DNA of 64,000 bases from Anthopleura xanthogrammica. Lineage: Eukaryota; Cnidaria; Anthozoa; Actiniaria; Actiniidae. This document shows positions 1 to 64,000 of this stretch, piece after piece. The stretch is taken from contig OZ025210.1 in assembly GCA_964019055.1 (NCBI GenBank), forward strand, positions 3,539,047 to 3,603,046. The letters run 5' to 3'. The notes under the pieces were generated by a model. The model had not been told where the DNA came from and did no database searches. It saw only the letters and a list, made by a program, of their open reading frames with translations. How positions within the stretch are numbered: the stretch's first letter is position 1; each line of letters starts with the position of its first letter. Both the position numbers and the translations under genes were made by a program.

Positions 1-569
1 ACGCAATTAGTGTGTTCTATCAAGCCTAACCATGCAGAACTTGAAACTTGTTTGGCTTTATTTTTTTGGGGGGAGGGGAGGGTTAGTAAGGAGTACACTA
101 TGTGTACAACATTACTCAACAATAGCCATTCTTTTCTTATCATTTCTTCATCAAAATTGGAATAAGAAATATTCTTGGAATCCAATCTTCAAGCAACCAC
201 ATCGTTTACATAACAGTTATTTCAAAGTCACTTCCTGTGACGGGATGGTGTTGGCTGTCCACGCCACGCCTACTTTAGAGCTCTAGGAAGCCATGGAATT
301 TCCTTTATTTATAACGACGGTAGAGTGGTGTCAGTCATTAACAGGGATTATGGGATTAACAAGAAGGACTTATGGTTGACCAAACGTCACAATACATGAC
401 ATGGGTCTGAGATGGGCTTGTAATCCGCGAACTCTTCAGGATACGAGACACTGAGGTGATGACAACTTACCACAGTGATTCTAACAATCTAGCTAATGCA
501 CTCCTCCCCTCATTCAGATAAGGACCATGTACATTTCATCATATCGAGTAATTTCGATCTAAACTTTCT

Positions 570-656
570 TATACAGTCGAAGCTCTCGTAAACGACCACC
601 TCTGGAAATCGAAAACGTGGTCGTAACTAGAGCTGGTTGCTTACGAGAGTAGTCGC
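570..656. mobile_element. pogo/mariner-like terminal hairpin remnant
   Basis: The sequence starts CAGTCGAAGCTCTCGTAAAC and contains an imperfect inverted repeat: CTCTCGTAAACGACCACCTC pairs with the complement of GAGCTGGTTGCTTACGAGAG about 30 bases later. Two other loci (about 12468-12531 and 30179-30255) have the same layout, a CAGT or AAACCTCT start with roughly 20-base arms around a short loop. Pogo/Tc1-mariner ends often look like this. The family name is an inference, and no transposase is present. Confidence 0.45.
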
Positions 657-1461
657 ACCCCATCTAACTATGAACTAATCGTAAGTTCTTGTGCTTGCTT
701 TATTTTCAAAGTACAATACTCAGAATATCCCATGATGCACCTCAAACTTTTTTTCCCTTGAACTAACTTTAAAAAAACAAGAGAATTTACATAAATCTAA
801 AATAAATCTTAATTATGAATTTATGATCCTTAATTTTATTGAAATTTTCCCTAAATAAATAGCAACATTATAAATAGATTTGATTTGACTTTTTTTGTTA
901 CATTTTAAATTCATGCATTTAGGAATTTGTTTATAGTTTATTTGTCCCAGATTGAAATATAGTGGTTCTATATACTCTATTCGTATCTCTGGAGGAACAG
1001 CGCGGACTAGTATTGGTAAACACGAAAACGAGACCAGTTGGTCAAGTCAACGAAGAGGGAAGAATTCTGGCTCATCTTTCGTAATCATTGAAGGTATTTC
1101 AATTGAGGTTTTCTCGTTTTGTGGCAAGGACTACTAGCCTCGTTATAGTGTTCTTCGGTGTCAGTCTTGTATTTTCTCTGGAGATATGAATAGATCAAAA
1201 TGTCTTGTACTAGCTTGGGACCTATTTAACGTATTTATATCTATAATTAAGAACGAAATGTTATGCAAAATTTAACTTCTTTTTAAAAAAATATCTCATT
1301 GAGTATGTGGTTTGATAGCAGAAACAATAACTCCCTCGCCTCCCATCAAGATCCAATTATCCTGCAAGTACAATTTATCCACTCCACCCTCCCTTAAATT
1401 GAATTTTAATCACTGGGCTGAAATATGATCTTTGGCGTCGTTCAGGAAAGTACACTGTAGT

Positions 1462-2071
1462 TTAAAAGTAATATTCTGTCAGGGAAGATAATTCAATTGC
1501 CAGGTGTCTTTTAATCCTCTCCATTGGTACTGAAAACGTTGTGCGAATTTTTCTCAACAGTGACAAACCTGTTCTAGAATGTAAAGTTTTGACACACCAA
1601 CACTTGAAAGGTTTTTCAAACTTGTCACAGATTTCGTAAAGATTTCTTTTCGATTTAAATCGTTTGCACTTAAAAGGTTTTCCTTGCTGTTGATGGATGC
1701 CAATCGTGACAAGTTTACGGGACGCCTTCCTGTTATAAACCTTTGTGTTTATTAGCACTTTAAAGGTTTCCTTGACATTTCTGTCATCAGGACTTCTCTC
1801 TGAAAATTGCCACTAATCCTCGAGTTTGTCACCCATCTCACAGAACTCGTCTGTTCGCCTCGGACAAAACACTTGAAAGGTTTCCTTTAATTTGTATACA
1901 CACTTCACAGGTCTTGGCCCTACTGTGGAGTTGACACTTAAAAGGCTTCTTGACTTTACCACCTACAAGGCTTTCCCTCAGCACATTAAGGGCTTTTCTT
2001 CTAGTTAAACGCAGTCCATCGATATAAATAATTTGACCATCCTGACACTCCCTCTTGCTGTATATCGTCAT
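1462..2071 (-). pseudogene. Degenerate KPFKC-motif (C2H2 zinc-finger-like) vestige
   Basis: On the minus strand the motif (K)KPFKC occurs in open frame around 1937, 1678 and 1612. Frame-shifted copies of the same nucleotide motif (complement of CACTTGAAAGGTTT or CACTTTAAAGGTTT) lie near 1872 and 1763. KPFKC is the linker plus first cysteine of tandem C2H2 zinc fingers. Nearby residues such as KRFKSKRNL also fit a broken finger. Spacing is irregular (65-109 bases instead of 84), the other Cys/His ligands are missing and frames are interrupted. A decayed zinc-finger array is the best reading; an unrelated short repeat is possible. Confidence 0.35.
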
Positions 2072-2183
2072 TATTCTCCCCTTAAAACAAAATTAATGAT
2101 AAATTATAACTCCCAGGAAAATGTCAAGTAAAGGCGACCACACAAGACGATGTGCAACAATGTAAAGAAACAAACTCGGTATT

Positions 2184-3216
2184 TCATTCAGCGTTGTTAC
2201 CTTTGGCAAACTTGGTTACTTTCTGTTTTTCTTCTTGACTCAGTTTGAGCATCTGATTGAGGACGGGGACGAGTTGTTCTCTTTCATTCGGTGCGCAATG
2301 TATAAACTACATGTGAAATAAAAGCAGGTTCATTATTATCAACACAGTGAAAAAGTTGTACTAAAACTATGGCGTCAAGGAAAACACTGGCACAAAACAG
2401 ACTTTTAGTTTCCGCAACCAAAAAGAGAAGAAATTCTTGGGGTGCACGTAACGTCACTGGCCGCCATTTTGGTTGACTATACAAAGCATTCCTCATTAAA
2501 ATTCGCTTGTGACATCAACCAAGATGGCGGCTGCTTCATTGTTATTTATATATCTAGGCATTTTGAGTCACGTGGTTGGCACCCCAAGAATAGAAAACGC
2601 GCGCGCGTGCTGTGTGTAAAGTTTTAAAGCACGCGGGGTCGTCAGAACACTAAAGTAGTGGAAACACTCCCATCCGCATGCGTTCTCTGATTTCTTCATT
2701 CGTTGCGCGCGGGGTGGTAATATGAGCAAGTATTTGCTGTGCGACTTGAAGCGCATTTATCCTGTGTTACAAGTCGCATTCGTACCGTTGCCGTACCTCG
2801 ACAGCATCGATACTAGACAATAATCAAGTTTACCTTGAGTATAACATTCTTTAAATACTCGAGATTAGCTGCTTCTCTGTCTCGTTCGTGATTTCTTTCC
2901 AGCCTAAGAAATGGCAATAAGAGATGAAGATATTGCGCAAATTAGCTGAGGTTATTTCCTTAGTACCAGATTCATTTATTTATTTATTAAGCTTCCATCA
3001 AACTATTGGGGAGAGCTGGACTGGTGATATACCACCTATAGGATAGTTAGTCCCTAATCGTTCCCCTTTCCTGGGAGAAAGAAAGGGAGAAAAATAGCTT
3101 TGCTAACAGAGAACAGTTACAGGTTAATCGGATCTAAAATACCTTCTTATTTCTTCCTTTAAGACTTTAGTTTGTTCTGCAAGTCTCATGGAGTTTGCTT
3201 CATTGTCACGTAAAAT
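2184..3216 (-). CDS. GCC2: GCC2 terminal exons encoding the GRIP domain
   Basis: There are three exons: 3143-3216, 2834-2903 and 2184-2306. They join in frame with acceptor/donor pairs TTTAG|ATT...AAG|GTATTT, TTAG|GCT...AAG|GTAAAC and TGTAG|TTT...stop TGA. The product reads ILRDNEANS...EEIRRLERN, then AANLEYLKNVILK, then FIHCAPNEREQLVPVLNQM and a KLSQEEKQKV tail. This is a full GRIP domain including the conserved Tyr of NLEYLKNV, the residue class needed for Arl1 contact in other golgins. The intron between the last two exons (2307-2833) carries the inverted GCCGCCAT motif pair listed below. Confidence 0.95.
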
Positions 3217-6200
3217 CTAAACAAGAGTAGAATAATCAGTAGAGAAAACATACGCATTACGGAGAATGCGTGACAGACTTTAAGTAATTCAACTGAAAAA
3301 AACTGTAAAAAATCTATTGACTAAAAACTACCTAGATATTTAGAGAGAATGCGTAAAGAACTAGGAAAATTCACTTGTGCCACAAGTCCCACTTGTTTAA
3401 AAAATCTATTGACAAGCGAATGAGTACCCCGATGGTGCGAAATAAAGCAGTTAGGTGATTTCAAAGTCACTGTCGAACAAACTAGTGCAATCAAGTATTC
3501 CTGTTTGCGCGCTTACCCCTGTTAGATGTTCCACCTGACGATTAGATTCTGTAAGTTGCGTCTTCAGTGCGGCGTTTTCTTCTGATGGCGATGCTAAACT
3601 GGTGGAAACTAAAAAGAAAGAAGCAAATATTGAATACGCTATAAATGTTCTAGAAACTATAGAAGTTCCTTTAAGGTTTTTTAAATCAAATTATTGGAGT
3701 AGAGGGCAGGGCTGAGGCACTAGAGTGGAAGGAAATCTGTTTGAATACCAGCGAGTCTCCCACTTGTCCAGAACTAGACACCATTTTTATCGATGTGCGC
3801 GCAGCAATGACGAAGCTGAAAAGCTTTGTATTTAGAGGCCGCGCTATTTTCCTTCTATTTCTAAGACTTAAATTAGATTTAAATTAGTTCTGGACTAGTC
3901 TCCCATGCGTCGGTCTTTCATAGCTGATACCAACAGGGAGCATCCGTACATACTTACATTCACCAGCAGAAGATAAGGTAGGAGAGAGTACTTTCTCCAA
4001 CACTGTAGCAGCAGTAGGGACAATTGGTGATGAAGGCATTGAACCAGACTACAAAACAAAAACAAACCAGCCAAGTCAATGTCATGCGCTACCTTAAGGT
4101 TGTTATAGTATCCATAGTGACCTACCTGTGACTGAGCATCAATAACCTCTAGTTCCATGTGGTCCATACCCTAGTGAACAGACCAACATGGTCAGTAAAT
4201 GGGTACTACATGTTTAACAAGAATGAGATCAGATAGAAGAAGAAGTACTCACCCCTCCCACCACCAAAATTCAAATTTAAGGATTTGTGACTTCCCCATA
4301 ACACTGCAGATCTTAGATGAATACCTTAACCTCCCTTATGTAAGCTATCTCCTAGCTATGTCCTAGCGCAAGAGCGGTGTTGTCCTACATCATAAGGGCA
4401 AATTGAGCGGGACACATTTTCTAGTTTGCTTTCTATATGAGCCAGAAAGTGTTCGATGTAACGTACTGATGCTATACCAAAGAAATGGGAAGACGCGCGG
4501 CAAAGCTATTAACTGACTTAGGTTGAACAAAAAAGCACAAAGAACCCCGAAGTTACTAAGAAAGTGAAAAGATGCGAGACTAACAGGAAAATACCAAGAA
4601 ATGGCACAAATTCCATCGAATTTGAGAGAGTCTGCTTTCTTTTGCATTTTCCTGTTAGCCTAACATCCAAGATAATATTAAAAATGGTCTAAAAAGCGAG
4701 CGCACATCAACCTCTCCAGACTGTCTTTCTTCCAAGCTCTTGGTTAGCGCCAAGTTTAGAGAATGAGGGGGAGAACGGGATCCTGGTGAAGCTGAAGAAG
4801 CCTGCTCCCTCATGACGCTGCCTAGACGAGCCTCGGTGTCGGCTACTTTGTTCAGTAGCCTCTCTATTTCCATTTTATGGTCTTCCTGTATCGTACCGAT
4901 CTTATCCTGTATAATAAGAAACATGTATAAGAGAAGGCTGTGCCGGATACTTCCTTCGCTATTTTGACCATTAAAAGAGTATTTTTGCCAATCCAAAATC
5001 CAATTGTAAAAGTTGTGCCAATCCACAATTCACCACAATAGACAGTAGCGGGTTTAGGGGGAGGTCACAGGATCATTACTCGTTGCATCCTCTTTTCTAG
5101 CTTGGAATTAGTTGTTTGATACATTAAATTTTGTAATACAGTAAAGCGACTCTCAGATGTCTTCCACTATGAATCATTCAAAAAACACGAAACATCATGC
5201 CATCCAATCATAATACAGTAAAGTGACTCTCAAATGGCTTCCATGCACTCTGAACCAATCAAAAAACACGAAACATCATGCCATCCAATCATAATACAGT
5301 AAAGTGACTCTCAAATGGCTTCCATGCACTCTGAACCAATCGAAAAAACACGAAACAATCCACCATCCAATCAAAAAGCTTGAAATTGGAAGCCATTAAA
5401 GTGCGTTTTTTACTCAATAAATGTGGGGGTTTTTTTCGATGAAAACCGATGCGCATAGCACGATCTTCGAGCTTTACTCTCGTGTAAGAGGTTTTACCTC
5501 ATCTAACGTATATTTACCTTGAATGTAATGGAAATGGTTTCATTTTGTTGCGCCAAGTGACGAATTGTTTCGTTTTGTTGTTCGTTATTCGAAGTCGACT
5601 CTGACCTCAGTTGATCGAGCCTTCAAAAAGTAAAAAAAAAATCAGTTAATTTATAAGACAAAATTCACTAAAAGTATGCATCAACCAAAATAATCTTCCA
5701 CAAATTTCTTTCGCGGGATTCTGAAAATCTACGCTATTTTTTTTTTTATAGAAAGGTGTTTCTGGATCTTTTGAAGTCCTTCCTTTTTTCCTATTTACAA
5801 AGCGCAGAAAAATGAATTAGCCATGTAAAGTAGGATACTCTTCAACCATGCGCAAATCTTAAGAGAAAGACTCCCTGTATTTTCATACCTTTCTTTCCAG
5901 ATGGCTTCCTTCTGTTCCATGTCTTGGACAACTTTGTTATTTCTGGTCAGCAAACGATCATGTTCTACCTCGAGCTCTTCGTAATCACTGAGCAATGCTT
6001 TGTGCTGGTCACTGGTACAAGAAAGATTAATCAGTAATTCGCCTCGATGTTATGATAAACGGTATTTGACCTACCAAGGCAACACTACTGACATTACCTT
6101 GCAGTCCTACAGAAACCGTGATCAATGAAAAAAATCCCCTATCCTCTTCCTTATCATCATCATCATCATGATTGTTATCATTCATCACCACCGTTGTCAT

Positions 6201-6743
6201 CATCATCACCCTCCTCCTCCTCCTCCTCCTCCTCCTCCTCCTCATCATCATTTGTATCATGATAGCGATCAGTCATCAGTATCATCATCGTGATCAATGA
6301 ATAAAACCATCCTCATCATCATCATGATTGTTCATCATAATAATTTCTTACCTCATCTCTTGCACTTTTATTTTAAGTTGTTCGATAATCTTTTCGAGTC
6401 TTGTTCTACAGAGAATAAAAAAGCAAAACTGCCTGTTAGTATTGCATATGACACAGCTATTCAGTTCGTAAACATTCAATTCCAGTACCTCTCGGACGGA
6501 TCCATGTCGGGAGACTGGGGAGAAGGCTTTGTCTTCTGTTGCTTGAGAACACTGTGAACTCTCGTCTGTGAGGAAATGATGTAATGATATAATTATATGA
6601 GTACTAGTGTGGTTGTATAGTCAAAGCGCGAGAGATTACTACGGCTGCTAATAGCGCCTTAATATGCAGCCCGTAAAGTCCTCCACTGATCACAATTGTA
6701 AAGCGCATTGAGACATTGTGAAATGCGCTATATAAGAACTTCC

Positions 6744-6778
<35 letters not shown>

Positions 6779-6967
6779 TATTATTATTACATATTTTTAT
6801 TATTACATATTTTTATTATTACATATTATTATTTTTACATATTTTATAATTTTTTGTTTTTTAGATCCTTTAATATCGCTCGTTTTAACATTATAATTAA
6901 TTATTGCTATTATTGTCTTCTTTATTATTGTTATTATAATTATTGTGAAATAAAGTTATTATCTTGT

Positions 6968-7016
<49 letters not shown>

Positions 7017-10000
7017 CATCATTATTATTATTATTATTATCATTATTACAATCAAATTCTCGTACCGGCACGGTCACGGTACAAGTCAACTTCAAAACTT
7101 TTTTTCACAGTCACACTAATTTTATTTTCATACATTAACATAATCAAGATAAACAACACGCCACTCTTTGTGCATCGAAAACTGTTGCGTACCTTGTAAC
7201 TTTCGAACTCAGTCAGCGTTGCTTCCTGGGAAGATTTAGCAGCCTCGCTTTCAGCCTTGACGTCAGCGAGCTTGGTCTCAAGGGTTTCTACTGTGCGTTT
7301 GTTGTTTTCTACCGTTGAACGAAGCTGTGAACATATCAAATAGATATCCATAAAACAACTACTAAAGTGAAGATCAGTATTAAGGACAGGCAAAAGTGTA
7401 GTATAAGGGACATCAATACGAGATGGACCCAACCCAACTAGGCATAATATTTTCCGATTTCAGACCACGTGTCATCCTCTTAAGAATAAGCTTCTATGTT
7501 TGAGTTGTATCCATATTCATGTGCTTCAAATACGTAACCATTAAACAAAGAAATGATACTCTAGGGAATGACACGGTCTAAATTGTGGGAAAGCAGTGGA
7601 TGAGGTCTAATGCATGGGAGAATGGACTCACCTGTTGTTGAAGATTATGCACTTCTGACACTAGTTTCGAGATCTCTACTTTGTCTTCTTCAGCCTTCTG
7701 GGTGGCAATTTCGAGGTCACTTTTCAGTTTTACTTCTGATAATGTCCTCTCCTTCAGCTCGTTTTTAGTCTCCGCCAAGTCTTTTTTGATTTTCACTAGC
7801 ATTGCTTTCATTTTGATTGAACGATCTTCGCTTTGTTGTCTTTGGTTATCGACAGCATCTGATAAGCAAAAAAAAGGTAATTTAAAGAGGCAAGAATAAC
7901 AATCAATAAATATCATCGTCGTAGTCAGTTTCCATTTGCATCATCATCATCATCTTCCAGTTCTTCTCCTCCTCCTCCTCCTCCTCCTCATCATCATCAC
8001 AATCATCATCATCAACATCATCATCATGATCAACATCATCATACAACGACTCCTATTTGTATGTGATGCCACAGTGAAATTATACACTCACCGATCTGTG
8101 CCTTATAATCCTCGACTCTCTTCTCTTGTCGACCTATCTCATCTTGAGCAGCTTGCAGCTGTTGAACTCGTTCATCAAGTTTGGCCTGCAGTGATTCTAA
8201 AGTCCGTTCGTACTCGGCTATTTCAAGGGTCATCATGCTTTTCTGGCTGACACTCTTTTCGGCTTCTCCCAGTTGCTTTTTATTATTCTCAAGCTGGGTT
8301 TTCGTCTCCTCGTGTCTTCTCTTTTCTTGTTCGAGCTCTTCTTTCGTGTTTTCAAACTTGTTTATCGTCTGCAAACAAATACAAAGAATTAAAGATGATG
8401 GGAAGTACCAGTGGTGTGCGCTGCTATGCCAACGCCAGTCCCCGTTGTGTCATGGTGGGTTCGATACCTGGACACGCATGTGTTACCCTCGGTGGTAGAC
8501 GCTTGAGTAGAGGTAAGACACCAGCACCTACCTCAACTATTTCTTTGCTCACTTTTTCTTGCTCTTTCTCTCTCAGTGAAAGATCTTTTGATATTCGAGC
8601 TATCTCAGCCTGGCGTTCCTCAAGGTTCTTTTGTAGTTCCTTTGAACAAAATTCAACAAAACCAGTTAAAATAGTGTAGGAATATTTTATTTATAAAGGT
8701 TTTAAGGATAGGGTGTGCCTCATGGATCTGTTATGGGTCCAGAATTCGAAAAACAGTCAAATCGTTCCAATATTGTAAGAGTAGGGTGTGCCTCATGGTT
8801 AGTTTATGGGTCCACTCAATTCCAAAAAAAGTCAAATATCGTCCCACGAATAAAGAAAAATTTTGAAAAAAAATTACCTTGTTTCCGGAAATCTTTTCTT
8901 GTAGCTGCGTGTTGCTCTGCTCAGCCTGAGATTTGTAGCTATCTGCATCTTTTTCAAGATTCTAAAAACACAAAAAAAAGTTTTAAAATATCATTGCATC
9001 ATGACGTACGCTTTGATAGGTCGTTCACAGTATCAATCTTATAAATCACTGTAGGATTACTCTACCTGTTTAGCGTCAATAGCAACATCCAGGTCAGAAA
9101 CAAGGGATTGTTTCTCGCTTTTCTCTCTTTCTAACTCTTCCCTCTTTTTGCCCAGCTCTAGAGCAGCAGCTATCAGTTTTTCTTCGCATTCTGTTAACCT
9201 AAGAACAATAGAAATAATAAAATAAGATATTGATATCCGAGAAACAATCCAAGCCATCTGACAAAGTATTCTAAGGCACCCAATGTATCAAATTATGAAC
9301 TGCAGTTACACATACTTGTTTTTCTCTGATGTCAGTTCTTCTCGTAGCTTTTCTATTTGAGTTTGAAGCTCCTGTAAAGAGAAATATCAAGCAATCGGTG
9401 AGATAATGATATCTTGGGCTGCAGCGGTGTCTGAATTTGCGCAAAATGCGGGCATGTCTGAGAATTCGCCGCTAAAACACGCGCAACGCTAGAAAGGATA
9501 AAAGGATAAAATTTCGATTATTTTGCCCACAGCATAGCTGCCGTGAAACCACATTACAGTAAATCGTAAAAATGCGGTTAACTGATAAAATTCCTGCAGA
9601 ACATTCTATGGCTGAGAATCCAGGATAAAATCCCTGCCAAGTGCGCAACATTCTGGCGTGCTGGCTTAGAATATAGTGCGAAAGGGAGACAAATGTACGA
9701 AGCTCCCCGTAAGATGCCCACCTCAATTACAGTTGAGTTTTCATGTTCTTCGTTTTGTTGCTCAGCAAACTTGCTATTAAGGGTTTCCGAGTCTTCTTTC
9801 AACTGTTTAATGACCTCCATTAATTCTTCTTTATCTGCTTTCGCCTGGCAAAGATTTCGACAAAAAAATCATTAGAAGTAGAAGTAGATTTCACCGGCCC
9901 GAAAGAGAGAAAGAGAGAGAGAAAGAGAGAGGGGAGGGGGCGGCAGGTTTAACCTGCCTAACTAATTTATCTGGTAAATTCTAATTCTAATTTCAATTCT

Positions 10001-13000
10001 AAAAATGGCTTACTTGTTGTTTGATATTTTCCATTTCTTTCTTGGCTCTGATAGCCACTTGTTTTAGTTTACTCATTTTTTCATCTTTCTCCTTCATCTT
10101 TTTCTTCAGTTCATCAATCTGGTCCGTGTACTGGGCCACTTCCTGAACCTGCCCTTCCATTTTCCCGCTCAAATTCGACATTCCAGTCTGCAACGATTCG
10201 TTCTGTGTGTTCTTATCTTCGAGCTTGACTTCTAAGTCCTTAATTTGAATTGACTTCGCTTCAACGTTTTCTTCGAGTTTTTGAATCTCAGAGCGTAGAC
10301 GTTCTACTTCTTTGACCGCAGATAACGAATTATGAAGCTCTTCTTCTTTAAGCTCTAGTTTTTTGTTTAACGAAGAAATATCGTTTTGCAATGTTTGGGA
10401 TTCTTCTTGTAATTCAATAATCTGTTTTTCCTTCAACTCCGAGGTTTCTTTCGTAGATGACAAACTTGCAACCAACTTTTCTTGCTCTAAAGCGTATTGT
10501 TGCTTCTGCTCAAGTACTCCACTTGTTTCCCTTAATTTCTCTTGAAGATCTTGAATTTCTTGATTCTGACTTTCGATTTTTTGCTTATAATTACAAATCT
10601 CTCCAGAATCTTCTTCAAACTTCTTTTCTAACTCCTTTGTCGTATTTTCTCTTATTTTCAGTTCTTCTTGTACTTCTAAAAATTCTGTATCCTTGTTTTC
10701 AAGTTCTTCTCTCAAAGATCTTACTTCAAGATCTAACTTTTGATTTATATCAAAGTATTCTTGTAATTTAGCATCCAAGTCAAGAGAGTTCTGTAGTTGA
10801 TCATTTGTGTCGTTCACTTGTAACTTTAATTTCTCCAACTCCTTTTCCTGTTTCTTCTTCAAACCATTCAAATCGAAAATTTCTTGCGTTTTGAATTCTA
10901 CTTTTTCATTCAAGCTCTGAACAACCAATTCAAAATTTTGAATATCTTGTTCACGTTTGCAAAGTTTCTCTCCACAAGAATTCAATTCGTTTTCCTTGTT
11001 TTCCAATGATTCCTTAAAACCATTCAATTCACTTTTTAAACTCTCAATTTCTTTTTCTAATGTCTGTTGAATTTCAGTAGTCTTGCTACAGTCGCCCTCC
11101 TTTTCCGCATACAAAGCTTCAAGCTTTTTCAACGCTTCCTCTGTTGTTTGCAAACGTTTTCCTAATTCTTCTACTTCTCCTTTGGCTCTTCGTAGTTCTT
11201 CTTCTTTCTCCTGTACCGAGGAAGACAACGCCTGGAAACTTTTTTCTAAAGTCTCAGCAGTAGCACCACGCTCTTCGCAAATGGTGTTCAGTCTCGAAAT
11301 CTCTGAGTTTTGGTCGTCTAACTTCTTATTCTGAGACTGTACTATCTCTTGCGATTGTTCTTTTTCTTTGTTCAAAGTTTCAACTGTCTTCTCCAAATCT
11401 TGAACAGAGTTGCTCAATGTATCAACTTCTTGTTGCTTGCTCGATAACAATGATTTCAATTGTTCTATTTCATTGTTCACTTTCTGCACCGTTTCGTCTT
11501 CTCCTCTAAGAGCATCTTCAACACGTTCTAATTTACCCAAAAGTTGTTGTATTTCTTCTTCTTTTTCTTGCAAGTTTGACTTCGTCTCCTCTAGTTCACG
11601 GGCCAGTAATTCTGACTTTTCCTTTTCTTGTGAATTTTCTTGAAGTTTTTCTAGCTGACTCTTCAAGTTGAACGTTTCCTCTTCCTTAGCCTGTAAGTTT
11701 GTCTTTAGTTCCTCAAGACTGCTACTAAGTTTATCAATTTCCACGTCTTTGCTCTCCAGAAGAATTTTCAATTCGTGCAACTCGTGGTCCTTGTCTTCAA
11801 AAGAAGTATTCAGGGAGTCACATTTCTCTTTCAACTGTGAAAATTCCTATCAAACAAAATCGTTGAGAAATCTATAAACTCATTCATGTTTTATAACTCG
11901 GTGGGTATTCCTTGGGGTTTCTGGAATTTCTCGCAAGATATTGGGGGTGAGGAAATCCATGGGTTACCATAAAGCTAACGTCTGTGAGGCTACATACCTC
12001 CTGTAAGTAAAGAGTTTGTGAGGGTATACACTCTCTAATTCCCCTCCCCCAATCTCTGTACTACATACTCATGCTATTGCTCCATAAAGTACATCTGCAG
12101 CTAACGAGTTTGAGAGAGTATATACCCCCTAGTCCCCTCTCCATCTTTGTGTTGGACCTTGCAATTGCTAAATGAGGTACCATCTGTATCTAACAAGTTT
12201 GAGGGGATATATGCCCCCTATAATGCGTTCCCCAATCCCAGTCTTTGTGTCGGACCCAATTTACTGTCCAGTGAATTACCTCTTGCAGTGACGAATTTAT
12301 CTGATGTAGATCTGTTAGCTGCTGATACTGCTGGGACTCGTTGTTCAGTTGACAAGACTGGATCCCAGAAAGACGATCTGACAAATCCTACAAGACAAAA
12401 CACAACCACAACACATCAACACTCAAACATTTAGAGATATGCTATAACATCCTATCAATCATACGGCAAACCTCTGTAATACGAACACGGAAGAGACGGT
12501 CCTAGGTGTCCGTATAAGAAAGGTTTTCTTGTATCCAATAGTAGTCGTAGTAGATCACAAGTGTCCGTTTTAGGTAGGTCCCAGTAGCAAGAGGTTTAAC
12601 TGAACAGTCAGACTGACTGAATAGACCTTTTCTGAATTCCATTGAGTGACCACCAAACAATTACTCCAAGTCGAGTTTGAACTTGATATAAGTACAGTAA
12701 AGGTATGAACACATCAAGTCCAACCTTGACTTGAAACCATTGCTTTGCGGTCACTCAAACGAATTTGGAAAAGGTATATTTCCGAAAATACTGCACACAA
12801 AAGAACTATGGTTGATGCTTCTCTGACACTCACTTTGTGTTCTTTAGATACAGAACTGTACTGGGCTTGCAAGTCTTCTTGCTCCTCGTGAAGCCTTTCA
12901 ACGTAAGCCAACAGTTCCTAAAATAATAAAATAATATGGTCTTATGCCGATTCTTGAGGTGCGTGACAATTTTGACGACAATTTTCCTTGCGTTGTGTGA

Positions 13001-16000
13001 CAGGGGCAGGTGTGACTCAAAACATACCAGCTTTACTTATTTACATATTACATATAAACAGTAGACAATCTTTAACCTTTTTCTCGCGAACTTCTTCGTT
13101 ATACTTGTTTTCAAGTTCGTCGTGAGCTTTGAAGATGTCTTCGATTTCTGCTTCGTGGTTCTGTAACATAAAAAATATAATAAAAATAGTTAAGTGAGAA
13201 GTAATCGACATGACCGTTTAGCAAAAGGTCCCATAAATTATCGATAAAAGCTTTGTACTATCGAAACTGGTCGAGAAAAAAAATACAATGTACAAAAATC
13301 AAAATCAAAATTATATATTTCATTTTCGAGGAAAAGAGACAAAAATCTTCAATAAAAAGAACTATCAGGAAAAAGAACGAAAATTATGTTTATTTCTGCG
13401 AGATAACAGAAAGATAGTTTTGGAAATAAATACTAAGGAACTTGGTTACGTCGCTTGCTCAATGAAGCAACTCACCAAACAACTAATAACCAGGAATGGA
13501 TTACAGTTTCTTTTGTCAAACAGCAAAAATTATAGTAAAATTTTTTAGTTTTTTGATACAAACATAACAGGTAACTGGCAATGGATTTTCTCTTACGAAA
13601 GTTAGTACAAAATGTTTGTGCAACACGATAATTGATGACAAACCAATGTATCTAAGGTTACGCAGCAACACGATAAGATGATGTTATTAGCAGTGAAAAG
13701 AAATGTTTTGGGCATGATTGACGTCGCGCTTAGGTAAAGATACTAAATGATAACTCAAAAAACAATGAGAACAGGCTGAGCTATTATTATGATTAAATAA
13801 CAATGATATGTAAATTCTTTATCTTCACTAATGTTGGCAAAACAACGACAAAGCTGAAATGGTTCTTGTAAAGGAAAACCCCAAGGTTGCGACATCTTTC
13901 ATACTAACGAGATGTCTATGGCTTTTATCGAGAATTGACGTTTTCAACCTGAATTCACCTTCTTTCTGACAATATTTTTATGCATTGAATACCACCATGT
14001 CCGGTTGGGAAAAGATGCTTTACTGGTGGCTTACAAGTTAATTATTTTCATGTGTATTCATGCTACAAGGAAGGGATAGCTACTTACAGTTTTCTCTTCG
14101 TTCGCTGATGCAAGTTTCTTTGTCAAGATTTCTAACTTGTTATCCAAATCCTGAACAATCGCTTTATCTTCCTACCGAATATGAGACAACGAATTCAATA
14201 ACACGAGGATGCACTCAACCAATAATATGTTGTTATTACAAAAGATACGGTTCAAGCAGGAGTTCAAGGTTTGGGATTCCTGTGTCGAAACCATCCATCT
14301 CTTCTTTCCAAAAAATGGCAAATGCAAAAAAAAAAAAATGAAGGAGTGCCTAAAGAGGGAGAGAGAAACAGAAGAAAGCTATTTTTTTTAAATCTCACCT
14401 CTATTTTCTGATTGAGGGAATTGTTCCTTCTTTCCAGTTCGTTGTAACGTTCTTCCATTTGCCCCTTCTCATTACAAGTTTTTTCATTTTCTTCTTGCAA
14501 CTCCTGCAATCATAAATTTCACTGACTTAATAATGGCATTCAGGAATAATCTCATCATTAGAACGTGGTTAGTTTGTGACAAGATCTTGGAAAATCTTCA
14601 AAACATTTTAAGATATAACAATATCAGAAGTTCATAAATATAGTCATGGACTTCTGAAAATATATAATTCAAACTTATTACCTTGTTGATGTTGTCTTTC
14701 TCCTGCAATTTTGCTCTTAATTCTGTGTATTCTCTTCGTAGCTTTTCTTGATCTTCTACATTTTCTTTCAGCTTATTACTTTGTTCCTTCAATGAATTTT
14801 AAAAACAATTGAATAACAGACCTCTGGCTATGATTATATGCTATTTTCCTAATGTCTGTGACCTCTGTGCCATGATAAATACTTTTATTTTATTTTCCCT
14901 TGGGTACTGTAGAAAGAAGGCTTTTCTCCAGCACTTCAAGTCACCCTTACTAGGTCCTTAAGATCATAGTTAAAACAATTGTACAATTTGCAAGTTCTTT
15001 ATATTTCTCACCTGTACTGTGTTTTCAGCAGCCTGTAACTTATTTTCTAAAACTTTTATCATTCCTGTTAAGTTACTGTCTTCTTCAGCAGAGCTCTTGA
15101 GCTGGTTACTGAATTCCTAAATTATAACAAGGAAATGCATAGCTTTGCATGAATCTGCATCATGCCAAATAGTGATATCAAAAAAGATATCAAAGAGACT
15201 CTGAAGGACTTGAAGTCACAATATAACAGGGGTGGGGTGGCAATTTTGTTCAAGTGAAATCCCTCCCCGCCTTTGTTCCTTCATCATAAAAGTATACTTG
15301 ACAACCCTTGATCACACACCCAAAATGTAACTATTCCATTCTTAACATTATTATTCTTCCTCTTCCATACAGTTTAAAACTTCATACAATCTTGAGGTTC
15401 TGAAATTTTGCACATTATTGCTACAATCCTGGTATTACCTCTTTTAGATTCTCTGTCATCTGCAATCTTTCTTGCAAAGAGAGTAATTCTTTCTCCAAAA
15501 TGCGAAATTTGTCTGTAGCTTCGACTAAAGCTACAGTTAATTCCTGGAAAAATAATTCAGTAATTACATAAAGATTATCGTAAATTATTACAAGAATGCT
15601 CGTTAAAATATATTCGTACCTTCTTCTCTTCTTCTAAAGTTTTGATATTTTCTTTGAATGCCTCTAGGTCGTTATCAACAGCGACATTTTCTTCACAACT
15701 CTTTTGCACCTCTTCTTTTTCTTGGGCCAGGTTTTGAGCTTCCTGCGGAATTAACTTCTGTTCATTCTTCTTCATTTTTAATTCATCGTTTTGTGATCGA
15801 AGGGACTGATTTTCGCTTTCAAGTGATGAAATTCTAGCGAGTAATTCAGTCTTTTGCCCGGTTAGTCTGACTACTTCACTAGTATTGTTCTGTAAATAAA
15901 AAAAATCCTTACATTTAATACTTTTTTTATAAAAAAATTCTACTAAACAGCCAAAAAAATATGGGAAAATAGAATTCCTAATTCATGTTAAGACTTATAT

Positions 16001-19000
16001 TTCTATCAAATAGTCTGAACCGACTCTGAAAGAAAAATAAATATTTTGTAATGGCGGGAAAACACAGCGCGCGAACCAAGAACACGCGTCATTTTTCCCG
16101 CCAAAAGCGTAATCTCCGGTGACACTCACCTCTCGTTCCTTCTCGTAGTTCTCCACTGTTTCATTCAAGGCTGAGAGATTTCCTTGACGAGAAATCCTTT
16201 CATCGTTACAATTATTTATCCGTCTCTGTAACTCAGCTTTCTGTTCTTCCAAGAGGTTGTTCTTTTCATTCAGATCTTGAACATTTTGCTTCAAGGTTGT
16301 TAACTCTTCGCGTAAAATAGTTTTTTCATTGGCAAAGCAGTTCATCTGTTGATTCTTCTCTTCAATTTGCTTCTCAAGCTTCTGTTTTGTTTCCACTAGT
16401 TCTCTAAATTCATATTCTATTTCTTGTTTCTCTTCAGACAGTTGTTTAGCCTGGACAGAACAATCCTGGAAACGTGGAAAAGAAAACATCAAAGTAAAAC
16501 AAATTGAAAGATAAATCAAGGTAGGTAGAGTAAATCCAAAACCCTAATTGTTGCGATATGTACCGCCTTTGTGCTTTCGCTCTCTGTCAACATCTTCTCT
16601 ATATTTGCTTTCAATTCCTACAAAAAAAAAAATACGCTAATTTGAAAACCAACTGTAATATAATCAATGTTCATGTATAAATTCAGTAATTAGAGTACAC
16701 TTAAAAGTGACTGAGCGACTCAAGTACCTTGTTTTCTTGTAGAACGCTGTTATGTTCTTCTTGAAGCGACTTAAACGAGAGATTCAACTCATCCTTTTCG
16801 AACAAGATAGTTTCATTTTGTTTCCTCAGGGCCTACAGAACACCAATAATATCAGCTTACTTCGTTGCTATATTAATTTTCTTTTCCTATAAAACGCTTT
16901 ATAAACTACAAATATAGTGTGCCATTTTACCTCGATATTTTCATCTGAGTTTCCGTATAGCTCTTTCAGCTCACTCAACTTCTCTTGGGAACTTTCATTT
17001 TCAAGGTAAACTCTTTCAAACTCAGACAATAATTCCTATGAAAAATATAAATTATGTTAATGTCAAACTCAATTCTTATTTTTGATTTTTGCGGCCATTA
17101 ACTGGTAATTTACTTTTACCTTATTTTTATCCTCCATTTCTTTAAGATCTTTCTTCGCCTCACTTAAACTGAGCTCTATCTCTTCTTTTTCCACTTTCAA
17201 CAAGACCAGACGTTTCCTTATTTCCTGAAAACAAACAATGGATTGCATTTAAATAGAATATTTCGACAGATATTTTAGGTGTTATGGCAACATAAATCAA
17301 AATTACATGTTTCTGATTGAAATTCTAAAACCATTTTTCTGTTTTATTTTTGCTAAATCCCATTTAATGTTTAAAGAAATTACTTTTTGGGAATCCTATT
17401 TTCCTTTTTTCCAAGTTTTTTAGCACGAAAATATCTTTGGAACATCTTACATAATTTTTCCAAAACAGACATTTGTATACTTACAAAACCTACTCTAAGC
17501 AGATTAAATATATGCTACTTTTTTAAGTACCTTGGTAGAAAGACGACTTAGATCCTCTTGTGATGAGCTGAAACCCTTTAACTTTGTCTTGAGTTTCTAC
17601 AACAAAAGGAAAATGATTCAACTTAGAAATTTAGCCAACATATGCCACCTCTTTTCTACATCAAATATTTCAATGAACACAAATGAAACACTGCCTCTTT
17701 TTCACAAACGTTTAGTCCCAGTTTTGGTGCCAGGCCTTCTTAGACAATCTAATGTCCCACCCCTCCCCTCTACAGGTTTTGAGCTCAAATTGTCACGCCG
17801 ATGCTGACTAGAACTACAGTACCTTGATAGCATGAAAAAGTCTTTTCTTTTCAAGCTGAAGAGTTTTAATAGACGATTGAAGCTGATTTCGCTCTTGCTG
17901 TACAGAAAGGATTAGCTTCTTATCTCCCTGCACGTGTGTTATAAAGTTATGACGAGATACAAAGTCATAACAGGTTATTTTTACTGACCAATCAGAGTAC
18001 ACGAATGCTCACGAATGATCAGAGTGTTACGTCACAGAGCAGATTAAGAGTACGTTAAAACGGAACTGTGCATACTCAGCTTCAGTTAAAAAAGCAAAAC
18101 AAAAACAATTCGAGTAAAAGAATCGAATCAGAAATTTTGCGGATGTCAAAGTGGTAGGAAAAGAAATAAAAATAGTATCAAATTTTAGAGCAACTCGTGG
18201 GTTAAGTTTTTTTTATTACGAATGAAAACAACAAAATCGTGTAACTTGTCGCGCAACATTGCTGCGTTGCAAGTTGCAGAGTGAATGTTGCTCGTATTCC
18301 TTATTTAAGGATACCAGAAATGATCGTAAAAAGAAAAGTTAGTCTTGCGAATCGGTGTATGATACGAAAATGGGTACTAATAATATGTATAAAATACAGA
18401 GATATGAACAAGAGCTTTCGTTGCCTGGTTGGTGTCAGAATGGTAGCTACTTGTTGCAGTAGAAACAAAACAAAACTGTATCCGTATGTATTCTGCCAGA
18501 GTGTTGATTTAAAATGAAGAGTTCTTAGTCCGGACGTACCGTGCCCTGACCACAAGTGATGGTCTTAAGTCATACCATTCTCAGTTGCTGTAATTTACTT
18601 ACCTCGTGATTAATTTTCAGAGTTTTCAAAGCCTTCACAACTTTCTCCTTCTCGTTCTTCACTTTGTCCAACTCATCGCAAAGTTCCTGTCAAAATAATA
18701 TGTTAGAACTTGCTTTCATCAGCTCCAAGGAGAACATCACTACCGGGCAGCTTGCACCTTAAGTTTTTTTGCAATGGAAACTCACTAAGAAGCTCGCTGT
18801 TTTGTCTACAATGGACCTGACACTGCAGAAGCTAGACCCGGGGTAGGTCTAGCTATGGCAAGGGGATTGTCAGTGTAGAGCGGATTTCATATAAGTGCAG
18901 GGAAACGGTACGGCAGATCGTTACTGTATTGTATGCAGTAGTTGTACCCCAGTAATTTTAGCTTTGAGTACACCAGGTTACGATTTTATGATAATTCCGT

Positions 19001-22000
19001 CATAGGAAAACAAAAGAAAGCAACTTATGTGTTATGGCATGACGTACCTCGTGCGTGCTGTAAGTCAGTACTATATGTTTCCCACTCATACAAAAACCGC
19101 TCTAAATGTATAGTACACTGTTCGTCAGTTTCGCGTCCTCAGTTTCTAGAACGAACTTGGTTCTTGCAAAGAAGGTGCCGACGAGGGCTCTAACTATATA
19201 TGTCAGTTGAACGCGGCCACAGGGGCCATGGAATTTGCTTTTATGGAGCTACTGCAGACTGTTAATCACATCTCACTTTTCCTCATTATTTCTCTCTTTC
19301 ATTCTTCCTTTTATTTCTCTTTTATTTTTGTGTTTATGATTTAATGTTGACTTTATTTAATGAGATATTATCTTAGTCTCCTACGCAGCCGTGACAACAT
19401 TAATAGTGCCTGCGTATGAGACTAATATTAACTGTAAGTTATTTATATTATTGATGAAATATTTAGTGTTCCTATACATTATCTTTTCTCGTCATTCATC
19501 TTTCCTCTTTTCGACTTTCCACGTGAAACATCCACTCTTTAAAAGCGCACGGATGCGCATGCGTGAGAACACGAACACCGCAGGCGCCGGCGCCGCGTCC
19601 ATTTAAAAATGTCGTTACCTTAACATAAAATTTATTTTCGTCACGTTCCTTTAGCACAGCTTCGAACTCCATCTCGACCTCCTGGCGGTTACGACGAGAT
19701 AATAAATGAAAAAATTCAAGAAAACTAAAATCACCAACCGAGAAAGGAAAACCTTAAGAAACGATGAAAGAAACGTATTTGTGCTTTATCTGTGAAACCG
19801 AGAAGTACTAAGGCGAGTAACAGGAAAAATGCGCAAAAATTTTCGTTGTTCCGTTGTGTCTCCGAAATTGTTCCGAAAACGACCGAGTTTATTTTCGAGC
19901 GCAATAGCTTATCCTGCGCCTCAGTACTTCAAGGACCTACTCAAAGTGCGTAAGTTTTAATTGAGTTGAGTTACAACTGTGTTCAAATGAAAATTTAAGA
20001 AACAGAAGACATTTAACTTGTGCGTGAAAAACGGTGCCAGGAATGCCAGTGAAAAACAACAATTATAGTGAACGAGACTTAAAATTGCTGTAATTTTTAT
20101 GACAAAAACTAAAAAAGTATAATTTAGTGCAAGGATATTATGTGCTAGGCTTGTGGTGCTGAATACACGAACGAAGTGTTAACATGTAAATACAAATAAG
20201 TGGAATGTGTTTGTACGTGCGACGTCAGAGCCGACATGTTGGAGGAATTATCGTTGGGTATATTTGTCATATAATCCAACATGATGACATGCAGTGTCTA
20301 GTGTAATTTCGTTCTCTTCGTTGACAACAAGAAACACATTTTATGGCATCATGTCATTGGACAAATTAAGCAAAGACAAGATGTTCTCAAGTGACGGGGC
20401 AAACAAGTTTCTTTTTTTATGCGTGCACTGTCATCTTCAAGGCTAACGTTCTCATAGGATGTCATTCGAAGCTTTTCCATCCAATCCCGACTGGTGAGAA
20501 TGTCAACATTGAAGGAGACGTGCTTACATAAAAAAGAATGTCTTGGCCCATCATCTTGAAGCCATGTATCTTTGCTATAGTAACAATATTCAATTCTTAT
20601 TGTGATGGTGTATTTACCTTCTTGGTATCGTTTCTTCCTTCAAATTCATAGTGTAAGTTCTCCACAGTATTTCTAAGATGCTCGTTCTCATCTTGGGCCA
20701 TAGTTAACTCACGTGCCAGTTTCTTAAAACGATAATAAATGGATAATATAAAATAACATTAGTGACAGAATTGTCAGCAACCACAACAGCAACAGCAGTA
20801 GAAACAGCATCAAACAACTGATTGTGAGAAAAATTAACCGACTACTTTAAGGTGACAAAACCAACAAGAACGAAATGAGAATCTAAAGTTTAAGAGAGGG
20901 AGACAAAATTTCCCATCCCTCCCCCTCCTTAGGCCCACCGCATAGGACCACTGTAAGAAACATGTGCACCATCTGTGCATTACTTATGATAATATACCTC
21001 ATAGTTGTCATTCAGTTTTTGGTGGTCCTCAACAAGTTGTGCTTTAGCTTCATCTACATCTCCTGATGTAAGGTGTAATGCCAATGTTCCTTCCATTCTC
21101 TTCAGTCGAGACTGCAGCTCATCTTTTTCAGCAATCAGAATTTCAAGCTCCTTTTCTATTTCCTATTCCATAAGAAATGATAAAGGTAAACAAACGTAAC
21201 CCATAATTCTCTATCACTGTTACAAAACATCAGTAGTAGCAATAACATGGCAAAACTTGGAGATAAATTAACTGACAGAGTCACAGACCATGGCTTCATA
21301 CTCCTAATGCAGCTCAATTTGGAGGACAAAGCAATAAAATTCTACTCTCATCAGAATTGAAAGTCATTGCAAGAGGTTTATATGATACACAGAAAAAAAA
21401 TGTCTTGTACAAACTTCAATATTACACGTTGGACAATGAACTTTACCTGACTGACTACTTTTCCTTCAGGTTTGTCAGTTTGGCATTCTTTTTCTGACTT
21501 CTTTGACTGAACAGCCTTAGCTTCCACTTCTGCTACTATTTTTGCTATCTCTGCTTTAAGTTCCTTAGTAAATTTGAAAACACAAAAATGTCAAGCTTTG
21601 TATAATTGCTTGGAGAAGAACACTACATTGTAAATACACTGGTGCCAGAGATTTTCTCTCAAACAAACCCTTCAGTGTATCCCGCTCTCCTTGGTCACAA
21701 ACTCCAAACTGACACCAGGGTTTACCATACAATGAACTTTCTTAAATTGGAGCAGTTTTCATACGAGTGAGAAGTACTGAGTTACAGCATATACATGGTA
21801 TGACATGCTGTAACACTGAAATGGCTTTGATTATCTTCCAGTAATTTATCTAATCAAAACATTTAGTGTGGCTATGGTAAAATATGTATAGCCACAGTAC
21901 AGCTACAAATGTTTTGGATCATTCCCCTCTAATAGAATGGGACCTGGGGTTTGAGTCCTGCCAGGCTCAGTGTCGTATGTGGGTAGAGTTGTTTGTTGGT

Positions 22001-25000
22001 TCTCTCCTTTGTTTCATGAGTTTTTTCTTTTGGTTCTCTGGTTTTCCTCCCTCTGCAAAAATCAACTTCTAAATTCCAATTGGAATTACAGTGGCCAAAT
22101 AGCTACTCTGTAGAGGAGCCACCGCTAAATCCCATTTATTTATTCATTTAAATGGGTGTATTTTTCCCCCTACCTTGTTTTGGTGATCATGGATTTTGAT
22201 TTGTTTCTTAGCTATCTTCAAGGCTTCAGTCAAATCACTATGTTCTTGGGTTGTCTTTGTGAGTGTTTCTTGTAGTTTCTATTCACATTTGACAACAAAT
22301 AATATACCGATATTAAGTATCCTCTCCAGGGTCATTGCAGGATGTACTGAACATGCTTCAATCTCTCCAAGAAAGATATAGTGTATAACTAACTATTATG
22401 TTTGTATATTGGAATTATGAAATACCTGGTTTTGTTGTCTAAGGTCTGCTAAAGTTTTCTCGGCAGGAGTACGTCTCTTTTCCTTTATTTTCTTTAGTTC
22501 GGTTTTTATTGTTTCATTCTTGCTTTGCAGATCCTGTGTATACATGTAGATGCATTTTATGTAAGCCAAAAAATATTTCTCATTCGTTCATTCATTTCTT
22601 CATTACATATAAAGGATTACGATACTAGGACTTACATCACACTTTTGCTGTAGCTGTGTTTTCTCTTTCTCATTTTTCTCAATACTTGACTGACTTTGTT
22701 CTCTCTGCACCTGTAATTGCTAATAATTTAAATATTCTCATTAATTCACACTCTCAATATAATTTCCAGGAAAGTTAAAAAATTTTATTGATTATACCTG
22801 TATTTTTATCAGCAGCATTTTATTGTCTTTCTGCAGTTGTTCCATTGATTTATCTCCTTCAGCTGTTTGTCTTTCCAGTGCAGTTTTGTACTCCTATAAA
22901 ATAATAAGATAAATATAATATAAATTAGATATTATGCCAAAATTAAGTTTATTAATGAAGATAAATATTTATAGGTATCTGTAAGGGTGTGTTCCAGGGT
23001 TTCTGGAATTCCCTGTTCAAGTTACAAATTTTGCGAATGTGGTCTATCTGATCACAAATTTGCACATGAAAACTCTTGTTTGCAACTCATTTTAGAGAGG
23101 ATGGAGCACATGCAAAATGGCTAGAGGGAATGTGCAATTCATTATATACTTTTTTATCATCATAACCTAATCTTGATGATCAATAAACTAGTAAAATTGA
23201 GGACAAACCTTTGCTTGCTGTGATGTTTTCTGGAACTTTTCATTAAGTGTTTTAAAATTTGACTTGAGATTGTTTCTCTCTGAACTTAGTCTGTTAATTT
23301 CAGTTTCAAGTTCCTAAACAAAAATTATAATAATATTGTATTAATGCCACATATGCCATTGTTGCAGTGATCAATTTTTACAAAGTCTTACTTTGACAAC
23401 ATTCTCATGCTCTTCTTCCAACTGTGCACACTTTGTCTTCAATTCATCATTCTTTTGAAGCATCTTCTTACCAAGTTCAGCAGCCATTTGTAGCTCATCA
23501 TTTTTTCTCAAAATCTAGAAACAGAAATTCATAAATTTATGTAAATATTTTACAAATGTCTTTGTCTTTTTTTATTTTGCCAATACTGACCTCATCCTTC
23601 TTTTCAAACTCTGCATGTATTCCTCTTTCCAACCATGACGACTCTTCTTTTTTTAATCTTCTTACTTCTTCTTTTTCTTCTTCAAGTTTTGCACTTAATC
23701 CTATAATTCAAATTCAAATTCATGTTAATTGAGATGCACCATGCCCCCCACATTTTTAGCCAAAAATGTATACCTTGACATTGTGTTCTTGTTTGTTTCA
23801 GCAAAATCATTTGTTTCTTCACAAACTTGATGAGTTCATCTTTAGGTAGGCTGTCAAGCTTAAATACAACATATATAACCCCATATTAGCTTTTAAAGTT
23901 AAATATATGTACATGTTCTTTAACATTCCCTCGATACTCCTAAGATGCTTTTATACATGACAATTTCTCATGTAATTTGTCTTACGAAAATAATTGTTGC
24001 CTGTCTGCACTAGAATTTGTGTGTATGACATGCCATGGCTTGCAAAAAAAAATATTTTCCATTTTTTTCTTCCAAGAAAGTAGAACTACCTTTTCTGCAA
24101 CCTGCAACAATTTTCTACACAAGACAATTTGCAAAGGAATTTCCAATGTATCATACAAGCTGCGAACAATTACTTTTCCTGAGACAATTATATGAGAAAT
24201 CATAGTATGTGACAGTGCCGATAATTTACATCTTTTTCATTCATTCTTTTCTTTCCTCCTTTATATTTACCTTTCCTGGAGTTTTTGCTGGGGAAGATTT
24301 AGCTTCTGGAGCACTACTTCCTTCTTCTAAAGCAGCGTTGTCAAAACCATTATTCTCCATGTCTGGGCTTAGATTTTTCTTTAAACAAATAGACACATAC
24401 CTCTGTTACATTATGATCACTATCAAGATTGTCTATTTATCGTTTTTTACTAATCTTATGAGTACCATTAAGTATTATTAATTATCATTGGGCTGAGCAC
24501 TAGACAAGGAAGTCCATAAATTCATTACTTATAAATTTTAATTTGTATTTGAAAACCAAAATTGTGCAACGAATAATGGTCACTTTTAATTGAAGTGAGT
24601 GGTAAAGAGCTCAACAGGAATCACAAGATAAAGTAGTCAATAAATCATTGATATGATACGTTTGACAAACACAATAGCAGATGCTTTAATGGTTCCTTCT
24701 CATTAACCCTAGAACTTTTAATATATATAATTATAAATAAAAACTTCACAAGAGGAAGTACTCAATATAAATAAGCCTGTTTAACAAATTTAATCAATAT
24801 TTTTGGTCAATAAGTCAGAAAAATATAATCAAAACAATATCTGGTTCTTTGAGGTGACAAAATTTTGTCAAAGGATTCGATAAGCTTACAGCGCTGAGAT
24901 ATTCCAGATATTTTGCAATCAAAAGGTTATCTCTGATTTCTAGCAAGACACCTAGATATAAAAAACTCTCATATGATCACACACTTCATTTAAAACGTTA

Positions 25001-25091
25001 TAAACTTCCACAATGATTAATTAAGGGTTTGGAATTTTAATACGATGATACAAATATCTTCGAGCTATCAGGTACTTACAATGGATGCCAT
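2184..25091 (-). CDS. GCC2: GRIP and coiled-coil domain golgin, GCC2/GCC185 ortholog (whole gene, about 40-45 exons)
   Basis: This is a trans-Golgi network tethering golgin: a long coiled coil anchored by a C-terminal GRIP domain that in vertebrates binds Arl-type GTPases, with Rab sites along the rod. The protein starts MASIKNLSPDMENNGFDNAA and continues into LDSLPKDELIKFVKKQM, the conserved GCC2 N-terminus (human: LDTLPKEDLIKFAKKQM). Further matches in order include KQVAIRAKKEM (10.0 kb), IAEYERTLESL (8.2 kb), EFESYK + VHSVLKQQK (7.2/6.5 kb), EQLKIKVQEM (6.35 kb) and the GRIP exons. Exons are mostly 70-150 bases with GT-AG junctions, apart from one 1.8-kb exon. Summed coding sequence is roughly 2,000 codons; I did not join every exon. 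Start and stop are both supported. I see no frameshift, so it should be functional. Introns carry many repeats. Confidence 0.93.
2460..2531. repeat. Inverted repeat of GCCGCCAT(T/C)TTGGTTGA
   Basis: Seventeen-base arms at 2460-2476 and 2515-2531 are inverted copies with one mismatch. Each arm contains CCGCCAT(T/C)TTGG, close to the YY1 recognition core (CGCCATNTT). It lies in the last GCC2 intron. It may be the core of a small foldback element or a real cis-element; the sequence alone cannot decide. Confidence 0.4.
5135..5413. repeat. Tandem duplication of about 79 bp within a foldback element
   Basis: The motif AATACAGTAAAG(C/T)GACTCTC begins at 5135, 5212 and 5293 (periods 77 and 81). Copies two and three are nearly identical over the whole unit, and the first copy is more diverged. 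The right edge (GGAAGCCATTAAAGTGCG, about 5388-5405) is an imperfect inverted copy of the left edge. This suggests a foldback element that later duplicated internally. It lies in a GCC2 intron. Confidence 0.65.
6165..6340. repeat. CTC/CAT trinucleotide microsatellite cluster
   Basis: (CTC)n at about 6211-6243 is flanked by CAT/ATC-rich runs. It is in a GCC2 intron. The open frames across it are repeat translations, not genes. Confidence 0.85.
6660..7055. mobile_element. Retroposon tail-like segment with ATT microsatellites
   Basis: GTAAAGCGCATTGAGACATT followed by GAAATGCGCTATATAAGAAC and then (ATT)n looks like the 3' end seen in many animal SINEs and L2/CR1-type LINEs, where a stem-like tail precedes a short tandem repeat. 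It is followed at 6835-6961 by a sequence duplicated at 59162-59288 and a second (ATT)n run at about 6969-7013. The retroposon class is an inference from the tail shape. Confidence 0.5.
6835..6961 (+). repeat. Dispersed 127-bp repeat, copy 1 (copy 2 at 59162-59288)
   Basis: The block from ACATATTTTATAATTTTTTG through GATCCTTTAATATCGCTCG to GAAATAAAGTTATTA is repeated about 52 kb away in the same orientation. I can see only one substitution (AACATTATAATT versus AATATTATAATT). Both copies run into an ATT-type microsatellite, as expected for the 3' end of a retroposon. Confidence 0.85.
7960..8045. repeat. CTC/CAT microsatellite
   Basis: (CTC)n followed by CAT-rich runs in a GCC2 intron. Adjacent GCC2 exons are intact. 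Confidence 0.85.
8704..8850. repeat. Imperfect tandem duplication, about 75 bp, two copies
   Basis: TAGGGTGTGCCTCATGG recurs at about 8709 and 8783. Each copy is followed by (A/T)TATGGGTCCA and by A-rich sequence with CAGTCAAAT or AAGTCAAAT. It is intronic within GCC2. Confidence 0.6.
10014..11846 (-). CDS. GCC2: GCC2 giant coiled-coil exon (611 codons)
   Basis: A single exon of 1,833 bases, phase 0 at both ends (acceptor GATAG|GAATTT, donor CAACAA|GTAAGCC), encodes an unbroken Glu/Lys/Leu/Gln heptad coiled coil. It begins EFSQLKEKCDSLNTSF and ends KQVAIRAKKEMENIKQQ; the latter matches the GCC2 segment KLVAVKAKKEL. All other exons of this gene are 3 to 20 times shorter. The exon has internal repeats such as LQEKE(E)E and LE(N/D)K(E/D)(N/T)E, consistent with growth by internal duplication. 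Confidence 0.93.
12000..12262. repeat. Degenerate minisatellite, three units of about 95 bp
   Basis: Each unit carries (T)AA(C/A)(G/A)AGTTTG followed by a GGTATACAC or AGTATATACCCCCT block, a C-rich run ending CCCAATC or CCATC, then TTTGTGT(T/C)GGAC or its degenerate form. Units start near 12005, 12105 and 12196. Intronic in GCC2. Confidence 0.6.
12468..12605. mobile_element. pogo/mariner-like hairpin remnant
   Basis: AAACCTCTGTAATACGAACAC at about 12470 pairs as an inverted repeat with GTGTCCGTATAAGAAAGGTTT at about 12516-12536. A second GTGTCCGTTTTAGGTAGGTC and terminal AAGAGGTTT follow up to about 12598. The layout matches the elements at 570 and 30180. Confidence 0.45.
12621..12777. mobile_element. 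Foldback MITE with arms of about 70 bp
   Basis: The left arm (ATAGACCTTTTCTGAATTCC...GTTTGAACTTGATAT) and right arm (complement of ATCAAGTCCAACCTTGACTT...GAATTTGGAAAAGGTAT) are imperfect inverted copies over about 70 bases around a short centre. A related copy lies at 53355-53490. No coding capacity. It sits in a GCC2 intron. Confidence 0.75.
16053..16106. promoter_or_regulatory. Inverted pair of E2F-like sites
   Basis: GGCGGGAAAA at 16053-16062 and TTTTTCCCGCCAAAA at 16092-16106 face each other around a CpG-rich 30-base core. TTTCCCGCC(AAAA) is the textbook E2F site. The pair is in a GCC2 intron, so a regulatory role is unproven; it may be only a small hairpin. Confidence 0.3.
18180..18330. 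mobile_element. CpG-containing repeat related to the 39.86-kb element
   Basis: ACTTGTCGCGCAACATTG, TTGCAAGTTGCA and GTTGCTCGTATT occur in the same order and spacing as at 39875-40040. The GTGGGTTAAG motif on the left has a complement (CTTAACCCGTG) on the right of the 39.86-kb copy. It is a diverged member of the same foldback family, in a GCC2 intron. Confidence 0.55.
21884..22145 (+). mobile_element. SINE-like retroposon fragment
   Basis: GACCTGGGGTTTGAGTCCTG resembles a diverged pol III B box (GGTTCGANTCC). It is followed by a segment GGTTTTCCTCCCTCTGC at 22032 that recurs on the opposite strand near 61527-61547. A tRNA-derived SINE is a reasonable guess; no A box or poly-A tail was confirmed. 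Confidence 0.35.
23590..25091 (-). CDS. GCC2: GCC2 N-terminal exons
   Basis: The start ATG is at 25091-25089 in a 12-base coding exon, MASI, with donor ATT|GTAAGT. The next exon (ending near 24379) begins K-N-L-S-P-D and includes a Ser/Ala-rich stretch up to TPGK. The following exon (about 23776-23858) gives LDSLPKDELIKFVKKQM and ILLKQTRTQCQ, and then GLSAKLEEEKEEVRRLKKEE starts the coiled coil. The LDSLPKDELIKF block is the most conserved N-terminal signature of GCC2, which fixes both the family and the 5' end of the gene. Confidence 0.9.
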
Positions 25092-25492
25092 TTCTTCAAT
25101 CCTTTCTCAAGGGACTAACTCTTGATAAATTTTCTTCATTCACATCTACATCTTTAAATCCTCCTTCTATTTAGAGGCAGTATTGTAATCGTTTTGTTAA
25201 AATAATCGTCTATTATATGAGTGTATTTATTTATTGCAGACGGAAAATGAATCGATCAGAAATGTTTTGTTGTGTCAGCGGTATCTTGATGACGTGTTAA
25301 AGTTTTAAAGCCTCGAGGTCAAGAGAACGAGCAGTCCTGGGATTATTTGAAGTCAAAGTTCGTCACTGAAGTAAGCTGAGCTTGAAGTTTTCTCGTTTTC
25401 TTTTTATTTCTTATATTGAATTTTTATTATTAACAGATTTTCTTTGTCAAATAGTTTGATATTTGTTTGAACTTTGAATATATGCCAGCTAT

Positions 25493-25612
25493 AGACCCCT
25501 TGCACATGATGTCAAAGCAGCTCAATTTGGAGGAGAAAACAAAATAATTTCAAAACCTATTGTTTTGTTCTCCAAATTGAGCTGTATTCTGACGTGCTGC
25601 AAGGGGCCTACC
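25493..25612. mobile_element. Small foldback element, about 120 bp
   Basis: TAGACCCCTTGCAC...CAGCTCAATTTGGAGGAGAA is mirrored by the complement of TCTCCAAATTGAGCTGTATT...TGCAAGGGGCCTA. A partial relative (AGCTCAATTTGGAGGACAAA) lies at 21312. Confidence 0.7.
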
Positions 25613-26346
25613 TTCTTAGAGATGTGACATGCAAAGTAATTTTAGGAACAGAGGTCTACCCCTTTCACTGAATCCCTACCAGAACTCTACCAGGGGGTCA
25701 AAAAAATGAAAAATATTAGCTCCATAAGTGATAACAGGATACATAATGAATCCCCCCCCCATTTCTATGAAAGTAAGGTTACCCTGGTTCTTGGGACAAG
25801 TAATTTGTTTTCTTTCCAAGTAGAGTCCCAAAACAATTCTTTATTTTCATCAGCGTTTAAACTTCATTGCAGCTACATTGGGGGTATTTAACAGAAGACT
25901 TCTCATAAGCTTCCATTTTTTACTAGTATACCATCAACATGGCCACCAAGGTTTTGTGTTTGACTTTCTTGGGAATGCTTTCAAATCAATAGAGTTAGCC
26001 TAGACTCTGCAATGATTAGGGTACAATCCTATCTTCATGTGGACTAGGCCTTAGTTGTTTGTGCACAACCCTGCAGTAATGTTTCTTACATTTCTTCCAT
26101 AGTTACCTGACTTTTTTGGAGAACAGCTCAAACATCATAACAATCAGTGCAAGAATCTTATCAAAAACTATTGTCTTTATTCAAGGTAACATAAAATAAC
26201 ACATTTAGTTCCACTAAATTCCATTAAATACTATCTACATTTCACAAGAATAGGTTAAAATATTTCAAGTGGAATCAACTTATGCACAATATGGGACTTA
26301 CAAGTACAACAGAATACACAGCTCTATCTGAGAAGGCAAACATGGT

Positions 26347-26432
26347 GTATTCTGGTCAACTTGGGTACAAAAATCTTTGGTTTGTCATGTCTTATAAGGT
26401 TTTGCTTGTACCCAAGCTAGACCAGAATGTAC
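26347..26432. repeat. Hairpin-forming inverted repeat, 86 bp
   Basis: ATTCTGGTCAACTTGGGTAC is matched by the complement of GTACCCAAGCTAGACCAGAAT. The arms are about 22 bases with a loop of about 40. Confidence 0.65.
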
Positions 26433-27321
26433 ATAGTACCCTATATATTTGTGGTTTCTGATTGGTCAAGAGAGGGATCGACTGAATAATGTGAAAATTA
26501 ATTGTCCTACTTTAAGGAAACTACATATTGTATTACAATATCATATGTTGAAATTTGTAGTATATGAGCTAAATGGCTTTTTTTGTCATTTGCAACATTT
26601 TTTACCAGTATGAATAATATACGTATAATGCTAAATAACTAGTATCCCACATACCATTTTTAACATAATGAAATAGTACTTATGTCTTATGAAAATAACC
26701 TTCAAAATCTACATACTATCACGTTGTCATGACAACAAAGTGTGTTTGTGACACTTTAAAAACATTCTCCCTGCTTTCCTTTTAATCTCTGCTAAGTAAT
26801 GAATGGTAATTGATTTTTAATGAGACCAAAAGGAATATGAGAAAGAAGGAAAGAAAATAACTTAAATAATTGTGAGATGCTTACCTAATGTAATGCAATT
26901 AAGCCAGTAGCGTTACGTGTGTACTTGTTAAAAATCTAAAAAGCACTTTCTACCAGTATGTTGTTTTATAAAAGATAAATGTAACCACCATGTAGTAAGC
27001 TATGATTTCATGAGGAAAGGTATGTCATCGGGACTCAACTTTTTTATGTTTATTTTTCTTATCTATTTCAAATATTTGATTAAAATGAATTAATAGATTC
27101 TGAAAGACAAACCTTTTAGCTTGACTCATGTCAGCCAATAAACTAGATAGAGTAGAATTAATATGAACGAGAAAGGACATGATGCCTTTATCATATTTCG
27201 GCAGCCTATTGATTGGTTGTTGAACTACAAGTTCCCATTCATGCAAAGCTGCTCTAACTGTTGACTGTCCTATTTTAATACTTCTAATATTTTAAAACTA
27301 CACTGGTGATGGATATCAGTT

Positions 27322-28872
27322 TCACAAGTATGTTAGGATAAACACAACTTTCTCGTCTGCGCTCATTGATGTCACATGAATGGGTTCCGCGTGAGCTGTA
27401 TCACCAGTAGCACTGAACCCAATGTAACGTGATCTGTCCAGGAGAGACTGGAATGTCATATTCATTCCACTACCTTCGACCAGCTCAGTATGCATGTTGA
27501 ATACGTATGGCTTTTCACCTTCAATCTTTTTAGAGATGTTCACCTCCTGGTAAAGAAAAAAAATTGGAATTTTGAGAGAGAATCACGAATCACGAATCAC
27601 GAATCAAAGATTATACGATTTGTCTCTTTAAACAAAACATTTGCCGTTTCAGAAAACAAATAAGAAAAAAAACCAAGGCCAGACAGAAAACTTTTAAGGG
27701 TAAAAACTGAACTAACGTAGCGTCATCACTGCATGAATATACCTCAACACGGGCGTGTTCAAGGGCCGTGTACCCTCCATTGAACTTACTTACCTCCAAA
27801 TAAATGGATTCATGATCAAAAGCAACGCAAAGTCCAGACTGTTTGTGCTGTATCACTACTGGGGTCCCTGTGTCGTCGGACATCGACCAGTATTTATGGA
27901 TTTGGAATCTGGCACTTTCCTCTACGCAAACAAAGAAATGAAAATATAATAGTTAAAGTGGGCAGACAACTGCATGGTTACCGAGTTTCTTCTCTGTCAA
28001 CCTCTTCTTCGAGAGAGGAATCTGGGAGAATTCTATATTTTACAAAACTTGAAAATTTTTGAATATTTAAAATAACGCTTGTCGAGATTTGATTGGTCGT
28101 TGGGGATCAACAAGGAAATTAACCGTAAAACTCGATTAAGCTCCCCCCCCCCTGATTAAGCGCAGCATAGGAGATCACAAATATTAAGCTACAGACACAC
28201 GGCACAACAATGCGTGCAACGTTGCAGGCAATCGATGTTGCGAGCCATGTAACACGACGCAATTTGTTGCATGCACTGTTGCTGAAGTAAGAAACCATTC
28301 AATTTAGCAGCATTTGATTGCCTGCAATATTGCGCGCAATGTTGCACCGTGTGTCTGCGCATTTAAAGAGCGCCGCCACCGAAACACTAAAACTTTAAAG
28401 AGCGCCGCGGCGCCCATTCGACTAAATACGGTACTCAAACATGATGGGTGGGCCTGAGGAACCTACAACCACTCTGGTGAGAGGTAGTGCTTTAGCAGCG
28501 CACACTACAAGAACATCACACTTATCTGCTAAGGTCTCACTTCATCCTCAGCCGAATCACAACTCCCTCGTTTCGTTTTCTCTACAATTTCAGTGCACGG
28601 AACATTACAACATAGGCTCAGTCCAACCTTGCCAATCAACGTTGAATGAAATACTGCAGTAAAATTGGTAAACCACTAACCTTCAGTAGCTGAAAGATGG
28701 TACTTCAAGGCAAGTCTTCTATCATCTCTGACCACCCATGGAGTATCAAAACTTGCAAACTGAAGGTCTACGACTTCTACATGATCTTGATGAAAAAACG
28801 TTGCGTAATCGCTTAGACTCCAGCTAGATCCAATTTCAACTTGGATGATTTCAAGTTCATTTTCCGTTTGGC
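27322..28872 (-). CDS. Exons encoding the IL-1-like beta-trefoil domain
   Basis: There are three exons: 28681-28872 (phase 2 in, phase 1 out), 27794-27921 and 27322-27546 (stop TGA). The first starts GQTENELEIIQVEIG and reaches SFDTPWVVRDDRRLALKY. The second is ESARFQIHKYW...SIYLE and the third EVNISKKIEGEKPYVF...KVVFILTYL. The length after Asp288 (138 residues) is close to mature IL-1 and IL-18 (about 150). Alternating short beta-strand patterns and aligned landmarks support a trefoil. An Asp-Thr junction (FD|TP) sits where IL-1beta is cut by caspase-1, which is noted as inference only. Confidence 0.62.
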
Positions 28873-30483
28873 CTGGAGAGAAAATTCAATCATTACAGTA
28901 CGAATATATTTAAGTTCAACATGACTTTCATTTGGCTCGGAGATAAACCAAATGTTTTACGGTTTACTCCAGGACGTTTTGATTTGAGAGTGACTAGATG
29001 GCTTCCTGTGTATAGAATACCAATTAATTTATATTTTTTTTCCTAACTTGTCTTGTTTGAAAGTCTAAAGGAGTGCATGGATAACCACACAATCTGCTCC
29101 TTGGATTTGCGTAGTGCATATTACTGGTGAATGACCAGATTTCAACCATGAAAGGGCTACCTATAAACATGCGTTTTTGGATGACTCGCAACTTCTCGCT
29201 TTTTGATTGGTTAATTGCTTAAAGCGGAAGCCATTTGAGTTGAGCTAGATTCTTGAATCAGATACCCACAAATTACCCTGGATTCCAGAGGCTGTCTCGC
29301 ACGCTCTTTGGCGCGTGCGTTCGCCTACAGAGCGAAAGGACCTCAGGCACCGAGGGTACCCGCAACTCTTCATGAGCATAGAATGATTAACTGGAAATAC
29401 GAGTTATTCGATCTGTTTTCAATTATTTTCATTCTACCTACCTCCGATTCGTCTTGCATTGCTAATAACCATTTTAATGAGCTCTGTTCCTCCTGTTTGA
29501 TGATTTCTTTTCTTTCGAAGAATTTCCTAGAAATCAATGAAAGCCAAAAGTTTATAAATTGCGGACAGAACCCCTACAGACGGATGGACAGATGGATGGA
29601 CAGACAGATGGAGGGATAAATGTTTGGATTGGTGGTTGGATGGTTGAAAGAATGGAAGGCGAAATGAAAGTACGCCGAGTTTTACTTACCATCTCCAACT
29701 GATCACTGTTTTCATAAACAAAGGCTTCTTTCAATTCTTGGCCTTTGAAGCATCTTTTGCCATTGATTTTAGAAACCATGTCTCCTTCTCTATGAATTGA
29801 AACCACTTTTATTAACATTTTGAGCCAACGACAGACCAACGATGAGAATATAATTGTCTAGGATAGAATAGGATAGGGCAGGGCAGGGCAGGGCAGGATA
29901 CGATAGGATACAAATAGAATTCGATAGGATAGGGATGGGATAAGATAAGATAGGATAAAGTAAGACTAAAACACGTATCGATCCTCCCTCGGTCCCCTAC
30001 GCTGGTTAGAGTAGTATATTACACGTTGTGCAACTTTCAGAGGTAACCGCTGCTTTCCATTGCGGTATTATCCAATCAAAAGCAATGGTAGTTAAATTTG
30101 CCCGGCGCTTTTGCTCCGGAAACCAAAAGGGAGGCATGCTCTGGGAACGAGAATGAGTGAAATGTGAATGCGGACTGCAGTAAAACCTCTCATTTTAAGC
30201 GGCCAGCCTCAGGGAATTGTCAAGTGGCTGCTTAATAGAGGTTGGCGCTTAAAGGATGCACACTACATTTGTTTACCTGATGCCAAAACCGTGCGCAAAT
30301 GAACCCAACTTGACTTCCATGACAGATATCATGGACGTAATCTCCTCCTTTTGGACTCCGTCCACCTCATCTCCATCACAGTCTTTTGTCTTTAAGACAA
30401 GTTTCATCCCCATCTCATGTACTTTACCATCTGTTTTTATCTTAATTTCAGTTTCTATCTTAACATATGGCTTCGAGGATGAG

Positions 30484-30522
<39 letters not shown>

Positions 30523-33500
30523 CGTGAGATGTTTGGTGTAGATTCAACGCTTTTACATTCTGTGATGATAATCTTGGGCTGGTTTCGTTTGAGGCTATTT
30601 TCTGCGACCTCCTGTGAACAACACCAGCGAGACTAAGGTTAGTAGTTGATTAGGTTTTGTTTGATTGGGAATTACACAAAAACGTTCCTTTTAAATGGCT
30701 TTCGAGTCCAAACATTGTGTTTGCTTGGTGTGCTTTTTCTTGCAATTTGATTGAAAGCCATTGTAGTCTAGCGTGTTTGAGTGTTTGTTGCAACGCTTAA
30801 ACACTGGCACAATGGGAGAGAAAAAGCTACCGCAGAAGTAGGTTTATTCATTCACGCTTAAGAAAATTTACTTGCAGAACATTTGAAGTGAAATAGGGAG
30901 TTTCTTAGACTATGCGCGCACTCCATACCAGAAGTGCGCACACCAAATATTTCAGTGTAACGCATCTTATCTGTTATGCACCGAATTGCCGCGCAAATGT
31001 CCTTGCCCCAGTTTCCTATAAAATATTTAGTAGGAGGCGGTGGTCGGTTAGATTTTAAATGAATGGACTTTAAAGCACTGCGAACCAAAATCACGTGATT
31101 TAGGTCACATGTTTCAAGTCACGTGATCGATGTCTAAAACGCAGAAATGACGTCATAGTCTGCCATGCTGTGGTCAAGAAGCTTTAAAAAATTGACAGAA
31201 AAGTCGTTATTAATTACGATATGTCTGAGCAACCTTTTAACCCTTTGAATGTTTTTATTCATTCTCGAACCTTACATGATAAAAGCTTTCTTTCATTCCG
31301 AAGCCACATTCAGACGTTCTCAATAAAGTCGCTTAATTATTTCATCAAATAGGACTCAAATCTGTGCAGTGATAGACACGACGAGTCAAAAAGTACGTGG
31401 ATAAGACTGCATGTGTATGACAGGTGTTTCAGCCGAGCTGAGTTAGAAAACGCGCTCATTTCAGACTCAAATATAAGCAGAGCTGAAGTATACTGAGTAC
31501 TGATGATATCAGAGGGTTTTAGTAAGGTTTTACCGCATTATCAGATCGTATGATATTGCGCACTTCTATAAAAACACATGAAACTCGAAATACCTTTACA
31601 AATATATCGTAAACTATGTTCGATATTTTTGTTCTAAGCAGTGGTTTGCGCTGTTGCTCTCAGTGATACATGATAATCATATTTTAATTGGTTTGTTTCA
31701 ACTTATTTAGCTAAGTTAAGACTGATAAATCACTCTTATAACTATCAAGAAAATGTCAAGCAAATATACTAAAACTAAGATCTCTCACCCTTCGGCGACT
31801 GGCCGACTGAAATCAGTGGTAGAAAATGCTATATTCGTTTGATAAAAGCGATTTTACAGTGCAGATAATATCAACAAATCCAGATCATATCAAGAGAGAA
31901 CACAGGAAGCTTTTAGATGTTTAGAATGTTTACTCTTTTGGTAAATAATGTACCTCCCTTGTCGCACGCTCTACAACTGAATACAAGCTCAATATTAATC
32001 ATATTTTTATAGAATAACTGTTCCAGACTTTTATGACCTTATGGAACCTGAGATGCATACATATTTTCGTTCTTTCCTGGCGCGACCAACTAAAGATGAA
32101 ATTAGGATAGTAGCGCGTCTGGATTTAAGTTACCAATGAACCAAGAAAGAATCTGTGTTACGTTCTGTTATATAATCCTTGGAAGATCAGTAGAGACAGC
32201 TCTTATCGAGTTTTGAAGCTCATACCAAAATTTCAACAAAACTTTCTTTCTTCCTCGTAACAAAATCGCACCATCCAACCTCTAAGACGCTCGCGGAATG
32301 TTCTGGATGGATTACTGTATAATATATTCTCTTACTAACGTAATGGATTACTGACCATTCGAGGATTTAGGGATCTTCCCTTGTAGTTGACTTTCTTAAA
32401 CTTGCCCCTGCCTGGTTACATCAAATATCATGGCAATATTCAGGAGTAAGATTATCTAGTAATGTTTCATAATACATTTGTTTCAAATACACACGAAGGA
32501 CGCATCGAAACTTATCCGTGTCCACCGTGGGGGAGGGGATAAGACGACGTTTGTCAGTCATTTTCAGTTCAAACTGGAATTTCCCCCGCTTATTCTCATG
32601 ATGCATGGGAACCAAAATCATATCCTTGTAATAAATATTTAAAAAATTATATCAATTTATAAGTTTGGGGAAAATTGCGCAATGAACTTCAGGAAATAAA
32701 TGCTTTGATTTCCAACACAATCAATATACAAATTTTGATCTTTTTTTAAAAAAAAATTTTTCATTCAATAAAATTAAACCGAGAACATTAATTGGATTCA
32801 ATCTTCAGAATTTACTTTTTCTATTAAATAATAGTTTTTTTAATCACTTTGGGGCAATAAAAGACGGACAACTTTCCGGCAGTTCAGGACAGAGAATATA
32901 AAATATAGGTAGGATTTTCTGCAAGCCTAGTTGTGTTCCAAAAACATGAGGTATCAATTCAGAAACTGAAATGAAATAACATGTGTGAAAAGTAAAACGA
33001 ATTTTAAATTTTGATTTTAAGTTGTTGACAGCGAATTCAAAACCGCCAGGGAGACACAGTCGCGCAGCTGTTTTTGATTCGTTCAGATTACAGAATCCTG
33101 TACGTGATAAAACTACGCTACTCAGAGCAACAGCTACTCCTGAAGTGATTACATGTTATCTTGAGATTTTAGTAAACACGTTTTAAAACTATATAATAAA
33201 CGTATCAAAAATGAGCCCTGACAAAAACTGCCCAAAATGGACAAAAAATAAATAATTAATTTTTTTTAAAAGATGTTAAAATCTTCAGTATTTCATAGAT
33301 TATCGAATCCGGCCTTAGTACACAAAAAATAAATAAATAATTATAACAATAATAATGATGATGATGATATCAACAACAACTGCACAATAATATTATAATT
33401 TATAAGGATAATAATGATACAAATAATAACAATAATAATAATATTAACAATAATGAAAATATATAAGTAAAACGTTTTTAACATTTTCGTGTCACCTATA

Positions 33501-35532
33501 GAATAACAATAAAGATAAATCTATTTTTGCTTTTTCATCCAGAAGCTGCCTTTCCCTCTCTCTCTCTGCTCTCTTCCTTGATAATCTTTATTAACGTAAT
33601 CTTTACATTCAGGGCTTCCTTACATGGCACGCCGTTTTTGTTAATAAAGTCCGTCCCACTAAAAAGCGGTGCGGAAACTACTCGATAATTTGCCATTAGC
33701 TTCCTTTTTTCGTTTTAATACGTATCGATCCTCTCTTTTTCTCTCTTCCTTTTAACCTTTTTTTAAATTCAAACGTCAGTCATTGGTTCAGCGCATCTCT
33801 TCCGGTTGGGAAGCGGAACTCGGAATTTAAACTTACGTTGACGCATTAATGGAAGCCAAAAATAGAGAATTTGCGGAATGAAATGTCTTTACGACTTCCT
33901 ATAACTATAAAGGAAATTGAAAATCAGTTGTTACAGTCACGTTTTAACCACTTTTCCTTTCGACTTGCCAAACACTGAGAATTGCAGGACTAAGAAATAA
34001 TTATACCTGAAACGAAGTTTATCAAAAAAGTTCATTGAATCATTTATAAGAAAACGGCTTTTGATAAGTTGAATTTTTAATCTTAGTTTTTGGATACGAA
34101 TTAAATTCCTCGAATATGATTACGCAAGCTGGCTTTCTTTTGGTCATGCGATGCTCAAAAATTGCCTCTGAAAACGAATTTTTCTAGTGAGTTGATCAAC
34201 CAGGCGTCATGCTACGAGTCAGAGTAATATTTTTAGAAAATAAGACTTATCAAGTCTTATCAAAAAACTGATTGGAAAAAAGATCGTACAAATGGTAAAT
34301 GGGGATGATAAATTACGCCTCGTTAAATAGATGTCCCACCCTGCCTTTCCGAAAACTTAAAAAAAAAATTTTTTTCTATATATTTATTTACTACTGAATT
34401 CAATATTTCAAAAATACTAGTACTTTCTTGCTGGTACCAGATGGTGCTGTTCAAAATGTTTGTCTTCAGAATTATCGTGATAGTTTTTTTTTTATGAAGG
34501 AGCATTGTTTCATCAAAAAGAGAGCAAAAAATAACATATCAAGCAATCTGGGCTAGTGTTTTGATAAACGATGAATTTTCGATAGAAAACTGCGAAGGAA
34601 AAACGGCCTCAACCAATCGACAACAGCGCCTGCAGATATAATAAAACTGATATCATATTACCACGTACAGAGAAACTCTACTTGCTCTTATTATCGAGGA
34701 AATTAATTCAAACCTGACCTGATGAGGTTTCTTATTATTTTTTTCCCAGTCGTAACGCATCACAACGCCAAATGTATTTTTTCTACAGATGAGGTCTCAG
34801 TTAATGGTTCTTAATGCATTTGAGACTGAAGGATTTGACGAGGAAAAAAGCATTATTAATATGCTTCCGGACCACTCGTAAACATTTCTTTTGAAACTTA
34901 AGCGCAACCTCTGGTCAAATGGTCATCAATTTTTGCAATTCGTTTCGGCTTTTGACCAACGTACTCAAAAAATTTGGCTTTTAAAAAAATTCTTGCCGAG
35001 TATGCACTGTTGCTTGTCTCCCAGTGTTGATGGAATTAACGCAGGGGATTTTGACCTTTTGACAAAGCCGATCTCAAGCCGAGTTTCTTTTTCATAATGT
35101 TGGTTTTCATGTGTCTCGTATATAATACATACTGCTGGAAATGTATTGCTCTTATAGACAAAACCACAGATAAGAAAGATAGCGCGAGTTTCATTGAAGC
35201 AAAAGCGAATATCACCACCTATCACCGCAATGGTATTTTGAAATTGCGGTCTCGAAGCTTCTTGAATATATATAATATATTTAAAAAAAAAATGAAAATG
35301 GTGATGTTTTAGAATACAGCGCAGTTTATAACTACATTAACTATGGCTTAGTTGGAGGATTGTCATGCCTGAAAACAATGACAATATAAGCATATCATTG
35401 AAGCATGTAGGAAGGGATTATTCCCTTGACCATACTCACCTCTCGAACTGCCGTCCCTCCGAAGCACGGCCATTTCTGAAAAAGTCTGCATACTTTGGAC
35501 GACATAGTTGCACGATGTGCCATTAATCAGAA
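27322..35532 (-). CDS. PDZ protein with a C-terminal interleukin-1-like beta-trefoil (8-exon model, about 426 aa)
   Basis: Exon model: 35440-35532 (ATG at 35523), 32493-32624 (donor uncertain), 30277-30611, 29690-29789, 29442-29526, 28681-28872, 27794-27921, 27322-27546. The last six join in consistent phase. Residues 104-114 are poly-Ser. Residues about 122-225 form a PDZ domain: carboxylate-loop-like MGMKL, then GFGIREGDMVSKINGK. Residues about 289-426 look like an IL-1-family fold: PVVIQHKQSGLCVAF, YLEEV, KPYVFN, then FQSLLDRSRYIGFSATG. The last matches the IL-1 signature (F-x-S, then Y-I-x-x-S) and lines up with FESAxxPNWYISTS of IL-1 and FESSSYEGYFLA of IL-18. There is no signal peptide, as in IL-1 precursors. 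A divergent FGF-type or other trefoil is the main alternative. Exon 2 is least certain. The gene is divergent from the TRAF gene. Confidence 0.72.
27580..27606. repeat. AATCACG heptamer tandem repeat
   Basis: About four copies of AATCACG occur in the intron before the last exon of the IL-1-like gene. Confidence 0.8.
28192..28357. mobile_element. CpG-rich foldback MITE (CAGACACACGG family)
   Basis: CAGACACACGGCACAACAAT...GCAACGTTGCAGGCAATC pairs with the complement of GATTGCCTGCAATATTGCGC...CACCGTGTGTCTG. The ends resemble the element at 40780-40971. It is in an intron of the IL-1-like gene. Confidence 0.75.
29276..29400. other. Short GC-richer intronic segment
   Basis: The stretch GCTGTCTCGCACGCTCTTTG with GCGCGTGCGTTCGCC is locally more GC- and CpG-rich than its surroundings. 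It has the look of an old repeat. No gene is seen. Confidence 0.3.
29578..29645. repeat. GGAT-rich microsatellite
   Basis: GATGGACAGATGGATGGACA-type imperfect (GGAT/GGAC)n repeat, in an intron of the IL-1-like gene. Confidence 0.75.
29690..30611 (-). CDS. Exons encoding the poly-Ser linker and PDZ domain
   Basis: Exon 30277-30611 begins EVAENSLKRNQPKIIITE, has an 11-Ser run encoded by (AGC)10-AGT, then KIETEIKIKTDGKVHEMGMK and MEVKLGSFAHGFGI. Exon 29690-29789 completes the codon AG|A and gives REGDMVSKINGKRCFKGQEL and KEAFVYENSDQLEM. The order (GxGI, GD-x(4)-INGK, helix, beta strand LEMEILRKK) is a canonical PDZ fold, which binds C-terminal peptides. Exon 29442-29526 (EILRKKRNHQTGGTELIKMV) closes it. 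Confidence 0.8.
29858..29965. repeat. GGATA / GGGCA pentanucleotide satellite
   Basis: (GGATA)n with a (GGGCA)4 core and TAAGATA variants. It lies in an intron of the IL-1-like gene. Confidence 0.85.
30179..30255. mobile_element. pogo/mariner-like terminal hairpin remnant
   Basis: CAGTAAAACCTCTCATTTTA followed by AGCGGCCA pairs with TGGCTGCTTAATAGAGGTT (inverted). Third member of the CAGT...CCTCT hairpin group in the window. Confidence 0.5.
31100..35430. other. Large AT-rich introns of the IL-1-like gene
   Basis: Apart from exon 32493-32624, no coding segment with convincing splice support is seen between 30.6 and 35.4 kb. There are AAT/GAT microsatellite runs at 33340-33470 and a CT-rich tract at 33555-33580. 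The ORF-sized stretches at 34.9-35.2 kb overlap on both strands and lack domain content. Confidence 0.55.
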
Positions 35533-35930
35533 CTGTAAAAAAGATTTTATTGAAGTTTTATAGTCAAATCCAATACGCCATGACTACGAGTAAGACAGCA
35601 TGCATTAAGCTTTGAGTCACATGTCGATTCTCGCACTTCTCTTCAACAGATGATCCAAATAACATGAAAATACGATAGTAATATCCAACTAAACACGGCT
35701 TTACAAGCATTTACCTTAACAAATGATATTCCTTGATATTTTAGTGAAGATCTCGGGATCTCGCAGTCCTTACAGTGATGAAAGCTTTATAAGATTCGTC
35801 TGTGTATCGCTACCAACTAGCAGTGCGTGTTGAAGTATGAGTGAATTGATTTACCGGCTGTACTGCGCACGATTTATCATCGATTGAGTCTTGTCAATTC
35901 CTTTTACGTCATGCGTTTTTCAACAAGGAA

Positions 35931-35946
35931 CTGGGGAATTCCCCAG
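35931..35946. promoter_or_regulatory. Perfect palindromic kappaB-type site
   Basis: CTGGGGAATTCCCCAG is a 16-base perfect palindrome. Its core GGGGAATTCCCC is an optimal NF-kappaB p50/Rel-type binding sequence. It lies about 0.4 kb upstream of the first coding exon of the IL-1-like gene (minus) and 0.45 kb upstream of the TRAF start (plus), inside their shared intergenic region. The motif is seen directly; binding is inferred. Confidence 0.6.
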
Positions 35947-36264
35947 AATTCATTTCAAGCTCGGAGATAAGGTTATAGCTGTGTCAAGCCTTTATCATGA
36001 TCTGTTTCTACTCGATCCTTTAGTAAGTGTCATTGTTTATGATACGTGCTGAATAATCCCAGAAGGCCAACCCACTTTGTTCATACTGCGCCATATTATC
36101 ATTAGCTGGTGTTTTGAGGGCAAAACGTGGATTTTTTATAAAGAAAACATCTATTTCCTGTTTTGATTTCGGCGAGTAAAAGTATGAGCGAAGTCAGGAA
36201 TGAAAGATTAATCACTGACTAAGTCTTACGTCATGTCACGCAATCCGTGACATAAACCCTAGAA

Positions 36265-36274
36265 GGGAAACCCC
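36265..36274 (+). promoter_or_regulatory. Second kappaB-consensus site upstream of TRAF
   Basis: GGGAAACCCC fits the kappaB consensus GGGRNWYYCC exactly and lies 124 bases upstream of the TRAF start codon. A near-match, GGGTATTCCC, follows at about 36321. Function is inferred from the motif and from the neighbouring genes. Confidence 0.5.
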
Positions 36275-36397
36275 CTAAATCTAGCCTACTGATTGGCTTT
36301 CTTTGGTCATATGATTTTCAGGGTATTCCCCCGTCGACCCAAAGCCGTCTTCGTCTTCCTCGAGTTGTTTGAATTGGCAAGAGATATTGCGAAAGAA

Positions 36398-39300
36398 ATG
36401 ACTTTCGAACCTTCAAGCAATCGACCAATTTTTGTCAATCCTGTCGAGGAAAGATTAAAGTGTGTGGCTTGTAAAGATTTTCTTAAAGATCCGGTTCAAT
36501 CCTTGTGTGGACATAGGTAAGTGACTACATCATTTACTATAGATAGCAAGCAGTTATAAGATACACTGTACACCCTTCCTGGGTGCATAGTTTTACTAGT
36601 ACACGTCGTTAGAAACACGTCGACATCCTTGACTAAATCATTCGAGTATATTCTACGAAAAATATAGTTATCCTATTTCATAACACACACACAAATATGC
36701 CACAACCAGATGGGATTTTTGTCGATTGTTCGAGTCGATTATAAACTTACATGAGTTCAGCAGTATTCATTTTGTTGACGTAATATCGAGCCGGTTCTCA
36801 TTGTGTCATGCACGTTGTATACAATAAGTTCAGCGGCAGCAAAAAAACCTGCTCTTTTCAATACATACTATCCTGGTTTAAAACTTCAAAGACTGAGTAA
36901 TCGTCTCTAATTGCAAGGAAATACAATAAACATTGTTTCGGAAAAGATTGGCAAAAAGTCTTATGTATAATGATATATCGCCTGACCCATGAGGACTCTG
37001 ACGTAATCATTTCGGTTATTATTATGAAATTATGAAGCGTAAAATCGACAAAAACTCATGACGGATACCTTATTACGTGAAATTTTCGCGACACGTTAAT
37101 TTCGCGATTTTGGAGGTCGCATATTTCGCGATTTTGAGAAAAAATCATATTCTTCTCGCGAAAATTTCATGTAATAAGGTATTTCTTGGTTTAACGGTAC
37201 ATATATCAGTTGTGATCCTGTAATGCAGGCTAACTTGAATTAACATAAATCGTAATGTTTCCAGCTGGTGCCGGTTTGAATAAAGGCTCTGACGACCGTT
37301 TCTACGGTCTGGTGGCTTCTGACTCATGTAGCTATAATGTAGAAAAATGCATCAAAAATAAAAATTAGAAAAATTCAAGAAATGAGCCTTAAAAAGAGAG
37401 GTTTTATTCGCCAACAATCTTTTACCAATGTTTCACCTAACAGTTTAATAATAGTACTTCCCGAGTTTGTTTCTAGCCATATACTAACAGTCAGTCATGT
37501 GACCATTGATTCTAAGGTATTGCACAGAATGTGCAAATGCCATCCTGAAAAGTCCTGGGTCACGCTGCCCTGATGATGGACACGGATTGCAGTCTAATCA
37601 GCTTTTTAAAGATCGCTGTGCAGGTAAAGAAATCCTAGCCTTAGAGTGTTATTGCGGAAGGAAGAAAGATGGCTGCACATGGAAAGGCATGCTGGCTGAT
37701 CTACAGAAACACGCTTGTCCTTTTGAGAAGGTTTGTTTTAGAAAGTCTTTTATGGTTCATTTTTTCCATCTAAACAACTAGCCATCAACTAACTCTATCC
37801 GTCCATCCACTCATCCATCCGGCCATTCTGCATCACATCCATCCATCCATCCATCCATCCATCCATCCATCCATCCATCCATCCATCCATCCATCCATCC
37901 ATCCATCCATCCATCCATCCATCCATCCATCCATCCATCCATCCATCCATCCATCCATCCATCCATCCATCCATCCATCCATCCATCCATCCATCCATCC
38001 ATCCATCCATCCATCCATCCATCCATCCATCCATCCATCCATCCATCCATCCATCCATCCATCCATCCATCCATCCATCCATCCATCCATCCATCCATCC
38101 ATCCATCCATCCATCCATCCATCCATCCATCCATCCATCCATCCATCCATCCACCACCATATTCAGCAATCCATCCATCATCATATTTAGCATTACATTC
38201 AACTATCATTCTTTCTTTCCTTAGTTTTTTTCCTAGCTCCTCTTTTAATTTTACATCAACTCACTAGATCATCACTCACTCCTTACCTCCTACATCACAA
38301 CTGATTGTTACCACCACTTTTACAAAAGACCTCCCATAAACAAAAACATTTGATCGATATCGTTTAAATTTGGCCATTTTTTGTTATTATTATATATATC
38401 ATTAAGAAGTTATAAATTGTATTTCAGGTCGAATGTGTCCATAAATATAAAGGATGCGAGGCCATTGTACTCAGATGCCAACTACCATCACATATAGACA
38501 AGAAATGCTTATACAGAGAAGTGCAGTGTCAGTTTTGCCTTGGAGAAGTTCTTGAGATCAACATGGACAAACACCATGAAAAATGTTCAAAATTTTTAAT
38601 CGAATGCGAGAATAACTGCGGCGTCAATCGCTTGCCCAGGGAGCAGATGGAGGAACATATAAACCTGCACTGCCCTCTAAAAATCAGGTACTGCAGCTTC
38701 CATCATCTTGGCTGTGAATTCCAAGGCACAGAGGAGCAAATTAAAGAACACGTTGAAATTTTTTATACCAAGCACTTGGAGCTTTCCGGGCAATACGCTG
38801 AGAAAACAGAACACGAATTACAAACGCTCAAGCAAAAAATCGCTATCTTGGAAGAAAAAAATCGAGCGCAAAATGAAGTTCTTTCAAGTGTCCGAGAAAC
38901 TTTTTCGACACAACAAGTCAAACTAATGAAGGTCGAAGAATTTATTGTCAAGCAAAACAAGACTGTGGAAGAGTTGATGAAGAAGAGCGGGAAAAGTACA
39001 GATGAGCCAGAACTACCTTCAGTACTCAAGATGGTTGATGACTTAAGAGAGCAATTAGAAGGCCATTCGAAGAAAATGAAAACCTTGGAAAACGAGGTGG
39101 CCGCGAAAGCTTATACTTTAGAAGAAACAAAAGATTTTAGTTTAGGAAGTGGATCAAGTGTTCCTGCGAGCTTACAACAGCGAATTGGCGCGGGAGAAAG
39201 CTCGGTTGCTTGGCACGATGTTCGTCTTGCAGAACACGACCTTCGGCTTTCCATTCTCGACAAATGTACCTACGATGGCACTTTTGTGTGGAAAATCGAA

Positions 39301-39714
39301 AATTACAGTCAAAGGTTTCAAGAATCCCTAATCAACAAAACTCCATCTTTATACAGCCCACCTTTCTATACATCTCGTTTTGGATACAAAATGTGCGCAA
39401 GGGTTTACTTGAACGGCGATGGTTCTGGTAAAGGAACCCATGTATCGCTTTTTATTTCAGTCATGAGAGGTGAATACGACGCCATATTACCTTGGCCATT
39501 TTCTAAGAAGATTACTCTTAAGTTATTGGACCAAAACAAGTTGGAAGACATCACAGAGACTTTCAGACCAGATCCTAATAGCAGCAGTTTTATGCAGCCA
39601 AGAGTAGATATGAATATTGCATCGGGATGTCCGAAATTTTGTACCCATTTGCGCCTGCAAACAAATGGCTATGTTAAGGAGAATACAATGTTTGTCAAAG
39701 TTATAGTAAACTGA
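36398..39714 (+). CDS. TNF receptor-associated factor (TRAF), complete, 539 aa
   Basis: Exons 36398-36516, 37517-37730 and 38428-39714 join in frame. TRAFs are cytoplasmic adaptors and RING E3 ligases that carry signals from TNF-receptor, TIR/IL-1-receptor and CD40-type receptors to NF-kappaB and JNK. The RING finger is at residues 22-60 (C22, C25, C37, H39, C42, C45, C57, D60: CVACKDFL...CGHRYCTEC...CPDD). TRAF-type zinc fingers occupy about residues 85-200, including [21 protein letters not shown] coiled coil follows to about 330, and then a TRAF-C/MATH domain at about 389-537 ([33 protein letters not shown]). The MATH domain is closest in feel to TRAF2/3/5. Start: the ATG at 36398 gives a short leader before the RING; an in-frame ATG at 36308 is possible. 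It looks functional. Confidence 0.95.
37065..37182. mobile_element. Foldback MITE in TRAF intron 1
   Basis: ATACCTTATTACGTGAAATT plus TTCGCGA at the left is matched by the complement of TCGCGAAAATTTCATGTAAT plus AAGGTAT at the right. The arms are about 28 bases with one or two mismatches. The interior has further TTTCGCGATTTTG repeats. Confidence 0.75.
37836..38152. repeat. (CATC)n tetranucleotide microsatellite, about 79 units
   Basis: Approximately 317 bases of uninterrupted ATCC/CATC repeat in TRAF intron 2. Open frames over it (repeating WMDG on the minus strand) are artefacts of the repeat. An array this long and this pure is expected to be length-variable. Confidence 0.97.
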
Positions 39715-39854
39715 ATAATCGTCTTCAGAAATTCCGTTACTGCACGAAAATGTTTTTTGACAATATTCTTGCACTGAAATTATTATTTGAAGCCATTGTT
39801 AATTTTATAAGAACTCTTTGAGACCAGATCCAGTAGCTTAAGGTGCTGTAATAC

Positions 39855-40125
39855 GGACAACAAATTCGTGGAACTTGTCGCGCAACATTGTTTAGTTGCA
39901 AGTTGCAGTGTGAAGATAACCTGAGTATCAGGCTCTAGGGGAAAGGCAGTGGAGGGGACTTTCCACTCCCCCACCCTCCCTCTCTCCCTCCCCCCGCTTG
40001 GAGAGCCTGATACTCAGGTTAGTGTGAAGGTTGCTCGTATTACCTCCCCGTGCAAGTAACACAATTTTGTTGCGCGAATTTGTTGCACAAAATTTGTTGC
40101 GCGACTTAACCCGTGAAACAAAAGT
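39855..40125. mobile_element. TTGCGCG-type foldback element, interrupted by a MITE
   Basis: Left half CTTGTCGCGCAACATTG...TTGCAAGTTGCAGTGTGAA, right half GTTGCTCGTATTACC...TTGTTGCGCGACTTAACCCG. The same order of motifs, uninterrupted, is seen at about 18180-18330. The middle has been split by the element at 39917-40021. Confidence 0.6.
39917..40021. mobile_element. 105-bp MITE with 20-bp perfect TIRs and 8-bp target duplication
   Basis: Terminal inverted repeats TAACCTGAGTATCAGGCTCT at 39917-39936 and its exact complement at 40002-40021. Target-site duplication GTGTGAAG at 39908-39915 and 40022-40029 (a ninth base differs, A/G). Eight- to nine-base duplications fit hAT or Mutator-like transposases. 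The duplication and the uninterrupted relative at 18.2 kb together identify the insertion point. Confidence 0.88.
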
Positions 40126-40779
40126 TACTTGTTAATGTGTAATAGTCAAATAGACACAAGAGAAAACAATGGAATTTAAACAAGATCACTAACATCTATT
40201 AGTCTACTAACTATTTCATGTGTTAAGTAATGCTAGAAATAAATTACTTTTTTTTATAGCGGATACAAATTCAGTAAATACATACTGCTCACCAGAGGTT
40301 TTGCTCTAACACGCAGCCATGTTAGATGACAGGAACAATACAATCGTTTTATATGAGAAAGCATTCGATTCCCGGGAGTAAAGAGGTTTTCTTTGTTCTG
40401 TCATCTAACCACAGGCAGCCCAAGCTGTATTATGGGCGTCAGCACGTGATGGTGCAAAACCTCTATAAGGCCTTTCTTAATGTAACTTATTGAATCTTTG
40501 AACAACGACTGTTCAACGCATTGTTTCATATACCAAGAACAAAATCTAATTTGTTATGAACAGAAGATGATAAATATATATTTTCACAATAACGCTAATT
40601 GTTTAAGGGTTATCTTTTTTTTGTCAGCCCTCGTTCCTACATAGACTTGGTCAGCAGGTTATTGCATTTGACATTTCCCCCAAGATCCATTGCGCAGAAA
40701 GAAACATGTCGCTCGAAAGAAGGAAGCTACACGCTTCGCTCACCTAGCTAATTGTCCGGCGCAGAAAAGCACGGACACT

Positions 40780-40971
40780 TAAGACGCAGACACACGAGGT
40801 GATTTTTATGCGACGTCGCAAAAATTAGAGTTCGCACCGTGTGACCACCCGTGCGACGTCACCGCGCGATGAACCTCGCCGTGTGAACACAACGTCGCAC
40901 GGGAGGCAATACGTTGCGATCTATTTTTTGCGACGTCGCATAAAAAATCGCAGCGTGTTTCCGCACCCTTA
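40780..40971. mobile_element. CpG-rich foldback MITE with TGCGACGTCGCA arms
   Basis: TAAGACGCAGACACACGAGG, then TGATTTTTATGCGACGTCGC, is mirrored by the complement of GCGACGTCGCATAAAAAATC and GTGTTTCCGCACCCTTA. The inner pair GTGCGACGT...ACGTCGCAC is also inverted. The long self-complementary element is related by its ends to 28192-28357. Confidence 0.8.
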
Positions 40972-41459
40972 GTATTTTAATACTTCATCAAATAAACTGA
41001 ATTATTATTAGAGTTAAGGGGTGTTGAAGTCCAATTGATTTTCTCCGGTAAAGTACGACAGTGGTTAGGTATATTTTGTTGCTTGCTACCATTAGATCTC
41101 TAACGACCAACCTCCCTTCCCACTTAAAACACTAAACATTTACTCACAAAAGTCATGTTATGAAGTTTTATTTCAAGTTATCTCGATCTACTTTAATTTT
41201 AAATAACGGCTTAGCCGGAATGCCTGAATTTGCATGTAAAAAACTTTGTAAACTTTATAAAGTTCAATACGAATTAACATTAACATTTTCTTTCTATTAA
41301 TTCTTTCTTTTTACGTAAATATGATTTCATCATAATACCACAAGATCTATAAAACTCTAAAATATTAAAAACTCTTTCTAAAACAGCTTTAAATACAATA
41401 CAAAACAATGTGTATGTGTATTAACTTTTTTATCCTGCATCATTGAATCTACACAATCA

Positions 41460-41745
41460 GAATGCAGAAGCCGTTACATCGATTCGCCGGTGTTCTACTT
41501 TCTCTTCCCATTAGGCATTGCGGCCTGAATGTTCTACTTTCTCTTCCCATTAGGCATTGCGGCCTGAATGTATTTTCAATGGTGTGGGATAAAATAGTTA
41601 TACAATGCTTTCTCGTGACATACGGCATGGAATATCTCACTTGATACTAACCTGAAGTATTTGATGTGTGTACTAGGAAATACAGGTGCCTCATGGGATA
41701 TTCCATGGTATGTCACTCAAAGCCGTTGTATAACTAGTATATATA
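41460..41745. mobile_element. Dispersed foldback element, copy 1 (relative at 63611-63909)
   Basis: GTGGGATAAAATAGTTATAC, then AATGCTTTCTCGTGACATAC, is mirrored by GGGATATTCCATGGTATGTC and TTGTATAACTAGTATATA. The same landmarks in the same order occur at 63.6-63.9 kb. This copy also has a 39-bp direct duplication (41491-41529 and 41530-41568). Confidence 0.75.
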
Positions 41746-42244
41746 TCAACACTAACGAAAGTATACTGCAGATGTGCAGAAGATTAGTGAGCCAGGATTT
41801 CTCGAGATCATCCTTCTTACCTCCAATTTTTTGAGCATACGTAATACTCTTCTTAGTGTTGTGGTAATGAAATGTGTCACGCCGCACCAGAATATGCAGT
41901 CACGCAACCATTAATTCATTTAACATAGAAATAAATTTTCAAATTAATTTTCAATTAAGCCCTCATTTAATCATATGGGCGCGGGAAACTAATGCGGCTT
42001 ACAAAACTTTGAAAACGAATATGATCATGATACAAAGCGGGCAAATATTTTCCATTTTTGTAAAATATTTCTAAAAATAAGTAAAATGTTCTCACATTTT
42101 TCATAGAATTCTTTTTAACACCTTGGACAATTATTCACAAGTCTCCGGTTATCATTTCAAGCTCACCGTTCATCTCGCTTCGATGCAAAGGCTACCTTTC
42201 AGGGTACTGTGCAGGGCACTGTGCAGAGGACTATTTAAGCTTGT

Positions 42245-45200
42245 TTATTCAGCGATGACCAGATCAGAGCAGCTAAAATCTGCAAAATCTTCATTTTCTT
42301 CTACAGGACTCGGAGATGAAAAGAGGTCGGCACTGCATTGTTCAACAGTAATTATACCATTTACACTGGATATTAGAATTTCATTCTTGTTTGAAAGGGT
42401 TTCCTCGCTAATGTCTGCGTGAATTTCTTCCTGACTCGTTGATACAGAATCTACGGACTCTTTTCTGCTTATTATTTTGGACCTCGATTCTTCATCGACA
42501 TTGCTATCACCTGATTCTGTTATATCAAATTTCGATTGATATTTTTTCTTTTGCTTATTGGCATTATTTGTTTCGTTAATTTTATCAGAGCTTTTCTGCG
42601 TTGGTTCTTCAGATTTTTCTGTCTCGTCTTTTTCTGCTTGCTCTACTTTAGAACTAGCAGTTTCATCAGTGCAAGACTTGTTCCTCTTGCAGTTCTTTGC
42701 CGCCTTTTTCTGTGCATGTTCTTCCTTACTCTTGACATTTCTCTCGGGTGGCAAGTCTATTGATGCCTTTTCTCCAGTTTCTTTCTCGGCTTTTTTAAGT
42801 TTCTTTATCAAAACAAACTCCAACCTACGAAGTAGCTTTTTCTTCCAATCAATATCTTCTTTACTAATTCGCTCTCTGGTTTCCACAACCTTGTTGCTAA
42901 GCTCTTCCACGCTATGGCGTCGATGCAAGATTAATTTTGAGCTTTTGCCTTTACTTTCAACCTCGTCGGGCGATTTGTTAGGCAAATGAGAAGCGGAACC
43001 TTTCGTACTTATCTCTGAAGAAACATTCTCAGCAGTATCAGTATTTGCAGCGGTGTCGTCTGCTTGTATTGCTTGGGCAACTTTCTCTTTCAAGATGAGA
43101 TCATTCGAGGAGGGGTCGTCTGTGCTTAACCTTTTTGGCGCGGGTAAAATTTGTTTGTCATCGTTGCTATGCGAAGCGATGCCTGATGTAGTGGAGACTG
43201 AGTTGACCGGTTGCTCAATCGCTGCTGCTGTTGCAGATGATGATGATGATGGTAATGATGCTGATAGTATTACTGATGATGGTAATAATGATGATTGTGT
43301 TGATGCTAATAATAACGATGCTAATATTGATGTTGTTGATGATGATGGTAATGATGATGACGATGAGGATGGCAATGATGGCGAAGATGATGGTATTGAT
43401 GATGATGCTGATGATGATGATGATAATATTGATGATGATGATGATGATGATGATCTTGATGACCGTGCCAACTGTTTTCTCACACTTTGATCACCAGAAA
43501 CGAGCATTTCTTCATAATGGTTTGTTTTCTCACTCATCGTGTCTGGCTTCTACGATTAACAAGTAAAAACATTTCGATCAAAATGGTGCTGTTACTTGCT
43601 TAAAAAACATTATTTCTAGACTTACCGGTAGAATAGGTCTCTGATAACGAGTGGGCTCATTCTTGGTAGCCGATGGAGGTTCCACAATACTATGAGATGA
43701 TGTAATTGCAGAGTCCTTCGTTTTTTCTTCTTGGCTACTCTCGTTTCCTTGTGGACTGTTATTTTCCACCACAACAGAATGGACAGCCACGATGATTGGC
43801 AGGGAATCGTGATCGAAGGCGTATCCTCCACACGACTGGAGGGTGGTTTCGTCTTCCTTGAAGTTTTCAAGCAACGACGAGACATCAGTACTACAGTGAG
43901 GTTTCTGGTCACCCTCGCTCTGTGAGCGTTGAAGTGGTGCGCTCGAGTTCTCTTGGCTGCGATTCTCTTTGACGCGATTATCTTCCAATGGATAACTTAA
44001 TCTTCTTGACTGTGGTGTTGACCCAAACAATGTAACATGATTCTTTTGGACAAGTGGTTTTTTATGAGCATCAGTAGAAGTACTCATGCGGGTCATTGGC
44101 TGCGATGAAATTCCCTTTTGGTTTTCCGTTTCCTTGTGTGCTATTTTGTAAGGATCGAGGCTGGAAGGACCACGAGATGCGTTTGATTTTGATGACATCA
44201 CTTGAGTTATCTTGTCCTGCGATGCTTTTCCATCATTTGAAAGTGGAAGACGATCGCCATTAAAAAACCTGCTTGAGCAAGTCACTTGTGACATCACCGC
44301 TGGATTTCCTTGTGTCTCCACGTTTCCTGATGAAAAAAAGCCGTATCCTTTCACAGGACTTGAAGAGACTGGCAATTGCGATAAATGTCCTTTGCGATGT
44401 GAAATCAAAGCCGAATCTGTTAAGCCCGAAGGCAGGACGGAAGAGCCATTTCCTTGAGAGTTCAACATTGAACGCAGTGTTTCCTGTTTCTGCTCATGCT
44501 TTAATTTATGGATAACTGACGGAGACTCGACACCAGGCCTCTCAGATACTGGTAGTTTTTGAATATCGTGATAATCATAAATTTCAGGAACTCGCGATGG
44601 CTGTTGGCTAATCAAGAATTGATGTCGCGAATTCTTTGCATGACAATGAATCTCCAAAAATTTGCTAAGGTTTTCTTGATCTTTTTTAGATAATTGTTGC
44701 ATCTGCTCGTTGCTGAATCTGAACGGTAATTCCTTACTTTTCTGGCAAGGATATTCTGATTTCTTGTGGATCGCGGGATGCTCCGTACGATTGATCTGTG
44801 AACGTGCTACCTTGGCTTTTACAACCGGAGTTTGCGAACGATGGTCTTTCAACTGTCTCTGTTCTCTAAAAGCAGAAATATCCTGTTTAATAGAAGAGCG
44901 CGAATCTAATAGATTCGAGGACGCTTTCTTGGGGTTATTTCTCAGAACATCTGCAAAAAAGGCACTGTTTATTTGTGAGTTAGATGGTGACCCCGTTAAC
45001 TGGGATTTCAGTCTCCAAGCGTGCAATGCTTCAGGAGTCAAAGTCCGAAACGAAGCATTACGCGCGGACCTCGAGGAGTCCAATACTTTGTGACTCGACT
45101 GTGAACGGTTATTTTTGTGCGGTCCTGATTTTGTCTTGGTAGGTGAATATGCAATACCATTATGGTAATCAGGATGACATTGAATCCCCGTATGTGGTTC

Positions 45201-48200
45201 GTAGTGCGACCTCGTTGTATTCTGGGTAGTTACAAATGGGGTTGCTTTAGCAGTACAAATCCTGTCGTTTGAGTTTGAAAATCGAGGCAACCCCATCGAA
45301 TGGTATGCCATATTATCATAATGATGACAATGACAATTTTGCATATGTTCCATTGATTCTCTTTCACGTGGGTCATAGTTTCCCGGGGCGACTATTGTCG
45401 GTCGGTATTCCATACTATGTACTCTAGAAGATGATATAGGCTTCGAATGATGCAGTGTTTCACGTGAAATAGTTTCAAGTTTAGAAGCTCTCAAGAGATC
45501 TTTACGGGAATCTGATTGATACTTTTCTTGCCGTGCTTGGAGTGGCGGTGAGTCACGAATGACAATTATTTCCTCCCGTGACTTGGTTTCTGGCATCGAA
45601 ATCTTATTCATTTTATCATTAGCTTTAACTAATGGTGGCGGAGGAGGCAAGTTCTTGTTTCTTTCTTCGATTCTACTAAACTGGTGATTATTGTCATTTC
45701 GTTTGAAAACTTTAAAAGCAGAGTTCTCCTCATCTCTTCTAGCAGAAACCGCTGACCCTTTGTACTTCTTACACGGTGGACAAGGCTCACTGTCCATTGG
45801 TCTACGAGAGTATTTATAAGAATTGTTCAACGGTAACTCGGTCGTTTTATATGACATTCCATGAAGTTTGTTTAAGTCTTGTGTGACAAATGAAGACGGA
45901 GCTGTAAATCCATTCTCATCTCGTCGCGAAAACGATCGTTCAGCGTCCCAGTACGCCCTGTCCTGGTAGAGTGAATCCTGTCCAGTATATTGCGCATGCG
46001 CATGCGCCCTGTTCGGTTTAGGGATCATGATATGTTTTAGTGTCGATGATCTGAACTCCTCTGACTCGGAAAAAGGCGAGTTGTCTCCAGCTAAGCCCGC
46101 TGTTGATCTGCGAATCGTTGGGTTTTCCATGTGATCAGAAACTGAAAAAGAAAAAGAAAAAATGCTTTTTTTAATTTCTTACACTTATAAACTAATCGGT
46201 ATGAAATATAATAGGGATGCAATTTTAGCCACCACAGTAAAAATAGAATGATTAAATTAAAAAAGAAATAATAATAAAGAAATAATACTAATAAAAAATC
46301 AATAACAATAAACATCACATGGGATGAGGCAAAGAAAACAGCAGAGAACAGAGTGAGGTGGAGCTAGGACGATGATTAAGGGCCTATGTGTCCTAACGAA
46401 CGAAGAGGACTAAGCCAAATAATAATAAAGAAATAATACTAATAAAAAATCAATAACAATAAACATCACATGGGATGAGGCAAAGAAAACAGCAGAGAAC
46501 AGAGTGAGGTGGAGGACGATGATTAAGGGCCTATGTGTCCTAAGGAACGAAGAGGACTAAGCCAAATAATAATAAAGAAATCATAATCAAGAATTTGAAT
46601 TAAAAGAATAAATTCTTTAATCCTTGAGATCAACCTCCTCGTGTAAGATAGATATATCCATTCCTATACAACCTTAATCGTTCTATATATAGCTTTTAAC
46701 AACTACTATATTTGGCACAGGTTTATGTCTGTGTAATTGTAGGATACCCTATTTAGATTCAGATCCAAATTATAAAACTCTTACCAAACGAGCGACCGAG
46801 ACTTTTAACCAATTATTTCCCATTTTCTCGAAACGATTAACTCTGAGCTGTACTTTTTACCGAGTGAGTTCTTGTGTTGAAATCATAAACAATTTCTTTA
46901 AAATGCACGTTTTTCCTGCAGTGGTTAATTCGAACTTTTTTTGGGTTACCAAAAGCACCATCGTCTGCGCCAAACATGCGACGATTCCTATATATAGAAT
47001 CCCTGGAAAAGGTGTTTACCAGGCGGCTTGTTTTAACTGAAAGGACATTAATAGATCAAAGTGTTCCAATGCGTTGATTGTGTGCACAGCTGTGAACGCA
47101 GAGTTCATCCGCGTCTCATTTGACAACATAAATTTATTTATTCAGTTTGCTTATCAATCAGATATTTCGCTTCGATTTGTTATGCGCAAATACAGCTTGA
47201 ATATTATTGAAATAAATTGCATATAACATGTGCTCATCAGTTAGGTATTCAGCTTGTAGTTACTAAATATTCGACAAAATGTTCATTTTTTTTTTTTTAG
47301 TAAATTCCAAAATATTTTGTCTATCTGCTCGATCCGCTCCCCTTTGAATGTTATTTAGCCCAAATGATACAATTTCGCATTAGAATTTAAATCTTAATGC
47401 CATGTAGGGTAAGCCTAGACTTATAGACGTTTGCGCATGCGCGATCGTGTCATGTGACCCGATCTCGTGCCCAGAGCCTGTGTTCTTAATGCGAGATTGA
47501 TATTGACCCGTTATTGCCACAATGCCTGATATGTTTATTTTTTCTTTTAACTAATCAATTCAAGTTTCTATAAAAAAACACCACAATTAACTGAATTAAA
47601 ATGTAGCCAAAACATTCTAATCTTCACTTGACCAAAACGGCTCTTTTTATAGGTCAACGCTCTTTCTATTGTGTACGTCCACCTTGATACGAGATGTTGC
47701 GTCAAATAGTTAGTCATTTTATGATGTATACAATGCCGCCTTCCAACATATTTGAGTTTTGGCTTAATTTTTTTACGTTGGCCTTTGAATTTTTTTCTGA
47801 CAACAATCAAATCGATCGAAGAGGCAGAATCCTACAAAGTACCTGCTTAATCTTGACATAGTTAATGGAGTGGAATGGTTTGGAAACCTATTGTTCTAGA
47901 CTTTTGTTTGGTTAGCGATGTTGAAACGTACCATCACGTGATATTGACCGTGCACAATGAACCAAAGCAAGTATGGCTGAAAATACTAGTTTCCGTACTA
48001 TTTTCATGTACGAACATTTTGAAAGAGTAAAATTTTCATGCTAAGATTACAAAGAAGAGGATAAATAATTCCGCGCAGATACAGTTAAGTTACTAGATGA
48101 TAAATAAGAAAGCGTTCAAAAAGGTGATTCCATTTTCAGTAAACAGTTAACCTCTGTCATGTAGGATTAATCAACAAATATCTCCTATTTTAGAATATTT

Positions 48201-50960
48201 TTGAGAAAAAAATCGTCTATGTTCCCTAATTTACGATGAACAAACGCTGCAACTTTTCCTTCTCTGTGCACGGTCAACGTCATATAACAATAGAAAAAGT
48301 CGAACAAAAACTTACAACAATAGGTTTCCAAACCATTCCACTCCATTAACTATGATCTTGATAAAGCAAGTGTTGAGTGGATTAATATGCAAGAAATCAG
48401 ACAACAAAGGGTTTCATTTCAACCCGTTTGATACCAAAAAAAATTATTGTATAAGTGTTTACCGAGATGTTCACTCATGATGATCATCGAAAAATTCATT
48501 TAAAGTGTGTTTTTATTCAGCATTAATCATATCAATTTTGAAATCATTAGCAAATCCTGCAATCTGATTGGCTACAAAGTGTGCGATTTAAGCATTAATT
48601 GCACTATTTTGAATCATTAATTGCATCATTTTGTCAAACAATCACTTTTGAAGCTACATATAACTGTTGAGTATTTTAATATATTAAGTTTCAAAATGGA
48701 AATGATTAATAGGTAATAGAACTGAGTGTCTTGCAATTTTGGGCAGAAATCACACTCGTGATTAACAAATTGCACTCCCGCTGCGCGGTCGTGCAATTTT
48801 GTAATCACTCTTGCGATTTCAGCCCAAATTGCACTCCACTCAGTTCTATTACCATTATTAATCAGTTTAGAAATGGCGCGAAAATTAAGAAAAAAATTGG
48901 AAAGTTTCTTCGAAACTGAGCATATGCCGGATTTTATGGAAACCATTTCAAGGTCATCACTGTCAGAAACAACCAATGGCCTTTGAATATGTGCAGTGTG
49001 GATCGAAAAAAAACGACGTAGGTCAAGTCCACAAGCCTTATATCAAGGAGGCAAGAAACGTCTCTGAACACTTGAACACTGAATACAGACCGGCAGAAGA
49101 GCTATCTGGATTCGTCTTAGTACGGAAGAACAGTTGCGAGTATTCTGTTTGGGAATGTCAAAATGTGGCTTTTTTTCTGTAAGAAGTTGGGAATCGAGAA
49201 AACCTGTCTAAAGTTCGATTACCATTAAAACTTAATACTTACAACCCGATATCCGTTGTCCTTGCCACTCTCGGTAGCCTTGAGATGCGTTATTTGGTCC
49301 ATGAGATTGGAATCTCAATGATGCCCAGGAAATGGGATCACGAGTATTCGAATGATACTGTAATTCCATCAGTGGTGTAATGTTATCTTGTAGTGGCTTG
49401 AATTCTTTGTCTTTGGTCAGTGAGGAATATAACGGGGAGTTAACCAGATAACCTGAAAATGACATAAAAAAAACATAAAAAATGATGAAACTTTGGCAAC
49501 TTTAAAAAACTTAGGGAAGCATTGAAACAACAAGAATAGAGTTGAGTTTTTATATTACAGGTGTCCGCAACCATTGGTGCTATAAATAGTTGGAGCGTTA
49601 CAAAAACCGGCTTCACCTCCATGTTCTTAAATAATGAAATAAGGGTATTTTGTTTTATTGTTTTTTTTCGTAAACAAAAATAACAATAAAACAATCGCAG
49701 AGGAAAAATAAACATGAATCATTACTAATCTCCTCACTCACTTGGAAATGCAAAATGGGATGAATAAGTTAAAGTAGCCAAACCATATCTACAGTTAGGA
49801 GAGAAGCGAGAGAAGAATGCTAGATACCTAAGGTTATTAGTTTTAAAACACGATCAAATATGGTCACATTTCTGGTCATTATTTCAAAATTCCATTCGAT
49901 CCCGATTTTGCAAGCTCAAAGTCGACAATTGCCCTCCGTAGTCACATGGACGAATATTCCACCTTTCAATAATGTTTTTCCTCGGCTCATCATTAAGTCA
50001 AGTTTTCATGGTCTGTAGGATATCACGGTTGCCGACAGCTTGTGGTTTGCTTTGGCTTGATAACATAACCTGCTGTTGGGCTTTTGATGGTCTAATTAGA
50101 AAATATTTCGAGAGCCAATAAAATGACTTCAACGTTTAATATTTACCTGCTCGTGCTTCAAGCTAATAAATAGTAGAAAAGCTGGTGGTATCTTTGTGTT
50201 AATGGCAGGCAAACCTGGACGAATTACTCGGATATAAAATTCTCTCGATATTAGAAAATCTTTGGATGAGAGTAGAGACTCGTAACAATCTTCCTATAAA
50301 CGCTGTGCTGTTATGCCGGCTGGACCCTCTCAAAGAATCCCGGCGAAGAAGAGAGAAAATTACTGAAATCCGTCTTGAAATAACTGCCTAAAAAGTGTTA
50401 AACTATAACGATTCTTTATCTTACAATATATACCTCTTTATGAAATCAATATACTATTATTTTGAGTAAAGATAGCTTGATATGTTATTCAATGGCGAAA
50501 ATGCCACCAAGTGGGGTTTCAGTTATCTAGTACGAGGATGTTGGAAAATCCAACGAGTTGTCTTGACAGTTATGGAGATTAGCGTGATAAGCTTGAAGAG
50601 CGGCTTATTTTGCTCCAAAATATCTACAAATTCTCTGAAATTCTATTTCAAAGAAAACTCTGTTTTTTAAAAACATCTTCAATCGTAAATGAATTCTTTC
50701 TAATGTAATAACAACGAGAAACTTGGCTATTTAGATTCTTGTAACATCTTGATCAACTCTCGACGGTTATCTTATTTAAATACTAAGTTCACTAAAGTTG
50801 CCTCAAAATTTTTGAAAACAAGTAATACTTACCGATTATTACCTCAAGAAATAAGATTAATAATTATAACTCCCAATATCTCAGCCATTATTGCAATATT
50901 CGTGGATTGTTTTTGACACTTTTCTGCTCTCATCATCTTTGACGAGTTGACGTGTCCTCA
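42245..50960 (-). CDS. Large disordered Ser-rich protein, family not recognised (at least 1,342 aa)
   Basis: Coding exons 49243-49452, 43626-46141 and 42245-43549 join in consistent phase (GGT T|TT TCT; CCG|AAG). I do not recognise a family. Seen: long hydrophilic, probably disordered sequence rich in Ser, Lys, Arg, His and Pro; a short folded-looking segment TPEALHAWRLKSQL...INSAFFADVLRNN; a Ser/Ala/Leu homopolymer-like tract (43231-43470) encoded by a GAT/ATC repeat; and a basic, possibly helical segment DIDWKKKLLRRLEFVLIKKL. It ends with an acidic SSPSPVEENEDFADFSCSDL tail. No membrane segment or signal peptide. A nuclear or scaffold role is only a guess. The start codon is uncertain: a leader exon at about 50833-50960 has only short upstream ORFs, so the first ATG may be inside exon 49243-49452. 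Confidence 0.75.
43231..43470. repeat. GAT/ATC trinucleotide repeat inside a coding exon
   Basis: Interrupted (GAT)n on the plus strand, read as ATC/TCA/CAT on the minus strand. It gives a Ser/Ala/Leu-rich low-complexity tract in the 42-kb gene product. The frame stays open across it, so the repeat is tolerated as coding sequence. Confidence 0.8.
46266..46585. repeat. Tandem duplication, unit about 150 bp (two full copies plus a third start)
   Basis: AAATAATAATAAAGAAAT begins at 46266, 46417 and 46564. The unit includes CATCACATGGGATGAGGC and GGGCCTATGTGTCCTAA. Copies differ by a 4-base deletion (GGAGCTAGGACG versus GGAGGACG) and about one substitution, so the duplication is recent. It lies in an intron of the 42-kb gene. 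Confidence 0.9.
47857..48354. mobile_element. 498-bp foldback MITE with arms of about 100 bp and target duplication
   Basis: Ends CATAGTTAATGGAGTGGAAT plus GGTTTGGAAACCTATTGTT are exact inverted copies over about 39 bases. Weaker similarity continues inwards to GTTGACCGTGCACA, about 100 bases from each end. The target-site duplication ATCTTGA is at 47850-47856 and 48355-48361 (eight bases with one mismatch). It has no coding capacity and is in an intron of the 42-kb gene. Confidence 0.88.
48712..48853. mobile_element. 142-bp palindromic element
   Basis: GGTAATAGAACTGAGTG at the left and its exact complement at the right, then imperfect pairing of TGCAATTTTGGGCAGAAATC with GATTTCAGCCCAAATTGCA, and GTGATTA with TAATCAC. 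Nearly the whole element can fold back on itself. Confidence 0.8.
48873..49182 (+). pseudogene. Possible broken coding remnant, plus strand
   Basis: An ATG frame from 48873 reads MARKLRKKLESFFETEHMPD and then METISRSSLSETTNGL before a stop at about 48987. An overlapping frame continues at once as EYVQCGSKKNDVGQVHKPYI with KEARNVSEHLNTEYRPAEEL up to 49182. Both look like real protein composition and their junction suggests a frameshift. It is antisense within an intron and next to a palindromic element. I do not recognise the family; it could be a fragment of an element-encoded or duplicated host gene. Confidence 0.35.
50833..50960 (-). other. Predicted 5' leader exon of the 42-kb gene
   Basis: Donor AATCG|GTAAGTATT at 50833. 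The exon contains two in-frame ATGs that read MMRAEKCQKQSTNIAIMAEI and soon reach a TGA, so they form an upstream ORF. The frame required for exon 49243-49452 has a stop and no later ATG in this exon. The evidence is a consensus donor plus an appropriately placed TATA box. Confidence 0.4.
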
Positions 50961-50986
50961 TCACTATGGCCCGATCACTCGACGCG

Positions 50987-50995
50987 CTTTTTATA
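50987..50995 (-). promoter_or_regulatory. TATA box of the 42-kb gene
   Basis: Minus-strand GTATAAAAAGCGCG is a strong TATA element followed by a CpG-containing segment. It predicts transcription starting around 50957-50965. Confidence 0.5.
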
Positions 50996-53354
50996 CTCCG
51001 ACCCTTGTTACGTCAACAATGTATTCATTTAGACGGAAACAAGCTACGATGCGCGAATAGGAGGCTAATTAACTATTTTGTTATTCGTTGGTGTTCTAGT
51101 CTTTCATTCAGTCCTTTTTCTCTATTTTAAAACCTTTTTACGACAATAAAAAGTTATTTGCTAACATCTTTTTCACTTGGGCCCTTTTTCGAAAAATTAA
51201 TTTCATATTTTTAATCAAAAAAGAAAATAAAAAAACTTGGTTACTGAATGAAAGAGTGACCCGGACAGACTTGCCTTAAGGCTACAAAATGTTTGTTCAG
51301 AACGCATTGTTTTTCTTATAGCTACAAGGAGACTCTGCTCGCAGGGTATCTTATAGGATAAATATCGGGGAAAAAATCCAGGATTGAAACTACAGTAAAA
51401 TTTTGAATAAAAATTTCTGGAGTAAAATTTTTATTTTTATAAGATATTTATTTTCATCTTTCCAAAAAAGTTTGGTATTTTTATCCTTTTACAAAAGCTT
51501 AGGTTCATATAGTTATATTTTTTCTTTTATTACTCCTAAAATAAAATTTTGAAGATATTTTTTCTTGCTCTTTTACAAAAGCTGGTTATTTTGTTTACTT
51601 GGTTCGTTCGTTATTATTTCGTTGGACTTTTATGAGCTGTTACTTCCCCCTGTGATATCAAAACTGCAACCAATTATTGCCTTTTCTGAGAGAATTCCTA
51701 ATCAATCCGAAAAGAAAATTAGCAGAAAGTATCCAGCTTCTAGCGGCTTTGAGTGGTTTAAATTTTCTCAAGGTTTCAGAGCAGGAAATCGGACATCGTG
51801 TTATGTTGAATAGACGTTGAAGGTCAAGAATGGTCCAGTCGAATCCTAATTAAAACCACTCATCCAAGAATGATCAATACTGAAATTTCACTAAGATCAA
51901 AACAACATGCATGATGCAATCGTTGCACATGCTTATGATCAACAACCATTATTTTGTAGTGATGCTTTGGTGAGTAACATCACAACGGGATTATAGTGGC
52001 CAAAAAATTGCAAGTTCATCACGAAAACTGGTCAAATTCTTTACAGTTAGAACCTAGGAATGATATCAGTTTTTTATGTAAATTCATATTCGATAAGATA
52101 ACTAATTTTCAATTTTGAATATTATATTTGCCACTTGTTCAACACGATGCATTTTCCAGCTGACAAACGGTTTCCATTACACTGATTTGCTATATTGTCA
52201 TTGGAGCACAGCCAAATCAAAAAATCCCATGATTTTAAATAGAATTTCATGGACGATTTTTCTGAATAATGCCCAATATCCGTTAGTCGATGTTTAATGT
52301 TTTGCTGTTGTTCAAAATGAGTATGACAAGTTTTTTACAGCAGCCAAAACTGTTTGGAGATTGGAATCAGGAAGTTTATATCAGCTATTGATCGTTTCTT
52401 TCTAGTTCCGAGTTTACCTGTAGTTGATGACTCTGAATTCAATACATGCGATATCTCTTATACGGGCGTGGGCAATGATCCACTTATCCCCTTCAGCATA
52501 CTGATGTATCCAAGCTTATCGACTGCCTCCCGAGCTCTTAGCTTCTATCTTCCAAGACAGTTTGTACACGAACATTATTCTGCCATCTTTTTTCCAAGTT
52601 TCAAGATAGGCCTCAAATGGTGCGTTTTGCTCGGCAGGGTATTCTCTTTCTTCTTTCCTACTCTATCATTATCAATTTCAACATGACTAAGTCCAGATGT
52701 TATCCTTTAACAACGAAAGTTCCATGTTAACGTCTATAAATTTTAACGACATCACCTTACCAAAATAGTCTTAAAACTTGAACTTGCCTGGCAGATGTGA
52801 CAAAACTTTCAGAAGCGTCTTTAAGATAAAAATACGATACTCTTTACCGTAAACACGTGGAGTAAAGATCACTTCGTTTTAAATGCTTGAAAAACAACTT
52901 AGTTGAAAAAATAGCAATTAGTCAACAAATAATTTTTTTTTTTTGTACGTGCATTGACGTCATCGTCACCATTTTCTTTTGTTCGTTAATAAAAACAAAT
53001 CCTTTTAATTGGTTTAATGGCGAAAAATGAACAAACTAAAAATAGATATTTATAAGACAAACTACTTTTGTTGATGACTCTAAGAAGTCGGCAGAAAATT
53101 TTTTTAAAGACTTGCTCGTGTAGCGTTTAGTAACCCTATTTTTTTGTTCGAGAATGAGTAACGTGGTTGTTTTTCTTTCTCTGTCGCGTTTTCTTGGCCT
53201 AACTACTACTATTTACCTTTTCGTCTGGATGAAACGATGACGTCATAACTAAAACAAGCCGCCATATTTTGTTGAATCATTCAATGCCGAAAATGTTAGG
53301 TACGAGATTCGACCACTCTCATCCGAATTAACCTCTGAACATTTTATTTTCTTC

Positions 53355-53490
53355 AGTGACCACAACCTGATGACTCGAAGTCGAGGTTGGACTTGATAAA
53401 ATACAGTATATGTATAAACACCATATCAAGTCTAACCTTGACTTGGAGCCATTGTTTCGTTTTCACTCAAGCGAATTCTAGAAAGGTCTG
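53355..53490. mobile_element. Foldback MITE, relative of 12621-12777
   Basis: CGAAGTCGAGGTTGGACTTG is inverted relative to ATCAAGTCTAACCTTGACTT. The arms continue with CAGTGACCACAAC and TTTCACTCAAGCGAATTC. It shares the same central motif order with the 12.6-kb copy. Confidence 0.7.
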
Positions 53491-54557
53491 TACTATAGAC
53501 CTCTTCCAAAATTATTTGCGATGTGAAGATATCTCCAAATTTGAAAATAAATCACACATTTTTTCGATTGAATTGTGCCATTTCTTTTGTGTATTCTTCA
53601 TTAGCCTCTCAAATGGGCCTAAAAATGATATCATAAAGCCTAGTTTATTTTTGGACTCAGAAAACAGACAAACAGCTTCCACTTGAAAATAACTATGTCA
53701 AAGTTAATCTGAAAAAGGTTTAAAAATATCCCCCCCCAAAATAGCATGTTTGTCGTTGTGGGGGGTGGGAAAACATGGTCAGGAAAATTTTCAGGACAAC
53801 TCGCGATTCGCGCCTGTTTTGAAATAGATTCTGTCAAAAAAGGATTATGCTTCGATATTTGTGTCTTGAAATCTAGATTCTTGGGGGAAAAAGACGAGAT
53901 AAGATAATTGAATGAGAATCCAGTCTCCTATATAACGGTATCATTCCAATGTCTTTATTATTCAATTCTGAAACTTTTCTTAAGTGTTCATGTCTATTTA
54001 TTTATTTTATTTGTTTATTAGCTATACAACCAAGGTCTTAAACGAAAGTACAATAGATTGAAAATAAACTTAGAATTATAAAATAAGAACAACTAATATC
54101 ATAGTTAACTAGACGCTCTTGGAGCGTTCACTGGGTTGCCTGTGCGAGAGCTCGCCCACTCTCCATTATTTCTTACCAAAGTGTTCCTTTTGGGTTCAAA
54201 GTCCCCCTTTATTAAAAAAACATTTTAAATTCTAGTAAGACATTAGTGTTGCGTTACTGACTTGTCAACGCATATTAGATTTCTACTTGACCTACTAGAG
54301 TACCTTTCAAGACTAGCTGATGAAATAAACATATCTATTTCAGTATCGAAACTGTTAGCTTCAAAACAAACGTTTTATCAATGTAAATACTCTTAGCCAA
54401 AATGTGTTTAACTGGTCATTTGTTTTTCCCTCAGTTTTTGTTTTCTGTATTTTCATAAATGGAAATATTCAACAAGGAGTTTTGGCAGTTCGCTTTCTTG
54501 TAGATCACTATCAGCTCGTCTGACTTCTACAAGTTCTTGGAGTCAGCTTTCATCAAA

Positions 54558-54775
54558 GCTTTGTTTGTCACTCGTTTTGTAGTTTGTCTCTCGTTCTGTA
54601 GTTTGTCTCAGTATATTTTTTTGTATCTGAGATCTGGTAAGATCTAGTTTGATCATAGCTAGGTAGTTTATAGATTCTCTTAGTCTATTTTGACTAGTTT
54701 GTCTAGTTCTACGATTCTCATACCGTAGTTTGCTCATAGATTCTCAAAGATAGCTCATAGATTCTCAGACTTCTC
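54558..54775. repeat. Degenerate short tandem motifs
   Basis: Repeated (C)TCGTT(T/C)TGTAGTTTGTCTC and CTCATAGATTCTCA units. Low-order imperfect repeats with no gene. Confidence 0.5.
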
Positions 54776-56109
54776 TCTTTGAGTATGTGGACCAACCCGT
54801 TCCAAAATCGCTCAATAACATCTTTTAGTGTGTGTCTACCACGTACGGCGTGTGTGTTTGTAAGTAGTTTAAGCGTAGCGTTAAAAAACCTAAAGACAAT
54901 AGTACGCAACATGCCTACTGTACAGACAAACTAGTACTTCACGAACCCTGAACGAATGAATTAATGGTGACACAACACTAAAAACTATAAATACATCGAT
55001 GTCGTGTGGCAACTTCATTGGACATTGGACATTGTTTACAAGTTCTCGACCAATCATGACGTGTGAAATTATGGTCTACCTGACGCCCGAAAAACGGATC
55101 TCATTTTAAGACTGGTTTGCTACCATAGCAACCCAGTAATAAATCTATTAACTATGCTAATATCAAAAGAAACAAAAATTCAGACCTGTTTAAAGGTATT
55201 GTCAACAAGACAGAGTCCCATATAGCCAAGGTAAACATAAACGAAAATGATCAAAAACCGATATAATTAAATTAATCTTGATCAAGAATAACATATAGAG
55301 TTATAGGAGTGGCACTTTGAAAAAAACAAGTGTTTTCGAGAATCGCATTCGCTTAACGTTGAAAATCAAGTCCACCAGTGTCTGACTTTGACGGTCGTTG
55401 GCTTTGATAACAGCAGTAAGACAAGAGTACCGACAATGATACAATTTTTCTTCTTAAAGAATCCTAGCTGGCCAGTTCCATCGGTCCTGTTATTCAAGCT
55501 AGAAGTTTTAAAACCATCAAGATACAGTGATAAGTAGTTATTTTATGCTTTTCGTGAGATTTTATAAATTTTGGCAGCGAATCTGAGGTAAATTTTATAT
55601 GTAAACAATGATATAGACGCGCAGTCCATTGTAGTTCAAACAAAAACAACATCAGTACACGTCACGTGATTGACTCAGCAGGGCATCGTAGAAAAATTTT
55701 CGTTTCATTAATTAATAAGTTTACTGAAAAAAATTACTACTAATAAAAATGATTATTTATAATGCTCAAGTTCCATGCAAGTATGATCAAATACGCAATA
55801 AAGAAATACAATAGCAAATCATGAAATAATAGCACAAAAAAAAAATAAAAAAATAAAAGAATAATAACTACTAAAATCGAACTAAGAATGATTAAAATAC
55901 TAAAACCTAAAACCTAAAATCCATTACTAAAGAGTTTCAGTGTTATCATTACTTCACTAGAAATCTTTATGCTGAACAGTTTTTAGTGTTTATAATAATT
56001 AATGCTGATAATGACCAGAAACCTGACAACGAGCCAACGTTAGCGAGTGTCACGTGTTAAACGCGGGTTCATCCGACTTTCTGGTCAAACAAAATAGCAG
56101 ATATCAGAG

Positions 56110-56423
56110 TTACACTCCATTGCCTTCATAAACAAACAATTGCCAATGTACATGAGCTCGAAATTCTAGCACAAAGCATGATGGGAAAGTGAGTCCTTGG
56201 CGCCTTTAAAAATTCATCTAACAATTTTTCCTTCAACATTTTCTATAGAATTTCTCTAGAAAGTATTTCAGCAATTCAGCAACGAGTAATTTTTTTCTGA
56301 TAGTTGCTTTGATTTCCCTGTTCCATTTTTGCAGGACTCATTTTCCCAGAGTGCTTTGTGAGCTTTGATGCACTTTGCCTATTGCTTTAAGTTGTGGCAT
56401 TTGTTGAAGGCAATGGAGTGTAA
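56110..56423. mobile_element. Foldback element with 19-bp perfect TIRs
   Basis: TTACACTCCATTGCCTTCA at 56110-56128 and its exact complement at 56405-56423. Sub-terminal pairing continues (GAGCTCG...GCACAAAGCATGATGGGAAA against the complement of TTTTCCCAGAGTGCTTTGTG). No clear target duplication is seen. Confidence 0.7.
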
Positions 56424-56924
56424 ATTCATTAACCAATGACGACTAAGGTTTACTGGATCGTATGTTGTTAAGTGTGACGTCACTTGTATGGAAAAACAAC
56501 TTCCGGCTCCAAAACGAAAACCAGTTTTTATAAAGAATTTTCTTACTTTTTTTTCATGACAGAATTTGTTGTACAAATTTCTAAATTTCTATTTTAGCGT
56601 TTTTTGTGAGCAGTTGGACCCGGAAATACGTCACAACTTAACAACTCTATTACGTTTGTAAGAAAAAACTTTGAAACCTCTTTGATTTTACTTTACTATC
56701 TTAGGTTTTAGCTTCCATACATGATGTGATAATTCATATACTCAGTTTGGCGCATGCGTAATAGGTTTTTCGGCCCACATGATTTACGCCACTGCAGTAC
56801 GTAGTCGTAAAGTAATACTTGGAATAAGGTTTTTTGGAAACAAAAGTATTCCAGTACAAGAATAACATGTACGTTTAGAATAATGAGTAAAGCTTCCTCT
56901 TCATCTCTTTCTCTTATTTTTTCT

Positions 56925-57105
56925 GTCTGTCTGTCTGTCGCAGCCTGCTCTTTCTTTCCCTCTTTCTCTCCATCTGTCTGTCTGTCTGTCTGTCTATGCC
57001 GGCCTCCCTTTCTCTATCTCTTTCCTCTTTCTCTATGTGTGTCTGTCTTTCCTTCTAGATCATATCTGTTTCTGTTTGGCTTTCTCTTTCTCTCTCTCTA
57101 AGATA
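56925..57105. repeat. CTGT/CTTT pyrimidine-rich microsatellite
   Basis: (CTGT)n at 56925-56940 and 56972-56994 within a pyrimidine-rich tract. The open frame over it is a repeat translation. Confidence 0.85.
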
Positions 57106-59161
57106 TGTAGTGATATTCATATTCATTTTTACAATATACTGAACAGCTTTCATGTAAAGAAGTTTTTTTTAACTTATTGAAACTTCCGTTGTCAAATGAA
57201 GGTGATTCATTCATTTATTCATTCATTCTCTTTTTCGTGTTACTTTTCATGTTAAAAGTTGCATCGGGCCGCTGCTATTCACGATTTTCTGTAAACAAAT
57301 TAGCGACTTACTAGGTTGCCTAGGATACGGGTATTGGTGGACCTGTTAAGTATTGTCGTTAAGGAAGTTCTTGCTTATATTTGTTTACAAGACCTTAGCT
57401 TGGAATATACTAATCAGGTGCGATGTTTATAGAGCAGACTAAGACTATACTGACCTCCCAAAATAATTTTCTATTAATAACATACAAACATGTTATATGG
57501 AACATATTTGGTCTCAGAAATAGATTTCACTTCGATTTTTTTAAATTTTTTTGTCAACTAAAGAATCATTATAATTTTAAAAATTTTTTATGAAGAATTT
57601 TTTACGAGCTTTTGAAATTAATTTCTAATGCAAACAAAGATTTATTAACATGCCAACTTTGACAGGCGATACTACTTTGATAAGACCTTCCGTCTGGATG
57701 GGGGGAAACTAATAAACTTTCTTTCGTGTGTTGGTCTACAGACAACAGAAACCTGTGAAAAAGTACTAGCTAATGAGGACTAAATGGCACTCTTAAACGA
57801 TAGAAAACAAAGGGATTTAAAATATATATTATTTAGTTTCAATCTATTCCTTTTCCTGACAGGTTTATTGTCTGTATTCCACGACACGCGTGAGACAACG
57901 AATATTGGTCGATAACAAAGAAGAAGAATCGCAAAGATTTGTGGGTAAGGAGGAGACTTCGGATGCTTACCGTCTCGCGTCAGCAATAAGAATATGACTG
58001 AAGAGTTACTAAAAAATTAGGTGGATTTTGAAAGCATTTTGAAGTCATTTTCTTAAAGTTTCAAAACGTGTCATCTACAGCCCACAATTAAAATGATTTT
58101 ACATGCATTTATACGAAGTATATCTGAACTAAAATCTAAAATAATCGAAAATAACTGAAGTCTGAGATTGGGCAAGTGAGTCCTTAGCTGCTGTCTTTTG
58201 ATGTGAATGAATAGAATGTATGTTTAAGTATATGTATGTGTGTGTATGTGTGCCATATGACACAGGAAAAACCTTGTATTTACGTAGTACCGGAAAAAAC
58301 TGTGATGTTGCAGCAGCTAGACTGATGCATTCATAAGTGATCATAAACGGATCGTTCTTCTCTCGATATTGAATTCTTAATTGACAACTATATGTGATTA
58401 GGAAACTATCTCGATTCTTAATGTATAAAATAGTATAGATTTGAAGTGTGCTACTTACATACTCATCTAGCATCGACCCCTGCGCTGTTTCCTTTCTTGC
58501 ATCTGATTATGGAGCTTTAACTTCCTTGTAGAACGTGGTCTTTCTATAACGGCATGATCGCTCTCATTATATCTGTGGGATTATGCAAATGACGACCAGA
58601 TGACGGGTAACATGCTAAAAAAGCGAAACAGCAACCTGCGACGAAAATAAGCACTTAAAACCTTATGTCAGATTAATAAGATGACATTTCAGCGATATAT
58701 CTCATAATACGGACACCTTTTTGAAATACAACTTGAATGTAAACAGTTTTTAGACATCGCACGATGATTGGTTAAATTTCTGAGCTATTGGGCTAAAAAT
58801 TGTATAACATGTATGAAGTGAATATTGATAAGGTCTGGCAAGAGCCAATGTTTCAACTAAACGAGTGACGGGTAATAGATAATGAATAAATAATAGACAA
58901 TCGTTGATTTACGTTACACTTCCGGCTACAATTAAAAGCATTGTAGCTACATTTTTGATCAAAATTTGCATACAAAAAAATTGAAAAACAAAAATTCTTG
59001 GAAATTAAAACTCCATGGAAAGCTCAATCACTATAACAATAATAATAATAATAATTATTATTATTATAAGAACAATGACTTTTTATTTGATTTTAAATTT
59101 AATGTAAATACAACAGAAATCAATTGATTTATTTTTAAATATTTTTCTTCTTAATAATTTT

Positions 59162-59288
59162 TTACATATTTTATAATTTTTTGTTTTTTAGATCCTTTAA
59201 TATCGCTCGTTTTAATATTATAATTAATTATTGCTATTATTGTCTTCTTTATTATTGTTATTATAATTATTGTGAAATAAAGTTATTA
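59162..59288 (+). repeat. Dispersed 127-bp repeat, copy 2
   Basis: Near-identical to 6835-6961, in the same orientation, ending at GAAATAAAGTTATTA and running into (ATT/AAT)n. Confidence 0.85.
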
Positions 59289-59425
59289 TTATTATTATTT
59301 ATTATTATAATTATAATTATGATAAAAATAATAATAATAATAATGATGATAAAAATAATAATAATAATGATAATAATAATAATAATAATAATGATGATGG
59401 TAATAATAATAACTATAACTACGAC
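59285..59425. repeat. ATT/AAT/GAT microsatellite
   Basis: Mixed trinucleotide run directly after the dispersed repeat. Poly-Ile/Met open frames across it are artefacts. Confidence 0.9.
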
Positions 59426-61002
59426 AACATTAGTATAGTATATATATAATGTATATAATTTAGAGTGCAATTCTGAATTAATTTGCACGAGTGTTTTTCA
59501 GTTCAAAATAGCACGATCCCGTAGGGTGAATACTAATTGACCACTTCAAAAACCACAAGAGTAGAAATCGACGATATGGTAGCCATCTTTGTCAGGGGCA
59601 AATAAACAAAACTATGTTACAGTTATGAAGTCGATTAACATTAACAATTCACCACAAGACACTTTAACAAGATGAATTAAGTAGATGGACATGAAAGAAA
59701 GATAAATAAACGAAACTCTCTATATCATCTGACACATCTTTGTTTTGTTTTGCTTTGTCCCCTGGACACCCCATAATGCCTTGCGCTTCAAGAGCCTCGT
59801 CTTGGATTGCTTTGTACGTGATCACTTAACCAGAATATCGAAAGCGGGCTATTTGCACTGCAGTTCAAATTACTTTCTTCTCCTGTGTTATTGGTTAACT
59901 ATAGCACTGCTCTCAGCCAATTAAATCGAGTAGATTTTTCATGTAATATTGATATATTATATAATGATAATCGTGGATAATTTTTTTAAATAAAAAATAC
60001 TTATAAATAAAAATTATACTGAGAGTTTCAAGCCAAAAATGAACTTAAAATGCTCTTAATTAACTGTGTTGCTTTATAAATTATTGGTTAGAGCAAAAGA
60101 GCCTACTGAGCCACGATAGGATATCATACTATGTCATTTTACGTATCATCTCTCCGTATGCATTAGTCTCTTTTCGCGCCAAAATATAAACTGAACCCAC
60201 TGGTACCACAGACCAGTGGTATACATACGAGAGAGAGGGGAAAAAATGAATGCCGCAAAAACACTGAAAACCAAGCAACAACGTGAAACGACGAAAATAT
60301 GTATTCCAATTTTGATATAAATTATAGACAATGATTGAAAAGAACGATAATTATTGCCTCCGGTGATTTTGCTGTTTTCAACACCTCCTACACGTACGAA
60401 ACATGCGGCTTGACGCTCTTACTTACTCTTTGGTCTCACACTTTTATCGGATACCAGTTATAGATTATTTCTCAATAAGAGCAACCTGTTATTTCCAGTG
60501 CAAAGCTAATCATCTTAAATTCTTGAATGAATTTTTAGTAGGAATATATTTTTGTTTTACTCGAGAAGAGTAGAGTATAGTAACCGACTTTAGTTATCCT
60601 AATCATAGCACAACTTCAGTATTTTTTTAATACCTGAGATTTGATAGCTCGTGAAAAATCCCCTGCAACCTAATTACTAGCAGTTTAAAGCCGTATTTTA
60701 AGGCCTGCAATTGAAACGATGTCGTGATTATAATTTGAAATTCTCTCAAATCCAGGTTGTTTGTGGCACAGATATTTATACCTCAGCCAAGATAGTGACG
60801 AAAACTGACAATTAAAAATACCATTGTAACAGCTGCAGGAATTCTCTACTATATAACTAGCTATTCTAACTGTAGCACTCTATCTAAATATACCCTTGAA
60901 AAACAAGCAGCCCACGAGAGAGAGAAGGTAATAGCAAATACTGTTTAAAATATCAAGATTACGTAAGTGACTTACTTCAGTGAGAAGTTCCAACTGAGTA
61001 TT

Positions 61003-61269
61003 CTAGTGAAGTTTATTCTTATTTCTAGCTTTAATTGCAATTTGTTTCGAGTGTTTTTCTATCCAACACTCATTGATGGGTAGATCTAGCCGTCTAAAGA
61101 GAGCCGGAATGAATTGTTCGTCTGTTTTAAAAAATTCAATAGAGCCACTAGCGGTTAAATCAAGACACAAGGCGTTCCACTGCGAAGTACCCCTCACCAT
61201 GGTAACAACGCGTGGCAGCCCATGGAGGTCATAAGACCAGACGTATTGATTAAATACAAAACGCTTTTT
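61003..61269 (-). CDS. Orphan terminal exon candidate (88 codons plus stop)
   Basis: An acceptor-like GTGTAG at 61270-61275 precedes an open phase-0 frame reading KKRFVFNQYVWSYDLHGLPR, VVTMVRGTSQWNALCLDL and so on, ending NKNKLH before a TAG stop. Composition (Trp, Cys, mixed hydrophobics, LFRRLDLPINECWIEKHSKQ) is protein-like. I do not recognise the family, and no upstream exon could be assigned between 61.3 and 64 kb, so it could be the last exon of a gene extending past the window or a stranded pseudo-exon. Confidence 0.35.
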   Translation of the reverse strand, partial: KKRFVFNQYVWSYDLHGLPRVVTMVRGTSQWNALCLDLTASGSIEFFKTDEQFIPALFRRLDLPINECWIEKHSKQIAIKARNKNKLH

Positions 61270-61424
61270 CTACACTAATTGCGAGTTCTAACGATCGAGT
61301 AACAAGAAGAAGTCCTCAGCTTAAGACACTATATTTGGGAAGCATTATAATCATAATATAAGTCCCCGTTTGAATTGTTTTATTGAGCTGATGCGCTTGG
61401 AGTACCTGTAGCTGTAGTTGAGAA

Positions 61425-61850
61425 AGTAACGAAAAAAACTTCAAATTTTATCGTTATCGATATGGGCCGATCAAAATCAGGGTATGTGGCTAATTCCCAA
61501 ATCGAATCGCGATTTAGCGTGTTGGGTTTTGCAGAGGGAGGAAAACCGAAGAAACTACTACTCATGTTATGGCGAGTCCGCGTGTGAGAGCAGTAGCTTT
61601 AGCTATAATTAATACAACTGTGGTCTAGAAATGGGGAGGTATAAATTTAAAACTGCATTGAATCTTCTAACAACGAACACACTAACAAGCAAGGATAAGA
61701 ACAAACGTAAGAACACTAACCTTCAAACTTTTCCTTCAAATTTTATCGATACCAGCTTATGATCAAAACTTGGGCACGGCTAACTCACAGATCGAATTGG
61801 AATTTGACCTGCTGTATTTTGCGGAGAGAGGAAAACCGTAGAATCAGCTA
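61425..61850. repeat. Direct repeat pair, about 115 bp, 190 bp apart
   Basis: Copy A at about 61436-61551 and copy B at about 61733-61841 share CTTCAAATTTTATCG, GATCAAAA, GGCTAA, ATCGAAT and TTTTGC(A/G)GAG(G/A)GAGGAAAAC in order. The last motif also occurs inverted at 22032 in the SINE-like fragment. Confidence 0.7.
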
Positions 61851-63507
61851 GGAGAAGAATTGATGCAAATTGTTTGAAACATGTATTTGCAATGCAATAT
61901 AGGGAAAACCAGGCAAACAACTAAAAACACCTCCGTCTGGGGATTCGCGCAACTAAGTGTTAGGAACACGTACGTCTCGTTTTAAAATTAGTTATTAGGG
62001 CGCACAAAAACCAAACAGCACTTTGTCGCCACTGGCTAGGGTCATCTTTGGTTCAAACTTTTGCTAAGCTAACTAAGAAGTTCACTTTGTAAGTTAGAAT
62101 TCCAATTCACCACTCTTGCAGCTCAGGATAAGATATGTATGTGCTTTGACAGGTTGACTGCGAGACAAAATCACCCCGACAGTGTTCAGTCAAAGAGTTC
62201 TAATTGCATAATTACTGCCTATCAAGTGATGCCTTATATTAATGAAATTTATCAAAGAAAGTTGCCACTTAAGGCTCCTTGGGTGGTTGGCCAAAATAAC
62301 CGCAAAGCAATGGAATTATTCTCTCTTACACGTGGTTTAATATGATTGGGAAAACGCTATACTTGGAGTGATCAACTGCAGGATTTATATAATAAAACTT
62401 TTCAGTTTGGGAGTAAAATTTAACTGGTATCTTTTCAAGGGGTGACACGAACTACACGGAATAATAATGGCACGTGGTCTGAGATGGGAAAACATCATTA
62501 CGCCCAAATGCCAGAAAGGTCTTTCATCATGTGACATGGGACGCACACGCTCGTAGATGTTAGTATTCCGACTTTTTGGGTTTTCCAAAAAAAATTTTGA
62601 TTTATTCATAACTTTTGTATTCGCCTTAAATTACCGAAGGATGAATGCATTCATCTATTTATTCAAGGACTTAAAAGTCTAATGTTAACATTAGGTCTCG
62701 TATTTATTATTTTTTTTTTTTTACAACGAACAGGTAGTTTTAATGAACAGTGCTAAGTTGAAGGATTCAGTCGATCATCAGCCAAAATAAAGACAAATTA
62801 ATGTTGAAAAAAGGAGGACTAAAAAATTTGATAACAACATTTCAAGCCAAACCAATAATAAAGAAAGCAGGTCGTCTTTAAAAAAAAAAAGGTCAAAAAC
62901 AAAAGGACTTTCGCCAAGGTATATAGTGATAGACGCCTCTTTCTGGTGGTCCTCATACCACCCTTTGTTAGGTTCAGTTCAATGAAATAACGACCTCACT
63001 CCACCCTCCCCCAGCTCCCTTGGATAGTCAGTTAATTCTAATGCCTCACCGTACCTCCCTCCGTTAAGAATGGACCAAAGTCCTCTGCAACTCTTTCCTC
63101 TCCATTTTAGCTATTAACACTTTATTTTTGGAGATGAAGTGCTCTACACGTAAAAATGGTTCACCTTGGAAACATCTAATTGGCTCGATATCACCGCCAT
63201 CTCCTGCACTTACCAGGGACTTGAGAAAAATTATGATAATTTTTACTGAATTATTAATATTTTTTTTGAGAAACTGACCATTATAAGGCAAATTAGTTAT
63301 AAAAGTAACTCGATGCTTATGATACTTTTCATATTCTGATAAAATTCCATTTTCTTTACAACATTGCACCGTAACTCATGGTCATAAACATCTCATAAAT
63401 TTGACTAAAAATATACATATGCATATATATGTGTTTGTGTGTATGATTTTTGGCAATATCAATCATCTCTGATATTTTTATCAAGTTGTCTGTCACTAGG
63501 ATTTCTG

Positions 63508-63508
63508 G

Positions 63509-63546
<38 letters not shown>
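63508..63546. repeat. (AT)n microsatellite
   Basis: About 19 TA units. Confidence 0.95.
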
Positions 63547-63548
<2 letters not shown>

Positions 63549-63610
63549 CAATAATGATTTATATTTTATAGCAAAGCATAAAATCATAAAGTTATATATA
63601 TATGTATATT

Positions 63611-63909
63611 TATCCCACACCATAGAAAATACAGCCAATCAGAAAGCAGGAAAGCCGTTGCATATTCGTCGGTATTTCACTCTTCCTTCCCATCATGCAC
63701 TGCGCATTGAATCTACGTATTTGTATTTTCTATGGGGTGGGATAAAATGGTTATACAATGGTTTCTCGTGGCATACCGTGGATATTCCACTCGTCACTTG
63801 TACTTTCTTCGTATACACACTCGCCTAAATGCTCGTGCGTATACCGAAACCACAAGCGACTCGTGGGATATTCCACGGTATGCCACTCGAAATTAGACCA
63901 TTGTATAAC
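63611..63909. mobile_element. Compound foldback element, copy 2 (relative at 41460-41745)
   Basis: Outer hairpin: TCCCACACCATAGAAAATAC (63612) is inverted relative to TGTATTTTCTATGGGGTGGG (63721). Second hairpin: GTTATACAATGGTTTCTCGT and GGCATACCGTGGATATTCCA are mirrored by GTGGGATATTCCACGGTATG and CCATTGTATAAC. Two adjacent self-complementary units move as one block, since both also occur at 41.5 kb. Confidence 0.75.
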
Positions 63910-64000
63910 TAGTATATATTTATCAGTAATAATTATTACAGAATTATGGATGTCTACTATATTTATCTTTATTTACTAATATAAAACATCGTTATCCAAA

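Follow-up and report, generated by a model that had tools for sequence, protein, structure and literature searches.

A sea anemone gene that probably encodes a PDZ-bearing homologue of the interleukin-1 ligands

The gene, its neighbours and its host

The minus strand of the window, by which is meant the whole 64-kb stretch of DNA analysed here, carries between positions 35505 and 27322 a gene of seven exons that have GT/AG borders and join into a single open frame of 376 residues followed by a stop codon (Table 1). The predicted protein opens with a serine-rich stretch, continues with a PDZ domain and ends in a 181-residue C-terminal domain (residues 196-376), the product of the last three exons. 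An earlier note had read these three exons as the coding region of an interleukin-1 (IL-1)-like beta-trefoil. All three exons are present, flanked by GT/AG and open in a single frame up to and including the stop codon, and the peptides that it had picked out (PVVIQHKQSGL, YLEEV, which spans an exon border, KPYVFN, RYIGFS and VVFIL) are all found in the translation. Its statement that the last three exons code for one domain likewise stands; the size it gave, about 138 residues, falls rather short of the 181 that these exons encode. Inspection by eye finds no obvious signal peptide or hydrophobic leader at the predicted N-terminus, which is encoded by the tentative first exon.

Table 1. Exons of the PDZ-IL-1-like gene, listed 5' to 3' (positions are those of the window)
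Exon	Position	Strand	Content	Phase of intron after	Matches and relatives
1 (tentative)	35440..35505	-	ATG start, 22 residues; open frame to GT donor; weakest exon	0	
2	30277..30611	-	serine-rich stretch and first half of PDZ	II	Pfam PDZ
3	29690..29789	-	PDZ (REGDMVSKINGKRC...)	0	Pfam and PDB-chain PDZ matches
4	29442..29526	-	end of PDZ and linker	I	
5	28681..28872	-	linker and start of IL-1-like domain (residues 196-259)	I	relative P0002
6	27794..27921	-	middle of IL-1-like domain (ESARFQIHKYWSM...IYLE)	0	Pfam IL1 match starts here
7	27322..27546	-	C-terminal part of IL-1-like domain (EVNISKK...VVFILTYL) and stop codon		relative P0001

Two of the exons have recognisable relatives. That of exon 7 (P0001; 72 aa, 12 contigs) is 79% identical to it, and that of exon 5 (P0002; 52 aa), aligned along 80% of the query, is 92% identical; both may be paralogues rather than orthologues. 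A search for tandem paralogues in the 20 kb on each side recovered the exons of the gene itself and just three further matches, at E 4.9-6.3. When viral and prokaryotic contigs were scanned with the C-terminal domain, 5 and 60 stretches, respectively, fitted a pattern and none was confirmed. Neither Rfam nor a tRNA scan gave a match in the window.

Elsewhere in the window, the minus strand carries a long coiled-coil gene at about 10000-25100. Its coiled-coil matches in Pfam, at 10002-11846, are weak and below threshold; we take it to resemble GCC2. Two long open frames of 434 and 866 aa lie on the minus strand at 42248-46178 and have no Pfam match at E <= 0.01. A short palindromic, MITE-like repeat (CAGCTCAATTTGGAG...) occurs at 21310-21332 and 25518-25584. 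It has three matches in the window and none in shuffled sequence. A repeat motif of the window, when used to scan other contigs, had no match in the viral ones and one in the prokaryotic ones, this being in a bacterial MAG.

The host lineage can be read from the composition of the window and from the mitochondrial genome of the same assembly. Over the whole window the observed/expected ratio of CpG is 0.84; it falls to 0.355 at 20000-27300 and reaches 0.94 at 27300-35600. The value for the window agrees with an invertebrate, and the depletion at 20000-27300 beside CpG-rich neighbours has the appearance of mosaic gene-body methylation. In the mitochondrial genome (contig 125; 20,039 bases, genetic code 4), an intron with a homing-endonuclease-like frame interrupts cox1, and nad5 is likewise in two pieces, which enclose nad1 and nad3 (gene names assigned by eye from the translations); ARAGORN and Rfam find two tRNAs. 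An open frame of 646 residues between cox2 and nad4 is without assignment. These features together are those of Hexacorallia, and the genes follow the order known from Metridium and other sea anemones. The cnidarian source that the earlier note had suggested is thus borne out by a mitochondrial contig of hexacoral type, and the assembly is that of a hexacoral, most likely a sea anemone. A vertebrate origin of the window was considered and rejected on the CpG ratios and the hexacoral mitochondrion.

Profile evidence for the two domains

The PDZ domain is recognised by Pfam at 22.8 bits, slightly under the cut-off of 23.2, and three further PDZ models also match. Single-sequence searches of PDB chains place it closest to the PDZ domain of a site-2 protease homologue (E 1.5e-7), followed by that of HTRA3 (E 2e-4), and syntenin-1 appears as a weak match (E 0.017).

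For the C-terminal domain, the best family among the 24,736 Pfam models searched is IL1 (PF00340), at E 3e-4 and 20.9 bits. Exons 6 and 7 alone match it at E 2.4e-4 and 21.2 bits. Neither score reaches the curated cut-off of 25 bits, which is a detection threshold rather than a biological feature. The match weakens to E 0.024 when exon 7 is exchanged for its relative P0001, and exon 7, P0001 or P0002 each submitted alone yields no IL1 match in Pfam. The domain has one other listed family, SH3_6, whose match (E 0.016) covers its final 21 residues, and none of the other trefoil families is listed at a max_evalue of 10, with filters that remove most matches above about 0.1. Specifically, in the comparison of IL1 with FGF (PF00167) that had been suggested to decide between the two trefoils, IL1 is found and FGF is not. 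A profile made from FGF1 and FGF2 gives the domain -1.6 bits, a score equalled by 2146 of 5000 shuffles. FGF or another trefoil family as the better match was accordingly ruled out. Of two human proteins run as controls in the Pfam scan, IL-18 matches PF00340 at 2.4e-35 and IL-33 gives no match to it.

When nine human members of the IL-1 family are combined in a profile, the anemone domain scores 21.3 bits against it, a value reached by none of 5000 shuffles (best shuffle 11.0; 4034 of the shuffles appeared in the output at all). The same approach was applied to human members left out one at a time, each with 2000 shuffles and scored against the remaining eight sequences. The values were 99.1 bits for IL-1Ra, 91.9 for IL-1 beta, 88.9 for IL-37, 41.6 for IL-1 alpha, 20.8 for IL-18 and 7.6 for IL-33, the last being equalled by 4 shuffles. 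The anemone domain is therefore about as distant from the family as is human IL-18 (21.3 bits against nine sequences, 20.8 against eight). Identity between the domain and the nine human proteins amounts to 16-24% over aligned columns. Hydrophobic residues occupy 24 of 27 core columns, which 1 of 200 shuffles equals. The columns conserved among the human members lend no support to homology, with identity at 9 of 25 and 35 of 200 shuffles doing as well.

Several further searches came back empty. Single-sequence phmmer against PDB chains found no match for the domain at E <= 10, and human IL-18, run by the same method, likewise missed the other IL-1 members. A protein search seeded from residues 180-376 produced 178 candidates, none at E <= 10. 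Scanning the whole genome (289.8 Mb, 125 contigs) exon by exon with PF00340 gave no match. This last result is uninformative, because the control also matched in 0 of 14 genomes.

The stretch FQSLLDRSRYIGFS... had been put forward as lying close to the IL-1 family signature, a claim that fails: it agrees with the PROSITE pattern at 5 of 9 fixed positions, a level of agreement also present in 10070 of 20000 shuffled versions of the domain. The same count gives 9 of 9 for IL-1 beta, 6 of 9 for IL-18 and 5 of 9 for IL-33. These counts hold for the form of the pattern assumed here. As the signature separates the domain no better than chance, it was dropped as evidence of homology.

Exon-intron anatomy and the vertebrate IL-1 genes

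The coding introns of the anemone gene have, from 5' to 3', the phases 0, II, 0, I, I, 0. A published account of IL-1 beta genes describes the arrangement II, 0, I, I, 0 as typical, showing it for turtle, gives the last three intron phases as (1,1,0) and assigns the twelve-stranded part of the protein to the last three exons (PMC4880838). The last five phases of the anemone gene are identical to those published for IL-1 beta (PMC4880838). The anemone exon model and its phases had been fixed before this comparison was made.

The positions of the introns could be compared by means of assumed human IL-1 beta exon sizes, which reproduce the published phases. On these sizes the two genes have their last intron in a common alignment column and in one phase (after LQLE in IL-1 beta and IYLE in the anemone), and the penultimate intron lies at most 3 columns from that of IL-1 beta, in identical phase. 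Simulation puts the chance of the two coincidences at 1.0e-4 to 7.5e-4 under assumed phase frequencies, and the chance of the three upstream phases, taken as a product of assumed phase frequencies, is 0.033. Gene anatomy is the strongest evidence for kinship with IL-1. The intron phases and the PDZ/IL-1 layout add support that is independent of residue similarity. Together with PF00340 as the sole trefoil family listed, they uphold the IL-1-like reading of the domain from which the analysis set out.

A protein that combines a PDZ domain with an IL-1 domain has been described in fish. Lumpfish nIL-1F is a protein of 352 aa with this combination, encoded by seven coding exons separated by six introns, and the clade to which it belongs is said to take in cartilaginous and lobe-finned fish (PMC7144542), unlike an older review, which describes nIL-1Fm as teleost-specific (PMC4929537). 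The anemone protein, at 376 aa, has the same two domains, according to its profile matches, and the same count of coding exons and introns if the tentative exon 1 is accepted, a likeness in described domain and exon layout. The fish protein is also described as lacking a signal peptide (PMC4929537), and none is evident by eye at the tentative N-terminus of the anemone protein. The two differ in that the fish gene has a vertebrate host and a reported IL-1 signature (PMC7144542), which is absent from the anemone gene. Exon count alone cannot single out nIL-1F as the counterpart, since seven exons and six introns are also reported for the type I IL-1 beta genes that jawed vertebrates possess (PMC4929537).

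The remaining members of the family share different features with the anemone gene. IL-1 beta shares the five phases and the position of the last intron and is 21% identical within the domain; it differs in having a propeptide in place of the PDZ domain and in its complete PROSITE signature. IL-1Ra is 19% identical to the anemone domain. IL-18 and IL-33 are similarly remote from the family by profile score, and their signatures are incomplete too. To our knowledge, IL-18 and IL-33 have no PDZ domain, unlike the anemone protein. FGF would share the trefoil with the anemone domain if the fold of the latter is confirmed, and is set apart by the profile comparisons given above.

Homology, rival explanations and possible function

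Collectively, these results indicate, with a probability that we put at roughly 0.86, that the gene is a sea anemone homologue of the IL-1 ligand family and belongs to its PDZ-IL-1 (nIL-1F-like) type. Judged from its sequence, the C-terminal domain probably folds as a beta-trefoil, and we infer that gene structure and domain architecture were inherited from an ancestor shared with the vertebrate IL-1 genes. A different history would have an independent trefoil, whether FGF-like, fascin-like, lectin-like or unclassified, converge on IL-1 and acquire its PDZ domain separately. Trefoils are reported from seemingly unrelated proteins and many sequences are thought able to form them (PMC5861070), and both the sub-threshold score against PF00340 and the incomplete PROSITE signature fit such an origin. 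However, Pfam, with most matches above about E 0.1 filtered away, lists no other trefoil family for the domain, and the FGF1/FGF2 profile performs no better on it than on many shuffles. Convergence also leaves unexplained that five phases match, that the last introns coincide and that nIL-1F has the same PDZ and seven-coding-exon layout. We regard convergence as improbable. Still more remote is the chance that there is no real gene here, the model being either a decayed pseudogene or a series of open exons joined by accident. The tentative first exon and the derivation of the model from genomic DNA leave some room for it. Against it, seven exons hold the frame with GT/AG borders, two of them have close relatives, and PDZ and IL1 profiles meet in one protein, as they do in fish nIL-1F.

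If the gene is indeed an IL-1 homologue, its most likely mode of action can be sketched. The precursor, presumably leaderless, would remain in the cytoplasm and be retained there through its PDZ domain, until cell damage or proteolysis of the linker sets the C-terminal domain free. Candidate cleavage sites can be picked out by eye at Asp217 (SLSD|Y) and Asp231 (VVD|L), both of which are kept in P0002. The freed domain would then bind an anthozoan Ig-TIR (IL-1R-like) receptor, as an agonist or an antagonist. Fish nIL-1F is reported to be an antagonist of IL-1 beta (PMC7144542; PMC4929537), which makes a role as antagonist or modulator as likely as one as agonist. Possible receptors are described from several anthozoans: three Ig-TIR proteins, called IL-1R-like, in Nematostella (PMC1896004), complete IL-1R-like genes in every actiniarian species of one survey (PMC5094078) and a high number of such genes in Porites lobata (PMC10236652). 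A view reported in that survey is that Ig-TIR proteins arose independently in cnidarians and vertebrates (PMC5094078), and a ligand-receptor axis of a single age is hard to reconcile with that view. Taken as a whole, the sequence from leaderless precursor through PDZ retention and release to Ig-TIR ligand seems to us about evenly balanced between right and wrong.

The main competitor of this mechanism, and of the mechanism only, accepts a true IL-1 homologue and makes it an intracellular PDZ adaptor, extracellular use as a cytokine having come later. The recognisable PDZ domain and the signal peptide that is not evident by eye are in keeping with an adaptor, as is the suggestion that the IL-1R-type receptors seen in Nematostella may at first have served ligands other than interleukins (PMC1896004). 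However, vertebrate IL-1 members are described as lacking signal peptides too (PMC4929537; PMC3511578), so that this point does not discriminate, and the presence of several Ig-TIR proteins in anthozoans (PMC1896004; PMC5094078; PMC10236652) weighs against a purely internal role. An adaptor seems to us a serious contender, with a smaller chance of being right than the release of a ligand.

The significance of the gene lies in its phylogenetic position. IL-1 ligands have been described as absent outside vertebrates or jawed vertebrates (PMC9020223; PMC9382457), and the receptors as older than the ligands (PMC9020223). Among the matches listed from the open-licence literature, none reports an IL-1 ligand gene in any cnidarian. 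With ligands placed only in vertebrates until now, a PDZ-IL-1 gene in an anemone, with the intron pattern of vertebrates, would make the family older than the divergence of cnidarians and bilaterians. We know of no ligand for the anthozoan Ig-TIR proteins; if the homology is true, these orphan receptors gain a candidate, and the origin of inflammatory cytokine signalling becomes testable in a tractable animal. The gene also bears on the question of whether IL-18, IL-33 and IL-1 beta have one ancestor, which has been doubted (PMC5861070). A bolder proposal, which we consider unlikely, is that the whole family descends from a PDZ-IL-1 protein that already served in the cnidarian-bilaterian ancestor as a damage-released ligand of Ig-TIR receptors, that nIL-1F keeps this form, and that IL-1 beta has in its propeptide (phases II, 0, I) the remnant of a decayed PDZ region. 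Were that so, ligand and receptor would be equally old, and the accepted order of receptors first and ligands in vertebrates only would be wrong.

A side observation concerns a neighbour of the gene. A TRAF gene lies on the plus strand at 36398-39711, with zf-TRAF and MATH domains in a long exon (Pfam) and a long (CATC)n array at 37840-38150 within an intron. It is arranged head to head with the IL-1-like gene, the two start codons being about 0.9 kb apart (that of the TRAF gene was placed by eye). Vertebrate TRAFs act downstream of IL-1 receptors, and for this reason a possible promoter shared by the two genes would merit attention.
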